From Paraflavisolibacter caeni (lineage in GTDB: Bacteria; Bacteroidota; Bacteroidia; Chitinophagales; Chitinophagaceae): DNA of 64,000 nucleotides. The DNA lies in NCBI RefSeq assembly GCF_025628885.1, contig NZ_JAOTIF010000030.1, positions 1-64,000 on the forward strand, given 5' to 3'. The position numbers and the translations under genes are program-made. Shown piece by piece: positions 1 through 64,000 of the stretch. Under the pieces are notes generated by a model. That model saw only the letters and a list, made by a program, of their open reading frames with translations. It did not search any database and had not been told where the DNA came from. Position 1 is the stretch's first letter, and each line of letters opens with the position of its first letter.

Positions 1-70
1 CCTTCAACCCAATCGCTTTATTTGACCCGCTAATACAGAAACAGAAATTCTATTTACACAAACAACTAAA

Positions 71-90
71 GGCTACCGTATATGGTAGTC
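71..90. terminator. Bidirectional intrinsic terminator at the end of the cytochrome module
   Basis: A 7-bp stem (71-77 with 84-90, one G-T pair) closes a 6-nt loop. It is followed by six T on the plus strand and preceded by TTT/CTAAA on the other side. It lies 10 bp beyond the stop codon of the minus-strand gene ending at 100. The plus-strand T-run suggests it also ends a convergent gene outside the window. Confidence 0.7.
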
Positions 91-99
91 TTTTTTCAC

Positions 100-2247
100 C
101 TAATTCACGATTACTTCATCACAAAATACCCAGGCCTTGTTGCCTTTGCCGGAATGCCAGGCTGGTAATTTGGCCAGAGGGGTTGCAATGACCTTGATAT
201 ACTGTAAGGTAGCAGGACTGAATTTACATTCTAAGCCACGCATGGATGCAGGTTGTGACTTAGTGGGTTGCTGAGGCGACATACTGCTTAATAATTTCAG
301 CTTCTTTGGATCAGCCCCACCCCAAATTTCTATACGGGTTGGCGGCATGATATAACTGTCCACATCAAGCAATGTACTCAGCGTGATGCTTTGCACTGTT
401 GTTGGTTTGGCAAACTGCAGCAAGGTTTCCATTCTATTATCCCGCCATGCGAGCCAGTTGCCCAACTTGAAATTCGTTTTACCCTTTACTAAATCCGTCA
501 ACATTTTACCCTCGCCTTTATAAGCAGGATCGGGTGGTATCAAAAAAATCACACTATCCACCTTGTGGGTGCTTTTATAAAAGTTAGCTTCTATAACATC
601 ACTGCTCACCCACCCCTGCTTGAAAGCTTTGGCCCTGACGTATACATTGCCGTTAATCATCTGTCCTTCTTTAAAAACAGTTGAATGGATGCTATCAGGT
701 TCACTCCCATCCAATGTATACTTTATAGTGGCTCCGTTGATATAATGCTTCAATTTTAAGGGAACAGGCGCAGAGATAAACGCCTCTTCATTCTGCACCA
801 GCGGCGGCATTAATTTCATTACCACCGTATCGCCTTTAAAGCCTGTTTCGAAATGAATATTTTTCAATTCCAGTTTCAACTTCTCCATTTCAGCCGACGT
901 CACCGGAATATTCCATGTAAAAACTGTTTTTAGTTTAGGAAAATCCTTCAGTTGCTTCAGCTGTTCTGCATTGACCTTTGTGCCGGACAGTGAAAGGCTT
1001 TTTAAAAACTTCAGATTTTTAAAAGCCGGAAGGACAGCGCCGGTAATGCCGGTAAAATTCAGGTTCAGCTTTCTCAGATTTTCAAACCCGCTAATGATTT
1101 TCAAATCCTCGTCTTTAACCGGCATTTTGGACAGGTCGAGTGAAACCACCTGCTTTTTTATTTTTTCTAATTCTTTTAATTGCACGGCCTTAAAAAGCTG
1201 ACTATTGAAAAAACTTACGTTCAAAGCCGGGGAGGCTACTGCCTCGGCATCAACTACACGATTTGCAGTATTGAGCTGTGCGACCGTTGAAGGTGCTGCT
1301 TCCTCAAAATCATATTCAGCCGTTTCATTCACCGTAAAAATCCTATTTGCAATTTGATGTAGTGTATCAGCAGGAGAAAGATCGGCTACTTTTATTTTGA
1401 AATCGGCACCTCGTTTGATCCATTGCGTTAGTATCCAAATTTCCTCCTCAGTCAATTGGGGCTTACCAAGAGGCGGCATGTGCTTTTTTTGATCTTCGGG
1501 CAAATGAATCCTTCGCAACATCAAACCCAGGTCGGCAACAGTAGTGTCCCATAAAACACCACTTTTGCCGCCTTTCAGTATCATTTCTTCTGTATCCATG
1601 ACCAGTTCGCCTTTCGCTTTCTTGCTGTTGTGACAGGTAATGCATTTGGTTTCCAGAATTGGCCGCACTAAATGTGCATACACTTCTGCTTCACCAGGAG
1701 CAATCGCTACCTGTTTTTTCTCTTGCATCAAAGGCGACAGTAAAAAATCCTGACCATGCGTAATATTCGCTCCCTGATGCCCCACCAAAGTGACCAGGCA
1801 AAGAGCCGTGAGCGATGTCACCAGAGCAAAGTATTTATATACCTGTAATGGTTTTCTAAAATAATACCATGCTAAAGTAAAAACAGAAATGACCACACCA
1901 CCCCACTTATGCCATTGCAATGTTTCGATATCATAACCTCCTTCTTTTGATAAAAACAAGCCTACGAGTGCCGTGAAACCAGAACTTAATGCGGCAAATA
2001 ACAAGATCAGGTCTGCAATATTTTGATAGGCTTGATCATCGTTTGTTTTTGATATCTGTAAAAAAAGAATGATAATAGCATATGCTGAAATCAATACAAC
2101 AGGAAAGTGTAAAATCATTGGATGCATACGTCCTGCTACCTGCAACCAAACCGGAATAGACAAGCGGTCTTCAAATAACTGAAGGTATACCAACAAACAG
2201 TTTAGAAAAAGAGAAGTGTTGAATAAAATATTTTTCCAGCGTTGCAT
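100..2247 (-). CDS. Membrane-anchored cytochrome c-like protein with leucine-rich repeats and chitobiase-C/discoidin C-terminus
   Basis: Predicted inner-membrane protein of 715 aa. The N-terminus has about five hydrophobic segments (roughly residues 10-24, 47-65, 80-100, 115-130, 138-156), with GRMHPMILHFPV resembling DUF2231-type domains. A Planctomycete-type cytochrome c domain follows, with one heme motif CITCH at about 202-206. Leucine-rich repeats cover about 360-470 (spaced L..L.L..), then a chitobiase/beta-hexosaminidase C-terminal-like domain (about 480-560) and a discoidin-like domain to the end (closing WHSGKGNKAW). The last ~230 residues resemble most of the upstream neighbour (2252-3037). 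The gene starts 4 bp after that gene and is the last of five co-directional genes. Family proteins of this build are common in Planctomycetes and Bacteroidota, but no reaction is established. Electron transfer at the membrane is an inference from the heme motif. Confidence 0.8.
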   Translation of the reverse strand: MQRWKNILFNTSLFLNCLLVYLQLFEDRLSIPVWLQVAGRMHPMILHFPVVLISAYAIIILFLQISKTNDDQAYQNIADLILLFAALSSGFTALVGLFLSKEGGYDIETLQWHKWGGVVISVFTLAWYYFRKPLQVYKYFALVTSLTALCLVTLVGHQGANITHGQDFLLSPLMQEKKQVAIAPGEAEVYAHLVRPILETKCITCHNSKKAKGELVMDTEEMILKGGKSGVLWDTTVADLGLMLRRIHLPEDQKKHMPPLGKPQLTEEEIWILTQWIKRGADFKIKVADLSPADTLHQIANRIFTVNETAEYDFEEAAPSTVAQLNTANRVVDAEAVASPALNVSFFNSQLFKAVQLKELEKIKKQVVSLDLSKMPVKDEDLKIISGFENLRKLNLNFTGITGAVLPAFKNLKFLKSLSLSGTKVNAEQLKQLKDFPKLKTVFTWNIPVTSAEMEKLKLELKNIHFETGFKGDTVVMKLMPPLVQNEEAFISAPVPLKLKHYINGATIKYTLDGSEPDSIHSTVFKEGQMINGNVYVRAKAFKQGWVSSDVIEANFYKSTHKVDSVIFLIPPDPAYKGEGKMLTDLVKGKTNFKLGNWLAWRDNRMETLLQFAKPTTVQSITLSTLLDVDSYIMPPTRIEIWGGADPKKLKLLSSMSPQQPTKSQPASMRGLECKFSPATLQYIKVIATPLAKLPAWHSGKGNKAWVFCDEVIVN

Positions 2248-2251
2248 GTGT

Positions 2252-3037
2252 TTAATATACTTTTATTTCATCTATAAATAACCAGGCATGATTGTCTTTA
2301 CCGGGGTGCCAGCCTGGTATTTTTTTCACAGGACAGAATACCAGTTTTAGGTTATCGGTGTGGATCTTTTGGTTTGGAATCAATTCCTGTGCGCTACATT
2401 GTTTAGGAGCAGGCCTTTCAGAAGAGAAAACTTCTTTGCCGGCAGGTACATAAGCATTCCTTGTATCATCATAATAGTATAATAAAACTTGTTCAGGCAA
2501 AAAGATCCAGTTGCTTTCATTTTGCAAGATATCTACCAATACTCCTTTGATACTCCCTTTCTCTTTTAATTGGATGGTCACTGTTACTGTGTCCGTATCA
2601 TAGCCCAGCCAGGTACCAGAACTGAGATCCATTTGTCCGCCAATATTGTCGTGTAAAGTGCCAACGCCATTGCCCGGGTATTTTGGGTTGGGTGTACTAA
2701 ACTCAATTTTGCGAATTGCTTTTCCTGTCTTAAAAAATTCGACAGTGGCTGTTCCGGATGGTAAAAAACCTTTGCCTATTGATTTAGCTTTTACCCTTAT
2801 TCTTTTCCCCGAAATCACTACAGGCTTGGTATACAACAAATCCTTTTCTGTAGGTTCATTACCATTCATGGTGTAGCGAACTTCTGCACCCGGTTGATCG
2901 AATTTTATTTCCAGCAGCGCCTTGTTATCATAAAAAATGGATTGATATTTTAATAACGGAGGCGTTAGCTGAAATACCTGTTGGCCAAAACTGTATTGTA
3001 CCATCAAAAGAAAAAAGGGCAGCATTAACTTTTTCAT
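2252..3037 (-). CDS. Secreted chitobiase-C/discoidin domain protein
   Basis: Predicted periplasmic or surface protein of 261 aa with a signal peptide (about residues 1-18, ending SFG/QQ). Residues about 25-105 resemble the chitobiase/beta-hexosaminidase C-terminal domain (YTMNGNEPTEKD, a signature seen in FN3-associated domains). Residues 110-261 resemble a discoidin-type carbohydrate-binding fold and end in WHPGKDNHAWLF. The whole protein is a paralogue of the C-terminal third of the downstream cytochrome gene, where the same closing motif is WHSGKGNKAW. There is no catalytic domain, so a binding or scaffold role is inferred. Its ATG overlaps the upstream stop codon by 4 bp (ATGA), indicating translational coupling to the propeller gene. 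Confidence 0.75.
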   Translation of the reverse strand: MKKLMLPFFLLMVQYSFGQQVFQLTPPLLKYQSIFYDNKALLEIKFDQPGAEVRYTMNGNEPTEKDLLYTKPVVISGKRIRVKAKSIGKGFLPSGTATVEFFKTGKAIRKIEFSTPNPKYPGNGVGTLHDNIGGQMDLSSGTWLGYDTDTVTVTIQLKEKGSIKGVLVDILQNESNWIFLPEQVLLYYYDDTRNAYVPAGKEVFSSERPAPKQCSAQELIPNQKIHTDNLKLVFCPVKKIPGWHPGKDNHAWLFIDEIKVY

Positions 3038-4068
3038 ACAGGCTGAAGTTTATAAGGATACACATGCCCACTATTCCATTGCGCTACATAAAGATTCTCC
3101 TCATCATCAATACACACGTCATGCGGGTATTGAAACACTTTGATGGTCTGGTACATTTCATCCGGCGTATTATTCGTGTATTTAGGCTGGCTGCCTGCCA
3201 GATTTGATACCACATTAAAATTTTTATCAAGGATCGTTACAAAACCAGATTGCTCGCCCTGCCTTGCCTGCGTTTGCAAAACGGCAGCATACAAATATTC
3301 GCCTTTGATCACAGGTCTGCAAACCCATGCTCCAGGCAATGGAATGGTATCGATATAAACACCATCCAAGGTAAATCGCTTGAACGCATTCTGCTGACGG
3401 GATGAAACCACCAGGCAAGGCCTGTTTTTGTCGCGATAGTCAACACAAATACCGTGTGCATTCATCAAGTACTTATCACCATCTCCCCTTCCGCCAAAGT
3501 GACGTATATAGTTGCCTTTATAATCGTATTGGATAATGAAATCCTTGCCATAGCCATCTGTTACATAAATATCACCATTACGCGCAATAGCCGTTTCTGT
3601 AGGCACGTATTCCTCTGCTTTTGTGTACAGGCCGATTTCTTTTGGATAGTCCAGTGTCATTAAGACTCTACCATCCACTGTTGTTTTGCTCACCTGGTGA
3701 CGACTATTATCACAAATGAACAATACATCATCTCCATTCTCATTAAATAAAGTGAGGCCATGGGCACCGGGATATTCATGACCCCAAGTCGTAATCAGTT
3801 TACCACTTTTATCGTAAATAATGACGTTGTTTTTGGTCTCATTCGTCAATAGAATGATGCGCCCCAATTTATCCTGCACCATTTCATGACAGTCTTTTAC
3901 AGGATATTGCTCAAAACTTAGCTGGCTCCATTTGGTATTGATACGGTAACGTTTGTTGTTGTGACCGAGTATCATGTCATCCATTTTTTGATTGCGCAGC
4001 ATTGAAGGAATGAATAACATGCCAGCTGCAGCAGAGGAGGATTGTTTAATGAATTGTTTACGATTCAT
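3034..4068 (-). CDS. Tat-exported NHL-repeat six-bladed beta-propeller protein
   Basis: Protein of 344 aa. The N-terminus (MNRKQFIKQSSSAAAGMLF) looks like a twin-arginine-type signal with an RK pair and FIK, so export in folded form is likely. The rest is a repeated propeller: blade-like repeats such as KLITTWGHEYPGAHGL, DIYVTDGYGKDFIIQYD and NLYVAQWNSGHVYPYKL are typical of NHL/6-bladed propellers (SMP-30/peptidylglycine monooxygenase-like). No catalytic residues can be assigned with confidence. It sits between the DUF1501 gene (92 bp upstream) and the chitobiase-C gene (4-bp overlap), a combination often found with DUF1549/DUF1553 cytochromes. The precise function is unknown. Confidence 0.75.
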   Translation of the reverse strand: MNRKQFIKQSSSAAAGMLFIPSMLRNQKMDDMILGHNNKRYRINTKWSQLSFEQYPVKDCHEMVQDKLGRIILLTNETKNNVIIYDKSGKLITTWGHEYPGAHGLTLFNENGDDVLFICDNSRHQVSKTTVDGRVLMTLDYPKEIGLYTKAEEYVPTETAIARNGDIYVTDGYGKDFIIQYDYKGNYIRHFGGRGDGDKYLMNAHGICVDYRDKNRPCLVVSSRQQNAFKRFTLDGVYIDTIPLPGAWVCRPVIKGEYLYAAVLQTQARQGEQSGFVTILDKNFNVVSNLAGSQPKYTNNTPDEMYQTIKVFQYPHDVCIDDEENLYVAQWNSGHVYPYKLQPV

Positions 4069-4159
4069 AATGATTTTCGTTTAAGGCTTAGAATCCGATC
4101 AGCAAAAGCTTTTAATATTTATTATAACATTTTACAGGATTGAAATTGATGATGCCCGT

Positions 4160-5605
4160 TCAGGCAATCAACCCCTGCACCACTTTACCCGCTACATCGG
4201 TTAGTCTATAACGACGACCAAGATGTTTATAGGTAAACTGTTCATGATTCAGTCCCATAAGGTGCAGAATAGTTGCATGGAAATCGTGCACATGCACAGG
4301 ATCCTTTACGATGTTGTAGCCAAATTCATCTGTTTCGCCATATACGCCGGGTTTCACACCACCGCCTGCCATCCAAATGGTAAAGCAACGCGGATGATGA
4401 TCCCTGCCATAATTATCCTTGGTCAGCAAGCCCTGGCAATAATTTGTGCGACCGAACTCGCCTCCCCAAATCACCAAGGTTTCATCCAGTAATCCCCTTT
4501 GTTTCAGGTCCGTAATCAGTGCTGCCGATGCCCGGTCCACATCCATGCATTGCCCGCTCAATTGTGATGGCAAATTGCCATGCGAGTCCCAGCCCTGGTG
4601 ATATAATTGCACAAAGCGCACACCATTCTCTGAAAGTTTTCTTGCCAGCAGACAATTGGCTGCATAAGTGCCTGGCACCAAGCAATCAGGTCCGTATAAC
4701 TTAATGGTATCTTCTGGCTCCTTGCTAAAGTCTGTAATGTCCGGTACGGCTGTTTGCATCCGAAAAGCCATTTCGTATTGCTGCACTTTGGCATTGATTT
4801 CCGGATCACCGAATTCTTTAAAGGACTCCTGGTTCAACTCGGCCAGTTTATCCAACATTTTTCTTCGATCAACTTTATCAATGCCGTCCGGATTATTTAA
4901 ATACAATACAGGGTTATCTCCGCTGCTGAATTGCACGCCCTGGTGTATAGAATCTAAAAATCCATTCGACCATAATTTAGAATAAACACCCTGGCCATTT
5001 CCTTTGCCTTTTGACAGCAATACACAAAATGCAGGAAGGTTTTTATTTTCACTTCCTAATCCATAGCTTAACCAGGCGCCCATACTTGGCCTGTTACCCA
5101 CCTGTGCACCCGTTTGAAAAAATGTAAGGGCGGGGTCATGATTGATCGCTTCGGTGTGCATGGTGCGAATGATGCAGAGATCATCTACAACCTTTGAGGT
5201 ATGAGGCAGCAACTCACTGATCCAGGCTTTTGCCTGACCATATTGATTGAATTTAAAATAACTTCCAGCCAGCGGGAACTTTGCCTGATTGGCTGTCATA
5301 CCGGTTAATCGTTGTCCCATGCGGATGGATGCCGGCAAATCCTGCCCATGCATCTTTTGCAGCAACGGTTTATAATCAAACAGGTCTAGTTGTGAAGGCG
5401 CACCATTTTGAAACAAATAAATAATCCTTTTAGCCCTGGGCGCAAATTGAGGCAGGCCTGCCATTGCTAATTCCTCTTTGCCTTTGCTAAAAAGATCGGG
5501 AATGAGTAAGGATCCCAATGCCGCGCTGCCCAAGCCCAGGCTAAGCCTCGACAGAAACCGGCGACGGTTCATATTCAGTCCATGCTCCAGGATTTCTTTT
5601 TCCAT
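4160..5605 (-). CDS. DUF1501 family protein, Tat-exported
   Basis: DUF1501 proteins have an alkaline phosphatase/sulfatase-like fold, but their reaction is unknown. This one has 481 aa. A Tat motif NRRRFLSRLSLGLG begins at residue 12 after a short leader, a start common in the family, so I kept the first ATG. Family hallmarks are RIIYLFQNGAPSQLDLFDYKP (near 60-80), HTEAINHDPALTFFQTG, LARKLSENGVRFVQLY, the segment WGGEFGRTNYCQG and a late GRDHHPRCFTIWMAGGG with clustered His/Asp that could bind metal. It follows the DUF1549/DUF1553 gene by 12 bp. These two gene types are almost always adjacent in genomes, implying a shared periplasmic job. Confidence 0.88.
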   Translation of the reverse strand: MEKEILEHGLNMNRRRFLSRLSLGLGSAALGSLLIPDLFSKGKEELAMAGLPQFAPRAKRIIYLFQNGAPSQLDLFDYKPLLQKMHGQDLPASIRMGQRLTGMTANQAKFPLAGSYFKFNQYGQAKAWISELLPHTSKVVDDLCIIRTMHTEAINHDPALTFFQTGAQVGNRPSMGAWLSYGLGSENKNLPAFCVLLSKGKGNGQGVYSKLWSNGFLDSIHQGVQFSSGDNPVLYLNNPDGIDKVDRRKMLDKLAELNQESFKEFGDPEINAKVQQYEMAFRMQTAVPDITDFSKEPEDTIKLYGPDCLVPGTYAANCLLARKLSENGVRFVQLYHQGWDSHGNLPSQLSGQCMDVDRASAALITDLKQRGLLDETLVIWGGEFGRTNYCQGLLTKDNYGRDHHPRCFTIWMAGGGVKPGVYGETDEFGYNIVKDPVHVHDFHATILHLMGLNHEQFTYKHLGRRYRLTDVAGKVVQGLIA

Positions 5606-5617
5606 AATTTTTCGCTT

Positions 5618-7939
5618 CTATGACTTTGTAATTGTTTCCTCCATATTATAGATCATGCTGATCACTTTCATCAAGGCTGCAGATGTGTTCTTACCCACTT
5701 TGTCATTTAATGGATATTCGCCGATTTTTAAAATAGTGGCAGCATCCAAGCCCTTTCGCCCAAACAACTGCAATTGTTGCGTATAATAGTCCTGCAGAAT
5801 ATTCATTTCTGTTTCAGATGGCTTCCGGCAAACTATTAAACGGAATGCCCTGGAAATTTTTTCGTTGATACCAGATTGTTCGCTCACGAGTTTTTGTGCC
5901 AGTACTCTTGAAGCTTCCAATACGGAAGGATCGTTCATCATTACAAGCGCCTGAATCGGCGTATTTGTTTTTTGCCGTTTTACTTCGCACTGGTCACGAT
6001 TACTCGCATCAAACATGATCATACCTGGTGGCGGCACTGTGAGCTTGATAAATGTATAAAGTCCGCGCCTGTATAAATCATCACCATGATCTTGTTTGTA
6101 TACAGTCAATGCGCCTCTTCCTGAAGTTGCGGCTTCCCAAAGTCCACTTGGCTGGTAAGGCTTTACGCTTGGTCCTCCAATTGTTTTAACCAATAAACCG
6201 CTGCTTGATAAATAAAGGTCACGAACAAATTCTGCCTTCAACCGCATCCTTGGTCCCCTGGATAAATAAATATTTTCAGGATCCATTTTCAGATGTTGTT
6301 CTGAAACTTTTGCCGACTGCCGATAGGTTGCAGACATCAGTATTTGTTTCACCAATCGTTTCACATTCCAACCATGCTCCATAAAATCAACCGCAAGCCA
6401 ATCGAGCAATTCGGGATGAGAAGGCAGTTCACCTTGCATACCAAAATCGCCGGATGTTTTTACTAATCCCCTACCAAAAAGCTCCTGCCACATAAGATTT
6501 ACAAAAACCCTTGCGGTAAGCGGGTTGTTTTTATTTACGGTCCATTGAGCCAGTCCTATCCTGTTGCGTGCAAATTTTGATGTATCAAATTTCATCACCG
6601 CAGGGATTGCTGCAGGTCTCACTTCTTCACCTGGCTGGTCGTACACACCACGGTTGAGCAGAAAGGTCTTGCGAAGCGTATCCCGTTCTCCCATTACAGA
6701 CATCATTAAACTGCCGGTATCCTTTGAATTGATAAACGCCAACACATTCTTCCTATCCTCATTGCTTATATAAAGTATTGGATTCTTTGCTGGCTTCGAT
6801 GTAGATATTTCACCTTCATATCCAGCCTCTTTCGTGTTGTTGAAAAAAGCAAGCAGTGAATAATAATCTTTTTGAGAAAATGGATCATACTTGTGGTCAT
6901 GGCATTGTGCACATTCAATGGTGATCCCCAGAATGCCTTTTCCGAAGGTTTTTGTTTTATCAACCAAATATTCAATACGGTATTCTTCAGGAATCACGCC
7001 GCCTTCTTCTGTGTATTTGTGATTACGGAAAAATGCTGTTGCCAATATTTGCTCCTTATTAGCGTTGGGCAACATATCACCTGCGATCTGCCAGGTAAGA
7101 AACTGGTCGTAAGGCATATTTTTATTGAAGGCATGGATCACCCAATCACGCCATGGCCATTGGGTCCTTATGTTATCATCCTGATATCCATAGCTGTCTG
7201 CATAGCGGGCTACATCCATCCAATGTACTGCCATCTTTTCGCCATATTGAGGAGTAGCCAAAAGATTATCTATCATTTTCTCATATGCGTCCTCACTATT
7301 ATCTGCCGAAAATTTATCCATCATTTCCATCGAAGGCGGCAAGCCGGTTATATCCAAACAAATTCTTTTCAGCAATCTTTCTTTATCGGCTTCTTCATTC
7401 GCATGCAAACCCTTTTCAGCAATCTTGCTCAGAACGAAATAGTCAATCTCGTTCTTCACCCATTTCCTATCGCTTACTTTGGGGAGCGGTGCTTTTTTCG
7501 GAATTGTAAATGCCCAGTGTGATTCATATTTTGCGCCTTGCTGTATCCACTTTTTAAAAAGCTTTATTTCATATCCGGTCAACGCACCCAAATGAGATTC
7601 AGGCGTTGGCATGATGTAAGAGGAATCAGTAGAAGATATTCGCTTTAAAAGTTCAGATTGTTCGGGCTTACCGGGCACTATCGCAAAAGCACCTTTTGTT
7701 TCTCTCAAGGGAGCAAATGCGCTGTCTGCAATATCCAATCTCAATCCAGCTTCCCGTTTGCCGGCATCAGGACCATGGCAGGCAAAACATTTATCGGAGA
7801 GGACAGGTCTGATATGATAGTTATAACTAACAGATTCAGGCAATCCGGCACTGCTACTTTTTATTTTTTGAAAACAAAAAGATACTGTGACAACCACAGA
7901 AAAAATAGCAAGTGCTATCCATAGAACTTTTTTATTCAT
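5618..7939 (-). CDS. Planctomycete-type cytochrome c with DUF1549 and DUF1553 domains
   Basis: Exported protein of about 773 aa. I chose the ATG at 7939 (MNKKVLWIALAIF, signal/anchor); the frame also extends two codons upstream to a TTG. A PSCyt1 domain follows with heme motif CFACH near residue 52 (CFACHGPDAGKREAG). DUF1549 runs from about 155 to 365 (KERLLKRICLDITGLPPS; MAVHWMDVARYADSYGYQ) and contains a second CxxCH, CAQCHDHKYDPF, near 340. DUF1553 follows (about 450-720; NPLTARVFVNLMWQELFGRG, CEVKRQKTNTPIQALVMMNDP). The family is abundant in Planctomycetes and Verrucomicrobia, often near sulfated-polysaccharide genes, but no reaction is proven. Two hemes suggest periplasmic redox work. 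It is the first gene of the five-gene module ending at 100. Confidence 0.88.
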   Translation of the reverse strand: MNKKVLWIALAIFSVVVTVSFCFQKIKSSSAGLPESVSYNYHIRPVLSDKCFACHGPDAGKREAGLRLDIADSAFAPLRETKGAFAIVPGKPEQSELLKRISSTDSSYIMPTPESHLGALTGYEIKLFKKWIQQGAKYESHWAFTIPKKAPLPKVSDRKWVKNEIDYFVLSKIAEKGLHANEEADKERLLKRICLDITGLPPSMEMMDKFSADNSEDAYEKMIDNLLATPQYGEKMAVHWMDVARYADSYGYQDDNIRTQWPWRDWVIHAFNKNMPYDQFLTWQIAGDMLPNANKEQILATAFFRNHKYTEEGGVIPEEYRIEYLVDKTKTFGKGILGITIECAQCHDHKYDPFSQKDYYSLLAFFNNTKEAGYEGEISTSKPAKNPILYISNEDRKNVLAFINSKDTGSLMMSVMGERDTLRKTFLLNRGVYDQPGEEVRPAAIPAVMKFDTSKFARNRIGLAQWTVNKNNPLTARVFVNLMWQELFGRGLVKTSGDFGMQGELPSHPELLDWLAVDFMEHGWNVKRLVKQILMSATYRQSAKVSEQHLKMDPENIYLSRGPRMRLKAEFVRDLYLSSSGLLVKTIGGPSVKPYQPSGLWEAATSGRGALTVYKQDHGDDLYRRGLYTFIKLTVPPPGMIMFDASNRDQCEVKRQKTNTPIQALVMMNDPSVLEASRVLAQKLVSEQSGINEKISRAFRLIVCRKPSETEMNILQDYYTQQLQLFGRKGLDAATILKIGEYPLNDKVGKNTSAALMKVISMIYNMEETITKS

Positions 7940-8054
7940 AAGCAAGAATCATACACATTAAAGCAAGCAAAAGTCTAAAAATAGGAAAAGCCTTATTTAC
8001 AATCAATTGACAATCCTAAGATTTTGATGGATTATCCTATGGTGTATGGATGGG

Positions 8055-8100
8055 TATAGAATGAAAATAGGGAATCAAGATTCCCTATTTTCATTCTATA
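8055..8100. terminator. Perfect 22-bp inverted repeat with 2-nt spacer between two gene blocks
   Basis: Positions 8055-8076 and 8079-8100 are exact reverse complements separated by AA. The site lies 16 bp past the stop of the LamG/TIM-barrel gene and about 115 bp before the cytochrome gene start. There is no long U-tract after the stem on the minus strand, so it may be a terminator, an mRNA 3'-end stabiliser or an attenuator rather than a classical intrinsic terminator. Confidence 0.7.
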
Positions 8101-8116
8101 CAATTTAAAAGAGGTA

Positions 8117-11100
8117 TTACATCCTGGCTTTGTCCTTAACCAGGTACCAGGAATATCCGCCTGCGGGGACTTCAACTTGCAGGGATATCTCTTTTTGTGC
8201 ATTCAGTGTTTGAGGCACAGACTGCCCATGTTGATTGATGATCAATGCCTGCTCTTTTATACCTGTGTAATAAAGTGGCAGTTTGAACTGCTTGGTAATG
8301 GGTTTGTCTGTAGGGTTAAAAACTACCAGCATACCCTTTTCTTCAATGAATGGATTTACATGGAACATGGCATCCAGATCGCGGCCAGTTGGTCGCGAAA
8401 CGTGAATAATATCTGAAGTCAGGATGGCACGATGCTCCTTAAACCAATTGATCCATTTCGAAACCATTGCCTTCGTTTCCGGGGTATCGTAAAGACGTTT
8501 ACCCCTTACGGTAAACTGGCAACCGCTGGCTAAATGCTGAAACAGGCCAATTTCGTAGCGGTCCAGGTTCTTTGACAAGGGTTCAAGGCCGACCCTGGGA
8601 TCGTTGGTATAAAAGCCAACCAATTGCAAGCCTAACCAGCCCATTGTGGGCGCTTTATGCCAGGTTCCGTCAAAGATATATTGCCGGCCAAGGAGCAACT
8701 GCTGTTGTGGCGTCAGGTTGGCACTGGCTTCGCGATAACCCATGCCGGTGGCAGACTGCCCATTGAGGAAATACCAATCAGGAATAGGAACGTACATGTT
8801 ACGGCGCTGCAGTTCGTGAAGTACACTTACCTGTGTTTTCCACTGCTCCCACTGAGAATCGTACATGCCTTTGTGGTGAGCGTGATTCGTTGCCGCACAA
8901 ACATCGCCATGATAAGGACCATCCATATTGTAGGTCATGAGACCAGTCTGATCATAGAACTTCCACATGTTAGGGTAATAAGTATCCTTCCAATTGCTGG
9001 CGATACATACACTTTGGCCAAACAAGCTTCCAGGCTTGTTTGTGATGGGATCGATACAGTCAACTTCTGCTCCACGGCCTCTTGATGCCACCTGGAGTTC
9101 GTAGCCCCCCATTACAATGCCCCTGGCTTTTGCAAAATCGGCAATTTCTTTCCACAAAGCCACATAGCCAGTATCCAGTTTGTCATGGGATATACCAGGC
9201 CAGGCCATAATATCCAGCCTTTCAAAGCCTAATTCACCCATTTGAGTAATGAAATTTTTCAACTCTGTCCTGTCGTGGGAAGTAATTCCACCGGTGATGA
9301 GCGATTCTGTTACCTGGGGCGCCAATTTGCGGTAAAACCTACGGTGTGCCAGGCTTTGGCGTTCGCGATCGTCGCTATCCTGCAACAATTCGAAGGTGGT
9401 AAAGGATGTAAATACATTTTTGGGCTGCAAGGTTTCCGATGGTCCCATTGGCACCCTGCTTACCAGCAAATTGTGGTGAGGGAAATCGAGGAACCTATCT
9501 TCGGCCTGGTTGTGCGATGCCCAAGTATTGTATTCATTATCCACCCTCCATGTAGTAGTGGATTGGCCTACCTGGTAAGCCGGAGGGGTTCCTTTGTAAT
9601 GGATCAATGCACTGCCCTCCGGATCGGCATTGGCCAATGCAAAAGAATAATCGCTCTCCATATGAATGCGCTTTACCTGGTCCTGATTTACGGCCAGCAC
9701 TTCGCATTCGGTTTCACGTACAACGAACGCATTTTCCGATTTATTGGCAATGGTCATCCATTTGGCCATTACCGGCATTCCCTCGTACAGTTCGTAATGT
9801 ATGTCGACCGAAACCTTGTTTTGCCAATCATTGCGGTTTAAAGGCGCCTGGTAGTGCATGATTACATGCAACCCTTTGGGTGGCCAGTCGGTGTGCACCG
9901 CATTGTACTTCTGCTGCCAGGGATAACGGGCTTCAGGTTGCTTCGTTTCCAGTCCAGCAAATCTGAATGATGAAGGCTCAGCAAACAGGTCGTTATACCA
10001 ACTTTCCATCAGGTATGATTTTTCAGGCTGGCCGCTAAGGCCTCCGATATTATACCAGGTGCTGTCCAGCATCACTCTTGCCTCCGGCTTCACGGCGCGC
10101 AAAAACTCCGCGTCGTTCAGGTGATTCCTGAAACTTATGCAGGCCAGGTTTTCAGCTATATAAAATTCGCGGCTGACAATGCCGTTTGTCAACAAGAGTT
10201 TGGCCGTCAGCTCATCTTTTCCTTTCTGCAATAAAAGTTCAACAGGCGTTTTTACCTGGTTGATCAGCCAGTCGGCAGGCGCAGCAGGCACCGTGAAACT
10301 TTCCACTTTCTTTAGCTGCTTATTATTGACCAGGGAAGCAATCAGGGCCCGCTGTTGATCGGTTGCCTGTTTTTTCTTTTGGGCTATTTGCCTAGCATTA
10401 TAAAGCAGGTGCCTGGCTGCATCAAACTTTATTCCTTTCAATTGGCTCAGTCTTACTTCATAGATCAATCCACGAAAGGAATTAGTCTTTCCATACGCTC
10501 CCATTGTAAAGCCTGCAGCGATGGATGTTGCCGGTTGAAAATCCAGTTTTTTCAAGCCGTCTGCATAAGCTTTTGCCATTTTGCCATCACTTACCAAAGC
10601 GATATGCATCCATTCGCCAGGAACTACTGTGGCAACTGGTGTTGCTACTTCTTTGCCATCCACCAGGATCACCCAGTTATTACCTTTCTGTGCTAACTGG
10701 TAACCGGAAGCGGCACTACCTAATGTAAATACAGTAGCAAAATTTGCAGATGGATCGTTCGCGCCCTGACGTGCATTGGGTTGCAACCAAAGCTCTAAAA
10801 CGAATGGAGTCTTTGCAATGGCAAAGCTATCCTTAGAGGAATAGGCTGCTTTATCTTTAAAAAGGATTGCTCCTTCCCCATCCAGCTTTTTGTCGGCTGG
10901 TGCGTCTGCAAAGAAAACGGGCTGGCCGGCTTTCTTCAGCTGGTGGCCGGCGGCCATATCGGAGAGTTGCTCCGGAGCAGTTGCATAAGAGACAGCGCCA
11001 GAGCGCCCCATGTTGTAATGCGCCAATACCTGTTGCTGCGCCATTAACTGAGATGTAAAGATTGTAGCTGTCGCGATCAACAGCAATTTCTTTACACTAA

Positions 11101-11119
11101 TACGAAATGATGGTTTCAT
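8117..11119 (-). CDS. Secreted LamG plus TIM-barrel glycosidase-like protein (clan GH-D-like, family unassigned)
   Basis: About 1000 aa. I place the start at 11119, where a clean signal peptide begins (KKLLLIATATIF..MAQ). An in-frame ATG at 11146 adds nine residues and is 13 bp from the upstream stop. After the signal, a LamG/concanavalin-like domain covers about 40-240 (AKTPFVLELWLQPN; GLIYEVRLSQLKG). A beta-rich domain follows, then a TIM-barrel-like region (about 590-900) with FERLDIMAWPG, GIVMGGYELQVASRGRG and LMTYNMDGPYHGDVC, where the Asp in NMDG sits where alpha-galactosidase-type barrels have their nucleophile. A small all-beta domain closes the protein (WYLV). I cannot place it in a named GH family. 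It is the last gene of the long hydrolase operon, followed by the 8055-8100 palindrome. Confidence 0.65.
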   Translation of the reverse strand: MKPSFRISVKKLLLIATATIFTSQLMAQQQVLAHYNMGRSGAVSYATAPEQLSDMAAGHQLKKAGQPVFFADAPADKKLDGEGAILFKDKAAYSSKDSFAIAKTPFVLELWLQPNARQGANDPSANFATVFTLGSAASGYQLAQKGNNWVILVDGKEVATPVATVVPGEWMHIALVSDGKMAKAYADGLKKLDFQPATSIAAGFTMGAYGKTNSFRGLIYEVRLSQLKGIKFDAARHLLYNARQIAQKKKQATDQQRALIASLVNNKQLKKVESFTVPAAPADWLINQVKTPVELLLQKGKDELTAKLLLTNGIVSREFYIAENLACISFRNHLNDAEFLRAVKPEARVMLDSTWYNIGGLSGQPEKSYLMESWYNDLFAEPSSFRFAGLETKQPEARYPWQQKYNAVHTDWPPKGLHVIMHYQAPLNRNDWQNKVSVDIHYELYEGMPVMAKWMTIANKSENAFVVRETECEVLAVNQDQVKRIHMESDYSFALANADPEGSALIHYKGTPPAYQVGQSTTTWRVDNEYNTWASHNQAEDRFLDFPHHNLLVSRVPMGPSETLQPKNVFTSFTTFELLQDSDDRERQSLAHRRFYRKLAPQVTESLITGGITSHDRTELKNFITQMGELGFERLDIMAWPGISHDKLDTGYVALWKEIADFAKARGIVMGGYELQVASRGRGAEVDCIDPITNKPGSLFGQSVCIASNWKDTYYPNMWKFYDQTGLMTYNMDGPYHGDVCAATNHAHHKGMYDSQWEQWKTQVSVLHELQRRNMYVPIPDWYFLNGQSATGMGYREASANLTPQQQLLLGRQYIFDGTWHKAPTMGWLGLQLVGFYTNDPRVGLEPLSKNLDRYEIGLFQHLASGCQFTVRGKRLYDTPETKAMVSKWINWFKEHRAILTSDIIHVSRPTGRDLDAMFHVNPFIEEKGMLVVFNPTDKPITKQFKLPLYYTGIKEQALIINQHGQSVPQTLNAQKEISLQVEVPAGGYSWYLVKDKARM

Positions 11120-11159
11120 GAACATCAATCTATAATTTTTAACCATGATGAGATTGGGA

Positions 11160-13286
11160 TTATTTTGCTAATTCTTTTATTTTATCTGCCGGTAATACGG
11201 TATTAAACACATTCAAATTATCCAGGTATCCTTTAAATGCATTGGTTTTGTCGCCTATATATTGCAACGGGAAAAACAAAGTTTGGACCTTCGCCGTCTG
11301 CTTACCATTGGGGAATGTCCTTTTTGCTCCTTCCAACTTTTCTACAAGCACACCGTTCACATATAAACTTGTTCCCTTGTTATCACCTGTTATGACAATA
11401 TGTGTCCACTGATCTACTGGTACAGAATAATTGAAATTATAGTGATATCCTTCTCTCGAAAAACCCAGCTTGCCTGTTGATTGCTGTTTCAATTTCACAA
11501 TAGCGTCGGGTGAAGAGAAAAGTACGGCATCAGGCTTATTATTCTTATCCGGATTCATTGAAAAACTGATGGTATAACCGTAACCGATTCCTTCTATGGG
11601 CGTTTGAATATAGCTGTTTCCTCCGTTTAACCTGAGTGCCTGTTTTTGACGATCAATCTTTGCGTTTTTATTTGCAAGAATGGCGTTGCCACTACCTGAA
11701 GGATCCTGTTTATTTTGATTAAAGCTGTACTGCAAAACCAAAGAGTCTTTTGAGCGAACCTTGCCCATCATATTCAATCCAGGGCCTTCACCTATGTTTT
11801 TGTTTTTGTCCAGGAATGCTTCATAACTCAAGGTAGTTTTAGTTCCGCCCCACATCTTTTGGGCAAGCACCTGCATGGCAGGAAATACCCTATGATGTAC
11901 GTCTTTTTCTGTAATGCCATTACCTACATGATCATTCCACACTGCAAATGATCCACCCCTGATCTGTGCACTATTTTCAGGAAAACTGTCCTTACCAATC
12001 ATATTAGGTGTCCATTGATTGTAAAGACGTTTGGTATTCAGGTAATCGTAGTAATAACCCGCAGCCGGCACAATGTATAGCCAGCCATCAGGAGTGCTGA
12101 TGCCATCATAACCCAGCTTCATCATTTCCTTGGGATCAGCATAGCCATTGTACCATAAGTTCATGGTTACATTTTCAGACTTAACAGGGGTAGTTCCCGG
12201 TGCGTGGGTTAATGCTCCCCATAGGCGGGCTTTTTTGCCATAACTTTCAACCAGGCGTATGTAATGATCCGTAAAGGACCTGAATTTCTCGGCCTCTTTT
12301 TTTGAATATTCATCTGTACCAATGTGCACTTCCTTCCCGCGGAACACAGGATTTGGACCTTCCAGATATTCTTTAAAAACATTGTCGATCACCTCGTAGG
12401 TCAATGGATTGTCCAAATCGAGATGATCCAAACCATATACCTTGCTTCCGACACCCGGTACCGCCTTTGCGAAAGCTAATGAATGGGCAGGCACGTCAAT
12501 TTCGGGTATAATATTAACACCGTACTGATCGGCTAACTTTTGTAGTTCTATGAACTCCTTTTTTGAGTAGCTACCGTCTTTTGCCGTGAGGTTTGGATAG
12601 GTGTCATTCTGAAGGCGAAATGCAGCGTAGGTACTGTCCCAATTGTCGCCAAAGAACCCTTTGAAGCCATTGTCGTTCAGATGAATGTGAAAGTCGTTCA
12701 TCTTATAATATGACATGAACTTCACATAGTTGCGTAAGAAGCTGAGAGAGAAGAACTTCCTGCCACAGTCCAATACAAAACCACGTACAGCAAACTGGGG
12801 ATAATCAACGGCAACGCCTTTAGGTATTCTCCGAAACTCTTTGTCCTGTTCGAGTATCTGCAACAAACTACGGGTAGCCCAAAATGCCCCAATAGACTTA
12901 GGTGCGGCGATGGTAATAAAGTCTTTTATCGTTAACACATAGCTCTCTTTACCCTTTGCTGTATCAGCAGGATTCAGCGTGAAGTAAATATCCTCCTTTG
13001 CAGGTGTACCTGTACGAATGGAAACTTGCTTTGCTGCTCCGCTTTTCTTCAGGTCATCCAAAAAGGTGTTCGCTACAGGAGTCAATTCATTTCTATATGC
13101 CGGATCAACGACAAGAACTGTCTTATCGTGCATTATAAATGTTCCTGTATCTCCCTGCCATTCACGTAAAGCGGGGATAACGAAGGGCTGAGGATTCTCT
13201 GTCTTCTGCGCTACAGCCGATAACGTAGCAGAGGTAAAACAAACTGCTATTAGCAGTGCATGTCCATGTTTAAAAATCATATTCAT
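11160..13286 (-). CDS. GH20 beta-N-acetylhexosaminidase with C-terminal LamG domain
   Basis: Predicted to release terminal beta-GlcNAc/GalNAc in the periplasm. Start chosen at 13286 (MNMIFKHGHALLIAVC signal peptide), 7 bp after the upstream stop; an ATG at 13331 would overlap the GH43 gene. Layout: GH20b-like N-terminal domain (about 30-145), GH20 TIM barrel (about 145-490) and a LamG-type domain (about 520-705). Barrel signatures are DCGRKFFSLSFLRNYVKFMSY, HIHLNDNGFKGFF, IIPEIDVPAHSLAFAK and the catalytic Asp-Glu pair in HIGTDEY near residue 320 (family usual: HxGxDE). The D-E pair supports substrate-assisted retaining chemistry. It belongs to the long operon and could remove internal HexNAc once fucose or galactose caps are gone. 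Confidence 0.92.
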   Translation of the reverse strand: MNMIFKHGHALLIAVCFTSATLSAVAQKTENPQPFVIPALREWQGDTGTFIMHDKTVLVVDPAYRNELTPVANTFLDDLKKSGAAKQVSIRTGTPAKEDIYFTLNPADTAKGKESYVLTIKDFITIAAPKSIGAFWATRSLLQILEQDKEFRRIPKGVAVDYPQFAVRGFVLDCGRKFFSLSFLRNYVKFMSYYKMNDFHIHLNDNGFKGFFGDNWDSTYAAFRLQNDTYPNLTAKDGSYSKKEFIELQKLADQYGVNIIPEIDVPAHSLAFAKAVPGVGSKVYGLDHLDLDNPLTYEVIDNVFKEYLEGPNPVFRGKEVHIGTDEYSKKEAEKFRSFTDHYIRLVESYGKKARLWGALTHAPGTTPVKSENVTMNLWYNGYADPKEMMKLGYDGISTPDGWLYIVPAAGYYYDYLNTKRLYNQWTPNMIGKDSFPENSAQIRGGSFAVWNDHVGNGITEKDVHHRVFPAMQVLAQKMWGGTKTTLSYEAFLDKNKNIGEGPGLNMMGKVRSKDSLVLQYSFNQNKQDPSGSGNAILANKNAKIDRQKQALRLNGGNSYIQTPIEGIGYGYTISFSMNPDKNNKPDAVLFSSPDAIVKLKQQSTGKLGFSREGYHYNFNYSVPVDQWTHIVITGDNKGTSLYVNGVLVEKLEGAKRTFPNGKQTAKVQTLFFPLQYIGDKTNAFKGYLDNLNVFNTVLPADKIKELAK

Positions 13287-13293
13287 AAAGAGG

Positions 13294-14994
13294 TTAGTTT
13301 CCTTTGGTAATTCCATTTTCATTGAAGGCATCTACACGGAAAAAATAGGGTACGTCTTTGTTCAGGCCGGGCAAGTCCAGGGTATTTTTTCCATACAACA
13401 TCACAGAGTGATAGAGCTTGGTTTTTTCATTTCCAAAATAGATAACATAGCCAGTGGCACCAGGCGATGGTTTCCATTGAATGGTTGCACGGCGAGTATC
13501 AGAAGCATCACGTTGCACACTTACCTCTTTCACTGCCTGAGGTGCTTTGCCATTTCCTTTGCCAAAGATTCTGAAGCCAGAAAGCGAGAAAGCCCCATCG
13601 GGTACCTGGTGGTTGGTGATTTTTACAAACCGGGCCTTTATGCTTTGCGGTAATACAATATAATCGTGTGTGACATCGACAGTATTAGCCGTTTTATCAG
13701 CAATCAGTTTCCATTGTTTACCATCGGAGGAAGCGGCAATGCTGTACTGATATGGTTTTACCGGCATACCTGCTTTCAGGCGCGCCCCTTCGTCGGCAAA
13801 GTTTACCTGGATGGCGCGGATAGTGGAAAGCTGTTGTAAATCCATTTGTAACCATTCGCCACTGTTACCGGAAGCAGCACACCACCAACTGCGCGCTTCC
13901 TCGTCATTAGCCATAGTAGCCGCATGACCCGGCATTTCGGAAGAAGCGGTCACTGGCTTGTTGTATGACAACAGCATCCAGCCGGTAAACAAGCTTTCTT
14001 TTTCGAAATTCATTTTACGATTTACTATTTGCATCGGATAATCGCCAAAGGCAGTATTGCAATGTAATTGTCCATCAGCATCGAAGAATACAGGGAACAG
14101 ACCGAGACGACGCTCAAACATGTGGCGAACAGAAATTGCCATCGTGGCAATATGCCAGTAGTTACCGTACTTATCCTTAAAAGTACAACCATGCCCGGCA
14201 CCATTGATAAACCCGCTGGGCTTATAAGAGAACGGACTATTCGGCATATAAGTAAATGGCCCCAAAGGCTTATCGGATACATAAACACCATCACCATATA
14301 CTTTAAACTCGGTTCCCGGCGCAGCATATTGAAGGTAATATTTCCCGTTATGCTTGTTCATCCAGCTCCCCTCATTCCAGCCATCTTTTCCATTATTATT
14401 CAGCTCTCCGTGTTCTTCCCAACCATACTTTTTGAAATTATGCTGTATCAGCACCAGAGGCGAACCAATGGTATCCAGCCGACGCTTAGGATCAAGCTCT
14501 ATCCCCATGATTGGATCTTTACTGGAGCAACCATAGTAAAAATATACACGGCCATCATCATCTTTAAACAGAGCAGGATCAGTCATGGAAATTGAGAGGG
14601 AATTATACACTTTCCAATTATCTTCCAAAGGATTGGTACTGTAGTATATTTTCATCTTTCCCTTTGACGCGATAAAAAAGGCCGTATCATGAATCGTTTC
14701 AACTGTAGGGGCATAATCTTCCACAGGAAGCGTCGTGCTTGGCCGATAGACCCAGTTTAACATATCGTCAGAATACCAATACCCTCCGGACTTTGAAGCA
14801 TACAGAAAGTATTTTCCTTTATAAATATGCATCACTGGATCAGCTGCCTCCCGATAGGCAGGCGAATCATAGCTGAAGCGGTAATTCAAGTTCAATGGAT
14901 TGCAAAAGCTGCCGGTAGCCTGTTGAGCAGTTGCCTGTTGAGCAGTTGCCAGAATAGCGATTGTGAAAGCAAGAGCCCATAATAGCTTTGTCAT
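13294..14994 (-). CDS. GH43-like five-bladed propeller glycosidase with discoidin and FN3 domains
   Basis: About 566 aa from the ATG at 14994, chosen because a signal peptide (KLLWALAFTIAILATAQQ) starts there; an upstream ATG at 15066 would overlap the GH92 gene by 62 bp. Catalytic candidates fit a GH43 triad: Asp in EAADPVMHIYKGKYFLY, Asp in SMTDPALFKDDDGRVYF, Glu in NEGSWMNKHNGKYYLQY. GH43 enzymes are inverting and commonly act on arabinose, xylose or galactofuranose; the subfamily cannot be fixed by eye. A discoidin-type domain (about 350-485, WWCAASGNSGEWLQMDL) and an FN3 domain (about 500-566) follow. A 15-bp tandem duplication (14921-14950) encodes repeated ATAQQ at the signal cleavage region. 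Confidence 0.85.
   Translation of the reverse strand: MTKLLWALAFTIAILATAQQATAQQATGSFCNPLNLNYRFSYDSPAYREAADPVMHIYKGKYFLYASKSGGYWYSDDMLNWVYRPSTTLPVEDYAPTVETIHDTAFFIASKGKMKIYYSTNPLEDNWKVYNSLSISMTDPALFKDDDGRVYFYYGCSSKDPIMGIELDPKRRLDTIGSPLVLIQHNFKKYGWEEHGELNNNGKDGWNEGSWMNKHNGKYYLQYAAPGTEFKVYGDGVYVSDKPLGPFTYMPNSPFSYKPSGFINGAGHGCTFKDKYGNYWHIATMAISVRHMFERRLGLFPVFFDADGQLHCNTAFGDYPMQIVNRKMNFEKESLFTGWMLLSYNKPVTASSEMPGHAATMANDEEARSWWCAASGNSGEWLQMDLQQLSTIRAIQVNFADEGARLKAGMPVKPYQYSIAASSDGKQWKLIADKTANTVDVTHDYIVLPQSIKARFVKITNHQVPDGAFSLSGFRIFGKGNGKAPQAVKEVSVQRDASDTRRATIQWKPSPGATGYVIYFGNEKTKLYHSVMLYGKNTLDLPGLNKDVPYFFRVDAFNENGITKGN
14921..14950. repeat. 15-bp perfect tandem duplication inside the GH43 signal peptide region
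   Basis: Two exact copies of TGTTGAGCAGTTGCC (14921-14935 and 14936-14950). In the minus frame they encode ATAQQ twice, keeping the frame and doubling the putative signal peptidase site. Confidence 0.9.
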
Positions 14995-15004
14995 AAGTAA
15001 TTCA

Positions 15005-17332
15005 TTATAGATTTCCCCAATGTTTATTGGGTTCGGGACCCATATCCAGTTCCAGCACATCTCCATTCACAAGGCTGTTGAAATCGATATAGCATTTATT
15101 ATAGGGACTACCATTTAAGCGGGCCGACTGTATATAGCGATTGGTTGTACTGTTGTGATGAGCAATGATGGTAAACTTCTTCCCTTTAGCATAATGGGCA
15201 TCTGTTTGTATTTCTACTTTGTCAAATACAGGACTGAAAATTTCGAACCTGTTATCGCCGGGACAGGAAGGATGAAGCCCACTGGCTGCCAACACATACC
15301 AGGCCGACATTTGACCAACATCTTCATTTCCGACCAGACCTTCCACGGCATTATGATAAGCTCTCCGGCATATCTCTCTTACCCAATATTGGGTGAGGTA
15401 TGGAGCCCCCAGTTTATTAAACATGAATGGAGCCAAATGCACAGGCTCATTGGCATGATTGTAATAATCATTCCAGTTCATCCGCTCAGGCGTTAGTTCA
15501 AAAAAGCGATTCAATGCCAGGAGCGTCTGTTGCTTACCACCGAGTAAGCCAGCCAAATCATCAACATCATGTGGTACAAACCAGCCCTGCTGTAAAGGAT
15601 TACATTCAACGCTACCGAAGCCCATAGCCAAGATGCCCTCTTTAGGCATTGGCCTCCAGGCACCATCCTTGTCTTTTGGGCGGAACCAATGGATAGAAGT
15701 ATCGAAAATGTTGCGGTAGCTCTGCGAGCGCTGCAGGTATAAACCTGCATCTGAAGCAAGGTGTAAACTGTCTGCCAGTTGGGAAAGACACCACTCAAAA
15801 TAGGCATATTCCAAGGTTAGAGATATTCCCTCAGACTGGCCATTTTTTGTATTACCAAACTTCTCACAGGAATTTTTGGCAACGCGATAAGCCTTTGCCA
15901 CATCAAAATTCCTGATGCCTTTGTTATATGCATCCACCAATACCGACACAGCAGGATTGCCGATCATACATGCACTATAAGCATTCAGAAACTCCCATTG
16001 TTCCAGGTATTGCTTACCACTTTCATCAGCCAGTTCCACCAGCGAATTGACCATGTCATTTACCACGGCAGGATTGATGATGTTTTGCAATGGGAACTGA
16101 CTTCTAAATACATCCCAACCGCTAAAGATGGTTCGTTTTACAAACTTATCTGTCTGATGCACTTTATTGTCTCCGCCAACATAACGGCCATCAACATCTG
16201 TATAACAGCGAGGATCAATCATGGTATGGTATAAGGCAGTATAAAACACATGCTTTTCCTCTTCCGTACCACCTGTTACTTTTACTTTCTCCAAAGCTTT
16301 ACTCCACAGTTGCCTGGCTTTTTTATGTATGGCATCAAAGTTGAAATCTTTTATTTCAGCCTGCAGGTTTTTCTGTGCACCTTCCATGCTCACAAATGAG
16401 ATGCCTGTTTTTATCATCACCTGTTCCTTATCACGGGTGGCAAATTCGCTATAAAAGCCGAGGTGCCTGCCCTGCATTTTCTTAGCACCAGGCAACACTT
16501 TAGCATTGGCCACTAATTCCTGATAGGCATCGCTTGTTACGTTCTCTCGCTTGCGCCTCATACCATCCGGGATATCTGCTGACCAAACACCAAACTTCTT
16601 TAGAGGTTTGCTCAACTCTGCATAGAAATAAACTGTATAGTTGGGATGGCCATCTCCATTGCCCCAGCCCCCACCATCCGGAGTACATTTCATCCAGCCC
16701 CTGATGGTTCTATCGTTTACAACCTCCACCATCTGTTCGGTAGAAGTGCCTCCAACTCTTCGTGCCAAATCTACCTGGATGCGAGATTGCTGATCCTTCG
16801 GAAAAGTAAACCGCAACATACCACTGTGCGGAGCAGCCGTAGCTTCTGCCTTGATATGATAATCGGTAAGCATAGCTGAATAATAACCGGCACTTGCTTT
16901 TTCAGTGGCCTTGTCATAATGTGAACGATAGCCGGCTTTCCCTCCTTCCCTACCTGCATTGGTTTTCAATGGACCAACAGAGGGCATTACAAGGAAATTT
17001 CCCAAATCTCCATACCAGCCAACGCCACTCATTTGTGTAAAAGTAAACCCCTCAATGGTTTGGTGTTCATGACTGTACCCACTACCATTATCACCACCGG
17101 TAATTGTATTAGGACTTACCTGAACCAAACCAAAGGGCGTAGCTGCACCGGGAAAGGTTTTACCCAATCCCGCTGCATCGCCTGCTTTCATTGCACTGGT
17201 GCTGGCACCAATAAAAGGATTAACATAATCAACCGGTAAACGTTGTGCCTGTCCAATACACTGAATAAACATTATTAATACCAATGTTAAAGAACAACGC
17301 CTAGATAAGCGAAGAGGGTTTAACAATAGCAT
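15005..17332 (-). CDS. GH92 family exo-alpha-mannosidase
   Basis: GH92 enzymes are calcium-dependent inverting exo-alpha-mannosidases. The 775-aa protein has a signal peptide (SLTLVLIMFIQCIGQAQ) and the family N-terminus DYVNPFIG, followed by PGAATPFGLVQVSPNT, GSGYSHEHQTIEGFTFTQMSG (near 80-100), CYTDVDGRYVG, FSGWDVFRSQFPL, YNHANEPVHLAPFMFN and GNEDVGQMSAWYVLAASG (near 665). The acidic residues in NEP and NED lie where the family places its catalytic and metal-associated acids. Length is normal for the family. The ATG overlaps the stop of the GH95 gene upstream by one base (TAATG), showing tight coupling. Linkage specificity cannot be read from sequence. Confidence 0.93.
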   Translation of the reverse strand: MLLLNPLRLSRRCSLTLVLIMFIQCIGQAQRLPVDYVNPFIGASTSAMKAGDAAGLGKTFPGAATPFGLVQVSPNTITGGDNGSGYSHEHQTIEGFTFTQMSGVGWYGDLGNFLVMPSVGPLKTNAGREGGKAGYRSHYDKATEKASAGYYSAMLTDYHIKAEATAAPHSGMLRFTFPKDQQSRIQVDLARRVGGTSTEQMVEVVNDRTIRGWMKCTPDGGGWGNGDGHPNYTVYFYAELSKPLKKFGVWSADIPDGMRRKRENVTSDAYQELVANAKVLPGAKKMQGRHLGFYSEFATRDKEQVMIKTGISFVSMEGAQKNLQAEIKDFNFDAIHKKARQLWSKALEKVKVTGGTEEEKHVFYTALYHTMIDPRCYTDVDGRYVGGDNKVHQTDKFVKRTIFSGWDVFRSQFPLQNIINPAVVNDMVNSLVELADESGKQYLEQWEFLNAYSACMIGNPAVSVLVDAYNKGIRNFDVAKAYRVAKNSCEKFGNTKNGQSEGISLTLEYAYFEWCLSQLADSLHLASDAGLYLQRSQSYRNIFDTSIHWFRPKDKDGAWRPMPKEGILAMGFGSVECNPLQQGWFVPHDVDDLAGLLGGKQQTLLALNRFFELTPERMNWNDYYNHANEPVHLAPFMFNKLGAPYLTQYWVREICRRAYHNAVEGLVGNEDVGQMSAWYVLAASGLHPSCPGDNRFEIFSPVFDKVEIQTDAHYAKGKKFTIIAHHNSTTNRYIQSARLNGSPYNKCYIDFNSLVNGDVLELDMGPEPNKHWGNL

Positions 17333-19578
17333 TATATATACTTTATTTTAGTTTTTTTTTCAGAAATTATTTCTTTCACTTCATCGTTCACACGCACCTT
17401 CACTTTTTGAGGAGTTTTTGAATAGATCCGGTAACTTATCACCTTTCCATCATTCCATTTACAATCAACGGTGTAACCTCCACGAGCTTTTAATCCAGAG
17501 AATGATCCACTAGTCCATTCTTTCGGAATGGCAGGCAACAGGTGTATTTCTCCGGCATGGCTTTGCAACAGCATTTCAGGTATTGCACCTGTAATACCAA
17601 AGTTTCCATCCGTCTGAAAGGGTGGATGAGTAGTATATAGGTTTCCAGTTGTGTTATAGGTTAACAATCCCCTGATCATCATGCCAGCCTTCTCGCCTTC
17701 ACCCAAACGCGCCCACATGGCACAACGCCAAGGCCATGACCATGAGCGACGACTATCACCGATTGTTGATTCTACGGTGAAAGGAGTATTTATATTTTTT
17801 CCATAGTTGCCGCTCCTGCTGCGCAGTGAAATAATGGCTGCCTGCGCCAGTTCAGGTGTTTTTGTAAGACTAATCTGACGCCCAGGATAAACAGCAAATA
17901 AATGAGAGGTGTGCCGATGCTGGTCATTTGGATCATCGCGATCTGTTTGCCACTCCTGCAATTGTCCCCACTTACCGATTTTATTGGGGGCAAGGTGCTG
18001 TTGCATGTCGGCCACTTTTGCTTGATATTCGGCATCAACACCCAGCGCTTTTGCAGCTTCCTGGTAATTTTGAAACAAGTCCCAAACCAATTGCTGGTCA
18101 TGCATGACACCATCTTCTCTTGGGCCATGTTCAGGCGACCATCCATTAGGTACCACCAAGGTTCCATCAGGCAATTTCTTCAAACGATCTTCCCAGTATT
18201 GACAGATTTCTTTTAAGATGGGATAAGCTGTTTTTTCCAGGTAGGTTTTATCATTTGTAAAGGCCCAATGCTCAAAAACATGCTGAGCATACCAGGCACT
18301 GGCAGGGATATTCCATTCCCAACCATTGCCGCCAAAAATGCTTTGACTGGTGCGTGCAGTCCACCCACGGGTATTGGCACCAAATGCTTTACGGGTAGCA
18401 ATGCGGCAAGGCTCTTGTGCTGCAACAATAAAATCTATTAAGGGAATATGGCATTCTGAAAGATTGGTAGATTCTGCCCCCCAATAATTCATCTGTACGT
18501 TGATATTGTTATGATAATCACTTGCCCATGGGGGGGTGTTGCTATTGTTCCATAAACCTTGCAAATTAGCGGGTAAACCACCTGGGCGGGAAGAACCAAC
18601 CAACAGATAACGACCATACTGAAACATCATTTCTTCCAGGTCGGGATCAGCGCCGCCTGCTGCATATTTCTTTAAGCGTATATCCGTAGGCATGGCAAGT
18701 AATGAGTCGGCTGTCTTTCCAATATCAATGGAAGCAGCAGCGGTTAAATGGGTTATATCATTTAAGTGGCGACTTAATAATTTTTTATAGCTTAATTGCT
18801 GTGCAGCAGCCTGTTCTCTTTCAATCAGTGGCATAGGATCTGCACCCCGCCAGCCAGCATTGTAATCGGGTTTATAATTGGTACGGGCGTCCAGGTAAAT
18901 TGTGAAGGAGTTGCAATTTTCAAAGACAAGGTTGTTCCCTACCACATTAATAAAGCCGCCTTCATTCACCAACTGAAGTTTGGCAGCATATTTTAATAAG
19001 TTTGGCATTACGCCTGAAAAGGTCAGCGCGTAATTTTGGGCAACAATCGCTGCTCCCTGGGCCGATGTCATAGAAATCTTTCCGGACAAAGTACCTTTTT
19101 TATTGGCCGTATATCTAAAAACAAGCACCTGATCGGGGTAGCTGGCAAAGGCTTCCCTATGGATCTTGATACCGTTGCTTTCAAAGGTAGTGGTATGAAT
19201 GCCGGTGATGATGTCTAAAGAGCGTTGATAAGACTTCGCTTCACCTACATTATTAAAATCAATAAAGATATCTCCAAAGTTGCGATAGGAACCAAATCCA
19301 CGGTCTCCGGTTGAATACCCTCCATCCCAATTGTTATCGCCCGACCAGAGGCTTTGTTCATTAAACTGAATGTGTTCCTTGTTCATCTCACCAAACAACA
19401 TGGCTCCCATCCTTCCATTTCCAATCGGCAATGCTTCGGTATCCCAGGACTTTGCAGGTTGCGCATACCATAACTTCATTTCATTTCCGTTACCAGCATT
19501 AGCTATCATTGAGCCAAACAGTAACCAAAGCATCACTGATGCAGTTCCTATTCTTTTTATCATTTTAAATTGATTCAT
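17332..19578 (-). CDS. GH95 alpha-L-fucosidase
   Basis: Predicted inverting alpha-L-fucosidase (or alpha-L-galactosidase) of about 748 aa. The ATG at 19578 (MNQFKMIKRIG, signal peptide to IANAGNG) is preferred over a TTG two codons upstream. The N-terminal beta domain has LPIGNGRMGAMLFGE and IQFNEQSLWSGD. The (alpha/alpha)6 barrel carries the family catalytic set: DYHNNIN near 355 (the two Asn), SPEHG near 481 (acid Glu), TDGNFGITGAIPEMLL near 656 (Asp base). The C-terminal beta domain has GGYTVDCKWNDGKV. All key positions match canonical GH95, unlike the two GH95-like paralogues at 19639-21828 and 48375-50696. It is in the long hydrolase operon, directly upstream of GH92. Confidence 0.93.
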   Translation of the reverse strand: MNQFKMIKRIGTASVMLWLLFGSMIANAGNGNEMKLWYAQPAKSWDTEALPIGNGRMGAMLFGEMNKEHIQFNEQSLWSGDNNWDGGYSTGDRGFGSYRNFGDIFIDFNNVGEAKSYQRSLDIITGIHTTTFESNGIKIHREAFASYPDQVLVFRYTANKKGTLSGKISMTSAQGAAIVAQNYALTFSGVMPNLLKYAAKLQLVNEGGFINVVGNNLVFENCNSFTIYLDARTNYKPDYNAGWRGADPMPLIEREQAAAQQLSYKKLLSRHLNDITHLTAAASIDIGKTADSLLAMPTDIRLKKYAAGGADPDLEEMMFQYGRYLLVGSSRPGGLPANLQGLWNNSNTPPWASDYHNNINVQMNYWGAESTNLSECHIPLIDFIVAAQEPCRIATRKAFGANTRGWTARTSQSIFGGNGWEWNIPASAWYAQHVFEHWAFTNDKTYLEKTAYPILKEICQYWEDRLKKLPDGTLVVPNGWSPEHGPREDGVMHDQQLVWDLFQNYQEAAKALGVDAEYQAKVADMQQHLAPNKIGKWGQLQEWQTDRDDPNDQHRHTSHLFAVYPGRQISLTKTPELAQAAIISLRSRSGNYGKNINTPFTVESTIGDSRRSWSWPWRCAMWARLGEGEKAGMMIRGLLTYNTTGNLYTTHPPFQTDGNFGITGAIPEMLLQSHAGEIHLLPAIPKEWTSGSFSGLKARGGYTVDCKWNDGKVISYRIYSKTPQKVKVRVNDEVKEIISEKKTKIKYI

Positions 19579-19638
19579 AAACAAGCTTTAAGAAGCCTCC
19601 CTATAAAAAGTTTCATGTACAAGAAGGCATTTTCAGAA

Positions 19639-21828
19639 CTATAATAAAGGTTTTATCATTAACTCTTCACCTACCAATGTAGGCAGACTGACCTGGGCAC
19701 CACTTGTTTTCAAAGTAGATCTTTTATTACTTTTTATCTGCAATACCTTGCCTGGCCATGGATTCTGCAATACAAGGCTATACCCTTTTTCACTAAGGAT
19801 CTTTACATACCCAACCGATCTGTTTTTCAATACTGAAGACACGAGGAAAGCGCCATCACACCTGATATTTGAAAAGGATGCATTGCTTTCTTTCGGCCAC
19901 ACTTCAAAAACCCGCAACACATTCTGATTGGACATACACAGCATTTCATTGATCGTGTTTGGAACGGTGCTACAATTTTCGATACCATGAGGATTATTGA
20001 GCTGAAATCCGTTGGGATAGGTATGCAAACTGTAATCATGAAGCTTTTTCAAAATTGTATCTGCATTATAACCGATCCTAACTGCTGCAGGAAAAAAGCT
20101 ATTGGAGCCATTATTATCCTGCCAACGATTCATTTCACTAATTGTATTGGAAGCTATTTCTAAAAGCTTAGGATCGCTGTTCAACCCGATCTGTCCTGCA
20201 GGATAAATGTGTTGAATGCCCAGTGTATTATCTTGCCACCAATCCGTACCTTTTTCGCTGTACCTGAAAACAGTTTTTCCATTCCGCACCTGCATCGTAT
20301 AGTTCGCAACATGATCTGATTTTTCCTGCCAATCACCTCTCAAATCACTATCAACACCCAATAAGACACTCATATCAATTGCCGTTTTCAATACCATAGG
20401 AACCAACCCCAATGAAAGAATAGAATTTAGTGTGCCGTGTGTGCCTTCATGTACAGCATCGTTTTCAATAATATAACGGTCATTATCTTTTTTCAAATAA
20501 TGTTGCCAAAAAATGGCCGTGGCCTTAACATAAGGATAGACCCGTTGAGTAAACGTTTTATCGTATGTTCTGTAAAATTTCATTGACAAAACAGTTGCAC
20601 AATAGGCTGTATTGCTTTTTTGCCCCAAAAACAATGCATTATCTGCATTTGTCCGAACAGTTTCAATACCTAAAGGCCCAATACCTACAGGATACAATAT
20701 TCCGTCAGGAATTGAAGTAAGCTTTGAGGAATAAAACTTACCCCTTTGCATATAATCAATCAAGGGAGTTTCATAGGGCACCGTCTGCTCTAAGTGATTG
20801 GATGAAAACAATGCATAAAAGGGGGCACTGTAATTATAATTGAGGTGGTAATCACCATTCCATGCCGGAATTTCCTTTGTCACCCAACCAAAAATTCCCG
20901 GAGGAAATTTAGGATCACGGCTGCATGATGCCATGTTGTATTGTGATTTATAGTACTGGCTTCCGATCACCGAATCTTCGATATCCACAAAACTTTCATT
21001 CCAATATCTGCTCCACCAGGCCAAATGATCTTTACGGACTTTAGCAATAATTGGCAGTGTGGCCTTTCCTACTTGTTGTTGCACCTCCTTTAAGCAATCA
21101 GGTGATTTAAAATTGCTTGTCAAAGCGCACACGATCGTAACTTTTTGTCCCGGAGCAACAGAAAACTCTCCTGAAGAATGTCCCAATATTTTAACAGCTG
21201 CAACTGCCGTTGTTTTAATATCCACATCTTTTTCAAACCCACGTTGTATCCATTGCAATCCATCCTTGATGCCATCTGCCAATGTATCTGGAAACTTATG
21301 ACCCTTGGTTTTAAAAACCTCCAACAATGCATTTCCCTTAACGATCGTTTTGCCTTTATTAGAAATATCAATCAATACCCAATCTTTTTCAGCAGCCACT
21401 ATCGATTGAATTTCTACTGCTGTATTTCCTTTGCTGAATTTGGAGATTGTAGTAGCATTGTATAATTGCTGTTCGATGCGGTAAGAAGCACCTGTTAATT
21501 CCGGAATTTGGATTTTAAGGTTGCCCAACACGGCAGGAAAAGCATTGTCATAACCTGATTTCAAACGCCAGAAATCATTACGGGCCAGGTGATAATTTTG
21601 CAATTCCGGTTGACCGGATATGACTACTTCCGTAGAACCATTGCCCAGCAGGGGCCCATCAACCGATACCGATCCAGGTGTTTTTGCAGGAGGCGCAGTA
21701 AACACATTTTGAAATTTACCGACAGCTTGTTTTGCCGATTTAATTTGAGCATGAAGATTGCCAGACATAAACAGTGATCCACAAGCACAAATCAAGCTCA
21801 GTGTTCTTTTCATACAATTCATTTGCAT
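19639..21828 (-). CDS. GH95-like (alpha/alpha)6-barrel glycosidase
   Basis: A 729-aa secreted protein (signal peptide LSLICACGSLFMSGNLHAQ; Met codons at 21828, 21822 and 21813 are possible starts). It shares the GH95/GH65-type clan GH-L layout: a beta N-domain with GPLLGNGSTEVVISGQ, helical barrel and C-terminal beta domain. The barrel motif DYHLNYN (near 326) keeps the paired Asn of GH95, ENDAVHEGTHG (near 457) could supply the acid, and the base position reads IENC (near 615) with Glu where canonical GH95 has DGNF. The family is therefore related to, but distinct from, GH95, and substrate is unknown. The start is 2 bp after the GH110 gene, and it is followed by GH95 after a 60-bp gap. Confidence 0.7.
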   Translation of the reverse strand: MQMNCMKRTLSLICACGSLFMSGNLHAQIKSAKQAVGKFQNVFTAPPAKTPGSVSVDGPLLGNGSTEVVISGQPELQNYHLARNDFWRLKSGYDNAFPAVLGNLKIQIPELTGASYRIEQQLYNATTISKFSKGNTAVEIQSIVAAEKDWVLIDISNKGKTIVKGNALLEVFKTKGHKFPDTLADGIKDGLQWIQRGFEKDVDIKTTAVAAVKILGHSSGEFSVAPGQKVTIVCALTSNFKSPDCLKEVQQQVGKATLPIIAKVRKDHLAWWSRYWNESFVDIEDSVIGSQYYKSQYNMASCSRDPKFPPGIFGWVTKEIPAWNGDYHLNYNYSAPFYALFSSNHLEQTVPYETPLIDYMQRGKFYSSKLTSIPDGILYPVGIGPLGIETVRTNADNALFLGQKSNTAYCATVLSMKFYRTYDKTFTQRVYPYVKATAIFWQHYLKKDNDRYIIENDAVHEGTHGTLNSILSLGLVPMVLKTAIDMSVLLGVDSDLRGDWQEKSDHVANYTMQVRNGKTVFRYSEKGTDWWQDNTLGIQHIYPAGQIGLNSDPKLLEIASNTISEMNRWQDNNGSNSFFPAAVRIGYNADTILKKLHDYSLHTYPNGFQLNNPHGIENCSTVPNTINEMLCMSNQNVLRVFEVWPKESNASFSNIRCDGAFLVSSVLKNRSVGYVKILSEKGYSLVLQNPWPGKVLQIKSNKRSTLKTSGAQVSLPTLVGEELMIKPLL

Positions 21829-21830
21829 TG

Positions 21831-23642
21831 CTAATTCATGAGTTTCACATCCAGGTCTGTTTTCAAATCTTTTTCTGTCATTTTTGAAGTAATGATCACA
21901 GGCTGTCCAGCTGCATCAAAACTGTTTTTATTAATGACCACATTTTTACAAGCGGTTAAATTGATGGAAGGCTTGCTGTTTCCACTTCCCAGGAAATTAG
22001 TGAACATTATTTTATTGCCTGAAAATTCAAGATTGTCCACACTGCGCGCAGACAATACAGCATCTTTATATACTTTAAAAGTGTTGTCAATAATCCGAAT
22101 ATTACGATGGACAAAATTGCCTGCCATTAATTCATGGTTTTCGGGAGCGATGTTGATAGCCCCACCTGAATTATTGCCACAATCTTCAAATGTATTATAA
22201 CGTATGGTAACATCCTGAACAGAACCTGACTCAAACCAGCTTGAAGCATCATCTGCAATCAAGATAGGATACATACCCGTGCGGTGAAAAACATTATTTT
22301 CAATTATTACTTTTCTGGAGGTAGTCAATAACAAGCCTCGGGTATTGGTCCGTTCAAAACGGCTATTACGAATCACTACTTCAGGCGTCCAGGTTAGGTT
22401 TTCAATGCAAAGACCAGTGCTTGCAAAAGAGGGTAATTCGCCAACTACTTCTAATTCCATTTCCCGCCTGTTCAGGAGTTTAGCTGCTTTTAATTTTGCT
22501 TTTCCTAGCGGCATGAGTGTTTTCGGGTTGATAAAAGCGATGCTATCGCCGGCAAAAAAAGCTTCGAAGCCATAGGTCTGATTGTGCATGAAGCGAACCT
22601 TGATCTTTTTGGCTTCATCGATAGCGGTTATTTGCAAATGGGTACCATGCACATTCACCGGGTCGTCGTGTGAGCCAGATGTGAGGCAACTATCAATTTT
22701 CACCAATCCCCTGCATCCTGAGAAATGGAAGCAATCTGCAAAGGAAGAAATGATCCTGCCACTGTTTTCCCGGGGCGCCACAGCCACTTTCAGTAATGAA
22801 ATATTTTCTGAAAACTGGGACACAATTCCCAGTCCATGCATAAAATACATTTTTACATTTTCCAATTCAATATTCCTGCTACGGGAAATGAATGCACCAC
22901 AATTATCGCGATAAGGGTCTCTGAAAGTGAGCACATCGCCAGGGCGAAAATTAGTTTTTGCAAACTTCCCTTCAAACCTTACCTGAAAAGGGGTCGTTTC
23001 AACAGCCTTGCTTGCCAGGAATGGTGCGAAGTTGCTATACCGCATGATTTCCCTGGAGGGGTCGAACACAATCGTATGATAATTCCTAACCTTCCAACCC
23101 TCGCCATAAAAACTAATCCGCCCACTGTCAATTGCATACTTTGAATCCTGGTGAATCACAGTTTCGATGGCAGTATCCGATACTGATTTAATCGTTAACT
23201 CTGAAATGGTAGGTCTTTCATAATCGAACCTGATATTCTTTACCTTCATGTTCACACTATTGAGTATGGCAAACGAAACCATTTTGCCATGCAAAACCAC
23301 CAAGGTATTGTTTCCATCGAGCGTAATGTTATTGCAGCCCTCAAATGGGAAAGCAATGCTCTTTATCTTGGGCAGGGTGTCATTTTCGGTAGAGTTGGAA
23401 ATATACAACTCACGCTTAACTGCATTGTCAGGCCAGATATCAATACGGCCACCAGGCAAAACCAGGATAGCCTTTCCTGTTTTCTTACAAGCCTCGATGG
23501 CTTTACGGATTCCGGGCCCTGCATCTTTTGGGCTATTCGCTTTTACGCCAAAGTCAGCAGCGTTGATAATTTTTTGAGCAAAAGCCCCGGTTTGTAATCC
23601 TACTAATCCAAGGCAGGCTAATAAGAGATGTTGTATTTTCAA
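21831..23642 (-). CDS. GH110 alpha-1,3-galactosidase-like right-handed beta-helix enzyme
   Basis: GH110 enzymes release alpha-1,3-linked galactose, classically from blood group B or linear alpha-Gal structures. The 603-aa protein has a signal peptide (LLLACLGLVGLQTGAFAQ), a parallel beta-helix with many N-rich rungs, and family signatures GLGIVSQFSENISL, ADCFHFSGCRG and GSHDDPVNVHGTHLQI near 315-340, with acidic residues D-D at the presumed active site. The start codon is TTG at 23642: no in-frame ATG precedes the signal peptide and a stop lies five codons upstream. It is 24 bp after the propeller-like gene and 2 bp before the GH95-like gene. Assignment rests on motif memory, not a database search. 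Confidence 0.85.
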   Translation of the reverse strand: MKIQHLLLACLGLVGLQTGAFAQKIINAADFGVKANSPKDAGPGIRKAIEACKKTGKAILVLPGGRIDIWPDNAVKRELYISNSTENDTLPKIKSIAFPFEGCNNITLDGNNTLVVLHGKMVSFAILNSVNMKVKNIRFDYERPTISELTIKSVSDTAIETVIHQDSKYAIDSGRISFYGEGWKVRNYHTIVFDPSREIMRYSNFAPFLASKAVETTPFQVRFEGKFAKTNFRPGDVLTFRDPYRDNCGAFISRSRNIELENVKMYFMHGLGIVSQFSENISLLKVAVAPRENSGRIISSFADCFHFSGCRGLVKIDSCLTSGSHDDPVNVHGTHLQITAIDEAKKIKVRFMHNQTYGFEAFFAGDSIAFINPKTLMPLGKAKLKAAKLLNRREMELEVVGELPSFASTGLCIENLTWTPEVVIRNSRFERTNTRGLLLTTSRKVIIENNVFHRTGMYPILIADDASSWFESGSVQDVTIRYNTFEDCGNNSGGAINIAPENHELMAGNFVHRNIRIIDNTFKVYKDAVLSARSVDNLEFSGNKIMFTNFLGSGNSKPSINLTACKNVVINKNSFDAAGQPVIITSKMTEKDLKTDLDVKLMN

Positions 23643-23665
23643 AGTGGTTTTAATTTAATATTTTT

Positions 23666-24958
23666 TTACTTTTCGACTTCCAATACAGGCATTTTAGCTG
23701 CCTCTTTTGAAGTAAGCAAAAGTACTTGCTGCAAAGTCATTGAATAGGAACCTCCGGCAGGTATAGACGCATAATTTTTTCCCATTTGATTTTCCCAATT
23801 TGCCGAATAACAAAGCCAGAAAGAACGTCCATCGGGACTAATGAATTTGCTAGGGATATTCAAAAAGTAAGCTTGTGTTCCAAAATTTTTCATGTAGGTC
23901 ACCATCTTCCACGGACCGGTAATGTTGTTTGATTCAAGAATGTAAGAATCGTACATACTCTGCGTATTCCCGCCATTGGTAACGCACATCAAATATTTTT
24001 TCAACGGTTTATTATATGTAATCGTTGCGCCGCCGCAAGTATTGTTCCAATCAAGAATTGGTTTTGCTTGCGATAAATCATTTGTCCAAATGTCATTTCC
24101 TGTGGCTGTGCGACCTCCGAAATATTCATATGCTTTCACATCGTTAACTGTTTCGGGTGAAGGCGTAACCCGGCATAGATAAATTTGATCGCCTGTAATC
24201 CAACTAAGGTTTGCTTTACGGTCTTCCTGATCTTTTTGTAATGAACCATGTGCTACCATGTACATTTTGCCATCGGGAGTGTTTTCCATATTTTTTCCAA
24301 AGTCCACTACATGCGGTACTCCAAATTTAATTGGTCCATTCAATGCTGTCGGCTCAGGAAAAAGCCCTTTCTCCGGTTTACAAGAAAGCGGTGAAACTAT
24401 CCAGGTCTTGCCATTATCTTTTGAAATATGAAAACCTGCAAATGGACCACAGATAGGCCAATTGAGCCCATAAGAAGCATTATTTAATGCATACGTTCCT
24501 ATATACCAAATTCCATCTTTGTACAGAGAAGCGCAGGGATAACGTCCTCCATAGGGTGCAGGATTTCCTGCAATAAGGCCAGGCTCAGTAATGGTAAGAT
24601 GCATTGGGTCGTCACCTGTAATTATAGCATGTCCAACAACAGCTGCTTTGCCTCCGGAAAAAGCTTTCACAGTTACTTCCTTTCCATTAATATCTAAGCC
24701 CGTAACGTTTCCATCAGTAAAAGGCGAGTATAGCCGACCATCAGATCCCCACGACGGATACCATGTATCTGCATTACTATAAGACGTATAACGTCCGGTA
24801 AAAGCAAGTCCTGCAAGTTTTTTTGACTTGTCTATCGGACAATTCGCAGGCACTTGTGATGGCCAAACTTTTGCTTCCTGAACCCTTCTATTTTGGCCAA
24901 GAGCTGCTATAAAGCCAAGCACTAATGCAAAAAATAAACTGACAATTCTCATCTGCAT
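23666..24958 (-). CDS. Secreted beta-propeller-like protein of unknown function
   Basis: About 430 aa, starting at the ATG at 24958 (MQMRIVSLFFALVLGFIAALGQ signal peptide); an ATG at 24982 adds eight residues. The mature protein has Trp/Tyr/Asp-rich blades (DTWYPSWGSDGRLYSPFTDG, YGGRYPCASLYKDGIWYIG, FAGFHISKDNGKTWIVSPL, PSKFISPDGRSFWLCYS) that resemble the five-bladed propellers of GH43/GH117-type or DUF4185 proteins. SKDNGKTW is Asp-box-like, as in sialidases. I cannot assign a family or a catalytic triad. It is flanked by GH110 downstream and a GH76-like gene upstream in the same operon, so a glycan role is likely by context only. Confidence 0.5.
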   Translation of the reverse strand: MQMRIVSLFFALVLGFIAALGQNRRVQEAKVWPSQVPANCPIDKSKKLAGLAFTGRYTSYSNADTWYPSWGSDGRLYSPFTDGNVTGLDINGKEVTVKAFSGGKAAVVGHAIITGDDPMHLTITEPGLIAGNPAPYGGRYPCASLYKDGIWYIGTYALNNASYGLNWPICGPFAGFHISKDNGKTWIVSPLSCKPEKGLFPEPTALNGPIKFGVPHVVDFGKNMENTPDGKMYMVAHGSLQKDQEDRKANLSWITGDQIYLCRVTPSPETVNDVKAYEYFGGRTATGNDIWTNDLSQAKPILDWNNTCGGATITYNKPLKKYLMCVTNGGNTQSMYDSYILESNNITGPWKMVTYMKNFGTQAYFLNIPSKFISPDGRSFWLCYSANWENQMGKNYASIPAGGSYSMTLQQVLLLTSKEAAKMPVLEVEK

Positions 24959-25029
24959 ATTTTTATTTCGGTAATAAACCATTCTTCGTAATTATTTCCT
25001 GGATCGTTCCTTGCTTTAACTTAGTTAAC

Positions 25030-26421
25030 TTACATAAGTCGAATTGTTGCGCCTAATGCATCAAGACCTATTGATTGGCAAACACCTAACCTTTGCTGCA
25101 AATTCGTCTTTTCTATATCCCATTTCAGCATATTATCAGCGCTCCCCCATTGATTTTTAAATTGCTGTATGTACAATTTATCGTTTTCAACATTTGTATA
25201 TTCGGGCTTGAACTGGTTGTTTGAAGCATCACGTGTTTGCCATATAGCGTTTGCAGTTTCTTTAATGTTATTTTTAAAATCAATACCCGTAGTTCTTTTA
25301 TTAAGTGTTCCCAGGTACCGCATCATAATACCACGGCCCGCCAGGTAATCGCTACCAAACTCAGGGCCCATATTTGCTACTAAAGGTGCTTCGCGAATGA
25401 TATTATCCTTCTCACTAATCAAGGTTGTTTTTATTCCTTTTGCAATCAGTGATATATAGGTATTTACTTTATCAGCAAAAGCCTTTACGTTAAAATCCGC
25501 TTCTTTTTTATTTTTCGCTAACCAATCAGCAATATTGTTTTTGATGGCCAGCATATCGGTAAGTGCCGCCAGTAACATTCCCTGATCGCCTGTCCATACC
25601 CATCCTTTGTACCAGGTTGGATGCGTAATATCCGTATAACCGGACCCATCAAAAAAAGCAGTTGGCCGTTCCTGTACCAGTGCACCACCAGAAGTGGTTT
25701 TCTTTAGATATTCATATTGCTTCAATTGAAACCAGCTGTCAAACCAGATCCACTGGTTATATGCTGTTTCAAGGTATTTTTCATTGTCTCCGATTTTTTC
25801 TGCAAGCGTCAGGCGATAAATGCGTGTAGAGAGTAAAAAAAACAAAACATTGGTTACTGTGTTTTTTACGCCTTTGTGAATGCCTTTGGCATCTCCATTA
25901 CTGCAACCATGAGGCACCGGTTTTGCTGTTGTCGAAAAATCATAAGCATGATCTTTCATCTGTTTCCAGCACAAATCGGAGGAAAGCTGCCGGTATTTAT
26001 CCGCTAATTCCGTATAACCTGTGCGCAGCAAATGTTTTCTTGCATTAAGCCCCATTAACCCCCACCAGCCAAAATCATCTGCCCAGAAACCACTGGGGTC
26101 AAAGCTTTTGAAATAGGCCATGTTTTTTTCGAGCATCACGTTTACCTTCTGCTGCATCGATTTTATTTCCGTATCATCCGGCCATCTTTGCTGCGCTGCA
26201 TCTGTAAAGTTGAGACATGCATCGAAAGTGTTACCTCTTCTCCAGAAGTCATTAAATTCCCAAATGGTTTCAAATCTGTTAAAGGCTGTTATGCACCTCA
26301 TCTTTAGATCGTCGACATCATCATGGTTTTCTTCTCCTAAGCCAATACTGCCCAAAGCTTTTACACAGGGGAAAAAAACGGCAAAACTTCCTGCCGTTTT
26401 TACAAAACTTCTTCTTTTCAT
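25030..26421 (-). CDS. Tat-exported GH76-like (alpha/alpha)6-barrel protein
   Basis: A 463-aa protein with a twin-arginine signal (MKRRSFVKTAGSFAVFFPC). The mature part is all-helical with repeated Trp/Tyr-rich hairpins. ADDFGWWGLMGLNA (near 113-126) and WVWTGDQGMLLAALTDM (near 275) resemble the paired-acid and TYNQG regions of GH76 alpha-1,6-mannanase-type barrels. HPTWYKGW and GPEFGSDYLAGRGIMMRYLG (near 355) line the same barrel. The match is by eye and the canonical GH76 acid pair cannot be confirmed. Spacing to the upstream (alpha/alpha)6 gene is 21 bp. It is one of three Tat-type exports in the window, perhaps because it folds or binds a cofactor before export. Confidence 0.6.
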   Translation of the reverse strand: MKRRSFVKTAGSFAVFFPCVKALGSIGLGEENHDDVDDLKMRCITAFNRFETIWEFNDFWRRGNTFDACLNFTDAAQQRWPDDTEIKSMQQKVNVMLEKNMAYFKSFDPSGFWADDFGWWGLMGLNARKHLLRTGYTELADKYRQLSSDLCWKQMKDHAYDFSTTAKPVPHGCSNGDAKGIHKGVKNTVTNVLFFLLSTRIYRLTLAEKIGDNEKYLETAYNQWIWFDSWFQLKQYEYLKKTTSGGALVQERPTAFFDGSGYTDITHPTWYKGWVWTGDQGMLLAALTDMLAIKNNIADWLAKNKKEADFNVKAFADKVNTYISLIAKGIKTTLISEKDNIIREAPLVANMGPEFGSDYLAGRGIMMRYLGTLNKRTTGIDFKNNIKETANAIWQTRDASNNQFKPEYTNVENDKLYIQQFKNQWGSADNMLKWDIEKTNLQQRLGVCQSIGLDALGATIRLM

Positions 26422-26442
26422 GGGCCCTTTAATTAAGCCTTT

Positions 26443-28818
26443 TTATTTAATATTCTGATGAGTAACTAACGCTGTTTTTGACGGCTGTAACGACGATACC
26501 TTACCGTTTTTATTAACCAATACTCTTATGTTTTCACCTGCTTTCACAGAAACTTTAGGCCAGTTCAGGAATTCAGTATATCCCATTGGTTTAGCAGCAT
26601 TCTTACTGTTTTCAACAAACAATGAAACTGAGGCATCGTAGGTAGTTTTATTCTCAATGACAAGGACCAGCCCTGCATCATCGGATTTTACAATTTTTGC
26701 CTCTACATGGTCAAAAACACGCAAAGTTTTCTTGTCTGTTTGCAGATAAATGCCAGGCAGCTCTAATGCCATCAGCACTCCATTGGTTTCTGTCCAGGAG
26801 TTGCGTGTATTGATAAAATTACCAATGGCGCCTTTTCCTTCTGCATCGCTGAGCTGAATGCGCTCCATACTGCTACCCACCAGGTTATTGGTTGTAATAT
26901 GGTCGGGGGGCATATTTACAGCCTCCGTCTGTGCATGCTGAATATCCCTGATCAGGTCAGCATACAGAGGATTGCCCGTGGCACGATACAGTTTAAACAG
27001 ATAATCAGCAGAGGAGGTACATACCCCTGGTGCTGCGTGCTTGTTTTGAATACTGGCCCAAACCGCTCCAGCCATGTGAGATCCAAGCTTTCCAATCTGG
27101 CTATTGGCCGGAAACTCAGGATCATAAGAGATGGTCCAGGTTGCACACAAGGCTGCCTGTACTTCAGCCTTTTTCAACCAGCTTTTGTCGCCAGTATAAT
27201 GATACAATGCCATCAGCGATTCCAGGAATCCAAATGATGATTCTGCATCGGCATCCATTGAAATATCGCCACAATGGCCACCAGTAAGACCTTGCTTTAC
27301 AACATCACGGTTGTAGTAATAATTGGCAGCCTCTTTAGCCACTTGCAGCCACTCCTTGTTTTTGAAATAGCCTGAAGCAAGGGCTAAGCCTGCCGGCGCG
27401 ATAGCACCTGCCGTGGAATTAAAAACAGCCACTTCCCCTGTCTCGGGTATAATATACTGGCCAAACTCACCGTGTTGCTTCCACGTACGGGTAAAAGCCG
27501 CTGCTAGCTTTTTAGCAGACTCTTCCCATTCGGGCTTTATCATAGAGCCATATCCCTGTGCACGGAACAGCATAAGGTGCTTCATCATCCATAACAACGC
27601 ATCGCAGTTTTTACGCACCATTGCCTGAAGAGCAGGAAAGGCAGGGCTCATCTTTTCAGGTCTGATTTGACCTTCAGCAGTCATACCGCCATAAAAGAAT
27701 CCGCTCTTACCCTGCAATTTGGAAACCACAAAGTCTATTTCCTGTGCCACACGATTGCGTTCCTTTTCATTATTAAGAGCAAGCATGGGATAAGTGTTCA
27801 TCATTCCGGCTACCCAGCCTAACTGGAAGTGATTGTTGTTCTCCATGCGATAGTAGCTACCAGCCGGCACTGTAATAAAATTACCACTGTTAATAGCAGT
27901 TGTCACCTCTACCTGCTTGCTCATTGGCAGGATATTACGAGGCTGATTGGGGCCCAGGAAATCCTTTCTCACCTTCATAAAAGCAGTCAGCAGGTCGGGA
28001 ATACTCTTTGCATCAAAAACATATAACCTGAAATGTAAAGCCATCTCATCGCCGGCTTTCCAGTTGGGAGCTTTGTCGCCACTGGGATGAAAATCACCAA
28101 ACCCGGTAGCCAGTTTGCGCATGGCTGGTACAGAAATGGAGAAACGGCAACTGTCCTGCGCCGCATTTTCAGCGATTGTCAGGCCGTGATTACCAAATTT
28201 AGACCGCTGATCTGTTACTACAATAAAACCCTTTTGAGCAGCTGGGGAATAGAAACACATTGCCGGAGTAGCCGTATTACCTGTTTGCAATTCAACCAGG
28301 GATGCTTTTCCGGTCTCTATTGAAAGCCTGGGGTTATTGGAGATTGTAAGCGGCACTGAAGGGTTATAATACATATCCTTAGGATAATCAGGATTATAAC
28401 CATAGCCAATGGCTTTGTAACGATTGCCATTATAGATGCTCGCAGGAACCATTACATAGTTATCGCGCGTCCAGTTACTAAAATCAAACGAAACAGTGAC
28501 TGCCGTTGCATTGGCGGTGCCAGTTTGCAATTTATAAGCAGCAGTAACATCTATTGCTTCAGGGTGACCAGACACCGATGCAGTTTGCAGTTGCAGTTGC
28601 CAATTTCCTGTATTCGTTTGCAAGCTGCCCTGTTGAAACAACTGTTCAGCCACCAGGTTGGTTCCTTCATATTGTTTTGTGGAAAGCCGCATGCTACCGC
28701 TTAATGACTTCAGCATTTTCTGCACCGTGATATCATTTGCTGATTGCGCATTCAATTTTGGTTGCAGGGAGCCTGTTATCAACAATAACAAACCCCATTT
28801 TATGATACTTGTTCTCAT
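26443..28818 (-). CDS. Secreted (alpha/alpha)6-hairpin protein of unknown family
   Basis: A 791-aa protein with signal peptide (WGLLLLITGSLQPKLNAQ). The first ~330 residues are beta-rich (RLSTKQYEGTNLV, TVSFDFSNWTRDNYVMVPASIYNGN). Residues about 330-700 form helical hairpins (GYFKNKEWLQVAKEAANYYYNRDVV, GGHCGDISMDADAESSFGFLES, YHYTGDKSWLKKAEVQAALCATW) typical of six-hairpin glycosidases, and a beta C-terminus follows. SMDADAESSF near 535 puts three acidic residues in a row of loop positions where such enzymes often keep catalytic acids. I do not recognise the family. It follows the GH3 gene by 37 bp in the long operon, so action on the same glycan is inferred from context. Confidence 0.55.
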   Translation of the reverse strand: MRTSIIKWGLLLLITGSLQPKLNAQSANDITVQKMLKSLSGSMRLSTKQYEGTNLVAEQLFQQGSLQTNTGNWQLQLQTASVSGHPEAIDVTAAYKLQTGTANATAVTVSFDFSNWTRDNYVMVPASIYNGNRYKAIGYGYNPDYPKDMYYNPSVPLTISNNPRLSIETGKASLVELQTGNTATPAMCFYSPAAQKGFIVVTDQRSKFGNHGLTIAENAAQDSCRFSISVPAMRKLATGFGDFHPSGDKAPNWKAGDEMALHFRLYVFDAKSIPDLLTAFMKVRKDFLGPNQPRNILPMSKQVEVTTAINSGNFITVPAGSYYRMENNNHFQLGWVAGMMNTYPMLALNNEKERNRVAQEIDFVVSKLQGKSGFFYGGMTAEGQIRPEKMSPAFPALQAMVRKNCDALLWMMKHLMLFRAQGYGSMIKPEWEESAKKLAAAFTRTWKQHGEFGQYIIPETGEVAVFNSTAGAIAPAGLALASGYFKNKEWLQVAKEAANYYYNRDVVKQGLTGGHCGDISMDADAESSFGFLESLMALYHYTGDKSWLKKAEVQAALCATWTISYDPEFPANSQIGKLGSHMAGAVWASIQNKHAAPGVCTSSADYLFKLYRATGNPLYADLIRDIQHAQTEAVNMPPDHITTNNLVGSSMERIQLSDAEGKGAIGNFINTRNSWTETNGVLMALELPGIYLQTDKKTLRVFDHVEAKIVKSDDAGLVLVIENKTTYDASVSLFVENSKNAAKPMGYTEFLNWPKVSVKAGENIRVLVNKNGKVSSLQPSKTALVTHQNIK

Positions 28819-28855
28819 TTTAAAATATTCAATATTATTTATGATTTTTTCAGAT

Positions 28856-31468
28856 CTACTTTATCATCAAGGTCCCCCAGCTCACTTTGGATACACCTTC
28901 AAGCTTAACAGCAGGTTGTCCCCCTCCAACGCTGATCAGCAAAGCTCCTGCTGGCTGGTACATTTCCCCCTTGTCATTTACAAGTGACAGTTGCTCCGGA
29001 GTCAATACAAAGCGGATTTTGCGAGATTCGCCCTTTTTCAAGGCAATTCGCTGGAATCCTTTCAAGGCTCTAATAGGAGCTTTTCCTTTTGCATTCAGGT
29101 AAGCGATATACAACTGTACCACTTCTTCTCCGTCCCTATTTCCAGAATTTTTAACTTCAGTTTCTACTGTAATAGAAGATCCCCTCGTTGCTATTTTTGG
29201 CATCCTGAGTGGAGCGTAGTTGAAGGAAGTGTAACTCAAGCCATATCCAAAAGGATATAATACAGCGCCCTTAAAATAGCGGTAGGTATGGCCCTGCATG
29301 TTATAATCTTTAAAACCGGGCAGGCCTTCATCACTCTTATAGAATGTTACAGGCAAACGACCAGCAGGATTATAATCACCAAACAGCACATCGGCTACAG
29401 CGGTTCCCCCGCTTTGTCCACCATACCATGCATTTAAGATGGCTGGTATATTTTCCTGTTCCCAAGGAGTAGCAATGGCACTTCCCGTAAGCATGACAAA
29501 CACAACCGGCTTGCCCGTAGCTTTTAATTGTTTCAGCAATTCAGTTTGAACAGAAGGTAACATAACAGTAGTACGGTCTCCACCATCAAAGCCCTGCACA
29601 TTCACCGGCATTTGCTCGCCTTCCAATTCAGGAGAAATACCACCCACAAAAACTATCACATCTGCATTAGCAGCCCTATTTGCAATAGAACCTAAATCGG
29701 CTTTCTGATAAGTACCTTTTTGCATGCGTATCCTGGCGGCATCTTCATTTTGCCAGTATTCCAACACCATTTTATAGGTTTTACCTTTTTGGGCTTTCCA
29801 TTTAAAAGTCCGTATTCCTGGCTGGGCGTTCCAATCTTTCAGCACCAAGCTATCATTCATAAATATCCTATATCCTTCATCACCCTCCATTTGCCAGGTA
29901 TAAGTGGAATCCTTAGCGGAAGTAAAACTTGTAGCAAAGCGGATCGAAAAATGACGGGAATTTACACCTGGGGCAGGAAGTTGTCCTTCGGGATAGATAA
30001 AGTTGATATCTGATACAACAGTTTGATAGACCGGAGCACCTTCCAAATTCTCATTATTGAAGTAAGATGCCTGTATGCCTTGTTTGTTGTTGTATGAATA
30101 AAATGCGGCATCATTGTCGGGCGTAAAAAGAATATCGCTGGCATAGTTAACACCAGGTTCATAAATGATCTCTGTTTGAGCACCAACTTTATCCCTTATT
30201 CCATCGAGCACAGAAACAATACGTGAAGGGAAACCGTTGTAATTGCCCAGCATAGCCAATCTATTGTCGGCATTAGGCCCTACCACCGCAATACGTTTCA
30301 AGTTCTTGCTGAGTGGTAATAATTGGTTTTGGTTTTTCAACAACACTATAGACTGTTGCGCCAGCTTCAATGCATGCTCTTTGTGCTCTGGCGCTTCCAG
30401 CGTACTTGCAGGCACCTGTGCATATTTGACTTTCGAAGGAGCATCAAACATTCCCAAACGGTAACGTATGGTAAATAATCGACTCAGTGATACATTCAAT
30501 TGTGTTTCACTGATAATTCCTCTCTTCACCGCATCAACCAGAGATCTGTAAACCGAAGTTCCACATTCCACATCGGTGCCATGAAATACTGCATCGGCAG
30601 CAGCAGAAGCGACATCCTTGTGCGTCTTATGGTTTTTTACGAAATCATCGATTGCCCAGCAATCACTTGTCACATAGCCTGTAAATTTCCATTGATTCCG
30701 TAAAATATCATTCATCAGCAAATCGTTGGCACAGCAGGGTTGCGAGTTGAGTGCGTTGTAAGCGCACATGACTCCAGCGACCTTTGCATTCACTACCAAT
30801 TCTTTGAAAGCCGGCAAATAAGTATCCCACAAATCATAAGTATCGGGATTAATGTTATCTGTATGCCGTGTAGGTTCCGGGCCGCTGTGTACAGCATAAT
30901 GTTTGGCACAGGCTGCGGCCAGTAAATAGGTTGGATCATCACCCTGCAAGCCTCTTACAAACGCAGCACCCAACTTGGCTGTCAGGAAAGGATCTTCACC
31001 GTAAGTTTCCTGCCCCCTGCCCCAACGTGGATCACGAAAGATGTTGATATTAGGCGTCCAGTAGGTAAGACCTTTGTAACGGTCTTTGGTTTTACCTTCT
31101 GCCACAGCCAAATTATTGATCGCCCTTCCTTCCAAACCGGAATAGCGAGCCATTAATTTCAGCGAACTGGTATCCCAGGTAGCAGCCATACCAATGGCCT
31201 GGGGGTAGACCGTTGTTTTGTAGGGAGTGCGGGCCACCCCGTGCAATATTTCATTCCACCATTCATAAGCTGGTATACCCAAACGAGGAATTGCTGGTGC
31301 CGCGTTCAGCATTTGTCCTACTTTTTCTTCCAGTGTGAGCCTGCTCACCAGGTCATTGACACGCTGTTCCATGGGCAAAGCCTCATTCCACATTGGATAT
31401 TGTTTGAAATCCTGGGCGTGCAGCAGCGTACTAAAGCAGGTAATCATTACACATAATAACTTCCTCAT
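28856..31468 (-). CDS. GH3 beta-glycosidase with PA14 insert, beta-xylosidase/arabinofuranosidase-type
   Basis: First gene of the long operon, about 870 aa. The ATG at 31468 starts the signal peptide (RKLLCVMITCFSTLLHAQ); an ATG at 31489 adds seven residues. The GH3 N-domain has AYEWWNEILHGVA, DPRWGRGQETYGEDPFL and AKHYAVHSG. VAGVMCAYNALNSQPCCAND and the nucleophile Asp in GYVTSDCWAID (near 267) are typical of the xylosidase/arabinofuranosidase branch of GH3. A PA14 domain sits inside the C-domain (about 464-610, GIQASYFNNENLEG), and a FN3-like domain closes the protein. The promoter region (31531-31650) is a near copy of the one before the pentose-oxidation operon, which supports pentose release as its job; arabinose versus xylose cannot be decided. 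Confidence 0.88.
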   Translation of the reverse strand: MRKLLCVMITCFSTLLHAQDFKQYPMWNEALPMEQRVNDLVSRLTLEEKVGQMLNAAPAIPRLGIPAYEWWNEILHGVARTPYKTTVYPQAIGMAATWDTSSLKLMARYSGLEGRAINNLAVAEGKTKDRYKGLTYWTPNINIFRDPRWGRGQETYGEDPFLTAKLGAAFVRGLQGDDPTYLLAAACAKHYAVHSGPEPTRHTDNINPDTYDLWDTYLPAFKELVVNAKVAGVMCAYNALNSQPCCANDLLMNDILRNQWKFTGYVTSDCWAIDDFVKNHKTHKDVASAAADAVFHGTDVECGTSVYRSLVDAVKRGIISETQLNVSLSRLFTIRYRLGMFDAPSKVKYAQVPASTLEAPEHKEHALKLAQQSIVLLKNQNQLLPLSKNLKRIAVVGPNADNRLAMLGNYNGFPSRIVSVLDGIRDKVGAQTEIIYEPGVNYASDILFTPDNDAAFYSYNNKQGIQASYFNNENLEGAPVYQTVVSDINFIYPEGQLPAPGVNSRHFSIRFATSFTSAKDSTYTWQMEGDEGYRIFMNDSLVLKDWNAQPGIRTFKWKAQKGKTYKMVLEYWQNEDAARIRMQKGTYQKADLGSIANRAANADVIVFVGGISPELEGEQMPVNVQGFDGGDRTTVMLPSVQTELLKQLKATGKPVVFVMLTGSAIATPWEQENIPAILNAWYGGQSGGTAVADVLFGDYNPAGRLPVTFYKSDEGLPGFKDYNMQGHTYRYFKGAVLYPFGYGLSYTSFNYAPLRMPKIATRGSSITVETEVKNSGNRDGEEVVQLYIAYLNAKGKAPIRALKGFQRIALKKGESRKIRFVLTPEQLSLVNDKGEMYQPAGALLISVGGGQPAVKLEGVSKVSWGTLMIK

Positions 31469-31530
31469 ATCAGCAATTTGATCTGTCATATTAATTTTAA
31501 TTGAGATGACAAAATGATAAAAAAGTCATC

Positions 31531-31650
31531 GCAGTAAAATTACCAACTACACCTCCAATAAATGTTATTGAAAATTGACACATACTGATGCAATATTTGC
31601 ATGCTGCTGCTGATCTTGACCTACTCAACTTACATCAAATTGCTTTTTTA
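31531..31650 (-). promoter_or_regulatory. Upstream regulatory repeat, copy A, before the GH3-PA14 operon
   Basis: An ungapped alignment of 118 bp to copy B (40005-40124) shows about 12 mismatches, roughly 90% identity. It ends 62 bp before the GH3 ATG. It contains the perfect 6-3-6 inverted repeat ATGCAATATTTGCAT (31588-31602), which overlaps the shared core TTGACnnATACTGATGC (31575-31591 region). No coding potential is seen on either strand. The rest of the 31469-31695 gap holds nothing else I recognise. Confidence 0.8.
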
Positions 31651-31695
31651 CGGAATATGATTATTCATCTTCCAGGTTAATATTCCAATTGTGCT

Positions 31696-32994
31696 TTAAA
31701 AAGCCATTTCTACTACATAATCCATTTCATCTGGCTTTTTATCCAGCACCAACAGCACTCCATCTTTGCTTTGCGTAAACCTCACCGGCTTTTTATCAAT
31801 AAAAACTTTGGCCGATTTTATTTTTTTATCTGTTATCGGAAGAAACAGCGCCTGATCCTGCAAATCGAGTATGTGTATAAACAGGCGGTTCTCCTTCTGC
31901 GTGGTAACGCCCCATTTGTGCTGACTAACCATGCCGCCGCGGGTATCGTAAATAGTTTCGCCATATTGATTTAGCCAGTCGCCCATTGCTTTATAACGCT
32001 GCACGGCAATATCGGGGAATGTGCCGTTGGGTCTTGGTCCTACATTCAGCAATAGATTGGCATTGTTACCCGCTGCTTTTACTAAATATTGCACCAGTTC
32101 TTTTTCAGACTTGTACTTATTATCGGTGATGTTATAACCCCATGATGTATTCATGGTTTCGCAGGTTTCCAATGGCAACGCTCCTATTTCCGCATCTTTA
32201 GAGAAACCCGATGTATTGTAGCCGGGCAGGTCCCTTTCAAATGGTTGTGCATCTTCTCCTTCAATGGGAGCCAAATGATGGTTATTCAAAATCAGGCACC
32301 CTGGCTGAAGCGAATGGATCAGCGAATAAATCTCATCAAATTTCCAGTTAAAATCTTTTGGTTTATCCCATTTGCCATCAAACCAGATAGCGCCTATCTC
32401 ACCATAATTAGTCAGCAACTCACGAAGCTGGTTCAGCATAAATTGATGATAGGTTTCCCATTTTGCTTTCCTGGTTTCTTCGGTTTTGGTAATAAAAGCG
32501 CCATTGGGATTATAATCAGGCCTTCCCCAATCCAACAGTGAGTAATAAAAATGCAATTTGATGCCTTGTTTATGGCATTCATCTGCCAGTTCTTTCAGCA
32601 CATCCCGTTTGAAGGGCGCAGCCTTCATAATACTATAATCGGAATATTTTGTATCAAACATGGAAAAGCCATCGTGGTGGCGGGAGGTGATGCAGATATA
32701 TTTAGCGCCTGCAGCTTTAATATTGGCCACCCATTCCGCAGCATTGAATTTTGATGGATAGAAACCTCCGGCTAATTTGCTGTATTCATTGTAATTAATT
32801 TTTTTAATATTCATCACCCATTCTCCATCAGCCATCATGCTGTAAATGCCCCAGTGGATGAATACACCGAATTTATTGTCTTGAAAAATTGCCCTGTTTT
32901 TTAAGTTTTCAGGGGTTGGCGAATACCCTTTTTGGGCGAATGCTACAGAAGATAGTACGAATAATACTACGATAAAAAAGGCTTTTTTATTCAT
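31696..32994 (-). CDS. GH29 alpha-L-fucosidase
   Basis: Retaining exo-alpha-L-fucosidase of 432 aa, secreted (signal peptide KKAFFIVVLFVLSSVAFAQ). Family signatures are FGVFIHWGIYSMM near 44, YICITSRHHDGFSMFDTKYSDY near 95-115 and the nucleophile Asp in IGAIWFDGKWDK near 204. NANLLLNVGPRPNGTF near 315 and a short beta domain complete the fold. It is short because it lacks extra CBM-like domains. It is the last gene of the pentose-oxidation operon, 57 bp after the mutarotase, so a sugar-releasing enzyme is transcribed together with the catabolic genes. Fucose itself is not the expected substrate of that pathway. Confidence 0.93.
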   Translation of the reverse strand: MNKKAFFIVVLFVLSSVAFAQKGYSPTPENLKNRAIFQDNKFGVFIHWGIYSMMADGEWVMNIKKINYNEYSKLAGGFYPSKFNAAEWVANIKAAGAKYICITSRHHDGFSMFDTKYSDYSIMKAAPFKRDVLKELADECHKQGIKLHFYYSLLDWGRPDYNPNGAFITKTEETRKAKWETYHQFMLNQLRELLTNYGEIGAIWFDGKWDKPKDFNWKFDEIYSLIHSLQPGCLILNNHHLAPIEGEDAQPFERDLPGYNTSGFSKDAEIGALPLETCETMNTSWGYNITDNKYKSEKELVQYLVKAAGNNANLLLNVGPRPNGTFPDIAVQRYKAMGDWLNQYGETIYDTRGGMVSQHKWGVTTQKENRLFIHILDLQDQALFLPITDKKIKSAKVFIDKKPVRFTQSKDGVLLVLDKKPDEMDYVVEMAF

Positions 32995-33051
32995 TATCTA
33001 TGATTTCAAATAAATTATCAATCGAATGAAAGTACTTTTTAATTGCCGTCA

Positions 33052-34125
33052 TTAAAAATGGGCGGCGCTGGCGAAGGGAATATTTTGAAATTGAAAAATG
33101 GTGGTTGTTTTATACAATTCACCGGGACGTAAAATCACATTGGGAAAATGAGCATGGTTGGGAGCATCGGGGAAAGCCTGTGTTTCCAATGCAATGCTGC
33201 TATGCTGCTGATAGGCTTTTCCCTGCTGGCCGGTCAGCGTACCATCCCACCAGTTTGCCGTGTACAGATGAACGCCGGGGCTGTTTGTATAAACTTTTAA
33301 CACCCGCCCGGATGGAGGATCTGACAGCGCTGCAGCGCAAACCAAATTTCCGTCTTGTGTGTTCAATACAAAATCATGGTCATACCCTTTATCTTCTGCA
33401 AGCTGCCCGATATGATCTCCGATACTTTTGGGAGTTATAAAATCAAAAACCGTATGCTTCACCGGGGCGATCTCTCCCGAAGGGATGTTATTTGAATTTT
33501 TAACAAGATAGTTGTCAGCAAAAATCTGCAACTGGTGATTATAAATGGTTTCATCTTCAAAACCGGAAAGATTAAAATAAGTGTGATTGGTAAGATTCAC
33601 AATTGTAGGCATATCCGTTCCGGCAAAGAAGGAAATACAAAGTCCATTATTATCCAGTAAATATTTCACCGTTACTTCCAGGTTTCCCGGATAACCTTCT
33701 TCCCCATCCTTACTCAAACAAAATAACTCGACACCAACTTTATCGTTTTCGTTGATGATCGTTTTTATATCCCAAAGTTTTCTGTGAAAACCTCCCTGTC
33801 CTCCATGCAGGTGATTCACTCCGTCGTTAATTGGTAATTGATACTCTTTACCGTCAAGATGAAATTTTCCATATGCAATGCGGTTGGCAAATCTGCCAAC
33901 GGTACAGCCGAGGTAAGGATGGTTGTTGAGATAAGGCTGAAGCGAGGAAAATCCGGCAACAATATTTTTTTTGTTCCCAGAAACGTCAGGCGAGTCAATA
34001 GAAACAATCGTTGCACCGTAATTGGTAATGGCCACATCAACAATGCCATTGCTCATATTGATAAGCGAGGCATTTCCTTCATTCGTGTTTCCAAAATCTA
34101 TAACGTCAATACTAAATTCAAGCAT
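33052..34125 (-). CDS. galM: Aldose 1-epimerase (mutarotase)
   Basis: Interconverts alpha and beta anomers of free aldoses, providing the anomer used by the pathway dehydrogenase. A 357-aa GalM-like beta-sandwich: NYGATIVSIDSPD near 30, YLGCTVGRFANRIAYGKFHLDG near 70-90 (Arg in the GR-ANRI motif), LPINDGVNHLHGGQGGFHRKLW near 97-115 (substrate His) and TNHTYFNLSG near 175 (catalytic His). GYDHDFVLN near 245 holds the Asp. No signal peptide is seen, so cytoplasmic. It starts 12 bp after the FAH-family gene. The Glu-containing motif near the end (SIALETQAFPDAPNHAHFP, about 305-323) matches the family catalytic Glu. All main residues are present. Confidence 0.93.
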   Translation of the reverse strand: MLEFSIDVIDFGNTNEGNASLINMSNGIVDVAITNYGATIVSIDSPDVSGNKKNIVAGFSSLQPYLNNHPYLGCTVGRFANRIAYGKFHLDGKEYQLPINDGVNHLHGGQGGFHRKLWDIKTIINENDKVGVELFCLSKDGEEGYPGNLEVTVKYLLDNNGLCISFFAGTDMPTIVNLTNHTYFNLSGFEDETIYNHQLQIFADNYLVKNSNNIPSGEIAPVKHTVFDFITPKSIGDHIGQLAEDKGYDHDFVLNTQDGNLVCAAALSDPPSGRVLKVYTNSPGVHLYTANWWDGTLTGQQGKAYQQHSSIALETQAFPDAPNHAHFPNVILRPGELYKTTTIFQFQNIPFASAAHF

Positions 34126-34137
34126 GAGTAAAGAATA

Positions 34138-35337
34138 TTAAAGCTTGTTTCTTTTTATAAGAAAATCAATAAACGAATGAATACCAAACTCCCACCTGGG
34201 AATCTGATCGCAAGTATTTACCCAATTAATTAATTGACCCAGCTTTTCAGATGCTATGATTACCTGGTCGCCGATTTTATGCGTAAAGCCTTTTCCATCT
34301 GCATCACGATTTTCGGTTGGGGCGAACATGGTTCCCAGAAAAAGGACCAATCCGTCGGGGTATTGGTGATTTTTGCCAATAACCTGTGCTGTTAAATTCT
34401 CGGGCGACCTGCTTATTTCATTCATTTTGTTTGCCCCGGAAGAACTAAACCCGTCTTCTCCTGTAATCGTGAGTTCAACTTCGCAATTTTTCACATCGTC
34501 GATAGAAAAGGTTTTATCAAACAATCTAAACAAGGGCCCTATTGAACAGGAGCCATTTTGATCTTTGGCCTCTCCAAGCAACAAAGCGCTGCGCCCTTCA
34601 TAATCTCTCAGGTTCACATCGTTTCCTAAAGTGGCACCTACAATTTTTCCCTTTGAAGAAATAGCCAACACTATTTCCGGCTCAGGATTATTCCACACTG
34701 AATCCTTTAGAACGCCCACTTGTGCACCAAATCCTACCGCAGACATAGGCTGGCTTTTAGTAAAGACTTCTGCATCTTTGCCTATTCCCACCTCAAGATA
34801 TTGCGACCAGATACCTTCTTCCTGGAACCGTTTTTTTAATATTTCTGTTTCAGGTGAGCCGGGAACAGTTTTACTTAAATCATTTCCCAGTGTTTCATAA
34901 ATAGTTTGTCGAACCTGGTCTGCTTTTTTTGCATTCCCCCTCGCCTTTTCTTCAATAACCCGTTCCAATAAGCTTTTTACAAAAGTTACACCGCAGGCTT
35001 TTACCGATTGTAAATCGTTGGGAGCAATGAAGCAGGGCAACGAGTTGTCCCGATTGGAGAAAAGGGAATTTTTAAGAATGTCCTTTAATTCACCGATCAC
35101 AGGTAGCGCATCAAGTTGTATCATCATTTCGGCAACGTTATCTGTATTGATCAATTCACTGGTGGAATTAAAATGTGCAGACAGGTCGTAAACTTTTCCG
35201 TTGGCTACTTTTACAACATGGGGACCGGCAATTCCATTATATGCCAGTGCTGCAGGCACCATACATCTGCCAATCCATGTTCCTTCGCTGGCCTGATTGG
35301 GAATGATTTGGTTTATATCTATTGTTTCCTGTTTCAT
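34138..35337 (-). CDS. FAH-superfamily 2-keto-3-deoxypentonate dehydratase (XylX-like)
   Basis: Predicted to dehydrate 2-keto-3-deoxy-pentonate to alpha-ketoglutarate semialdehyde. A 399-aa protein with an N-terminal domain (GTWIGRCMVPAALAYNG) and an FAH-fold C-domain. CGVTFVKSLLERVIEEKARG, GIWSQYLEVGIGKDAEVFTK, VWNNPEPEIVLAISSKGKIVG, GNDVNLRDYEGRSALLLGEA and FVLFLGTMFAPT-type segments match what I recall of XylX/KdpD pentose-pathway dehydratases, including length. The Glu pair in PEPE and Asp in GNDVNLRD are the usual metal ligands of the fold. It is 37 bp after the alpha-ketoglutarate semialdehyde dehydrogenase, its expected partner. An acylpyruvase-type hydrolase of another sugar-acid route is the main alternative. 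Confidence 0.82.
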   Translation of the reverse strand: MKQETIDINQIIPNQASEGTWIGRCMVPAALAYNGIAGPHVVKVANGKVYDLSAHFNSTSELINTDNVAEMMIQLDALPVIGELKDILKNSLFSNRDNSLPCFIAPNDLQSVKACGVTFVKSLLERVIEEKARGNAKKADQVRQTIYETLGNDLSKTVPGSPETEILKKRFQEEGIWSQYLEVGIGKDAEVFTKSQPMSAVGFGAQVGVLKDSVWNNPEPEIVLAISSKGKIVGATLGNDVNLRDYEGRSALLLGEAKDQNGSCSIGPLFRLFDKTFSIDDVKNCEVELTITGEDGFSSSGANKMNEISRSPENLTAQVIGKNHQYPDGLVLFLGTMFAPTENRDADGKGFTHKIGDQVIIASEKLGQLINWVNTCDQIPRWEFGIHSFIDFLIKRNKL

Positions 35338-35374
35338 CTTTCGTATTTATAATTTCAGTTACAAGGTGTTCAGT

Positions 35375-36931
35375 TTATATTTTGGAAGTAGAATATTTAC
35401 CGTTCACTAAACGCATGATGCCTCTTGGGTTTTCATTTTTCAAACCTTCGGGAAGATGTCCCTGGGGAGCATTCTGGTAACTCACCACTTTGCAGAACCG
35501 TTTGATGGCAGCCGTTCCAACAGAAGTGGCGGCAGCAAAGGTGGATGATGGATAAGGGCCGCCGTGATGCATGGACGGACATACTTCTACTCCTGTAGGG
35601 AAGCCATTGTAAATTATGCGCCCCACTTTTTCTTCAAGAATTGATTTTAGTTTTTCGGCTTCCTCATCATTGTCTGTATGGATGGTGCCTGTTAAATGGC
35701 CACCCAACTGACTGGCAGCTTTTGTCATTTCATCCATATCCTTACATTCGATGATTAAAGCCGCCGGGCCAAATACTTCTTCTTCCAATTCAGGATTCTT
35801 TATAAAATCTGTTGCACTTACGGTAAATAAATATCCACCTCCGACAGTGTTTCCTGTGAGCTTTAACAGTTCACTTTTATTGCTATACGCAGTTAATTTT
35901 TGCTGTAAGCCTGTTTTGATATTAGCATTCAGCAAAACGGCATCGGGAATCTGTTCAAGCGCTGCAACAAGCTTACCCTTGAAGGCTTCCGTATCTGCTG
36001 ATGTGAGCATAAATACAAGGCCTGGCTTTGTGCAAAACTGGCCAGTTCCGAGCGTTATGGAACCAGCAAGTCCGTTGGCTATTTCGGATGTCCTGTTCTT
36101 GACGGCATTGGCTAATATAAATAAGGGATTGGCGCTGCCCATCTCGGCAAATACAGGTATTGGTTTGGGCCGGGATGAAGCCTGATCAAAAAGCGTTCTG
36201 CCTACGTGGGTGCTACCGGTAAATCCTACCGCTTCTATTTTTGGATGTTTTACCAGTTCGTTGCTTACCAACGGGTCTGCACCCTGCAACAAACTAAACA
36301 CAGCCTTTGGAAAATTATTTTTTTCTATTGCTTTTTCGATAGCCCTTGCACACAACTCCGATGTAGCGGGGTGGCTGGGATGACCTTTTACAATTACGGG
36401 ATTACCCGCAGCCAATGCCGATGCCGTATCGCCACCCAAAGTAGAAAATGCCAAAGGAAAATTGGAGGCAGAGAAAACAGCTACCGGCCCGATGGGCGCA
36501 AGAATACTTCGTATATCGGGCCTGGGCAAAGGCTTACGGTCGGGTATAGCCGTATCAATACTTGCCTGTTGCCAGCTCCCTTCCCTTATCAATGAGGCGA
36601 AAGCCCTTAACTGCCCGCAGGTCCTGGCCCGTTCTCCGGTTAATCGTGGAATTCCTAATCCTGTCTCCTGGTTACAAACTTCTAATAGTTCATCGCCCAA
36701 TGCTTCCACTTCTGAAGCAACATCTTCTATAAATGCAGCCCGCTTATCAAAATCAAGAGCTTTAAATACCAGATAAGCTTCCGAAGCAGCGTTTACTGCC
36801 CTGTCTACCTGAGATGAATTTACACCCCGGTAATCGTTAAGTTTTGATCCATCCAAAGGACTAAAGGAAGTAAAAGAACTTCCCTGTCCTTCTTCCCAGT
36901 TTCCAGCAATTAAACTTTTTCCCGATACCAT
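35375..36931 (-). CDS. Alpha-ketoglutarate semialdehyde dehydrogenase (type III-like)
   Basis: Final step of the pathway: alpha-ketoglutarate semialdehyde to alpha-ketoglutarate with NAD(P). About 518 aa from the ATG at 36931 (MVSGKSLIAGNW); the frame runs five codons further to a TTG. Family-specific segments are PVAVFSASNFPLAFSTLGGD near 155, GNPVIVKGHPSHPATSELC near 180, VGFTGSTHVGRTLFDQA near 235, catalytic Glu in FAEMGSANPLFI near 260 and nucleophile Cys in GTGQFCTKPG near 301. The SNFPLAFS and GHPSHP motifs are typical of KGSADH type III and not of lactaldehyde or betaine aldehyde dehydrogenases. A 122-bp gap separates it from the SMP-30 gene upstream. Confidence 0.88.
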   Translation of the reverse strand: MVSGKSLIAGNWEEGQGSSFTSFSPLDGSKLNDYRGVNSSQVDRAVNAASEAYLVFKALDFDKRAAFIEDVASEVEALGDELLEVCNQETGLGIPRLTGERARTCGQLRAFASLIREGSWQQASIDTAIPDRKPLPRPDIRSILAPIGPVAVFSASNFPLAFSTLGGDTASALAAGNPVIVKGHPSHPATSELCARAIEKAIEKNNFPKAVFSLLQGADPLVSNELVKHPKIEAVGFTGSTHVGRTLFDQASSRPKPIPVFAEMGSANPLFILANAVKNRTSEIANGLAGSITLGTGQFCTKPGLVFMLTSADTEAFKGKLVAALEQIPDAVLLNANIKTGLQQKLTAYSNKSELLKLTGNTVGGGYLFTVSATDFIKNPELEEEVFGPAALIIECKDMDEMTKAASQLGGHLTGTIHTDNDEEAEKLKSILEEKVGRIIYNGFPTGVEVCPSMHHGGPYPSSTFAAATSVGTAAIKRFCKVVSYQNAPQGHLPEGLKNENPRGIMRLVNGKYSTSKI

Positions 36932-37053
36932 ATTTTTATTTATCAATTTTTAAATTTTCATGTGTTAATTTTTATTTCTTTTTGGTCACATGGAATTCAC
37001 CATAAAAATTTTCATCGCAGTTAGTATGAATTTGCTCGAAATTTTTTTATGGC

Positions 37054-37932
37054 TCATTTCATTTTATAAGGCAACACTCCTTTAAAAGGAAGTTTTGCTT
37101 TGAATAAAGAACCTGAGAGCGGATATTTTTCAAGTGCTTCTTCATCCATTAAATAATTGGCAGTAGTAATGTACAACTCGTCTAAATTTTCTCCGCCAAA
37201 TGCGCAGGAGGTTACTTTAGGAACCGGCAAACAAACTTCAAATACAGTTTCTCCGGTTTGGGGATTAATTCTTATCACTTTGCCACCATCAAACAAGGCC
37301 ACCCATAAATAATCATCGCTATCAATGGTCATTCCATCGGGCAAACCAGTTTCTTTTTCTATTGTTGCGATGACCTTTTTGTTTTGAATAGCACCCGTAT
37401 CGATGTCATAATCATACTGGTGAATTTCATAAGTGAGTGAATCAATAAAATAAAACTTTTTACAATCACTATTCCAGGCCAGGCCGTTAGAAATGGTAGT
37501 GCCTTCTATCTTTACTTCAATAGCGCCTTTTGAATCAAATTCATACAACCTGCCTGCACCGTTCGTACAATCATAAGCCATAGTGCCCGCCCAAAAAGTG
37601 CCCCTGGGGTCGCATTTACCATCGTTGAAGCGGATTTCAGGATGATCTTTTTCCGGCTTTGCTCCTTCCGATATTTCACCGGTATCAGGATTAAGATATC
37701 CTATTCCATTTTCATCGGCATAGGCCCAAAGCCCGGAGTCGGTGAGCACAATGGTACCAACATCCTGCCCAATATCATAACTGGTGTTAGAACCATTTTG
37801 GGGATTGAATGCATAAATTTTATGCGCCAGGATATCCACCCACAGCAGGCGCTGATTCGCTGCATCCCATATACTTCCTTCCCCCACTATTGCCGGAATT
37901 GAATAGACCGGTTCAGCTGTAACTCTATCCAT
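37054..37932 (-). CDS. SMP-30/gluconolactonase family sugar lactonase
   Basis: Predicted to open the pentono-1,4-lactone (or related aldonolactone) made by the SDR. A 292-aa cytoplasmic six-bladed propeller: GEGSIWDAANQRLLWVDI near 17 (metal Glu), RFNDGKCDPRGTFWAGTM near 100 (Asn and Asp of the family NDGK motif), GTTISNGLAWNSDCKKFYF near 145 (Asn metal ligand) and LPDGMTIDSDDYLWVALFDGG near 195 (Asp metal ligand and catalytic base). All four divalent-metal ligand positions are visible. It starts 27 bp after the dehydratase gene. Substrate stereochemistry cannot be read from the sequence. Confidence 0.92.
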   Translation of the reverse strand: MDRVTAEPVYSIPAIVGEGSIWDAANQRLLWVDILAHKIYAFNPQNGSNTSYDIGQDVGTIVLTDSGLWAYADENGIGYLNPDTGEISEGAKPEKDHPEIRFNDGKCDPRGTFWAGTMAYDCTNGAGRLYEFDSKGAIEVKIEGTTISNGLAWNSDCKKFYFIDSLTYEIHQYDYDIDTGAIQNKKVIATIEKETGLPDGMTIDSDDYLWVALFDGGKVIRINPQTGETVFEVCLPVPKVTSCAFGGENLDELYITTANYLMDEEALEKYPLSGSLFKAKLPFKGVLPYKMK

Positions 37933-37959
37933 TTTTATTGATTTATGTAGTTTGATTTT

Positions 37960-39129
37960 TTACCAGTCTAAAATGGCATTGTCTTCATCTCTAATGGTAT
38001 TGGAATGTATTATTTCCTGTTTAAACGGATGTTTCTTTGCCTCTGCCTCATTGATTTCAATTCCCAATCCGGGTTTCACAGGAACAGCCCAATAACCATT
38101 TTTTGAAGTGATTTCCGTTTCAACTACATCCCATCGCCAGGGAACATCCGTTAACATATCTTCCTGGATCAAAAAATTGGGTGTTGAAAGCGCAAAATGC
38201 AAGGCTACAGCATTGGCTACCGGCCCCAGCGGATTGTGCGGCGCTACTCCCATATTATATACTTCCGCCATCGCTGCAATTTTTTTTGCGGCCCAAAGCC
38301 CTCCACAATGGCAGAGGTCGGGCTGAATGACATGCACAGCATTCTTTTCAAATATCTCTTTGTACTGATAGATAGAAATATGTCTTTCTCCCGTAGCAAT
38401 CGGAACCTTGGTTCTGTCTGTTACCATTTTAATCGAATCAATATTTTCTGGCCGCACAGGTTCCTCACAAAAGAAGGGATGATACTCTTCAATAGCGTTA
38501 ATATACTGGATAGCCATTGCAGGAGTGGTTCTTCCATGAAAATCCACCATGATATCAATATCGGGTCCAACAGCTTCTCGCAGCTTTCCAAACATGTGTG
38601 CAAACTGTTTCACCTTTTTCGTCCCTTCAATCGTTTTTGAATACGGAACAAAAACCACTTTCAATGCAGAGTAGCCTTTGTTGATGACGCTTTTAGCATA
38701 TTCGATCAGGGGTTCCACAGCAAAGGTTTCATAAACCGCTTTCATGTCGCCACCACCTAAATGGGTGTACATTCTAACCCGGTCCCTGACTTTGCCTCCC
38801 AGGAGTTCAAAAACCGGAACATTGAGGTCTTTCCCCTTAATGTCCCACAGCGCCTGTTCAATAGCGGAAATCGCCGACATTCCAATGGCGCCCATTGCCC
38901 AGAAAGATTGCCGGTACATTTTCTGGTAAAGGTGTTCGATATTCCGGGGATCTTCACCCACAATCATGGGCTCAAAATCTTCCAATGCACCCACTACCGC
39001 CCTGGTTTTCCATTCAAGCGATCCTTCGCCCCATCCAAAAAGTCCTGGCTGATCGGTTTCAACTTTTACAAAAACCCAGTTTCGCATTTCTGCGTTAACC
39101 ACCAGTGTTTTTAATCCTGTAATTTTCAT
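37960..39129 (-). CDS. Enolase-superfamily aldonate dehydratase (galactonate dehydratase-like)
   Basis: Predicted to dehydrate an aldonate to its 2-keto-3-deoxy acid. About 389 aa from the ATG at 39129 (MKITGLKTLVV), 14 bp past the SDR stop; an ATG at 39171 would overlap it. N-terminal capping domain with FGWGEGSLEWKTRAV, ALWDIKGKDLNVPVFELLGG near 95-115. Barrel metal ligands: Asp in DFHGRT near 194, Glu in CEEPVRP near 221, Glu in ATGERH near 245; a likely catalytic His in APHNPLGP near 294. This pattern resembles D-galactonate dehydratases (DgoD). In context the substrate is more likely a pentonate, since archaeal xylonate dehydratases also belong to this superfamily. Confidence 0.88.
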   Translation of the reverse strand: MKITGLKTLVVNAEMRNWVFVKVETDQPGLFGWGEGSLEWKTRAVVGALEDFEPMIVGEDPRNIEHLYQKMYRQSFWAMGAIGMSAISAIEQALWDIKGKDLNVPVFELLGGKVRDRVRMYTHLGGGDMKAVYETFAVEPLIEYAKSVINKGYSALKVVFVPYSKTIEGTKKVKQFAHMFGKLREAVGPDIDIMVDFHGRTTPAMAIQYINAIEEYHPFFCEEPVRPENIDSIKMVTDRTKVPIATGERHISIYQYKEIFEKNAVHVIQPDLCHCGGLWAAKKIAAMAEVYNMGVAPHNPLGPVANAVALHFALSTPNFLIQEDMLTDVPWRWDVVETEITSKNGYWAVPVKPGLGIEINEAEAKKHPFKQEIIHSNTIRDEDNAILDW

Positions 39130-39143
39130 CTCTATTGTAAATT

Positions 39144-39929
39144 TTATTTTGGCTGAGTACCTTGAACGCAATAACCGCCATCGCAGCGAATGTCTGTAGC
39201 CGTAATATTCATGGATTCATCGCTTGCGAGGAATACGAACACATTTGCGACCTCCTCTATGGAAGCTATTTTTCCTCTTGGGTGAATGCGGTTAAACTCG
39301 TTGAGCGCCTGCTCCGGATTCGTTGCGTTTTGCTGGATAAACCGGTGAAGCATGGTTGAATCCACTGTTCCGGGAGACACCGTGTTTACACGAATATTGT
39401 ATTTCGCCAATTCCATTGCATGCCCGCGGGCCAGCGACATTAATCCGCCTTTTGTGGCTCCGTAAATGGCTACATCCGGAAAGCCATTATGACCTGTAAC
39501 GCTTGACATGTGTATAATTGAACCACTCTCTCCCTTCTTCATATAAGGCAACACTTCCCGGCTGAATAATATAGGAGCCCTCAGATTCACACTTAACACT
39601 TCATCAATTGTTTTAGACGAAAGGGTTTCCAACGACGAACCAGGCATTACGGCAGCGTTGTTGATCAATACATTGATGCCACCCATGTAAGCAGAAGATT
39701 CGCGGACAAAGTCAACAATCTCCTGTTCGTTTCGTATATCAACAATTTTACTGAACACCTCTGTTCCAAGACTCTTCAATTGAAGAGCGGTTTCTTCAAG
39801 GGCTTTCCCATTAATATCACAGATGGCCAGTTTTGCACCGTGCAGTCCCATTGCTTTTGCAATACCTCTGCCGATGCCTTCTCCGGCGCCTGTTACAATT
39901 GTTTTTTTATTCAACAGTCTTTTCATCAT
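39144..39929 (-). CDS. Short-chain dehydrogenase, putative aldose 1-dehydrogenase
   Basis: Classical SDR of about 261 aa. The start is ATG at 39929 or 39926 (MMKRLLNKKTIVTG); a TTG lies two codons upstream. It has a Rossmann TGAGEGIG near 14-21, Asp in AICDIN for NAD preference near 38, NNAAVM near 91, catalytic Ser in HMSSVTG near 143 and YGATKGG near 157 (Tyr and Lys). In this operon it should oxidise the aldose to its lactone, the first step. SDRs of this kind also serve as 2-keto-3-deoxy-acid dehydrogenases in L-fucose pathways, which is the main alternative. It is the first gene of the operon, 75 bp after regulatory repeat copy B. Confidence 0.85.
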   Translation of the reverse strand: MMKRLLNKKTIVTGAGEGIGRGIAKAMGLHGAKLAICDINGKALEETALQLKSLGTEVFSKIVDIRNEQEIVDFVRESSAYMGGINVLINNAAVMPGSSLETLSSKTIDEVLSVNLRAPILFSREVLPYMKKGESGSIIHMSSVTGHNGFPDVAIYGATKGGLMSLARGHAMELAKYNIRVNTVSPGTVDSTMLHRFIQQNATNPEQALNEFNRIHPRGKIASIEEVANVFVFLASDESMNITATDIRCDGGYCVQGTQPK

Positions 39930-40004
39930 ATGCAAGCTTGTAAATATTAATTCAATTTCCCCTGGGGGTTTACGCTTTCAAGGTAAGGTTTGAAAGGGTA
40001 AGTT

Positions 40005-40124
40005 GCAGTAAAATTAACAACCACACCTTCAATAAATGTTATTGAATATTGACATAAACTGATGCAATATTTGCATACTGCTACTGATCATGACCTACTC
40101 AACCTACATAAAATTGCTTTCTTT
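40005..40124 (-). promoter_or_regulatory. Upstream regulatory repeat, copy B, before the pentose-oxidation operon
   Basis: Ungapped partner of copy A (31531-31650), about 90% identical over 118 bp, ending 75 bp before the SDR ATG. It holds the same perfect inverted repeat ATGCAATATTTGCAT at 40062-40076 and the core TTGACATAAACTGATGC at 40049-40065. It occupies most of the 39930-40246 gap; the only other element there is the terminator at 40192-40229. Confidence 0.8.
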
Positions 40125-40191
40125 TTCTGCATCAACCTCCCATTTTCCTAATGTTATTTTTCCAAATCTAATAGAGCTCAATGCTACAAAA

Positions 40192-40229
40192 AAATATTCC
40201 GGTGCATATTATTACACACCGGAATATTT
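40192..40229 (-). terminator. Intrinsic terminator after the TIM-barrel gene (operon C)
   Basis: A 13-bp stem (40192-40204 with 40217-40229, AAATATTCCGGTG) with a 12-nt loop lies 18 bp past the stop codon. It is followed on the minus strand by a run of eight T, a textbook intrinsic terminator. Confidence 0.88.
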
Positions 40230-40246
40230 AATCAGATGTAACCAAT

Positions 40247-42889
40247 CTATTCTTTGGTATTATCTTTTATGGCGTATCCCATCCCGGATTTTTTGAAAGC
40301 CTGTTCTTTTCCATCCAATGATTTGCCATTAATTTTTTCTCCCTTACCTATCACAGACACCACCAACTCCAGTTTCACTTTATCATTTGCATTGTGCAAA
40401 GCCTGCACTGATATATTGGATTGTCCCTTTTCAATTGAAAGAGGCTTAGTCACTTTAATTTCTTCCAACTTATTCCTGTTTTTATCTGCTATATACAGGC
40501 TATTGTTTTTATACATAATGAATTGGCCAGAGGATAACTTCTTATCAACAACCAGTTCCTCTCCTTTATCCAATTTGATGCGTATACCATCAGCAATAAC
40601 ATCCTTTGCTCCCTGCACCCTGATCGCCAATTCAAGAGGCTGTGCTTCAAATTCATTTTGCAATACCAATGGTTGTGCCCCAGGAAGGTATTCCAGGTTA
40701 CGGAAACGGTTTTCTTTAACAGTAAACAAGGTAAAAGAACGTTCTCCATTATGCTCCAGGTGAAATTTGTAATTAAGATCTTTCAGCTTTTCCTTATGCG
40801 CTTTGCTAAACAGTTGTAAGGCCCTTGCATTTTCCCAAGTGCGGTAGGATTTAAAGATGGCAGCTTTTTCTGCACTATTTTCTACTGCCTGCTGGCTGAG
40901 TCCGAGCATATAGGTAGCATTCCAACCTATTGATTTAGCTTGTAAATTTTCTGCATCATAAACGCTCCAGTCTCCACTGTAATTCTGAATGCCAAAGGTT
41001 GCCGGAAAATAACTGCTTTCCCAAGCATAACGAATGTCTTTACCCTCTATACCCCATTTATTAAGCACAGGACTAAACATGTGGTCGCCGCCGCCTACGT
41101 TGCATACACTCATATAATGCCAACTGCCTTCACCAATAGCACTACCCATCACCCGCAGGTATTTTCCACCATTGCGATGATAACTGTCGAACAGGCCACG
41201 GAAGAAGCGTTTGAATGAATACTGGCCATGTCCCTGGTACAAACAGCTTTCCAATCCATCAAAGTCTATATAGTCCATTCCTCCTTCAGTAAGCCAGCGG
41301 CCATAATAATCGGCATATACCTCCTGCAGGTTCATATCCGGTGCAAACCCGTGGTAACAGTTCGGCTGCAATTTTACGATTGTAGTTCCGGCTGGGTAGT
41401 TGCCACGTGTTGTGCCGTGAAAACCGCGTTTTACATTTAAGAAAGTATAAGGTTTGGTCCTGGTAATCCCATTGTATTCTATCAATTCCTTTCCAATTTT
41501 CAACACATTGGTATGATTGCCTTCCCATCCGCCAAATTCATTGAAATAACTGGTGTCTGCTACGGTAATGATGGTATCCGATGCAGAAAGGTTCTTCGTA
41601 ATAGTGGTTCTCAGCATAATAGCTAAGCTATCGCTTGGCACCGGGGAAACATCACTGTTGTTATTTGGTTGCAGGAATTCGCATAAGGTATGTAAACCAT
41701 ATTGAATACCATTCTTTTTCATCAGGGCTCCATATTCAGGAATGCTCATGGAAGATCCTCCGTTCAAACTGATTTTCCTTTTGCCCCAACGGTTGGCAGG
41801 ATTAGGATAATACTCTCCCCAGCCCTCATCCTGAACAGATTTTAGTCCAAGCTGATTAGCATAGCTAGCCAAGCTGTCGTGTGTGCCCCACCAGGCAATA
41901 TCAGGTCTGAAAGCAGCCGGGTCTTTTATCCATTTACCGTCTGTTTTAATATGTGGCAGTCCTTCCTTTATTACAATTTTTTCTATCGTATTTAACCCCA
42001 GAGAATCGGGGCAGGCATAAAAGGCAATGGCAGATCCTATAAAATCGGCATTTACAGGCGATACCAGTTGGTAGCGTGGCGCATTTGCTTTTGGATCAAC
42101 GCCTTCCGGATAAACAGGGAAGCGGATCATCCGCTCTTTTTTCCGGTCTCTCGAATGCATGCAGATGCTTGAGCCAAAAGCAGGCTCCAATAAAGCGCCG
42201 TTTCCATAATTCATCCTGAAATATTCCTCTGGCTGTGAATAAAAAGCCACATCGTTGATACCATCACCTCCAATAGGGAATGTCTGCCCTTCCTTCAGAT
42301 GTTGTGGCAGCGGATACTTTTTAGGATCCGGGGAGTGAATATAATAATATGCGGAACTTTCGGTGGGCGGCCCACTGATTGTATTGTCGTTCAGACCCAA
42401 AATACCAATAGCAAAATCCTCGCTACGCACCACCGAAATAATTTCACCTATAGTTTTGGAAATATTGGTTTTGTAAGGACCCCACACGATATTTTCCACA
42501 CCGTTTCTCGGGGCCAATGACAATAACTGAAACCGCAGGTAGTTTTGGTTCTGATCGATTTTTATTTTAGCAACAGACCCATTGGTATAAGTGATTACAA
42601 CTTCCTTTTGGGCAATATTGAAGATTGCTTTTGAGGGCAGGATATATTGCTTGTCATTATGAAGGCTCATCAAGGCTGAAGCCATTCCTTTGGGGCAATA
42701 TTCCTTCCCCGTTTTTTTCTCTTTGATAGAAGTAATATATCCTTTGCCATTCACACTGATCCTGGCATATTGTGTTTGCAATTGAAATGATTGAGCTTTA
42801 AGGCTGCTCGTAAACAGCAACAGAAAACCCATACTCAAAACAAAAGCAAAGAAATGATTAGAAAAATGCTTTATGATACTATTTTTCAT
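40247..42889 (-). CDS. Secreted TIM-barrel glycosidase-like protein with an inserted beta domain (family unassigned)
   Basis: An 880-aa protein with a signal peptide (NHFFAFVLSMGFLLLFTSSLKAQ). Layout: N-terminal beta sandwich (30-320), a barrel region starting RPDIAWWGTHDSL near 335 with GLKSVQDEGWGEYYP, GIQYGLHTLCEFLQPN, MDYIDFDGLESCLYQG near 535-550 and GKYLRVMGSAIGEGSW, then a beta C-terminus. Asp residues of IDFDG sit where GH-D/GH31-like barrels have a catalytic acid. A segment near 440-510 (VLKIGKELIEYNGI.., FLNVKRGFHGTTRGNYPAGT) looks like a separate module inserted in the barrel, similar to short IG.E.I.Y..RG..GT repeats seen in other surface proteins. I recognise no GH family. It is the second gene of the operon headed by GH36. 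Confidence 0.55.
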   Translation of the reverse strand: MKNSIIKHFSNHFFAFVLSMGFLLLFTSSLKAQSFQLQTQYARISVNGKGYITSIKEKKTGKEYCPKGMASALMSLHNDKQYILPSKAIFNIAQKEVVITYTNGSVAKIKIDQNQNYLRFQLLSLAPRNGVENIVWGPYKTNISKTIGEIISVVRSEDFAIGILGLNDNTISGPPTESSAYYYIHSPDPKKYPLPQHLKEGQTFPIGGDGINDVAFYSQPEEYFRMNYGNGALLEPAFGSSICMHSRDRKKERMIRFPVYPEGVDPKANAPRYQLVSPVNADFIGSAIAFYACPDSLGLNTIEKIVIKEGLPHIKTDGKWIKDPAAFRPDIAWWGTHDSLASYANQLGLKSVQDEGWGEYYPNPANRWGKRKISLNGGSSMSIPEYGALMKKNGIQYGLHTLCEFLQPNNNSDVSPVPSDSLAIMLRTTITKNLSASDTIITVADTSYFNEFGGWEGNHTNVLKIGKELIEYNGITRTKPYTFLNVKRGFHGTTRGNYPAGTTIVKLQPNCYHGFAPDMNLQEVYADYYGRWLTEGGMDYIDFDGLESCLYQGHGQYSFKRFFRGLFDSYHRNGGKYLRVMGSAIGEGSWHYMSVCNVGGGDHMFSPVLNKWGIEGKDIRYAWESSYFPATFGIQNYSGDWSVYDAENLQAKSIGWNATYMLGLSQQAVENSAEKAAIFKSYRTWENARALQLFSKAHKEKLKDLNYKFHLEHNGERSFTLFTVKENRFRNLEYLPGAQPLVLQNEFEAQPLELAIRVQGAKDVIADGIRIKLDKGEELVVDKKLSSGQFIMYKNNSLYIADKNRNKLEEIKVTKPLSIEKGQSNISVQALHNANDKVKLELVVSVIGKGEKINGKSLDGKEQAFKKSGMGYAIKDNTKE

Positions 42890-42913
42890 TGATTATTCGA
42901 TGATTTGAAAGCT

Positions 42914-45250
42914 TTACACTTTGTTCCTGAACTTTATGCGCCATTGAGCAATGCCACTCTTTTCGCTCTGAATCACAACTCGCACCCACCCTTTTTCGGT
43001 GACAGGTAAAATTTTTATCGTTGCACCTTCAAGGCCAGTGACATCAACCTTTTCTGGGGACCAATTGCCATTATCTGCAAGACCAGCTATGCGCATTTCA
43101 TATGGATCCCCTCCAACCAGTTCACTCTTGCCTGAAAGGGTTGCATTACTCCATGTCTCCTCCTTTACATCCACCATCCCCTGGGTGATGTGTTTGGAAG
43201 TGGACACCAGTACCGGATGATTGGCCTTTGCACGAACGGCGATGATCTTGCATGACTCGCCGGGAAGTTCAAAAGCGAATTCCTTTGCTATATCAGGCAA
43301 TACTTTGTTTTCCCAAAAATCAAATGCATAATAAGCGGTATTTTTTTTCAGCCCAGCCCAGGCTGTTCCACAACCAATCTGCTGTTTGGTTGTATCCCAA
43401 TTGAACAAGCCAATCACATTGCGCTCTACGTTTGTATGTTTGTCTGTTGCCAACCAGGTGGCAGGCAATGTTCTATCAAAAGCGTCTACCGGGCGAGCAG
43501 TTCCATTATGAGACAGCATACATCTTTTCATAATATCCAATCGCTCTTCAGGCAGATTGGGCAGCCAGTCGCTGCTTAAAAAGAACTGACCTGTTAATGC
43601 TACCCATGACGGCATCAATCGTGCTCTTGTCAAAGAACCTATCCCTTTACAAGCACCATCTGCTGTTGCAGTACCGGATTGACGAATAATGGATGGATCA
43701 GGATCGTTCCACCACACTCTGCCATTTAAAAAGTATAATCTTGATGCTCTTAAAGGTCCTGTTCTTATAGTCTGACCATCATGGTTATAGTCAGGGCCTA
43801 CACGCATGGCATTCACCAATCCTATTGACGCACCGAAAGAACGCATATTCTGGCTAATGCAGCAGCCTGAAAAAAACACATCCTTTCCAACATTGTTTCG
43901 CAACAACTTTAATCCCATCCGAAAAGCTTCAATTTGGGTCTTGCTGCTGTCATACAATGGCTTACAGTTGCCTATATGATCATCCTTGTAGCCATCATTG
44001 ATATATACCTGCTCTGTAACTGTACCTGTCCACAAGCCATCCATCTTAAAGTAATTGAAACCCCAGTTACGCAATGTTTTTGCAGTTTGCGCCAAATGCT
44101 GTTGCACCTGCGGGTTGGTAATATCTAAAGAAGTGCCACCCCATGTAGTTTCGTAAGGTTTTCCGTCTAAACGACGTGCAAACCATGACTGACGGTCTTT
44201 GTATTCCGGATCCTGATGGTTGCGCGAAAAAGGCATCCACCAAATACCTGCTGTCAAGCCGTTTTGTTTGATAATATTCGCAGTAGGTGTCATACCATTT
44301 GGATAAGGACCATTGGGTTTTACCCTGTCAAATCCACGCCTGGGTCCGTTAAAATTGCCACCATCCTGCCACTCATCATCTATTTGAACCACACCAAGAC
44401 CATAAGGTTTTAGGCTCTTAGCAATAAAACTTGTCAGCTCATCTGTTGATTTTTCATTACCTGCACCACCATTTTTTTCACTATACCAGGTACAATAAAC
44501 TGCCTTGCGGGGTGGTAATTGAATATGCTGATGCCTGGCGATTGTAGCCGCATACTCTTCTTCCCCTACCCTTGCATCTTTAAAATAGCCAACCAGCAGG
44601 GTTTCAAGAGGGGTTTGGGCACCAGCCTGTACCAACAGGCGGCCATAATCAATTTGCGGACGAATGCTTACACGGCTATCACTTGTATCCGAAAAGACCA
44701 CACCACTGCCCCGCTCATTGGTCAGCCAGCCTGTTACCACGCCTTCGCGTGTCTGAGGCCATACTGTTGTCAAAAAAACATAGCTGCCAGGGTTATCAGT
44801 GGGGGTATGCAAGCCTCCGGTTCCCAATGTTTTCATGCCGGCAACCGGCTTTTGCAAGTCTACCTGGAAAGAACAGGAGCTTACTTTTTGCAGTTCAAGC
44901 GTTTCTTTCCCCCTGTTGGCAATCGTTTCCCGAATAAAGAGAAAGGGAACCTGGGGATACAGGGCCATGATATAATTGCCTCCGTCAGGTTTCATTAACT
45001 GTATAGCCTGACCCTTGCCAAAAACAGGATCCGTTACGGAAACGCTCACAGCCTTAGCAACATCTTTAGCAATTCCCTTTCTGAGAAAAATTATTCCAGT
45101 TGCTATATCTTTTACCTCAAATGTTTTTTGTGCAACGTTAAATGTAGCCGTAAGAGAGTTGTTTCGTATCGCCAGATTATTTTGCTGCGCAAAAAGCAGA
45201 TTAGTGTTGGCTATTGTAAGCCATAAGAATATTGCTTTGATTTTTGTCAT
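42914..45250 (-). CDS. GH36-like alpha-galactosidase/alpha-N-acetylgalactosaminidase
   Basis: Retaining alpha-galactosidase-type enzyme of about 778 aa, secreted (ATG at 45250, MTKIKAIFLWLTIANTNLLFAQ; a TTG lies five codons upstream). An N-terminal beta sandwich precedes the barrel. Barrel landmarks are GVVQIDDEWQDGG near 295, GLTAGIWWMPFS near 335, nucleophile Asp in YFKMDGLW near 405 and acid/base Asp in MRVGPDYNHDG near 470. A C-terminal extra domain (about 650-778, VDVTGLEGATIKILP) follows the usual beta domain and makes the protein longer than core family members. It could remove alpha-Gal or alpha-GalNAc caps. It heads operon C; the promoter carries a tandem 21-bp motif (45339-45380). 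Confidence 0.87.
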   Translation of the reverse strand: MTKIKAIFLWLTIANTNLLFAQQNNLAIRNNSLTATFNVAQKTFEVKDIATGIIFLRKGIAKDVAKAVSVSVTDPVFGKGQAIQLMKPDGGNYIMALYPQVPFLFIRETIANRGKETLELQKVSSCSFQVDLQKPVAGMKTLGTGGLHTPTDNPGSYVFLTTVWPQTREGVVTGWLTNERGSGVVFSDTSDSRVSIRPQIDYGRLLVQAGAQTPLETLLVGYFKDARVGEEEYAATIARHQHIQLPPRKAVYCTWYSEKNGGAGNEKSTDELTSFIAKSLKPYGLGVVQIDDEWQDGGNFNGPRRGFDRVKPNGPYPNGMTPTANIIKQNGLTAGIWWMPFSRNHQDPEYKDRQSWFARRLDGKPYETTWGGTSLDITNPQVQQHLAQTAKTLRNWGFNYFKMDGLWTGTVTEQVYINDGYKDDHIGNCKPLYDSSKTQIEAFRMGLKLLRNNVGKDVFFSGCCISQNMRSFGASIGLVNAMRVGPDYNHDGQTIRTGPLRASRLYFLNGRVWWNDPDPSIIRQSGTATADGACKGIGSLTRARLMPSWVALTGQFFLSSDWLPNLPEERLDIMKRCMLSHNGTARPVDAFDRTLPATWLATDKHTNVERNVIGLFNWDTTKQQIGCGTAWAGLKKNTAYYAFDFWENKVLPDIAKEFAFELPGESCKIIAVRAKANHPVLVSTSKHITQGMVDVKEETWSNATLSGKSELVGGDPYEMRIAGLADNGNWSPEKVDVTGLEGATIKILPVTEKGWVRVVIQSEKSGIAQWRIKFRNKV

Positions 45251-45338
45251 ATATGCTACAATCAATTTTTTGAAAACAGTTTATCAACAAATCAGGAAGT
45301 AAAGCTACTTTATGAGGCAGGTATCAAACAGGCACTAA

Positions 45339-45383
45339 ATTGACGAATACTGATGCTTTATTAACGAATACCGATGCTATTTT
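45339..45383 (-). promoter_or_regulatory. Tandem 21-bp promoter motif before the GH36 gene
   Basis: Two direct copies of TTRACGAATACYGATGC (45340-45356 and 45361-45377) are spaced exactly 21 bp, two helical turns, about 90-125 bp upstream of the ATG at 45250. The motif also occurs at 31575, 40049 and 50918. The distal copy continues into ATGCTATTTTTGC, resembling the palindrome of the long repeats. Confidence 0.72.
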
Positions 45384-45406
45384 TGCGTCATATTATAAAA
45401 AACAAG

Positions 45407-45430
45407 TAAGGGGCCTAGAAAAGCCCCTTA
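45407..45430 (-). terminator. Hairpin of the operon-end family, upstream of the GH36 promoter
   Basis: Eight-bp stem TAAGGGGC/GCCCCTTA with loop containing AGAAAA. It is almost identical, with flanks (AAACAAGT before, GTAATCA after), to the hairpin at 59321-59344. No gene ends directly before it, because the preceding gene remnant already has its own hairpin at 45564-45587. Confidence 0.7.
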
Positions 45431-45533
45431 GTAATCAACTAAAATAACCAGGTAAAAAAGTAATTACTTGATTATGGGTGCGAAATTAAATATGCTGCAT
45501 TAACTAAAAAATGGATTAAACAGGGTGCATCAT

Positions 45534-45556
45534 AGATTATACTCTGATCGTTTGGG
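45534..45556 (-). repeat. Repeated AAACGATCAGAGTATAATC motif, copy 2
   Basis: AAACGATCAGAGTATAATCTAT on the minus strand just past the 45564-45587 terminator. It matches 59264-59286 in about 21 of 22 positions. No gene start follows it here, since the next start is at 45250. Confidence 0.65.
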
Positions 45557-45563
45557 AAATGAG

Positions 45564-45587
45564 AAAGGAGCTTAGAAAAGCTCCTTT
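45564..45587 (-). terminator. Terminator after the gene remnant
   Basis: Ten-bp stem AAAGGAGCTT/AAGCTCCTTT with loop AGAA, flanked by TTTCTCAT on the minus strand. It belongs to the same family as 45407, 50965 and 59321. The remainder of 45431-45702 contains no gene I can support. Confidence 0.78.
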
Positions 45588-45702
45588 GATAATTAACGAT
45601 TGCTGTCATAATGAGATCGATGTAACTTGTTTCTCCCAGACAAGGGATCACATTTTACGCCATGCATTAACCAAGGATAACGGTGAGCGCATTCCCGTAG
45701 CC

Positions 45703-45900
45703 TTACCATACAACCACGGTCTGGTTTATGGATGGAGCCGTTGCAGGCCAGCGAAGCTCCTGGTTTTCGCTGGTAACAGCCGAAATATAATACTCCAAAT
45801 CCTGGTTAGATGAAGGGAAATTCATTTCCCAAACACCGCGTGCCAGGTGTTTTGCCCTTAGCATCTGCCAGCCGGCCTTTGAACCCAATGAACGAACATT
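45703..45900 (-). pseudogene. C-terminal remnant of a secreted glycoside hydrolase
   Basis: About 65 codons are open after a stop at 45901-45903, with no credible start codon (only TTG at 45888). The peptide contains GWQMLRAKHLARGVWEM, DLEYYISAV and RWPATAPSINQTVVVW before its stop. It looks like the closing FN3-like domain of large Bacteroidota/Verrucomicrobiota glycosidases that end in INQTVVV. It lies 41 bp after the GH3 stop and is followed by a terminator, so it is probably the truncated end of a gene whose 5' part was deleted, not a live short gene. Confidence 0.65.
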
Positions 45901-45941
45901 TTACAAGTGTTTCAAAACTAGAATGAAGTTAAGGGCATAAA

Positions 45942-48284
45942 TTAAGGTTGTTGGTTAGGCTCAAATTCTACAGTCTCTTTGCATTGAATATCTTCTGCCG
46001 ACTTAGCGAACATGAATTCAAATTCTCCGGGTTCGGTTACAAACTGCATTTCCGAATTCCATAAACCAAGTTCCTTGTAAGATAAGTTAAAGGTTACCCG
46101 TTTGCTTTCGCCCGGATGCAATTCAATTTTTTCAAAACGTTTTAGGGCCATTACCGGAGTAGTAACTGAACTCACTTTATCACGGATATACAACTGAACA
46201 ACTTCCTTCCCGGTTCTGCCACCTGTATTTTTAACATTTACAAATACTTGAATATCTTCTTTTCCAAACTTCTTTTTAGAAACACTCATGTCAGAATATT
46301 GAAAACTTGTATAGGATAATCCGTATCCGAAAGGGAATAATGCCGCTGGTGAAGAAAAGACGTAATCACGCCCAGGCTTTTCGGGAGTGCCTGGCTGATG
46401 GTAGTACCCCTTTGAGGAGGGTTTGTAATTGTAAACAACAGGTATATGTCCAACAGTTTGAGGAAAAGTGGCATTTAATCTACCTGAGGGATTTACCTTT
46501 CCAAACAAGATATTTGCGATGGCATTTCCGCCCTGTTCTCCCGGGTACCATGCCTCTACAATTGCTGGAATATTTTCCTTTTCCCATTTTATGCTCCAGG
46601 GACGACCATGAATCAGAATCAAAACAATAGGTTTTCCTGTCCTAGCAATTGCCTGGATCAATTCGCGTTGCACTCCCGTAGGATTGATATCACTTACATC
46701 GTACCCTTCACCATTTGTAAATGGCTCGTGGCTTTCTTCCTTACCCGGACCATTTCCCCAACCAAGACCTGATAAAATTGCACTCGTTTCGCCTAACACA
46801 ACTACAGCAACATCGCTCTTTTCAACAGCCGCAATTGCTTCTTCAAATCCATCTTTATTCAACGATGAAATTCCACAGCCTTTGGCATAGTTCACTTGAG
46901 TATTCTTTCCAACAAGATTTTTTATTCCCTCCAAAACTGTAACCCCTGAACTATTATCACGAGTATAGCTATAATCACCGTATTGAACTTGATTGGCATT
47001 TGGCCCAACAACAGCAATACTTTTAAGCTTAGTTTGATCTAGAGGAAGTAAGTTATTTTCATTTTTTAGTAAAATGATTGATTCTTCAGCAATCTCTTTG
47101 GCAAGATTCACGGCTTCAGCTGTATGTTTCACTTTTGCCAATTGCGTACCATCGGCATATTTCTTTTCAAATAAACCGGCCTTAAACTTAACAGTCAAAA
47201 TTCGACGAACTGTTTGATCAATTATCTCCTCTGGTAACTTACCATCTTTAACCAGTTGTACCAAAGTTTGATAAGCCTCAGGATTAGGAGCTTCCAAGTC
47301 AACTCCCGCATGAATGGCCTGCAGTGCTGCCTCCTGCTTATCCCGTGCAATATGGTGAAAATAGTTCAACATGGAAACTCCTCCATAATCAGAGAATACA
47401 TATCCATTAAAGCCCCACTCTTTTCTCAAAACTTTGTTTAATAAAAAGCTATTGGCATGGGCAGGCGTACCATCCATTTCATTATATGAAGGCATGATGG
47501 AATAAATATTAGCCTCTTTAACAGCCATTTCAAAAGGAAGAAGATAAAAAGTACGAAGTTCTCGTTCGCCGACTGCTGTAGGGGCAAGATTAATACCAGC
47601 AACCGGTGCACTATACGCTGCAAAATGCTTAGCGGTACACATGATTTTACCTTTAGGAATGCCATTTATAGTAAGATCAACATCACCTTGCATCCCTATA
47701 ACGAAAGCCGACCCGATCTTACCTACTAAATAAGGATCCTCACCATAACATTCCTCATTGCGACCATATCTTGGATCTCTAATCAGGTCAAATAAAGGAG
47801 AAAGCGCCTGATCAACACCGGCCGCACTTGCTTCTGTTGCAATTGTGCCTGCCATACGTTTTATCAAAGCAGGGTTCCAGGTGCTCCCTTGTGCAATTGC
47901 CTGTGGGAAAATAGTAGCGCCGTAGGCCAACACGCCATGCAGGCACTCAGCAATCTGAATGGGTGGAATGCCTAACCGTGTATTTTCGAAAGCATGCTTC
48001 TTGGCCGCTGCTGATTGCTTTGCAATAGTATCCAAGCTTACGAACGGGCTTTCACATACTCCATAAACATTTGGTGTTTTGCTAAAATTAATCAAGCTGG
48101 TCATTCCTAGTTGCTGTACTTTCTCTTCTAAAGTCATCCGCTTCAACAAATCATTAACTCTATCTTCTATTGAAGCTTTGGGATTAGATTGATTTTTCTT
48201 AAGAAAAACCTGACAGATAGCTATATTCATCTCCGCTGATAAGAATATAAGAGCAAGGAAAAATAATGCTGATTTTGTCTTCAT
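45942..48284 (-). CDS. GH3 beta-glucosidase-type enzyme
   Basis: Secreted 780-aa GH3 enzyme (signal peptide ALFFLALIFLSAEMNIAICQ). The N-domain has MTLEEKVQQLGM, LGIPPIQIAECLHGV, DPRYGRNEECYGEDPYLVG and AKHFAAYSAP. The nucleophile Asp lies in GYVFSDYGGVSML near 307. The C-domain has ILLKNENNLLPLD and VAVVVLGETSAILSGLG, and an FN3-like domain ends in SYKELGLWN. There is no PA14 insert, unlike the GH3 at 28856-31468, and the SDYGGV loop places it nearer beta-glucosidase/beta-xylosidase broad branches. Substrate is uncertain. It follows the GH95-like gene by 90 bp, with no clear promoter or terminator between, and precedes the gene remnant. Confidence 0.9.
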   Translation of the reverse strand: MKTKSALFFLALIFLSAEMNIAICQVFLKKNQSNPKASIEDRVNDLLKRMTLEEKVQQLGMTSLINFSKTPNVYGVCESPFVSLDTIAKQSAAAKKHAFENTRLGIPPIQIAECLHGVLAYGATIFPQAIAQGSTWNPALIKRMAGTIATEASAAGVDQALSPLFDLIRDPRYGRNEECYGEDPYLVGKIGSAFVIGMQGDVDLTINGIPKGKIMCTAKHFAAYSAPVAGINLAPTAVGERELRTFYLLPFEMAVKEANIYSIMPSYNEMDGTPAHANSFLLNKVLRKEWGFNGYVFSDYGGVSMLNYFHHIARDKQEAALQAIHAGVDLEAPNPEAYQTLVQLVKDGKLPEEIIDQTVRRILTVKFKAGLFEKKYADGTQLAKVKHTAEAVNLAKEIAEESIILLKNENNLLPLDQTKLKSIAVVGPNANQVQYGDYSYTRDNSSGVTVLEGIKNLVGKNTQVNYAKGCGISSLNKDGFEEAIAAVEKSDVAVVVLGETSAILSGLGWGNGPGKEESHEPFTNGEGYDVSDINPTGVQRELIQAIARTGKPIVLILIHGRPWSIKWEKENIPAIVEAWYPGEQGGNAIANILFGKVNPSGRLNATFPQTVGHIPVVYNYKPSSKGYYHQPGTPEKPGRDYVFSSPAALFPFGYGLSYTSFQYSDMSVSKKKFGKEDIQVFVNVKNTGGRTGKEVVQLYIRDKVSSVTTPVMALKRFEKIELHPGESKRVTFNLSYKELGLWNSEMQFVTEPGEFEFMFAKSAEDIQCKETVEFEPNQQP

Positions 48285-48374
48285 TTTTAGATGTATTCTT
48301 TAATTATTAAGCTGAACGTCCATTCCACATCCAATCAAGTTTCTTTCTCATGCTTTATATTAGAGCCCACTTTT

Positions 48375-50696
48375 TTAAAACTGTGCAATCAGTGTTTGCC
48401 CTTTTTTCAGTTCTACACTGTAAACATCTCCCTTGAATTGAACCTGTGGCAGATTCCAGTGGGGAGTCGCACTGAAATTGTTTTTAATCCGAACAATTCC
48501 TGCTTTCGAAGCAGTTATCTGAACAAATACCGTCTTTCCATTTTCTCGTTTGGCAGATACCCTGTAACCACCTTCTGCCCGAAGATTGGAGAATGATGCA
48601 GATTGCCATTTGTCAGGCACGGCAGGAAAAATACGAATCATACTTGTATGCTCCATTCCGGGTTGGTTGCTCCAACTTTGCAGCAGCATTTCCTGTACGG
48701 CCTGTGAAGCCAGAAAGTTACCTTCAAGCGTAAAGGGTCTATAAGTCATACTGGAATAGCCACTTTTGGTTTGATCGCCATTGACATGAAAACCGTTTCG
48801 CAGGATAAATGCCTTTACGAAAATATCTAGGTTCTCAACCGCTTTCTCTGCATTACCTACCCTCGCCTGCAAACAACTCATCCAGGCAAAGCTATATCCA
48901 CACCACTGCGAGGTACCCAGGCTGTCCCATTGCTTCAAACTAGAACGAATGATTTCTGCATCTCTTTTTTCTCCTTCGGTCGTTACCAAATTAAAAGGAT
49001 ATATACCTATGATGTTTGACAAGTGTCTATGGCTATAGGGCAGTTCATGCACTGCATCCACCAGCAAGGTGCCATCACTTTTTGTATGAAAATCGCCTAA
49101 GGCTTTGGCCGCCTTTTCCCATTTCTGTGCTTCGCCAGGCTGTTTTAAGACACTTGCCATTTCCTGTAATGAAAGAAATAGCATTTTAAGGCACATTAAA
49201 TCATAATTACTGTTAGGCGTTAGCCAGGCTTTCGGAGAATTATCAAAAATTTCCGGCGAAGAAGATAAAGGCAGTTTTAGTAGTCCTTTCTCATCAGGTT
49301 TTAATAGTCCGAGCATACACTCGCCAACGCCTGCGCTCCACGGATAAGCCTTCTCTTTCAGAAACTTATTGTCGCCACTATATAACCAATGCAAGTAAAA
49401 CAAATGGGCACTCCAGGCGCTCATGGTGGGTGATAAGCTGTATTGTCCCCAACCGCCAAGCGGCTGCCCGGTATAGGACATTACCCCCGGACAGGCCAAG
49501 CCTTTGGTACCATAAAAATCCTTTGCAAATTGCTCAAAGAAAGGCTTACGGTTCCACAGATAGTTCAAATAAGACAATCCTTCCTCAAAGCGGCCAGCTT
49601 CCTGATAAGCGATATAAGTCATTTGCGTATTCAAATCGTTATGATAGTCGCCTTTCCAGGGAGGTAATATACCATCGTCGGCTGTCCACACCCCTTGTAA
49701 AGGCATAGGCGGGGTATTTGCTCGCGATGCGGCACCATAAAAATATTGCACCAGATTATATTGTTTTTGAATGGCGGTATCTGGTACCGAAACACTCGAC
49801 TGCTGCCAAAAGTTTTTCCACCATTGTGCGTGTTGCTGCATCAACGATGCATAGCCTTGCTTTAAAGCTATTGAGCAACGTTCGGCAGCCAGTTTTAAAA
49901 AATCAGCAGCATCATTGGTAGATGTAATGGTTAAGGCTATAAGCGTTTCGTCATTACGCTTTTCCATTTGCACATACACGCAATATTTCAACCCTTGTGC
50001 CGCTGTTTGAATATACCATTGAGCCGATTCTTTTCCTCCCCTTTCAGCCTCCGGATACCCCAATTTTTGAACAGAACCACCACTGGACAATCCTGATTCA
50101 CCTTTTTTACTGTTGCGATAAACATCCATTGTGGTCAATAATTGAATAGCGTCAGGTACAGCCCCTTTGATGGAAATCAGGGCAACAGGTTGTATAGCAC
50201 TGTAAATCACCTTCAACACGGCCTTGCTGTTAAAACGAGCTTCTCCCTCCGCCACAGCTTCATGCAACTTAAACTGCTGCACAATATGCTCGGTTGGCAA
50301 TTTAATTTCAAGCCTGCCGGTCGGCAACTTTGTGGGCGTTACACCGTTATAAGGTGCATCCCAGCTGTTATTCAACTGCCCGTACTTTTTTTGAGCAACC
50401 AGTTCAACTCCCTTTGCATATGTATGGTCTTTCCACCATTCTTTCCCGTTATAACTGCGTTCATCCCATAAATCGCCCCTGTCTAATGATAGCCTGATGG
50501 TATTGTTTTCTCCCCATAGCAATCCGCCCATTAAGCCATTTCCTAAAGGAAGAGCCTCATCCCACGTTTTTACAGGTGCCTGTAAAATCAAATCATGCCG
50601 GGCATCAGGAAGTTGTACCGAAGCATTTTTCTGAGCAAATGTTATTTTTAGAGATGCTGTTAATGCAAGTAATAAAAGGCCTTTTTTGAATTTCAT
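48375..50696 (-). CDS. GH95-like (alpha/alpha)6-barrel glycosidase with altered catalytic positions
   Basis: Secreted 773-aa protein (signal peptide KKGLLLLALTASLKITFAQ). The N-terminal beta domain has ALPLGNGLMGGLLWGENN and LSLDRGDLWDER as in GH95. In the barrel, PLQGVWTADDGILPPWKGDYHNDLN (near 330-355) replaces the first Asn of the family NxN pair with Asp. SSPE near 478 keeps the acid Glu. TLEGNF near 657 has Glu where canonical GH95 has Asp. These changes suggest another substrate or mechanism; they are not random, since the surrounding fold motifs are intact. The closing EGGYRVSAKREN is GH95-like. It heads operon D under promoter element 50917-50950. Confidence 0.78.
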   Translation of the reverse strand: MKFKKGLLLLALTASLKITFAQKNASVQLPDARHDLILQAPVKTWDEALPLGNGLMGGLLWGENNTIRLSLDRGDLWDERSYNGKEWWKDHTYAKGVELVAQKKYGQLNNSWDAPYNGVTPTKLPTGRLEIKLPTEHIVQQFKLHEAVAEGEARFNSKAVLKVIYSAIQPVALISIKGAVPDAIQLLTTMDVYRNSKKGESGLSSGGSVQKLGYPEAERGGKESAQWYIQTAAQGLKYCVYVQMEKRNDETLIALTITSTNDAADFLKLAAERCSIALKQGYASLMQQHAQWWKNFWQQSSVSVPDTAIQKQYNLVQYFYGAASRANTPPMPLQGVWTADDGILPPWKGDYHNDLNTQMTYIAYQEAGRFEEGLSYLNYLWNRKPFFEQFAKDFYGTKGLACPGVMSYTGQPLGGWGQYSLSPTMSAWSAHLFYLHWLYSGDNKFLKEKAYPWSAGVGECMLGLLKPDEKGLLKLPLSSSPEIFDNSPKAWLTPNSNYDLMCLKMLFLSLQEMASVLKQPGEAQKWEKAAKALGDFHTKSDGTLLVDAVHELPYSHRHLSNIIGIYPFNLVTTEGEKRDAEIIRSSLKQWDSLGTSQWCGYSFAWMSCLQARVGNAEKAVENLDIFVKAFILRNGFHVNGDQTKSGYSSMTYRPFTLEGNFLASQAVQEMLLQSWSNQPGMEHTSMIRIFPAVPDKWQSASFSNLRAEGGYRVSAKRENGKTVFVQITASKAGIVRIKNNFSATPHWNLPQVQFKGDVYSVELKKGQTLIAQF

Positions 50697-50916
50697 ATTT
50701 ATTTTCCTTTTCTATTCAAATCGATATTAATCTCTTAAACTTTTCTCTCAAATTCGATGTTAAATTGACCAAAGACTTATTTCATTGAACTGAATGCTAT
50801 CTGTTATAATGCCTCCCATCAGCATGGTCCCCATTCGGTCATTACCAATACGCAACCATTATTTACAGCTTAGTGGCCCAAATAAAACAATTTGCCGGCT
50901 GACATATGTCCAATAT

Positions 50917-50950
50917 ATTGACGAATACTGATGCTATTTTGCCTCATATT
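50917..50950 (-). promoter_or_regulatory. Promoter motif before the GH95-like gene (operon D)
   Basis: Contains TTGACGAATACTGATGCTATTTTGCCTCATATTATA, matching the GH36 upstream element over the core and its continuation (written here as core 50918-50934 plus downstream TATTTTGC). It lies about 220-250 bp before the ATG at 50696. The rest of 50697-51027 shows no gene; it also holds the hairpin 50965-50986. Confidence 0.65.
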
Positions 50951-50964
50951 ATAATAAAACAAAT

Positions 50965-50986
50965 AAGGGGCTTAGAAAAGCCCCTT
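50965..50986 (-). terminator. Terminator after the SusC/SusD operon
   Basis: Nine-bp stem AAGGGGCTT/AAGCCCCTT, loop AGAA, followed by a T-rich tract on the minus strand (TTATTTGTTTTATT). It lies 42 bp past the stop of the lipoprotein gene. Confidence 0.85.
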
Positions 50987-51027
50987 TTGAATCTAAACGA
51001 TTGCTACCATATGAGAAAAGTTCAGCC

Positions 51028-51867
51028 TTAAGGCTTATAAGTAAACACTGTATTAAACTTCCGCCAATTGGCAGGATCGCCGCCGCTGTAATAGAAGTAA
51101 TACAAATTAAACTTTTTATTTACCGGATCATAAGTAGAAGCCGGCGAAGGCTGTTGCTGCACAACTACTGAAGCATTTGGATCGCTTGAAATGGTAACAG
51201 AGTTGTCTGCATTTATGGTTATAAAGTAGGTTATAGCAGCGTTATTAAAGTACCAAAATCCTGCTGTCGCCTTTAATTTATTTGCAGTCACTGTAATTAA
51301 CTCCTGTGTATAATTTGCCGGACAAGTTTGAAGACCTGCAGTTGAATGATCCAAAGTCCCAGTTTCCGTATAGATGCCTTCCCATTTACTTACGACAGGC
51401 AATGGAGCCACAGCAATTACCCAGCTTTTTTTGCTCCCGTTTGCTGCAGTTACTTCATACCTAACTGGTGCAGCATAATTACCAGGCTTTCCCAATTCCG
51501 GAGCTGAGCTAACTGGACTAATAATAGCGGCGTCTGGTATGTTAGCGTATCCCACGATATTGCTCAAAGTGACCTTTGCTTTTTCTTTACGGGGAAAGCC
51601 TGCCGGGAAAGATGGGGATATATAAACTGTATCATTAGAGATTGTCCTGGTCTTACTCAACTGAACCGTCTTCACCAGAATGCGGGTAGTTTCTTTCGCA
51701 GTACCGGGATTATCAATAACTGTATCGATGTATTTATAAATTAAATTGAAATCGCTAATGCTATTCAATGAAGAGCTTTTCATTTCCGGCAAGTCTTTCT
51801 TCAGACAGGATGTCATCAACAGAGAAATGACTGAAACCATTAACAATTGGAAACTATATTTTTTCAT
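51028..51867 (-). CDS. Surface lipoprotein with DUF5018-like repeats (SGBP-like)
   Basis: About 279 aa. The start is at ATG 51867 (MKKYSFQLLMVSVISLLMTSC) or 51876. A lipobox LLMTSC near residues 15-20 indicates a lipoprotein. The N-terminal half resembles the DUF5018-type Ig-like domain found in surface glycan-binding proteins (SDFNLIYKYIDTV; PDAAIISPVSSAPELGKPGNYAAPVRYEVTAANGSKKSWVIAV), and the C-terminal half is a small beta domain with no family recognised. It is directly downstream of SusD (30 bp), the usual position of surface glycan-binding proteins, so ligand binding at the cell surface is inferred. It ends the operon. Confidence 0.7.
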   Translation of the reverse strand: MKKYSFQLLMVSVISLLMTSCLKKDLPEMKSSSLNSISDFNLIYKYIDTVIDNPGTAKETTRILVKTVQLSKTRTISNDTVYISPSFPAGFPRKEKAKVTLSNIVGYANIPDAAIISPVSSAPELGKPGNYAAPVRYEVTAANGSKKSWVIAVAPLPVVSKWEGIYTETGTLDHSTAGLQTCPANYTQELITVTANKLKATAGFWYFNNAAITYFITINADNSVTISSDPNASVVVQQQPSPASTYDPVNKKFNLYYFYYSGGDPANWRKFNTVFTYKP

Positions 51868-51897
51868 ACGAAACATGATTAATATTTATTAAAAGGC

Positions 51898-53634
51898 TTA
51901 CCAACCAGCATTTTGAGTCAAAATAGAAAGAGCAGTTATTTTAGATTGAGGTACTGGGAATAAATAACGCTTAGGAGTAAATTTTAAAGGCTGACCATTT
52001 TGTTCATTTAAATTGTACACCTGGTATGTTTTGCCATCAGCACTAATTGCTATACCGTGCAACACACCAGTCAATTCAGGGATGGCAAGAGCCGTATTTT
52101 CATATCCTTGCTTCAATCCGCCAGAAGCTTGCATACCCCATCTCAACAAAGACCTATACCTGTCACCGTTTTCCAAAATGAGTTCCACATGTCTTTCCCT
52201 GCGGTAATCGTTCCACAGATCCTCTGCTGAAGAAGTGATTGAATTGGTAAACCCGCCGTGTTTCTGATATGTTTTCGTGATATAGGTCCTAGCAGTGGCC
52301 TCATCGCCCAGCCTGATACATGCTTCTGCATAATTGAGATAAGCCTCTCCCAAACGAAGTACGCTGTAACAAAAGTCAGTTGGATCGGAGTACCATAGTT
52401 TCTTTGCCTGGTACACATATTTTGCAAACAGATAGCCTGTTAAAGAGGCTCCACCAGAGATACATCCACCATTCAGCGGAGAGATGTTGGAAGAGCAATT
52501 TCCATCAGCACGCAGGTACGCTACGTTTCCAAAGTATTTTGAACTGTCGTATATAATTGAAGCGTAGAATCTTTTATCTCTATTCTTATACATTTTCTCA
52601 TATACGTTTGCTCCTGTAGTGATAAAAGATGTCTGATCCCACTTCTTTTGTTTGCCATCGGCGTCAGTTACCAAATAATCATCTACCAGGTCCTGGGTAG
52701 GCGCATAATTCATCCATCCTTCTATTGACTCCTTGAGCGGAAATTTCAGCAGCGCATTTGCAGTAAGCTTGGAAGGAATCTGATCAGAATTACACACCAG
52801 CGATTGCATCGGAGTTCCATCAAAACTGGTATTGGTGTTCTTACGGTCATATACCAAAATGTTTTCCGGAGAAGCGATGGCAGTGCTGTAGGCATTAAAC
52901 AAATTAGAATAATCGTCCAGGCTGTATTGCGTCATGGCAAAAAGAGCATCACCTGCAGTTCTTACGGCTGTATAATATTTATTGTCATTTATGTATGCTC
53001 CTGCCTGCAGGGCTACCCGCATTTTCAAAGCATAAGCGGCTCCTTTCGTTGCCCTTCCTCTAGTATTTGTCGCAGGTAGTAAATTAGCCGCGGAATCCAA
53101 GTTCGCCAGGGCGAAATCATAGGCATCCTTCATTGAAGAGCGGGGAATGTTAAAGTCACTATCAACATCTAATACATCCTTTACAATTTGCACCCCACCA
53201 AAACGGAATGCCAGGTAAGAATAGATAGAGCCTCTTAAGAAAAAAGCCTCACCGCGTAAAGTGTTTTTTTGAACATCAGTAAATGGTGCACCAGGTATAT
53301 TTTTCAACACCAGGTTTACCCTGCGGATATTACTAAATTGCGTCCAACCACCATCATAGTTGCGATCAATCTGTTCTGTTTTTTCAGAAGTATAAGACCC
53401 ACCCCATGGATGGTTTTTTACACTTTTAGTTATTGCATCGTAATTCCAGGAAAATATATACCCCATGCAATTGGCATAACAGGTATATATGTAACCTTCT
53501 GCCAAACTATAATTATTCCACACATCCTCTCCTGTATATTTATCAAGAGGCTTGGTATCCATTACTTTGTTACAAGAGGTAAAGGATATGGCAAAAATCA
53601 GTATTATATAAAGAAAGTATCTCATGATTTTCAT
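51898..53634 (-). CDS. SusD/RagB-family outer-membrane glycan-binding lipoprotein
   Basis: Partner of SusC: it captures oligosaccharide at the outer membrane and acts as a lid over the transporter. 578 aa, signal peptide with lipobox SFTSC near residues 16-20. The SusD fold is visible as TPR-like helices: NLVLKNIPGAPFTDVQKNTLRGEAFFLRGSIYSYLAFRFGGVQIV (shown here only as key landmarks NIPGAPF, RGEAFFLRG, FGGVQIV), GRATKGAAYALKMRVAL near 190, ENILVYDRKNTN and a C-terminal RLGEAYLNYAEACIRLGDE, RRERHVELILENGDRYRSLLRWG and PKRYLFPVPQSKI. Spacing to SusC is 21 bp. Glycan specificity is not readable by eye. Confidence 0.95.
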   Translation of the reverse strand: MKIMRYFLYIILIFAISFTSCNKVMDTKPLDKYTGEDVWNNYSLAEGYIYTCYANCMGYIFSWNYDAITKSVKNHPWGGSYTSEKTEQIDRNYDGGWTQFSNIRRVNLVLKNIPGAPFTDVQKNTLRGEAFFLRGSIYSYLAFRFGGVQIVKDVLDVDSDFNIPRSSMKDAYDFALANLDSAANLLPATNTRGRATKGAAYALKMRVALQAGAYINDNKYYTAVRTAGDALFAMTQYSLDDYSNLFNAYSTAIASPENILVYDRKNTNTSFDGTPMQSLVCNSDQIPSKLTANALLKFPLKESIEGWMNYAPTQDLVDDYLVTDADGKQKKWDQTSFITTGANVYEKMYKNRDKRFYASIIYDSSKYFGNVAYLRADGNCSSNISPLNGGCISGGASLTGYLFAKYVYQAKKLWYSDPTDFCYSVLRLGEAYLNYAEACIRLGDEATARTYITKTYQKHGGFTNSITSSAEDLWNDYRRERHVELILENGDRYRSLLRWGMQASGGLKQGYENTALAIPELTGVLHGIAISADGKTYQVYNLNEQNGQPLKFTPKRYLFPVPQSKITALSILTQNAGW

Positions 53635-53655
53635 TAGTTTAATTAAATAAGGCTC

Positions 53656-56600
53656 TTAAAAACCAAAACGGACGCCCATTGAATAAGTCTTGTTTACAGG
53701 GTAGAAGAAATTATTATTGTCAGCTAATTCGGGATCAAAATATTTATTAACAGGTGATGATGTCCACAAATTAGTACCACTTACATGGGCAGATAATTCA
53801 TTAAAGAAGCTGGATTTCTTCATGATCCGTTTGAAATCATAAGAAAGGGTTACGCTCTTAAGCCTTACAAAACGAGCATTCTTTAACCAGAAAGTGCTGG
53901 TGGTGTAGTTATTTCCACTGTTCATCGTATTATTACCGGCTCTTGGATAACTAGCATCCGTATTGCTGGATAACCAGTAATCTTTCTGAAAATCAAAATT
54001 TATGCGGTTAAAACCCTCTCCAGCTTGTATTAAGCCTCCAAGGTACACATTACGGGTTCCGGTGCCTTGTACAAGCGCATCCAGGCGAAGCCCTTTGTAT
54101 TGTAAGCCAACGGGAACACCAAACGTAAAGCGGGGAGATTGTGATTTTCCTAAACGACGGTTATCCTGACTATCAATCTTTCCATCGCCATTCGTATCTG
54201 CCAGCCAAACATCGCCCAATCCTAATGCTGTAGAAGTTATACGAACTGGATTATTTAAGATATCATGGTAGTCCTGATACAAGCCATTTGATAAAAGCAT
54301 AGCGCCATAATAGTTTTGGTCAAAACCCTGGCTACGCGTAAATGGATTCATCAATGCTACACTATCCTCATTGGTATTTTCCCAGAGGTAATTGAAGTAG
54401 GTAGCATTGAACCCAATATATCCCTTAAGGTCATTCTTAATTTTAAAATTATAGTTTAAAGAGAAGTCCAATCCTTCCTTGCGCGTTGCAGCATCTGTAA
54501 GCACCTGTGGTAAACTTGTCCCTAAAGGATCGGTATAGCGGAAGGCAGGGCTACCCAATATATTTTTTGTTCTTGTATAGAAATAGTCAACACCTCCAGA
54601 CAATTTTTTATTCAATACTTCGAATTCAAATCCAAAATCACGTGCACGAGTATCAAACCAGGTAATATTCTGATCTGCGACTGTCAGGCCACCTTCAGAA
54701 TATCCATTTTGAAGATTTCCATTGGCAACATATACCTGGGAATTTACACTATACGTTGGTAAATAAGCATATTTGCCGCCTATGGAACCAGTTTCGCCAT
54801 ATGAACCCTTAAATTTCAAATAGGAGAATACCTTATCCAGATTCAGTTGTTTATAGAAACCTTCTGATGATAAAACCCAGCCAGCACTCACAGCAGGGAA
54901 GAATCCAAATCGTTTTGAAGGAGGGAAATAATCCGACCCATCATAACGGCCACTCATTTCCAGCAGGTATTTAGCTGCGTAGTCATATTTTACTCTTCCT
55001 ACATAACCAACTTCTCCCCATTCACTTGCTGAACCATTATTCAACTGAGAGGAGGCATCTCCGGCAAATAGCTGGTCAATGGCTGTAGAAGGGAAGTTAT
55101 TTCTGGAAGCACTAAACCCATTGTTACTACCTCCTCTTACAATCGAAACAAAAGTGGCACCTACGGAATGTCTGTCAAAGCTTCTGCTGTAGTCGGCCTG
55201 GAATTCCGCATTATATGCCTTCGTACTATTGCTGGATTGAGATAAAGAAGCATTAGGTGTTGGATAAATCGTACCATCTGTCTTGTACTGAGTAGCCAGC
55301 ACATTAAATGTTTTGGAAGGATTCATCGTAAATGCATAGTCGCCTAATGCTTTAAAGCTCAATCCTTTTACCATAGGTACATTCCAGGTAAATGTAAGGT
55401 TACCGTCATTGAAAAAAGCTTCTGAACGGCTGTAACCAGGAGAATAGATTTCAGCAAGTGGGTGATCCACCAAAGGTGCTAAACTACCATCCTTATTAAA
55501 GGCCTGGTCCAATGGACTTTTGGCTACTATATGGCTGAATATTGAGGCCGTACCGGCAGGTGGTTGGGTTGAAGAGGAATAATACCCGCTCAGGCCAAGC
55601 GCTACATTCAAACCAATGGATTCAAAATCGGAACTAACTTTAGTATTGTAGGAAAAACGCTGAACTTTATAAGCATTGTTTACGTAGTTGCTCCCCTGGT
55701 TGAAATAGCCCAGGCCCACATAATATTTTGTCTGCTTGTTACCACCGCTCAAGGATAAATTGTGCGATTGCTGACTGGCGTATTTTCTAAAAGCCAGGCC
55801 ATACCAGTCTGTATTTGGGTAAATATCAGGACTGATGCCACTTTTTATAGAGTCCAACTGACCCTGCCTGTATGATGAATATGGACCGAAACCCATTTCT
55901 GCCCCAATGGCATTGGCAACGAGGGCCTTATCATATGAATTGATCAATTTAGGAAACAGGTTAGGCGTATTCCAGGCAATGTTGTTGGAATAATTGATTA
56001 CTGATTTGCCAGCAACTCCTGATTTTGTGGTTACCAATACAATACCAGCAGAAGCCTTCGCTCCATATACGGCAGTGGCTGAGGCATCTTTCAGGAAACT
56101 GATGTTTTCAATGTCGTTCACGTTCAGGGCAACGAAGGCAGCACCATCCCTGATGATTCCATCGATTACGTATAATGGTGTATTCTGACCGATCAATGGC
56201 TCGCCACCTCTTATGGTCAAAGAAGGCACGCTGCCGGGCGCTCCTCCACTAAAATTTACGACTACACCTGCAACCCGACCAGCAATTGCAGACTGGATAT
56301 CGGTATAAGGCGCATCTTTAAAATTATCAGTTTTTAAAGTAGTAACAGCACTGGTTACTTTTTGTTTTGATTGCTTTCCATATCCTACCACTACAATATC
56401 CTGCTGTTGGGCAGCAGAGATCAACATGGTGATATTTAAACTAGATTTTCCTTTAATGCTCACTTCTGCATTTTCCATTCCTATATAAGAAACGATCAAT
56501 GTTGATACATTTTCAGGAACGTTGATAACAAACTCACCTTTTTCATTGGTCACCGTACCACTGCTAGAGCCTTTAACCACCACACTTGCTCCTGCCAGCG

Positions 56601-57063
56601 GTTTGCCATCCGAGTCTTTTACTACCCCTTTAATAGGCGTGCTTGTAGTCGTCACCACAGGTGAACTACCAGTTTCAGGCTCCGTAATGAAAGCAGATAG
56701 GGCAACCGGTTTCAGAACAATCTGATCACCATTCACTTCGTATTGAACATTGAAAGGATTCAGGAGTTTGTACAACACCGACCCCAATTCTTCATTATTT
56801 GCAACAATGGTCGTTTTATTGCGGTCCGGAATATTTGAAGAGATATAAACAAATTTCACTTCGGCCTTTTTACCTATCTGCCTGAGGATGTTTTTCATTA
56901 CTTCCTGATCAGCAGAAATGGATATCTTCTTTTTTAAAATTTCCTGTCCATTTGCAGGTTCAGCATAAGAGATACCCGCCAAACACATGATCATTAAAAC
57001 GGGCAGCAGTCCTATTCTCATAAATTGAAAAATTAGCCGTTTAAGGCGTTCACGATTTTGCAT
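53656..57063 (-). CDS. SusC/RagA TonB-dependent transporter with STN signalling domain
   Basis: Outer-membrane transporter of 1135 aa that imports oligosaccharides with TonB energy. Order: signal peptide (LLPVLMIMCLAGISYAEPANG), STN domain about 45-112 (KISISADQEVMKNILRQIG), carboxypeptidase-regulatory-like domain about 142-215 (GVVKDSDGKPLAGASVVVKG), plug about 225-345 (GYGKQSKQKVTSAVTTLK; LTIRGGEPLIGQNTPLYVIDG) and a 22-strand barrel to the closing GVRFGF. An STN domain in a SusC means it can signal to a FecR anti-sigma factor, and exactly such a gene lies 243 bp upstream. That gap contains two hairpins. Length is typical for STN-bearing SusC. The import cargo is unknown. Confidence 0.96.
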   Translation of the reverse strand: MQNRERLKRLIFQFMRIGLLPVLMIMCLAGISYAEPANGQEILKKKISISADQEVMKNILRQIGKKAEVKFVYISSNIPDRNKTTIVANNEELGSVLYKLLNPFNVQYEVNGDQIVLKPVALSAFITEPETGSSPVVTTTSTPIKGVVKDSDGKPLAGASVVVKGSSSGTVTNEKGEFVINVPENVSTLIVSYIGMENAEVSIKGKSSLNITMLISAAQQQDIVVVGYGKQSKQKVTSAVTTLKTDNFKDAPYTDIQSAIAGRVAGVVVNFSGGAPGSVPSLTIRGGEPLIGQNTPLYVIDGIIRDGAAFVALNVNDIENISFLKDASATAVYGAKASAGIVLVTTKSGVAGKSVINYSNNIAWNTPNLFPKLINSYDKALVANAIGAEMGFGPYSSYRQGQLDSIKSGISPDIYPNTDWYGLAFRKYASQQSHNLSLSGGNKQTKYYVGLGYFNQGSNYVNNAYKVQRFSYNTKVSSDFESIGLNVALGLSGYYSSSTQPPAGTASIFSHIVAKSPLDQAFNKDGSLAPLVDHPLAEIYSPGYSRSEAFFNDGNLTFTWNVPMVKGLSFKALGDYAFTMNPSKTFNVLATQYKTDGTIYPTPNASLSQSSNSTKAYNAEFQADYSRSFDRHSVGATFVSIVRGGSNNGFSASRNNFPSTAIDQLFAGDASSQLNNGSASEWGEVGYVGRVKYDYAAKYLLEMSGRYDGSDYFPPSKRFGFFPAVSAGWVLSSEGFYKQLNLDKVFSYLKFKGSYGETGSIGGKYAYLPTYSVNSQVYVANGNLQNGYSEGGLTVADQNITWFDTRARDFGFEFEVLNKKLSGGVDYFYTRTKNILGSPAFRYTDPLGTSLPQVLTDAATRKEGLDFSLNYNFKIKNDLKGYIGFNATYFNYLWENTNEDSVALMNPFTRSQGFDQNYYGAMLLSNGLYQDYHDILNNPVRITSTALGLGDVWLADTNGDGKIDSQDNRRLGKSQSPRFTFGVPVGLQYKGLRLDALVQGTGTRNVYLGGLIQAGEGFNRINFDFQKDYWLSSNTDASYPRAGNNTMNSGNNYTTSTFWLKNARFVRLKSVTLSYDFKRIMKKSSFFNELSAHVSGTNLWTSSPVNKYFDPELADNNNFFYPVNKTYSMGVRFGF

Positions 57064-57106
57064 AACTTTACTAGGTTTTGGTTAAAAAATCAAAATGATC
57101 ACAACA

Positions 57107-57173
57107 GCCCCGCCGCCATACCACTGTGACGGGGCGTTCTTTGCAGGCCGGTTCTGTTTGCAGCAGTACCGGC
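57107..57173. other. Two hairpins in the leader between the anti-sigma gene and SusC
   Basis: GCCCCG/CGGGGC (57107-57112 with 57130-57135) and GCCGGT/ACCGGC (57147-57152 with 57168-57173, extended by CTG/CAG). The second is followed by T-rich sequence on the plus strand only. They fall in the transcribed gap before SusC and could cause partial termination or stabilise the SusC message; the plus-strand T-tract has no matching gene. Confidence 0.5.
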
Positions 57174-57306
57174 TTTTATTTACTTGCAGGAGTATTCTTT
57201 TCAGGTTGAATTATATAACATAAGCAATCGTTTTTAGTGGTTAAGAAATAGTATACGGCTGTCTGGCAAGAAAGTTCTAGCAATGAGAGATTAATTGACT
57301 TTCTCT

Positions 57307-58410
57307 CTATTCGCAGGGTTTTGCCTCTATTGTAACCTGTCCATCTATCACCTGGTATTTTGCATCCATAGCCTTGCAAATCAGTTCAAGCTTTTTATAA
57401 ATAGATTCATCGCGCAGGTCGGCTGTAAGCTTGCAATTTTTAACAGCTTCTTTATCGTAAACAATACTAATACTATAGGCTTCCCTGATCTGTTCCAAAA
57501 CTTCAACAACAGGAACATCTTCGTATTGAAAATTATTTTTTATTTCAGCAGGATTGATCATTACAGGCCTGTCAATCAATGTTTTTTGAAACTTCTGTTG
57601 CTGTCGTGAATAAACCAATTCCTGGTTTGGTGTTAATACCATACCATTCAAATTTTTGCTATTCAATTCTTTCTTATCCCGGATATTGGTTTTATCATAA
57701 ACTGCAACTTTGCCAGTTCGTACTATTATTGAAATCTTTTGATCTTTTTCATTTGCCTTGATCGTAAAACTTGTCCCCAATACTTTAGTCACCAATTCAT
57801 GGCTAAATACCCTGAAAGGCTTATTTGGATTTTTCGTCACTTCAAAAAAAGCTTCTCCAGAAAGGAAAACATCACGGGTATCCAATGATGAAAATTGTTC
57901 AGCATAACGGATGATTGCTTTGGGCGCTAAACGGATCGTGCTTCCATCCTGCATGTGCACGATCTTATCCTTGCTGCCGGAGTTATATTCTTCAATTAAG
58001 CCGCGTTTTTTTGCTGGCAAATCTGCATCTGCCAGGTTTTCATTATTGATAGAGGAAAATGGTAACAATGTATAATAGGCCACAGCCCCGGTCACCAATA
58101 TTCCAATCAGGATAGCAGCATATTTCCATCTTGATAAGGAAGCAAGAATGCCCATTGTTCGCGGCTTTTGGATCCTATCCATTATCGCACGCATTTCATG
58201 ATTTAACGTTTCCTCTTCAAGGCTTTTCTCCTTTACTTTAAAGGAAAGCAAGATGGTGCGGGCTTCACTGATCATTGATTGTTTATGTGGATTCTGGAGC
58301 AACCAATTTTGCCACCAGACATTATCTTCTGTGTTATTATCAAACACCCAGTTAATAAAATCCTGATCCATTATAAAATCATCAACATCATATTGACTAT
58401 AGTCATTCAT
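57307..58410 (-). CDS. FecR-family anti-sigma factor
   Basis: Inner-membrane protein of about 367 aa that holds the ECF sigma factor and senses the STN domain of SusC. ATG at 58410 (MNDYSQYDVDDFIMDQDF) fits the family N-terminus; an ATG at 58419 adds three residues and the open frame reaches a TTG at 58452. Cytoplasmic part to about 93, single membrane segment about 96-116 (YAAILIGILVTGAVAYYTLL), periplasmic FecR domain with DGSTIRLAPKAIIRY, VFLSGEAFFEVTKNPNKPFRVFS and VLGTSFTIKANEKDQKI, and a C-terminal DUF4974-like domain (FQYEDVPVVEVLEQIREAYSI). It is 94 bp after the sigma gene. Confidence 0.94.
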   Translation of the reverse strand: MNDYSQYDVDDFIMDQDFINWVFDNNTEDNVWWQNWLLQNPHKQSMISEARTILLSFKVKEKSLEEETLNHEMRAIMDRIQKPRTMGILASLSRWKYAAILIGILVTGAVAYYTLLPFSSINNENLADADLPAKKRGLIEEYNSGSKDKIVHMQDGSTIRLAPKAIIRYAEQFSSLDTRDVFLSGEAFFEVTKNPNKPFRVFSHELVTKVLGTSFTIKANEKDQKISIIVRTGKVAVYDKTNIRDKKELNSKNLNGMVLTPNQELVYSRQQQKFQKTLIDRPVMINPAEIKNNFQYEDVPVVEVLEQIREAYSISIVYDKEAVKNCKLTADLRDESIYKKLELICKAMDAKYQVIDGQVTIEAKPCE

Positions 58411-58503
58411 GAGGTGCATGTTTTTATATATAGAACAGCTATCAAACCCCAACTACTGTCTATTTTTAAACTTTTTGTAAAAGATGCGCAAACGTTTGCA
58501 CTG

Positions 58504-59157
58504 TTAATACTTAAGTAAGAGCAGGCTTATCACTGTAACTTCCTGCCAGAATACCCTGATTTTCCGGAGACTTTCGTGAAGGAGATTGTAAACTGATTGC
58601 TTATTGATCTGCATGATTTTAGCTACCTGATCATGATCGAGCTGTTGGTAATAAATGAGGTAGATCACTTCTTTTTGCCGTGCAGGAAGCCGATCAAGCG
58701 TCTGGCGAAGTTTAGCGGCCTTTTCTTCATTCAACTGCTTTTCCACGATGACATCTTCAATAGAAAATTCAAGGGCGAAATCATAATCTATTATTTCATC
58801 ACCGCCTATAGACAGTTTTCTTTTGTCTTGAGCACCAACCCGGATGATCCTTCTCTTTAACGCAATTAGTAAATATTGTTTCAGATAACTGATAGTTCCT
58901 GTCTTATGACGGTTCTGCCATAGATTAATGAAAACATCCTGGATGCAGTCAGCAATTATCGTTTCATCTTTTGTAAAATGCTGTCCATAACGATACATGG
59001 AAGGATAATACTTTTTCATGATCGCAGAAAAAGCTCCTTCGTCATTTTTTTTCAGACCTTCTAATATTTCTGCATCAGTCTTCAGCAATCGTAATTGTTT
59101 TTCAGTTAATAATGATGAAAGATTTACCGATAAAAACATAGTGTTACGGCAATACAT
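58504..59157 (-). CDS. ECF-type RNA polymerase sigma factor
   Basis: Sigma-70 family extracytoplasmic factor of 217 aa (start at ATG 59157; 59139 also possible). Region 2 is about 45-110 (AFSAIMKKYYPSMYRYGQHF, IADCIQDVFINLWQN with the usual DDC/Q-DVF core) and region 4 about 150-205 (LDRLPARQKEVIYLIYYQQLDHDQVAKIM and SVYNLLHESLRKIR helix-turn-helix). The SusC-STN/FecR/ECF trio is a classic trans-envelope switch, so this factor most likely transcribes its own operon when the glycan binds SusC. Its upstream gap (59158-59320) has no other gene; AAACGATCAGAGTATAAT occurs at 59269-59286. Confidence 0.95.
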   Translation of the reverse strand: MYCRNTMFLSVNLSSLLTEKQLRLLKTDAEILEGLKKNDEGAFSAIMKKYYPSMYRYGQHFTKDETIIADCIQDVFINLWQNRHKTGTISYLKQYLLIALKRRIIRVGAQDKRKLSIGGDEIIDYDFALEFSIEDVIVEKQLNEEKAAKLRQTLDRLPARQKEVIYLIYYQQLDHDQVAKIMQINKQSVYNLLHESLRKIRVFWQEVTVISLLLLKY

Positions 59158-59263
59158 CTCATCATAAATGAGATTTTACAAAAACAAAAAGTTATTGTTT
59201 TATTAAAATATGCAAAAATACAATTGCCAGCCACCCGGAAAAATAGATTAAACTACGCCATTA

Positions 59264-59286
59264 ATGGATTATACTCTGATCGTTTG
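59264..59286 (-). repeat. Repeated AAACGATCAGAGTATAATC motif, copy 1
   Basis: AAACGATCAGAGTATAATCCAT on the minus strand, about 107-129 bp before the sigma-factor ATG. The same sequence, with T for C near the end, lies at 45534-45556. It is not inside any gene. Confidence 0.65.
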
Positions 59287-59320
59287 AATAACCCGACTAG
59301 TATGCATTGATAAAAACAAG

Positions 59321-59344
59321 TAAGGGGCCTGGAAAAGCCCCTTA
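59321..59344 (-). terminator. Terminator after the sialate O-acetylesterase operon
   Basis: Eight-bp stem TAAGGGGC/GCCCCTTA around a CTGGAAAA loop, followed on the minus strand by TTGTTTTTATC. It lies about 100 bp past the last stop of operon F. It is nearly identical to 45407-45430. Confidence 0.82.
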
Positions 59345-59442
59345 GTAATCATACTAAAATTGCCATATGAGAGAAAAATTTTCTTATCAATTGTCATTGC
59401 CGGCAATCGCCGATCCTGAAACACATCCGAGCCATGCGGAAC

Positions 59443-60906
59443 TCATGATCCAACCTTCCATTTAACAGCATCTGTACGGAAAGGAACTGCAGGAAGTCCT
59501 GCCCCGTTGTACAGGTTTGGCATAGCAGCCTCATTCCATGCAAAGCGCACGGCAGCAGGTTTAGTAATTTCAGGAGCAGATACAATAATCTTCTGACCAT
59601 GAATTTCAGCCGTTGCAGGAACAAACTTTCCATCATTGCCTGCTATGGTAAACCAGTTTAAGGGTGCATTATCCATACTTTTTAATCCATCTGCATATTT
59701 GAAAGACAGGACGGCTTTACCATTTTTCACTTTCATGCTCCTAAAAACAGGTCCACTGCTTACAACCTTTTTATTATAATCATTTGCCATTGAAAGTAAA
59801 GCCAGCCTCCTGCCTACTTCCCATTTATAAGATGGGTGAATGTCGGTAAGAGTATCTACCAGGTCAGTCACAACAGCCATCCCTGTATTAGGTATCTTTA
59901 ACGCTTGTGTCTGTCCTTCCCAAAATTCTGGAAGCGTTTCAGGAGTGTGCGCTATGCGATTCTGGTTTTTGGAATAATAGAATGGAGCAATCTGAACCGA
60001 ATAGAAAGGGAGGTTGTCATTTCCCCATTGTTTGCGCCAGCCTTCAATTAATGCCTGCATTTTATCGGCATAACGTATGCCATCATTGATCAGGCAATTC
60101 GACTCGCCCTGGTACCAAAGAAAGCCGCGTATGGCAAAGGGCGCCAAGGGCTGTATCATGCTTTTATAATTCATTCCAGGGGCAACGCTATCAATCATAA
60201 AAGGCGTTTTCCCGCCCTCGGCAGCAAATGCAGGCAAAGCTTTGTAGGCCTCCGCGGGTGTCCATGGTTCTATACGGCTTCCGCCCCATGAAGAAGAAAT
60301 CACACCAATTGGCATGTTTAGCTCTGACTGAATATTTTTTGCGAAATAAAAACCTGCAGCAGAAAATTGCGCCAAAGCTTTACCGCTGCATTCATTCCAG
60401 CCGGTGGTTGTTACATCAGGACTGCTTAATACTTTCTCAACTTTAAATATGCGAATGTTGGGATAGGTTTTCGTTAACTCCAGCGCGGCACTGTCAACTC
60501 CTTTCTTAGGTTTCGCATAATTGTTCGGCAACTTCATGGTATATTCCATATTCGACTGGCCCGAACATAACCATACTTCACCTACCAGGATATTAGATAG
60601 GGTAATGGTATTGCTGGCAGTTATCGTCATCTCCTGGGGCTTATCCGATGCTTTTAAAGGAGATAGCACTACTTTCCAATTTCCAGCCGCATCGGCTTTA
60701 GTCGTTTTTTGCTGGCCAGAAAAGGATACGGTAACCATTTCGCCTGGTGTAGCCCATCCCCAGACAGGTACCGTCTTTTCACGTTGCAAAACCATATTAC
60801 TTCCCAGCACTTTAGGCAGTCTAACCTGAGCCTGAATAAAAGTAGTAGAAGCCAAAAGGAGAAGAAGGGAGGACAGTGTTCTTAATCTCATTGTTTTTAT
60901 TATCAT
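59443..60906 (-). CDS. Sialate O-acetylesterase-like SGNH esterase
   Basis: Removes O-acetyl groups from sialic acids or other sugars. About 487 aa, start at ATG 60906 (MIIKTMRLRTLSSLLLLLAST, signal peptide), 8 bp after the lactonase stop; an ATG at 60954 would overlap it. SGNH landmarks are catalytic Ser in SGQSNMEYTM near 120, SSSWGGSRIEPW near 210, LWYQGESNC near 260 (Asn block) and Asp/His in LTDIHPSYKWEVGRRLALLS near 360. Two beta domains frame the esterase core, as usual for the family. No sialidase is visible in the window, so the acetylated sugar need not be sialic acid. Confidence 0.92.
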   Translation of the reverse strand: MIIKTMRLRTLSSLLLLLASTTFIQAQVRLPKVLGSNMVLQREKTVPVWGWATPGEMVTVSFSGQQKTTKADAAGNWKVVLSPLKASDKPQEMTITASNTITLSNILVGEVWLCSGQSNMEYTMKLPNNYAKPKKGVDSAALELTKTYPNIRIFKVEKVLSSPDVTTTGWNECSGKALAQFSAAGFYFAKNIQSELNMPIGVISSSWGGSRIEPWTPAEAYKALPAFAAEGGKTPFMIDSVAPGMNYKSMIQPLAPFAIRGFLWYQGESNCLINDGIRYADKMQALIEGWRKQWGNDNLPFYSVQIAPFYYSKNQNRIAHTPETLPEFWEGQTQALKIPNTGMAVVTDLVDTLTDIHPSYKWEVGRRLALLSMANDYNKKVVSSGPVFRSMKVKNGKAVLSFKYADGLKSMDNAPLNWFTIAGNDGKFVPATAEIHGQKIIVSAPEITKPAAVRFAWNEAAMPNLYNGAGLPAVPFRTDAVKWKVGS

Positions 60907-60914
60907 TTTTTTGT

Positions 60915-61946
60915 TTATTGCCAGCAGATGCAGGTTGGTGTCTGCACATTGCATGAATTTGAAAACTCGAGTTGACCAGTAAGGCTATCGATGGAAAATA
61001 CAGCGATTGTATGATTGTCCTGATTGGCAGCCAGTAACCATTTTCCAGAGGGATCAATGGAGATATCTCTAGGAGTGGTACCACCACAGGAGCATTTTTC
61101 AATAAAATGCAATTTGCCGTTTGCTATTAAAAAAGAGTAAATGCTATTGGTCTTTCTTTCTGAAAAGTAAACAAACCGGCCATTGGGATGTATCCTGATG
61201 GCAGCAGCGCTCATTTCTCCACCCTCTAAAGAACTAGTGTCTACCAGCTGGTATTTGCCTTCTATTTTGTGATACAAAAACAGTTGACCGCTTAATTCAC
61301 CAATCAGCACCAGCCATTCCCGGTTCAAATCCATGTCTATGTGTCGCGCGCCGGCTCCTGTATTTACATTGATATCCCATTCTGTTGCCGGTTCCCAATT
61401 TTTGGAAGCACTTTCAAAGCGATATGCTTTAGCCTGGTCTATACCCAAATCAACACAATAGACCTTATCATCATCAACCGGGTACATCATATGAGGATGG
61501 GGAGCCTCCTGTCTTTCTTTGTGCACACCAGAGCCGGTGTGTTGGATCCGTTGATTCAATGAGCCAATCTTTCCATCATGCTCCAATGCGTAAACCAGGA
61601 TATCGCCACTTACATAATTGGCAACTAAAATTGACTGGCTTGCAATAGCCAGGTGGCAGGCGTAATCACCTGGCAGCGGCACTGCATTCAGTTTGCTTAG
61701 ACTTCCATCTTCATGGATCCTGTAAGCAACCAGTTGCGTATTTTCCGATGCCAACATTTCTTCGGCGGCATACAAGATCTTTCCATCGGCAGATACAACC
61801 GGATAACTGGGATTTCTTTGAGGCTGGCTGCCAATGATCTTTATACTACCGTTTTGTGGATTGAAAGAACAAGAGGTAATTCCGGCGCCCATTGGATTGG
61901 GGGCCGGAGCTCCTGGTTCTGTATAACTTCCTGTGAAAAAAAACAT
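60915..61946 (-). CDS. Beta-propeller sugar lactonase (6-phosphogluconolactonase-like)
   Basis: A 343-aa seven-bladed propeller of the lactonase family: FTGSYTEPGAPAPNPMGAGITSCSF at the start, ASQSILVANYVSGDILVYALEHDG near 100, GAGARHIDMDLNREWLVLIGE near 205 and GTTPRDISIDPSGKWLLAANQDNHTIAVF near 295. Arg-His and Asp-His pairs of the family recur in the blades. No signal peptide is visible, so cytoplasmic. It follows the UxuA-like gene by 9 bp and precedes the esterase. The likely role is opening an aldonolactone for the dehydratase in the same operon. Confidence 0.86.
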   Translation of the reverse strand: MFFFTGSYTEPGAPAPNPMGAGITSCSFNPQNGSIKIIGSQPQRNPSYPVVSADGKILYAAEEMLASENTQLVAYRIHEDGSLSKLNAVPLPGDYACHLAIASQSILVANYVSGDILVYALEHDGKIGSLNQRIQHTGSGVHKERQEAPHPHMMYPVDDDKVYCVDLGIDQAKAYRFESASKNWEPATEWDINVNTGAGARHIDMDLNREWLVLIGELSGQLFLYHKIEGKYQLVDTSSLEGGEMSAAAIRIHPNGRFVYFSERKTNSIYSFLIANGKLHFIEKCSCGGTTPRDISIDPSGKWLLAANQDNHTIAVFSIDSLTGQLEFSNSCNVQTPTCICWQ

Positions 61947-61955
61947 AACAATCTT

Positions 61956-63017
61956 TTACACGATTTTGATTAGAGCTTTCATGTAACCCAATGCGTACGC
62001 CATACCGGCATACCATGATCCGTCACAACTCATTTGAGGCGTATGATCAGGAATGAGTACCCCGTTGAAGCCTTTCTCTTTTAGGATCCTGATGATTTCT
62101 ACCATATCGATATCTCCTTCGTCTACAAAAACCTCCTTATAGGTTGGCACTTTGCCTTTTACATTCCTGAAATGGATATAGCTGATATGATCTGCATACT
62201 GCCTTGTTGCCTCATAGATATCGCCTTCTGTCATTTCTGCCAGGGAACCCAAACAATACTCCAATTTGTTTTGCGGGCTGGGATAGATATCCAACAAGCG
62301 CTGATACATCTGTGGCTGGTAAACTAAGCGTGGCGTATTTCTTACAACAGGCATAGGAGGATCGTCGGGGTGGGCAGCCAGTTGTACACCGGCCTCTTCA
62401 GCAACAGGAAGTAACTCCTTTAAAAAATATTCCAACCTTTGCCAAAGCTCCTCATGGCTAATCGCCGGAAGGAATCCATCATCTGCAGTTGTATCATAAA
62501 CCATATTCCATACCATACCATTCGGAATGGGTCGATCATCAACGCCATCCATTCCAACAGAAACAGCGCCCCCCCGTGCAAATGGACCTGTCACACGGCT
62601 GGATACACCTGCAAGGCTAAAGTTATATCCAATGACAGGTATGCCGGCTTTGCCGACATTGCGGATGTATTGTTTCAATAATTCAACCTGCTGTTTTTTC
62701 TTTGGACCATCCAATAATACATCATGCCAATCGGCAGGATCAAAGTTTTCAATAGCCCCCCATTCCAGGCCTGCTGCATTGATCTCTTTCTTCAAACGAA
62801 GCAGGGAATCCAATTCCCACATTTGGGCTGACTTACCTGCTATTCCCCAGCCGGTCCCATTTCCTATAGGCTGATTATTGATATCCTTCTGGCTGCCTTT
62901 GTTAAAATAATCCACTAAATGAACTACCAGGTGAGAGCAACCGCATTGTTTGGCAAAATCAAAATGCTGCCGGTTTAACATGTGGTGGTAAAGACCTAAT
63001 CCTAACTTCATCATCAT
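61956..63017 (-). CDS. Mannonate dehydratase-like TIM-barrel enzyme (UxuA family)
   Basis: UxuA enzymes dehydrate D-mannonate to 2-keto-3-deoxy-gluconate. A 353-aa protein beginning MMMKLGLGLYHHMLNRQHFDF, with SHLVVHLVDYF near 30, WGAIENFDPADWHDVLLDGP near 90, AGIPVIGYNFSLAGVSSR near 125, EEAGVQLAAHPDDPPMP near 220 (metal His/Asp), ISYIHFRNVKG near 285 and EVFVDEGDIDMVEIIRILKEKGFNGVLIPDHTP near 305-335. Slightly shorter than E. coli UxuA (about 394 aa). It follows the RraA-like gene by 8 bp. Substrate may be mannonate or another aldonate; the family is built on this fold and metal set, so dehydratase function is likely but not proven. Confidence 0.82.
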   Translation of the reverse strand: MMMKLGLGLYHHMLNRQHFDFAKQCGCSHLVVHLVDYFNKGSQKDINNQPIGNGTGWGIAGKSAQMWELDSLLRLKKEINAAGLEWGAIENFDPADWHDVLLDGPKKKQQVELLKQYIRNVGKAGIPVIGYNFSLAGVSSRVTGPFARGGAVSVGMDGVDDRPIPNGMVWNMVYDTTADDGFLPAISHEELWQRLEYFLKELLPVAEEAGVQLAAHPDDPPMPVVRNTPRLVYQPQMYQRLLDIYPSPQNKLEYCLGSLAEMTEGDIYEATRQYADHISYIHFRNVKGKVPTYKEVFVDEGDIDMVEIIRILKEKGFNGVLIPDHTPQMSCDGSWYAGMAYALGYMKALIKIV

Positions 63018-63025
63018 CTCCTGTT

Positions 63026-63724
63026 TTATAATATTCCGTATTTAGCGAAAGCGTCGGTACTCGACATTCCATTTTCAATTTCCTTTCTTACCAACTTCTC
63101 GCCCCTGGCTTTTTTAATCGCTTTGGCAATCACTTCCTTTTCTATTTTTTGTGGAATTACCAATACGCCGTCGAGGTCGCCAAAAATAAGGTCACCGGGA
63201 GCTATCCAAACTCCTCCTATTTCGATGTTGCAGCGATAATCTGCCACCTGGGTTCTTACAGAGGAATCCTGTGCATAACGGCCCCTGCTGAATACTGGCC
63301 ATTGCTGTTCCAGTACTTGTGGTGTATCGCGGTGATAACCGTCAATCACAGCTCCACGGGCTCCTCTCATTCTTGCGGTGGCCGTGAGAATTTCTCCCCA
63401 GTAAGCACAACGCATGGTACCCCCCGTAGCAATATAGATCTCGCCTTCCTGCAATTGATCCAAGGCTTCCGTAAGCTTGCCAAATGGTTTTTTCTGAGGC
63501 CCGAATACATCAATCATCAGTACCGGCATGGCCCTGCCAGCCAGCTTGTCCTGCAAGCGCATGGGCTGTACTGGCTGTGGTAAAAACTGATGATAGTATC
63601 CATATTCATCAAGGATATCACCTACTACAGGTGTATATAATTCAGATTCCATCAATTTAAACAACTCTTGATCTGTCTCCCACTCAATCAAAGGTTTATT
63701 TTGTTCAATTGTCATGCTATTCAT
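63026..63724 (-). CDS. RraA-like protein, possible class II pyruvate aldolase
   Basis: RraA-fold proteins include HMG/CHA-type class II aldolases as well as RNase-regulatory proteins. This 232-aa member has [10 protein letters not shown] near 34, [30 protein letters not shown] near 80-110, [15 protein letters not shown] near 122 with the Arg-Asp pair of the aldolase group, and [16 protein letters not shown] near 178. The C-terminus carries a helix ([18 protein letters not shown]). Start at ATG 63724, 4 bp after the upstream gene. Next to a lactonase and a dehydratase it may cleave a 2-keto-3-deoxy acid. That is an inference, not shown by sequence. Confidence 0.8.
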
Positions 63725-63728
63725 TGTA

Positions 63729-64000
63729 TTAATAATTTGATGTTTGCACCAATTCCAATATTTGATTTTTTAATTTGTTCTTATCCATCTCCGATAGTGG
63801 ATAATAAATGACATCACCCAGGTGTGTGTTACTCTTTTCGACAATAATGATTTCGGCATCTTCGTCCATAGCAATACTATGCCATGCGTTGACGGGGATA
63901 TTGTACGTTACCCCGGGCTTCATTAAGATACATTCAAAATTGACCATGCTGTTCTCCATACTTGCCGCAATGAGTACAGCCCTACCTTTTGTCAGTACAA
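63729..64000 (-). CDS. Cupin-like protein, cut by the window edge
   Basis: The frame is open from the window end at 64000 to the stop at 63729. An internal ATG at 63959 exists, but the preceding codons read [13 protein letters not shown], in the style of a cupin strand, so the true start lies outside. Visible cupin motifs are [30 protein letters not shown] (key residues PV..WHS, then EIIIVEK). The rest is [17 protein letters not shown]. The protein may be a sugar-acid isomerase or a binding protein; I cannot tell. It is the first gene of the operon visible here and is 4 bp from the RraA-like gene. Confidence 0.7.

Follow-up and report, generated by a model that had tools for sequence, protein, structure and literature searches.

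Which sugar is consumed by a run of seven genes that lies inside a glycan locus of Paraflavisolibacter caeni? The run occupies positions 31696-39935 on the minus strand of the window, the 64,000-nucleotide stretch of DNA analysed here, and encodes an SDR oxidoreductase, an enolase-superfamily dehydratase, an SMP-30 protein, an aldehyde dehydrogenase (ALDH), an FAH protein, a GalM and a GH29 protein (Table 1). All seven ORFs are open, and Pfam matches extend across the run (adh_short, MR_MLE N+C, SGL, Aldedh, FAA_hydrolase, Aldose_epim, Alpha_L_fucos). By protein family only, the five Route II classes are present: aldose dehydrogenase, lactonase, aldonate dehydratase, 2-keto-3-deoxypentonate (KDP) dehydratase and alpha-ketoglutaric semialdehyde dehydrogenase (KGSADH). 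The gaps between the ORFs as listed, read from GH29 to SDR, are 57, 12, 37, 107, 27 and -28 bp; with the likely ATG starts of the ALDH gene (36931) and the enolase gene (39129), the ALDH-SMP-30 gap is 122 bp and the enolase-SDR overlap becomes a 14-bp gap, for a spacing of ~12-122 bp. Position 39929, where the earlier note had ended the run, is the in-frame ATG that comes first in the SDR ORF. ORFs, Pfam matches and gaps thus bear out that note's description of a tight minus-strand run with five Weimberg enzyme classes and GalM. Its description of the run as fused to a fucosidase operon does not hold, since GH29 is encoded by a gene of its own, 57 bp further downstream.

Table 1. Features of the run and its neighbours, with the evidence for each assignment
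Feature	Position	Strand	Basis
GH3 protein with PA14, possible pentose-releasing enzyme	28856..31489	-	Glyco_hydro_3 N/C, PA14; PDB matches include several beta-xylosidases and beta-glucosidases, top 3u48 'JMB19063'
GH29 alpha-L-fucosidase, last gene of run, outside pentose chemistry	31696..32994	-	Alpha_L_fucos 354 bits; PDB 9eu1/9eu4 1.6e-186
GalM-type aldose mutarotase	33052..34125	-	Aldose_epim 281.6 bits; NCBIfam PRK11055 301 (cut-off 240), galM_Leloir 331 (below cut-off 398)
XylX-type FAH protein, proposed 2-keto-3-deoxy-D-pentonate dehydratase	34138..35337	-	9kkt/9kkv by sequence and fold; E190/K258 Glu/Lys dyad; E219/E221/D240 metal ligands; FAA_hydrolase 30.3 bits (Pfam cut-off 23.9)
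ALDH, proposed alpha-ketoglutaric semialdehyde dehydrogenase (likely start 36931)	35375..36946	-	Aldedh; best PDB matches 3v4c and 1eyy; GQFC and AEMG motifs with catalytic Cys and Glu
SMP-30/gluconolactonase-family protein, proposed pentonolactonase	37054..37932	-	SGL 279.7 bits; PDB matches regucalcin 1.3e-55, 7plb 'Smp-30/Cgr1 family protein' 1.7e-38
Enolase-superfamily (GalD-like) sugar-acid dehydratase, proposed pentonate dehydratase	37960..39129	-	MR_MLE N+C; NCBIfam galactonate dehydratase model PRK14017 371 (cut-off 311); DgoD residues D183 H185 E209 E235 D258 H285
SDR oxidoreductase, proposed aldose 1-dehydrogenase (likely start 39929 or 39926)	39144..39935	-	adh_short/adh_short_C2; TGxxxGIG and YxxxK motifs
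Second GH3 protein, beta-xylosidase-like	45942..48284	-	PDB 7zb3, 8c7f (beta-xylosidase, xylosidase), then 5yot isoprimeverose-producing enzyme

Around the run extends a larger glycan locus, also on the minus strand, that encodes SusC-like and SusD proteins, a FecR and a sigma-70-family factor. The GC content of the run (0.40-0.45, versus 0.37-0.48 around it) gives no sign of foreign origin. A Bacteroidetes promoter pattern is uninformative here, with no site in the run and two in the window, versus 4.4 expected by chance; the seven genes may be transcribed together. Chance does not account for the adjacency of the FAH and ALDH genes. The genome has 13 Aldedh matches and at least eight FAH-type genes, namely seven from a PF01557 genome search and the window's own, a lower bound because that search missed the latter. 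On a crude calculation that assumes ~5,845 genes, ~0.04 adjacent FAH-ALDH pairs are expected, versus two present (in the window and at one other locus, L003).

We propose that the seven genes specify a Route II (Weimberg-type) pathway without phosphorylation, most likely from D-xylose to alpha-ketoglutarate, and put the probability of this reading at roughly 0.68. GalM would interconvert the anomers of the free aldopentose, the SDR would oxidise the aldopentose to a lactone, and the SMP-30 protein would open this to give the pentonate. From the pentonate, the GalD-like enzyme of the enolase superfamily would then remove water to give 2-keto-3-deoxypentonate, the XylX-type FAH protein a second water to give alpha-ketoglutaric semialdehyde, and the ALDH would complete the route to alpha-ketoglutarate. 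Only a pentonate would yield an aldehyde on which the ALDH could act. By Pfam, no aldolase is present among the seven genes. These substrates and reactions are predictions from what is observed, namely gene order, protein families, catalytic residues and the closest solved relative.

The strongest evidence comes from the FAH protein. When its predicted structure (pLDDT 87.2) was compared by Foldseek, the four top matches were chains of 9kkv and 9kkt, at 46-48% identity and TM scores (query) of 0.84-0.88. The entry title, as far as listed ('...2-keto-3-deoxy-D-xylo'), indicates a 2-keto-3-deoxy-D-xylonate dehydratase; our literature search found no paper for 9KKT. The protein is also 52% identical, over 393 aa, to the FAH protein of a Herbaspirillum locus (L016), whose Glu182 agrees with C785_RS13680, a D-KDP dehydratase measured at 34-fold over L-KDP (PMC6336799). 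The UxaA-like neighbour at L016 has eight Cys, including 134, 173, 208 and 276, in agreement with the Cys positions given for C785_RS13685 (PMC6336799). L016 is a counterpart by residues and gene order, because the strain differs (NFYY 53159, not IAM 15032). Characterised D-KdpDs are likewise FAH-family proteins with a D-KDP preference (PMC7374468). Pelagicoccus is the first to join the Bacteroidota clade in the FAH tree, followed by two further loci, L007 and L008; L007 has a full IlvD/SMP-30/SDR/FAH/ALDH run. By sequence, residues and predicted fold, the window protein groups with 2-keto-3-deoxy-D-pentonate dehydratases, in keeping with the XylX-like label first given to it, and its step suggests a sugar of the D series.

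The ALDH is 72% identical to the FAH-adjoining ALDH of a locus that has these two genes only (L004), and the best NCBIfam KGSADH model among the matches listed scored 126 against a cut-off of 770. The earlier note had called the enzyme KGSADH type III-like; a literature search for type III KGSADH yielded no sequence of that type. For the SDR, no NCBIfam model was above cut-off among the 25 of 233 matches listed; it is 31-32% identical to its six best SDR matches in the fetched loci and remote from all SDRs compared. Together, the FAH evidence and the ALDH argue for a Weimberg-type (Route II) pentose pathway.

The choice of pentose also involves the enolase-superfamily dehydratase that would act before the FAH protein, and whose substrate we predict from its sequence. 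The active site of this dehydratase has the His/Asp dyad and no second Lys of a KxK motif, and points to the C2/C3 configuration common to D-xylonate, L-arabinonate and D-galactonate. Combined with the D series suggested by the FAH protein, this configuration favors D-xylose. The enzyme had been described as galactonate-dehydratase-like but of doubtful substrate, and this caution was justified: it passes PRK14017, yet it lies outside the DgoD clade. The suggested comparison with E. coli DgoD gave agreement in all six catalytic and metal positions tested, at 37.6% identity, but not in grouping. In a tree of 19 rows, DgoD forms a 100/100 clade with Haloferax and Enterococcus relatives, without the window protein, and those relatives carry KxN in place of the KxV of the window protein.

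The same data bear on a route for D-galactonate or another hexonate, in which the enolase protein would be a true galactonate dehydratase and the FAH protein and ALDH would act on C6 intermediates. Such a route would fit the PRK14017 match. It would also fit the GLAA-B-domain and Melibiase-like genes of the locus (the latter at 20.7 bits, below the cut-off of 27), which could free galactose, and the 2-keto-3-deoxygalactonate kinase and aldolase genes that adjoin the Haloferax and Enterococcus relatives. We nevertheless consider it quite improbable: those relatives fall in the separate clade, no 2-keto-3-deoxygalactonate kinase or aldolase is among the seven genes, and a 2-keto-3-deoxyhexonate, once dehydrated, would offer the ALDH no aldehyde.

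Route II chemistry might instead serve L-arabinose, through L-arabinonate and L-KDP. D-galactonate and L-arabinonate have the same C2-C4 configuration, which fits a GalD-like enzyme. Moreover, another genome of the Bacteroidia (G499) pairs a 52%-identical enolase with an SMP-30 protein, a similar ALDH, an SDR and an FAH protein of the GguC type (L-KDP type); the enolase narrowly misses the PRK14017 cut-off (309.6). That FAH protein belongs to the GguC/AraD1 family (NF040903, 437.7 against 340) and is 43% identical to the GguC of L016, whose Glu138 (from one of several possible starts) agrees with the L-KDP-preferring C785_RS13710 (PMC6336799). However, the window FAH protein is of the XylX and not the GguC type, and P. 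caeni carries araA, araB and araD (araBDA). It also has a second FAH, ALDH and IlvD cluster, on contig C2, whose IlvD is a better L-arabinonate candidate, scoring just below the L-arabinonate dehydratase cut-off (859.8 versus 882). L-arabinose is thus an unlikely substrate, and D-xylose remains the preferred one.

Genes of the window's FAH type are rare, occurring in 1 of 298 genomes of the order and 2 of 395 of the phylum, P. caeni included, and the nearest relative (73% identical) is a stand-alone gene (L085). An IlvD dehydratase lies within 6 kb at 14 of 81 FAH loci, and a close enolase homologue at none, eight loci having one at 23-32%. The pairing of FAH and enolase genes therefore rests on the window and on G499 as a partial analogue. 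Relatives of the enolase gene are found in 7 of the 298 genomes besides P. caeni itself, leaving aside L108, a copy of greater distance, and an additional copy in one genome (G047). Six of the seven belong to an aminotransferase/enolase/SDR/ceramidase-like/symporter set, and the seventh (G293) adjoins an SMP-30 protein and two SDRs. None of the eight enolase loci L101-L108 has an FAH gene of the four types queried or a KGSADH-like ALDH gene, and these contexts give no support for the pentose reading.

A broader idea, which we hold only tentatively and think doubtful, is that the window enolase belongs to a bacterial aldopentonate dehydratase subfamily, with the G499 and Bosea proteins and perhaps those of Palleronia and Skermanella. 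Such enzymes would replace the iron-sulphur IlvD/EDD dehydratase in Weimberg pathways and would be indifferent to C4, serving D-xylose beside a XylX-type FAH and L-arabinose beside a GguC-type FAH in Bacteroidota glycan loci. The KVVF and NPLG motifs of the window protein are common to the G499 and Bosea proteins. In the enolase tree, which neither supports nor contradicts this grouping, the other five form a 97/99 group, and the window protein lies outside it without a firm position.

The last gene of the run raises the possibility of an L-fucose (Route III) operon serving GH29. Such an operon would account for this gene and would suit the GH95-domain genes of the locus, and the genome has no match to the PF07881 fucose isomerase. 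We regard this possibility as very remote. The window FAH protein has the dehydratase-type Glu190, which is absent in the Route III hydrolase-type FAH of G499, and does not have the active site of the hydrolase type (Route III, L-fucose/L-rhamnose). The run has one SDR and not two, and its enolase has KxV and not KxK, the motif of L-fuconate dehydratases. Contigs C1 and C12 carry FucP, FAH hydrolases, a fuconolactonase-like protein and SDRs, and fucose catabolism probably proceeds through such separate Route III loci. We thus judge it unlikely that the run serves L-fucose or galactonate, or that its FAH protein is a Route III hydrolase. GH29 does lie in the run, as the earlier note had said, and the pairing, which it called unusual, has a parallel: in G499, a GH29 gene (other strand, converging, 26% identical) lies near the similar enolase/SMP-30/ALDH/SDR/GguC-type FAH set. 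The pentose itself may be released by the PA14-bearing GH3 protein of Table 1, and the second GH3 protein resembles beta-xylosidases; 791-aa and 880-aa neighbours had no match in PDB sequence searches.

The proposal that xylose or arabinose is fed straight to alpha-ketoglutarate is supported in part, by the Weimberg classes and the D-KDP-type FAH. The genome also has xylA, next to which lies a xylulokinase-like gene (301 bits against a cut-off of 380), as well as araBDA and the C2 cluster. Because phosphorylative xylose and arabinose genes are present, the run would be an additional or conditional outlet.

Overall, the run is probably a somewhat unusual variant of a known pathway from a five-carbon sugar, most likely xylose, to alpha-ketoglutarate, with an enolase-type enzyme where bacterial versions usually have an iron-sulphur dehydratase. 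Like Caulobacter xylXABCD, it has a XylX-type FAH dehydratase, an SDR, an SMP-30 lactonase and an ALDH, with the same predicted products. Unlike that system, it has a GalD-like enolase-superfamily enzyme in place of IlvD/EDD and lies, together with GalM and GH29, in a glycan locus of a Bacteroidota genome. In Pseudomonas aeruginosa, the L-lyxonate route reportedly has a dehydratase in the enolase superfamily. This route and L-fuconate dehydratase are likewise cases of bacterial, enolase-superfamily sugar-acid dehydration, and their substrates have a C2/C3 configuration other than that of the substrates proposed here. The bacterial L-fuconate dehydratase also takes D-arabinonate (PMC6336799).

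Archaeal Route II (Haloferax, Sulfolobus) also combines an enolase-superfamily pentonate dehydratase with an FAH-type KDP dehydratase (PMC9795676). In contrast, the window FAH is of the long XylX type, with 20-21% identity when its fold is aligned with that of the Sulfolobus enzyme, and the dehydrogenase of the run is an SDR. Cluster 1 of Herbaspirillum huttiense (D-arabinose/KDP), the source of the L016 comparison, also uses an FAH D-KDP dehydratase, but makes D-KDP with a UxaA/GarD-type dehydratase. A review (PMC9795676) reports the iron-sulphur IlvD/EDD xylonate dehydratase of Caulobacter as rate-limiting in engineered Weimberg/Dahms pathways; the aldopentonate dehydratases of enolase type that it describes are archaeal and have no crystal structure. 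A bacterial enolase-type enzyme encoded next to XylX-type and ALDH genes would offer a replacement for the iron-sulphur dehydratase that can be tested. Among the open-licence PMC matches listed, none reported a Weimberg pathway from Bacteroidota. A different Bacteroidota route to alpha-ketoglutaric semialdehyde and alpha-ketoglutarate is the oxidation of DEHU in Flavobacterium (FlDet/FlDeg), which, unlike the window run, starts from an alginate-derived substrate and uses an RraA-family dehydratase/decarboxylase and a type II KGSADH (PMC8563752).

Seven minus-strand ORFs, from an SDR through a GH29 gene, form the single run of enzyme classes that the earlier note had described. At the level of enzyme families, its assignment to a Weimberg-type pathway is well supported, and the FAH step strongly so. 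D-xylose is the best single guess for its substrate. What is unusual is an enolase-type enzyme where IlvD, an iron-sulphur dehydratase, would stand.

Table. Features of the window (contig C24) and the second KDP-type cluster (contig C2) of the Paraflavisolibacter caeni genome
Feature	Location	Strand	Remarks
Planctomycete-type domain proteins	100-7945		DUF1501, PSD1/PSCyt2, PSCyt1; end of window
791-aa protein	26443-28818		adjoins GH3 gene
Run	31696-39935	minus	SDR, enolase-superfamily dehydratase, SMP-30, ALDH, FAH, GalM, GH29 (transcription order); from ORFs and families
880-aa protein	40247-42889		directly upstream of run
SusC-like and SusD proteins	51898-57063	minus	glycan locus
UxuA-like protein	61956-63724		beside RraA-family protein
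Second KDP-type cluster	L003 (G000:C2:46000-65999), 8581-15592		IlvD, ALDH, FAH, MFS, enolase protein

In a phmmer search of PDB sequences at E ≤ 0.01, the FAH protein had just two hits: 9kkt, at 4.3e-109, and 2q18 from Sulfolobus, at 3.9e-20. Its AlphaFold2 model (21-sequence alignment; pLDDT 87.2) is best matched by four 9kkv/9kkt chains, at 46–48% identity and a query TM of 0.84–0.88. The title of these entries, as listed, ends at "...2-keto-3-deoxy-D-xylo", and a literature search gave no paper naming 9KKT. In the phmmer alignment, E190, E219, E221, D240, and K258 occupy the positions that PMC9795676 gives for the Glu/Lys pair and the metal-binding residues of the Sulfolobus enzyme. At a locus of Herbaspirillum huttiense NFYY 53159, the FAH (with Glu182), a GguC-like protein (Glu138, numbered from one of several possible starts), and a UxaA-like protein (eight cysteines, 134, 173, 208, and 276 among them) match descriptions of C785_RS13680, C785_RS13710, and C785_RS13685, respectively, in PMC6336799. 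The counterpart of C785_RS13680 shares 52% identity with the window FAH; for C785_RS13680 itself, kcat/Km with D-KDP is 34-fold above that with L-KDP (PMC6336799).

At E ≤ 1e-60 this FAH occurs in 1 of 298 genomes of the order, its own, and in 2 of 395 of the phylum, its own and G467. A tree was built from 83 rows: 80 loci, with L085 replacing L084, plus the window and C2 FAHs. In it, the window FAH clusters with L085, L004, and L005 (100/99), inside a larger group that also includes Pelagicoccus, L007, and L008. The L007 locus has IlvD, SMP-30, SDR, FAH, and ALDH genes consecutively, adjoining ORFs that by eye resemble UxuA, UxaC, and RraA. Among 81 FAH loci (the best 80 from a wider contig scan plus L084 from the phylum search, several truncated by contig ends), IlvD lies within 6 kb of FAH in 14 and an enolase homologue, at 23–32% identity, in 8.

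The ALDH, a putative type III KGSADH, retains the catalytic Cys and Glu, has 3v4c and 1eyy as its best solved relatives, and is 72% identical to the ALDH adjoining FAH in L004. SMP-30 matched, in order, regucalcin, luciferin-regenerating enzyme, and 7plb, presumably the Caulobacter xylonolactonase. The SDR shows the expected motifs; a search for a closer relative of it found none.

The dehydratase had been called galactonate-dehydratase-like. It passes the PRK14017 cut-off (371 vs 311), retains E. coli DgoD positions D183, H185, E209, E235, D258, and H285, and is 37.6% identical to DgoD, but it falls outside the 100/100 clade of E. coli, Haloferax, and Enterococcus proteins in a 19-row tree in which 9 of the 16 internal branches are open. 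Its motif at the second-strand lysine is KVVF, as in the Bosea and G499 proteins; the DgoD clade has KxN and seven order relatives KSMA. Its closest relatives found (about 49–54% identity) are from Bosea, Palleronia, Skermanella, G499, and the order. The first four form a 97/99 group, with the window protein at a fork without resolution. The Bosea and Palleronia genes adjoin TRAP transporters, and the Skermanella gene a dihydrodipicolinate-synthase-family gene. Six order relatives (L101–L104, L106, L107) share a class III aminotransferase, GalD-like enolase, SDR, ceramidase-like, and symporter-like set, the L101 aminotransferase and ceramidase-like genes being Pfam-checked and the others assigned by similarity or by eye.

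The locus in G499, a Bacteroidia relative, reads SMP-30 (30% identity to the window protein), ALDH (43%), a GH20-like ORF (by eye), enolase (52%), sugar porter, GguC/AraD1 FAH (437.7 > 340 cut-off), and SDR, after which come a hydrolase-type FAH and a further SDR. On the opposite strand, the end of a GH29 gene lies roughly 120 bp from that of the SMP-30 gene. The G499 run would correspond to the core of the window's run with an L-series FAH; its enolase protein may instead serve fucose-type genes nearby. Among the matches listed in open-licence literature, which excludes most subscription papers, none placed a Weimberg pathway in Bacteroidota. The nearest printed precedents found are a "Bacteroidetes bacterium" KGSADH tried in yeast (PMC11775059) and the FlDet/FlDeg alginate route (PMC8563752).

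The same genome (7.01 Mb in 89 contigs) has xylA with an adjoining kinase (XylB model 301, under its 380 cut-off) and araA, araD, and araB; it gave no match to the PF07881 fucose isomerase. Two Route III-type deoxyhexose loci each have a hydrolase-type FAH. The C1 locus (L125) carries FucP (383.9 > 280.4), SDRs, the FAH (370.7, under 500), and a UxaA/GarD-type dehydratase that may act on L-fuconate; the C12 locus (L124) carries a fuconolactonase-like protein (271.9, under 400) and SDRs. In the C2 cluster, IlvD scores 859.8 with the L-arabinonate dehydratase model (cut-off 882), the short FAH (278 aa) has the dehydratase residues, the ALDH is KGSADH-like, and the enolase protein has a Tat-like leader by eye. 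Two RraA-like ORFs, one Pfam-checked, and GH3-like ORFs lie nearby.

Around the run, the glycan locus also holds FecR and a sigma-70-family factor, by inference of ECF type, and proteins with GH20, GH43, GH92, GH95, GH3, and GLAA-B domains. The next gene upstream lies 311 bp away from the SDR. The 880-aa protein, perhaps an undescribed glycoside hydrolase, has no match in Pfam, NCBIfam (E ≤ 0.001), or PDB sequences, and the 791-aa protein none in Pfam (E ≤ 1e-5) or PDB sequences. Toward the other side of the window from the planctomycete-type proteins lies the UxuA-like/RraA-family pair; the RraA family includes a dehydratase/decarboxylase giving alpha-ketoglutaric semialdehyde in Flavobacterium (PMC8563752).
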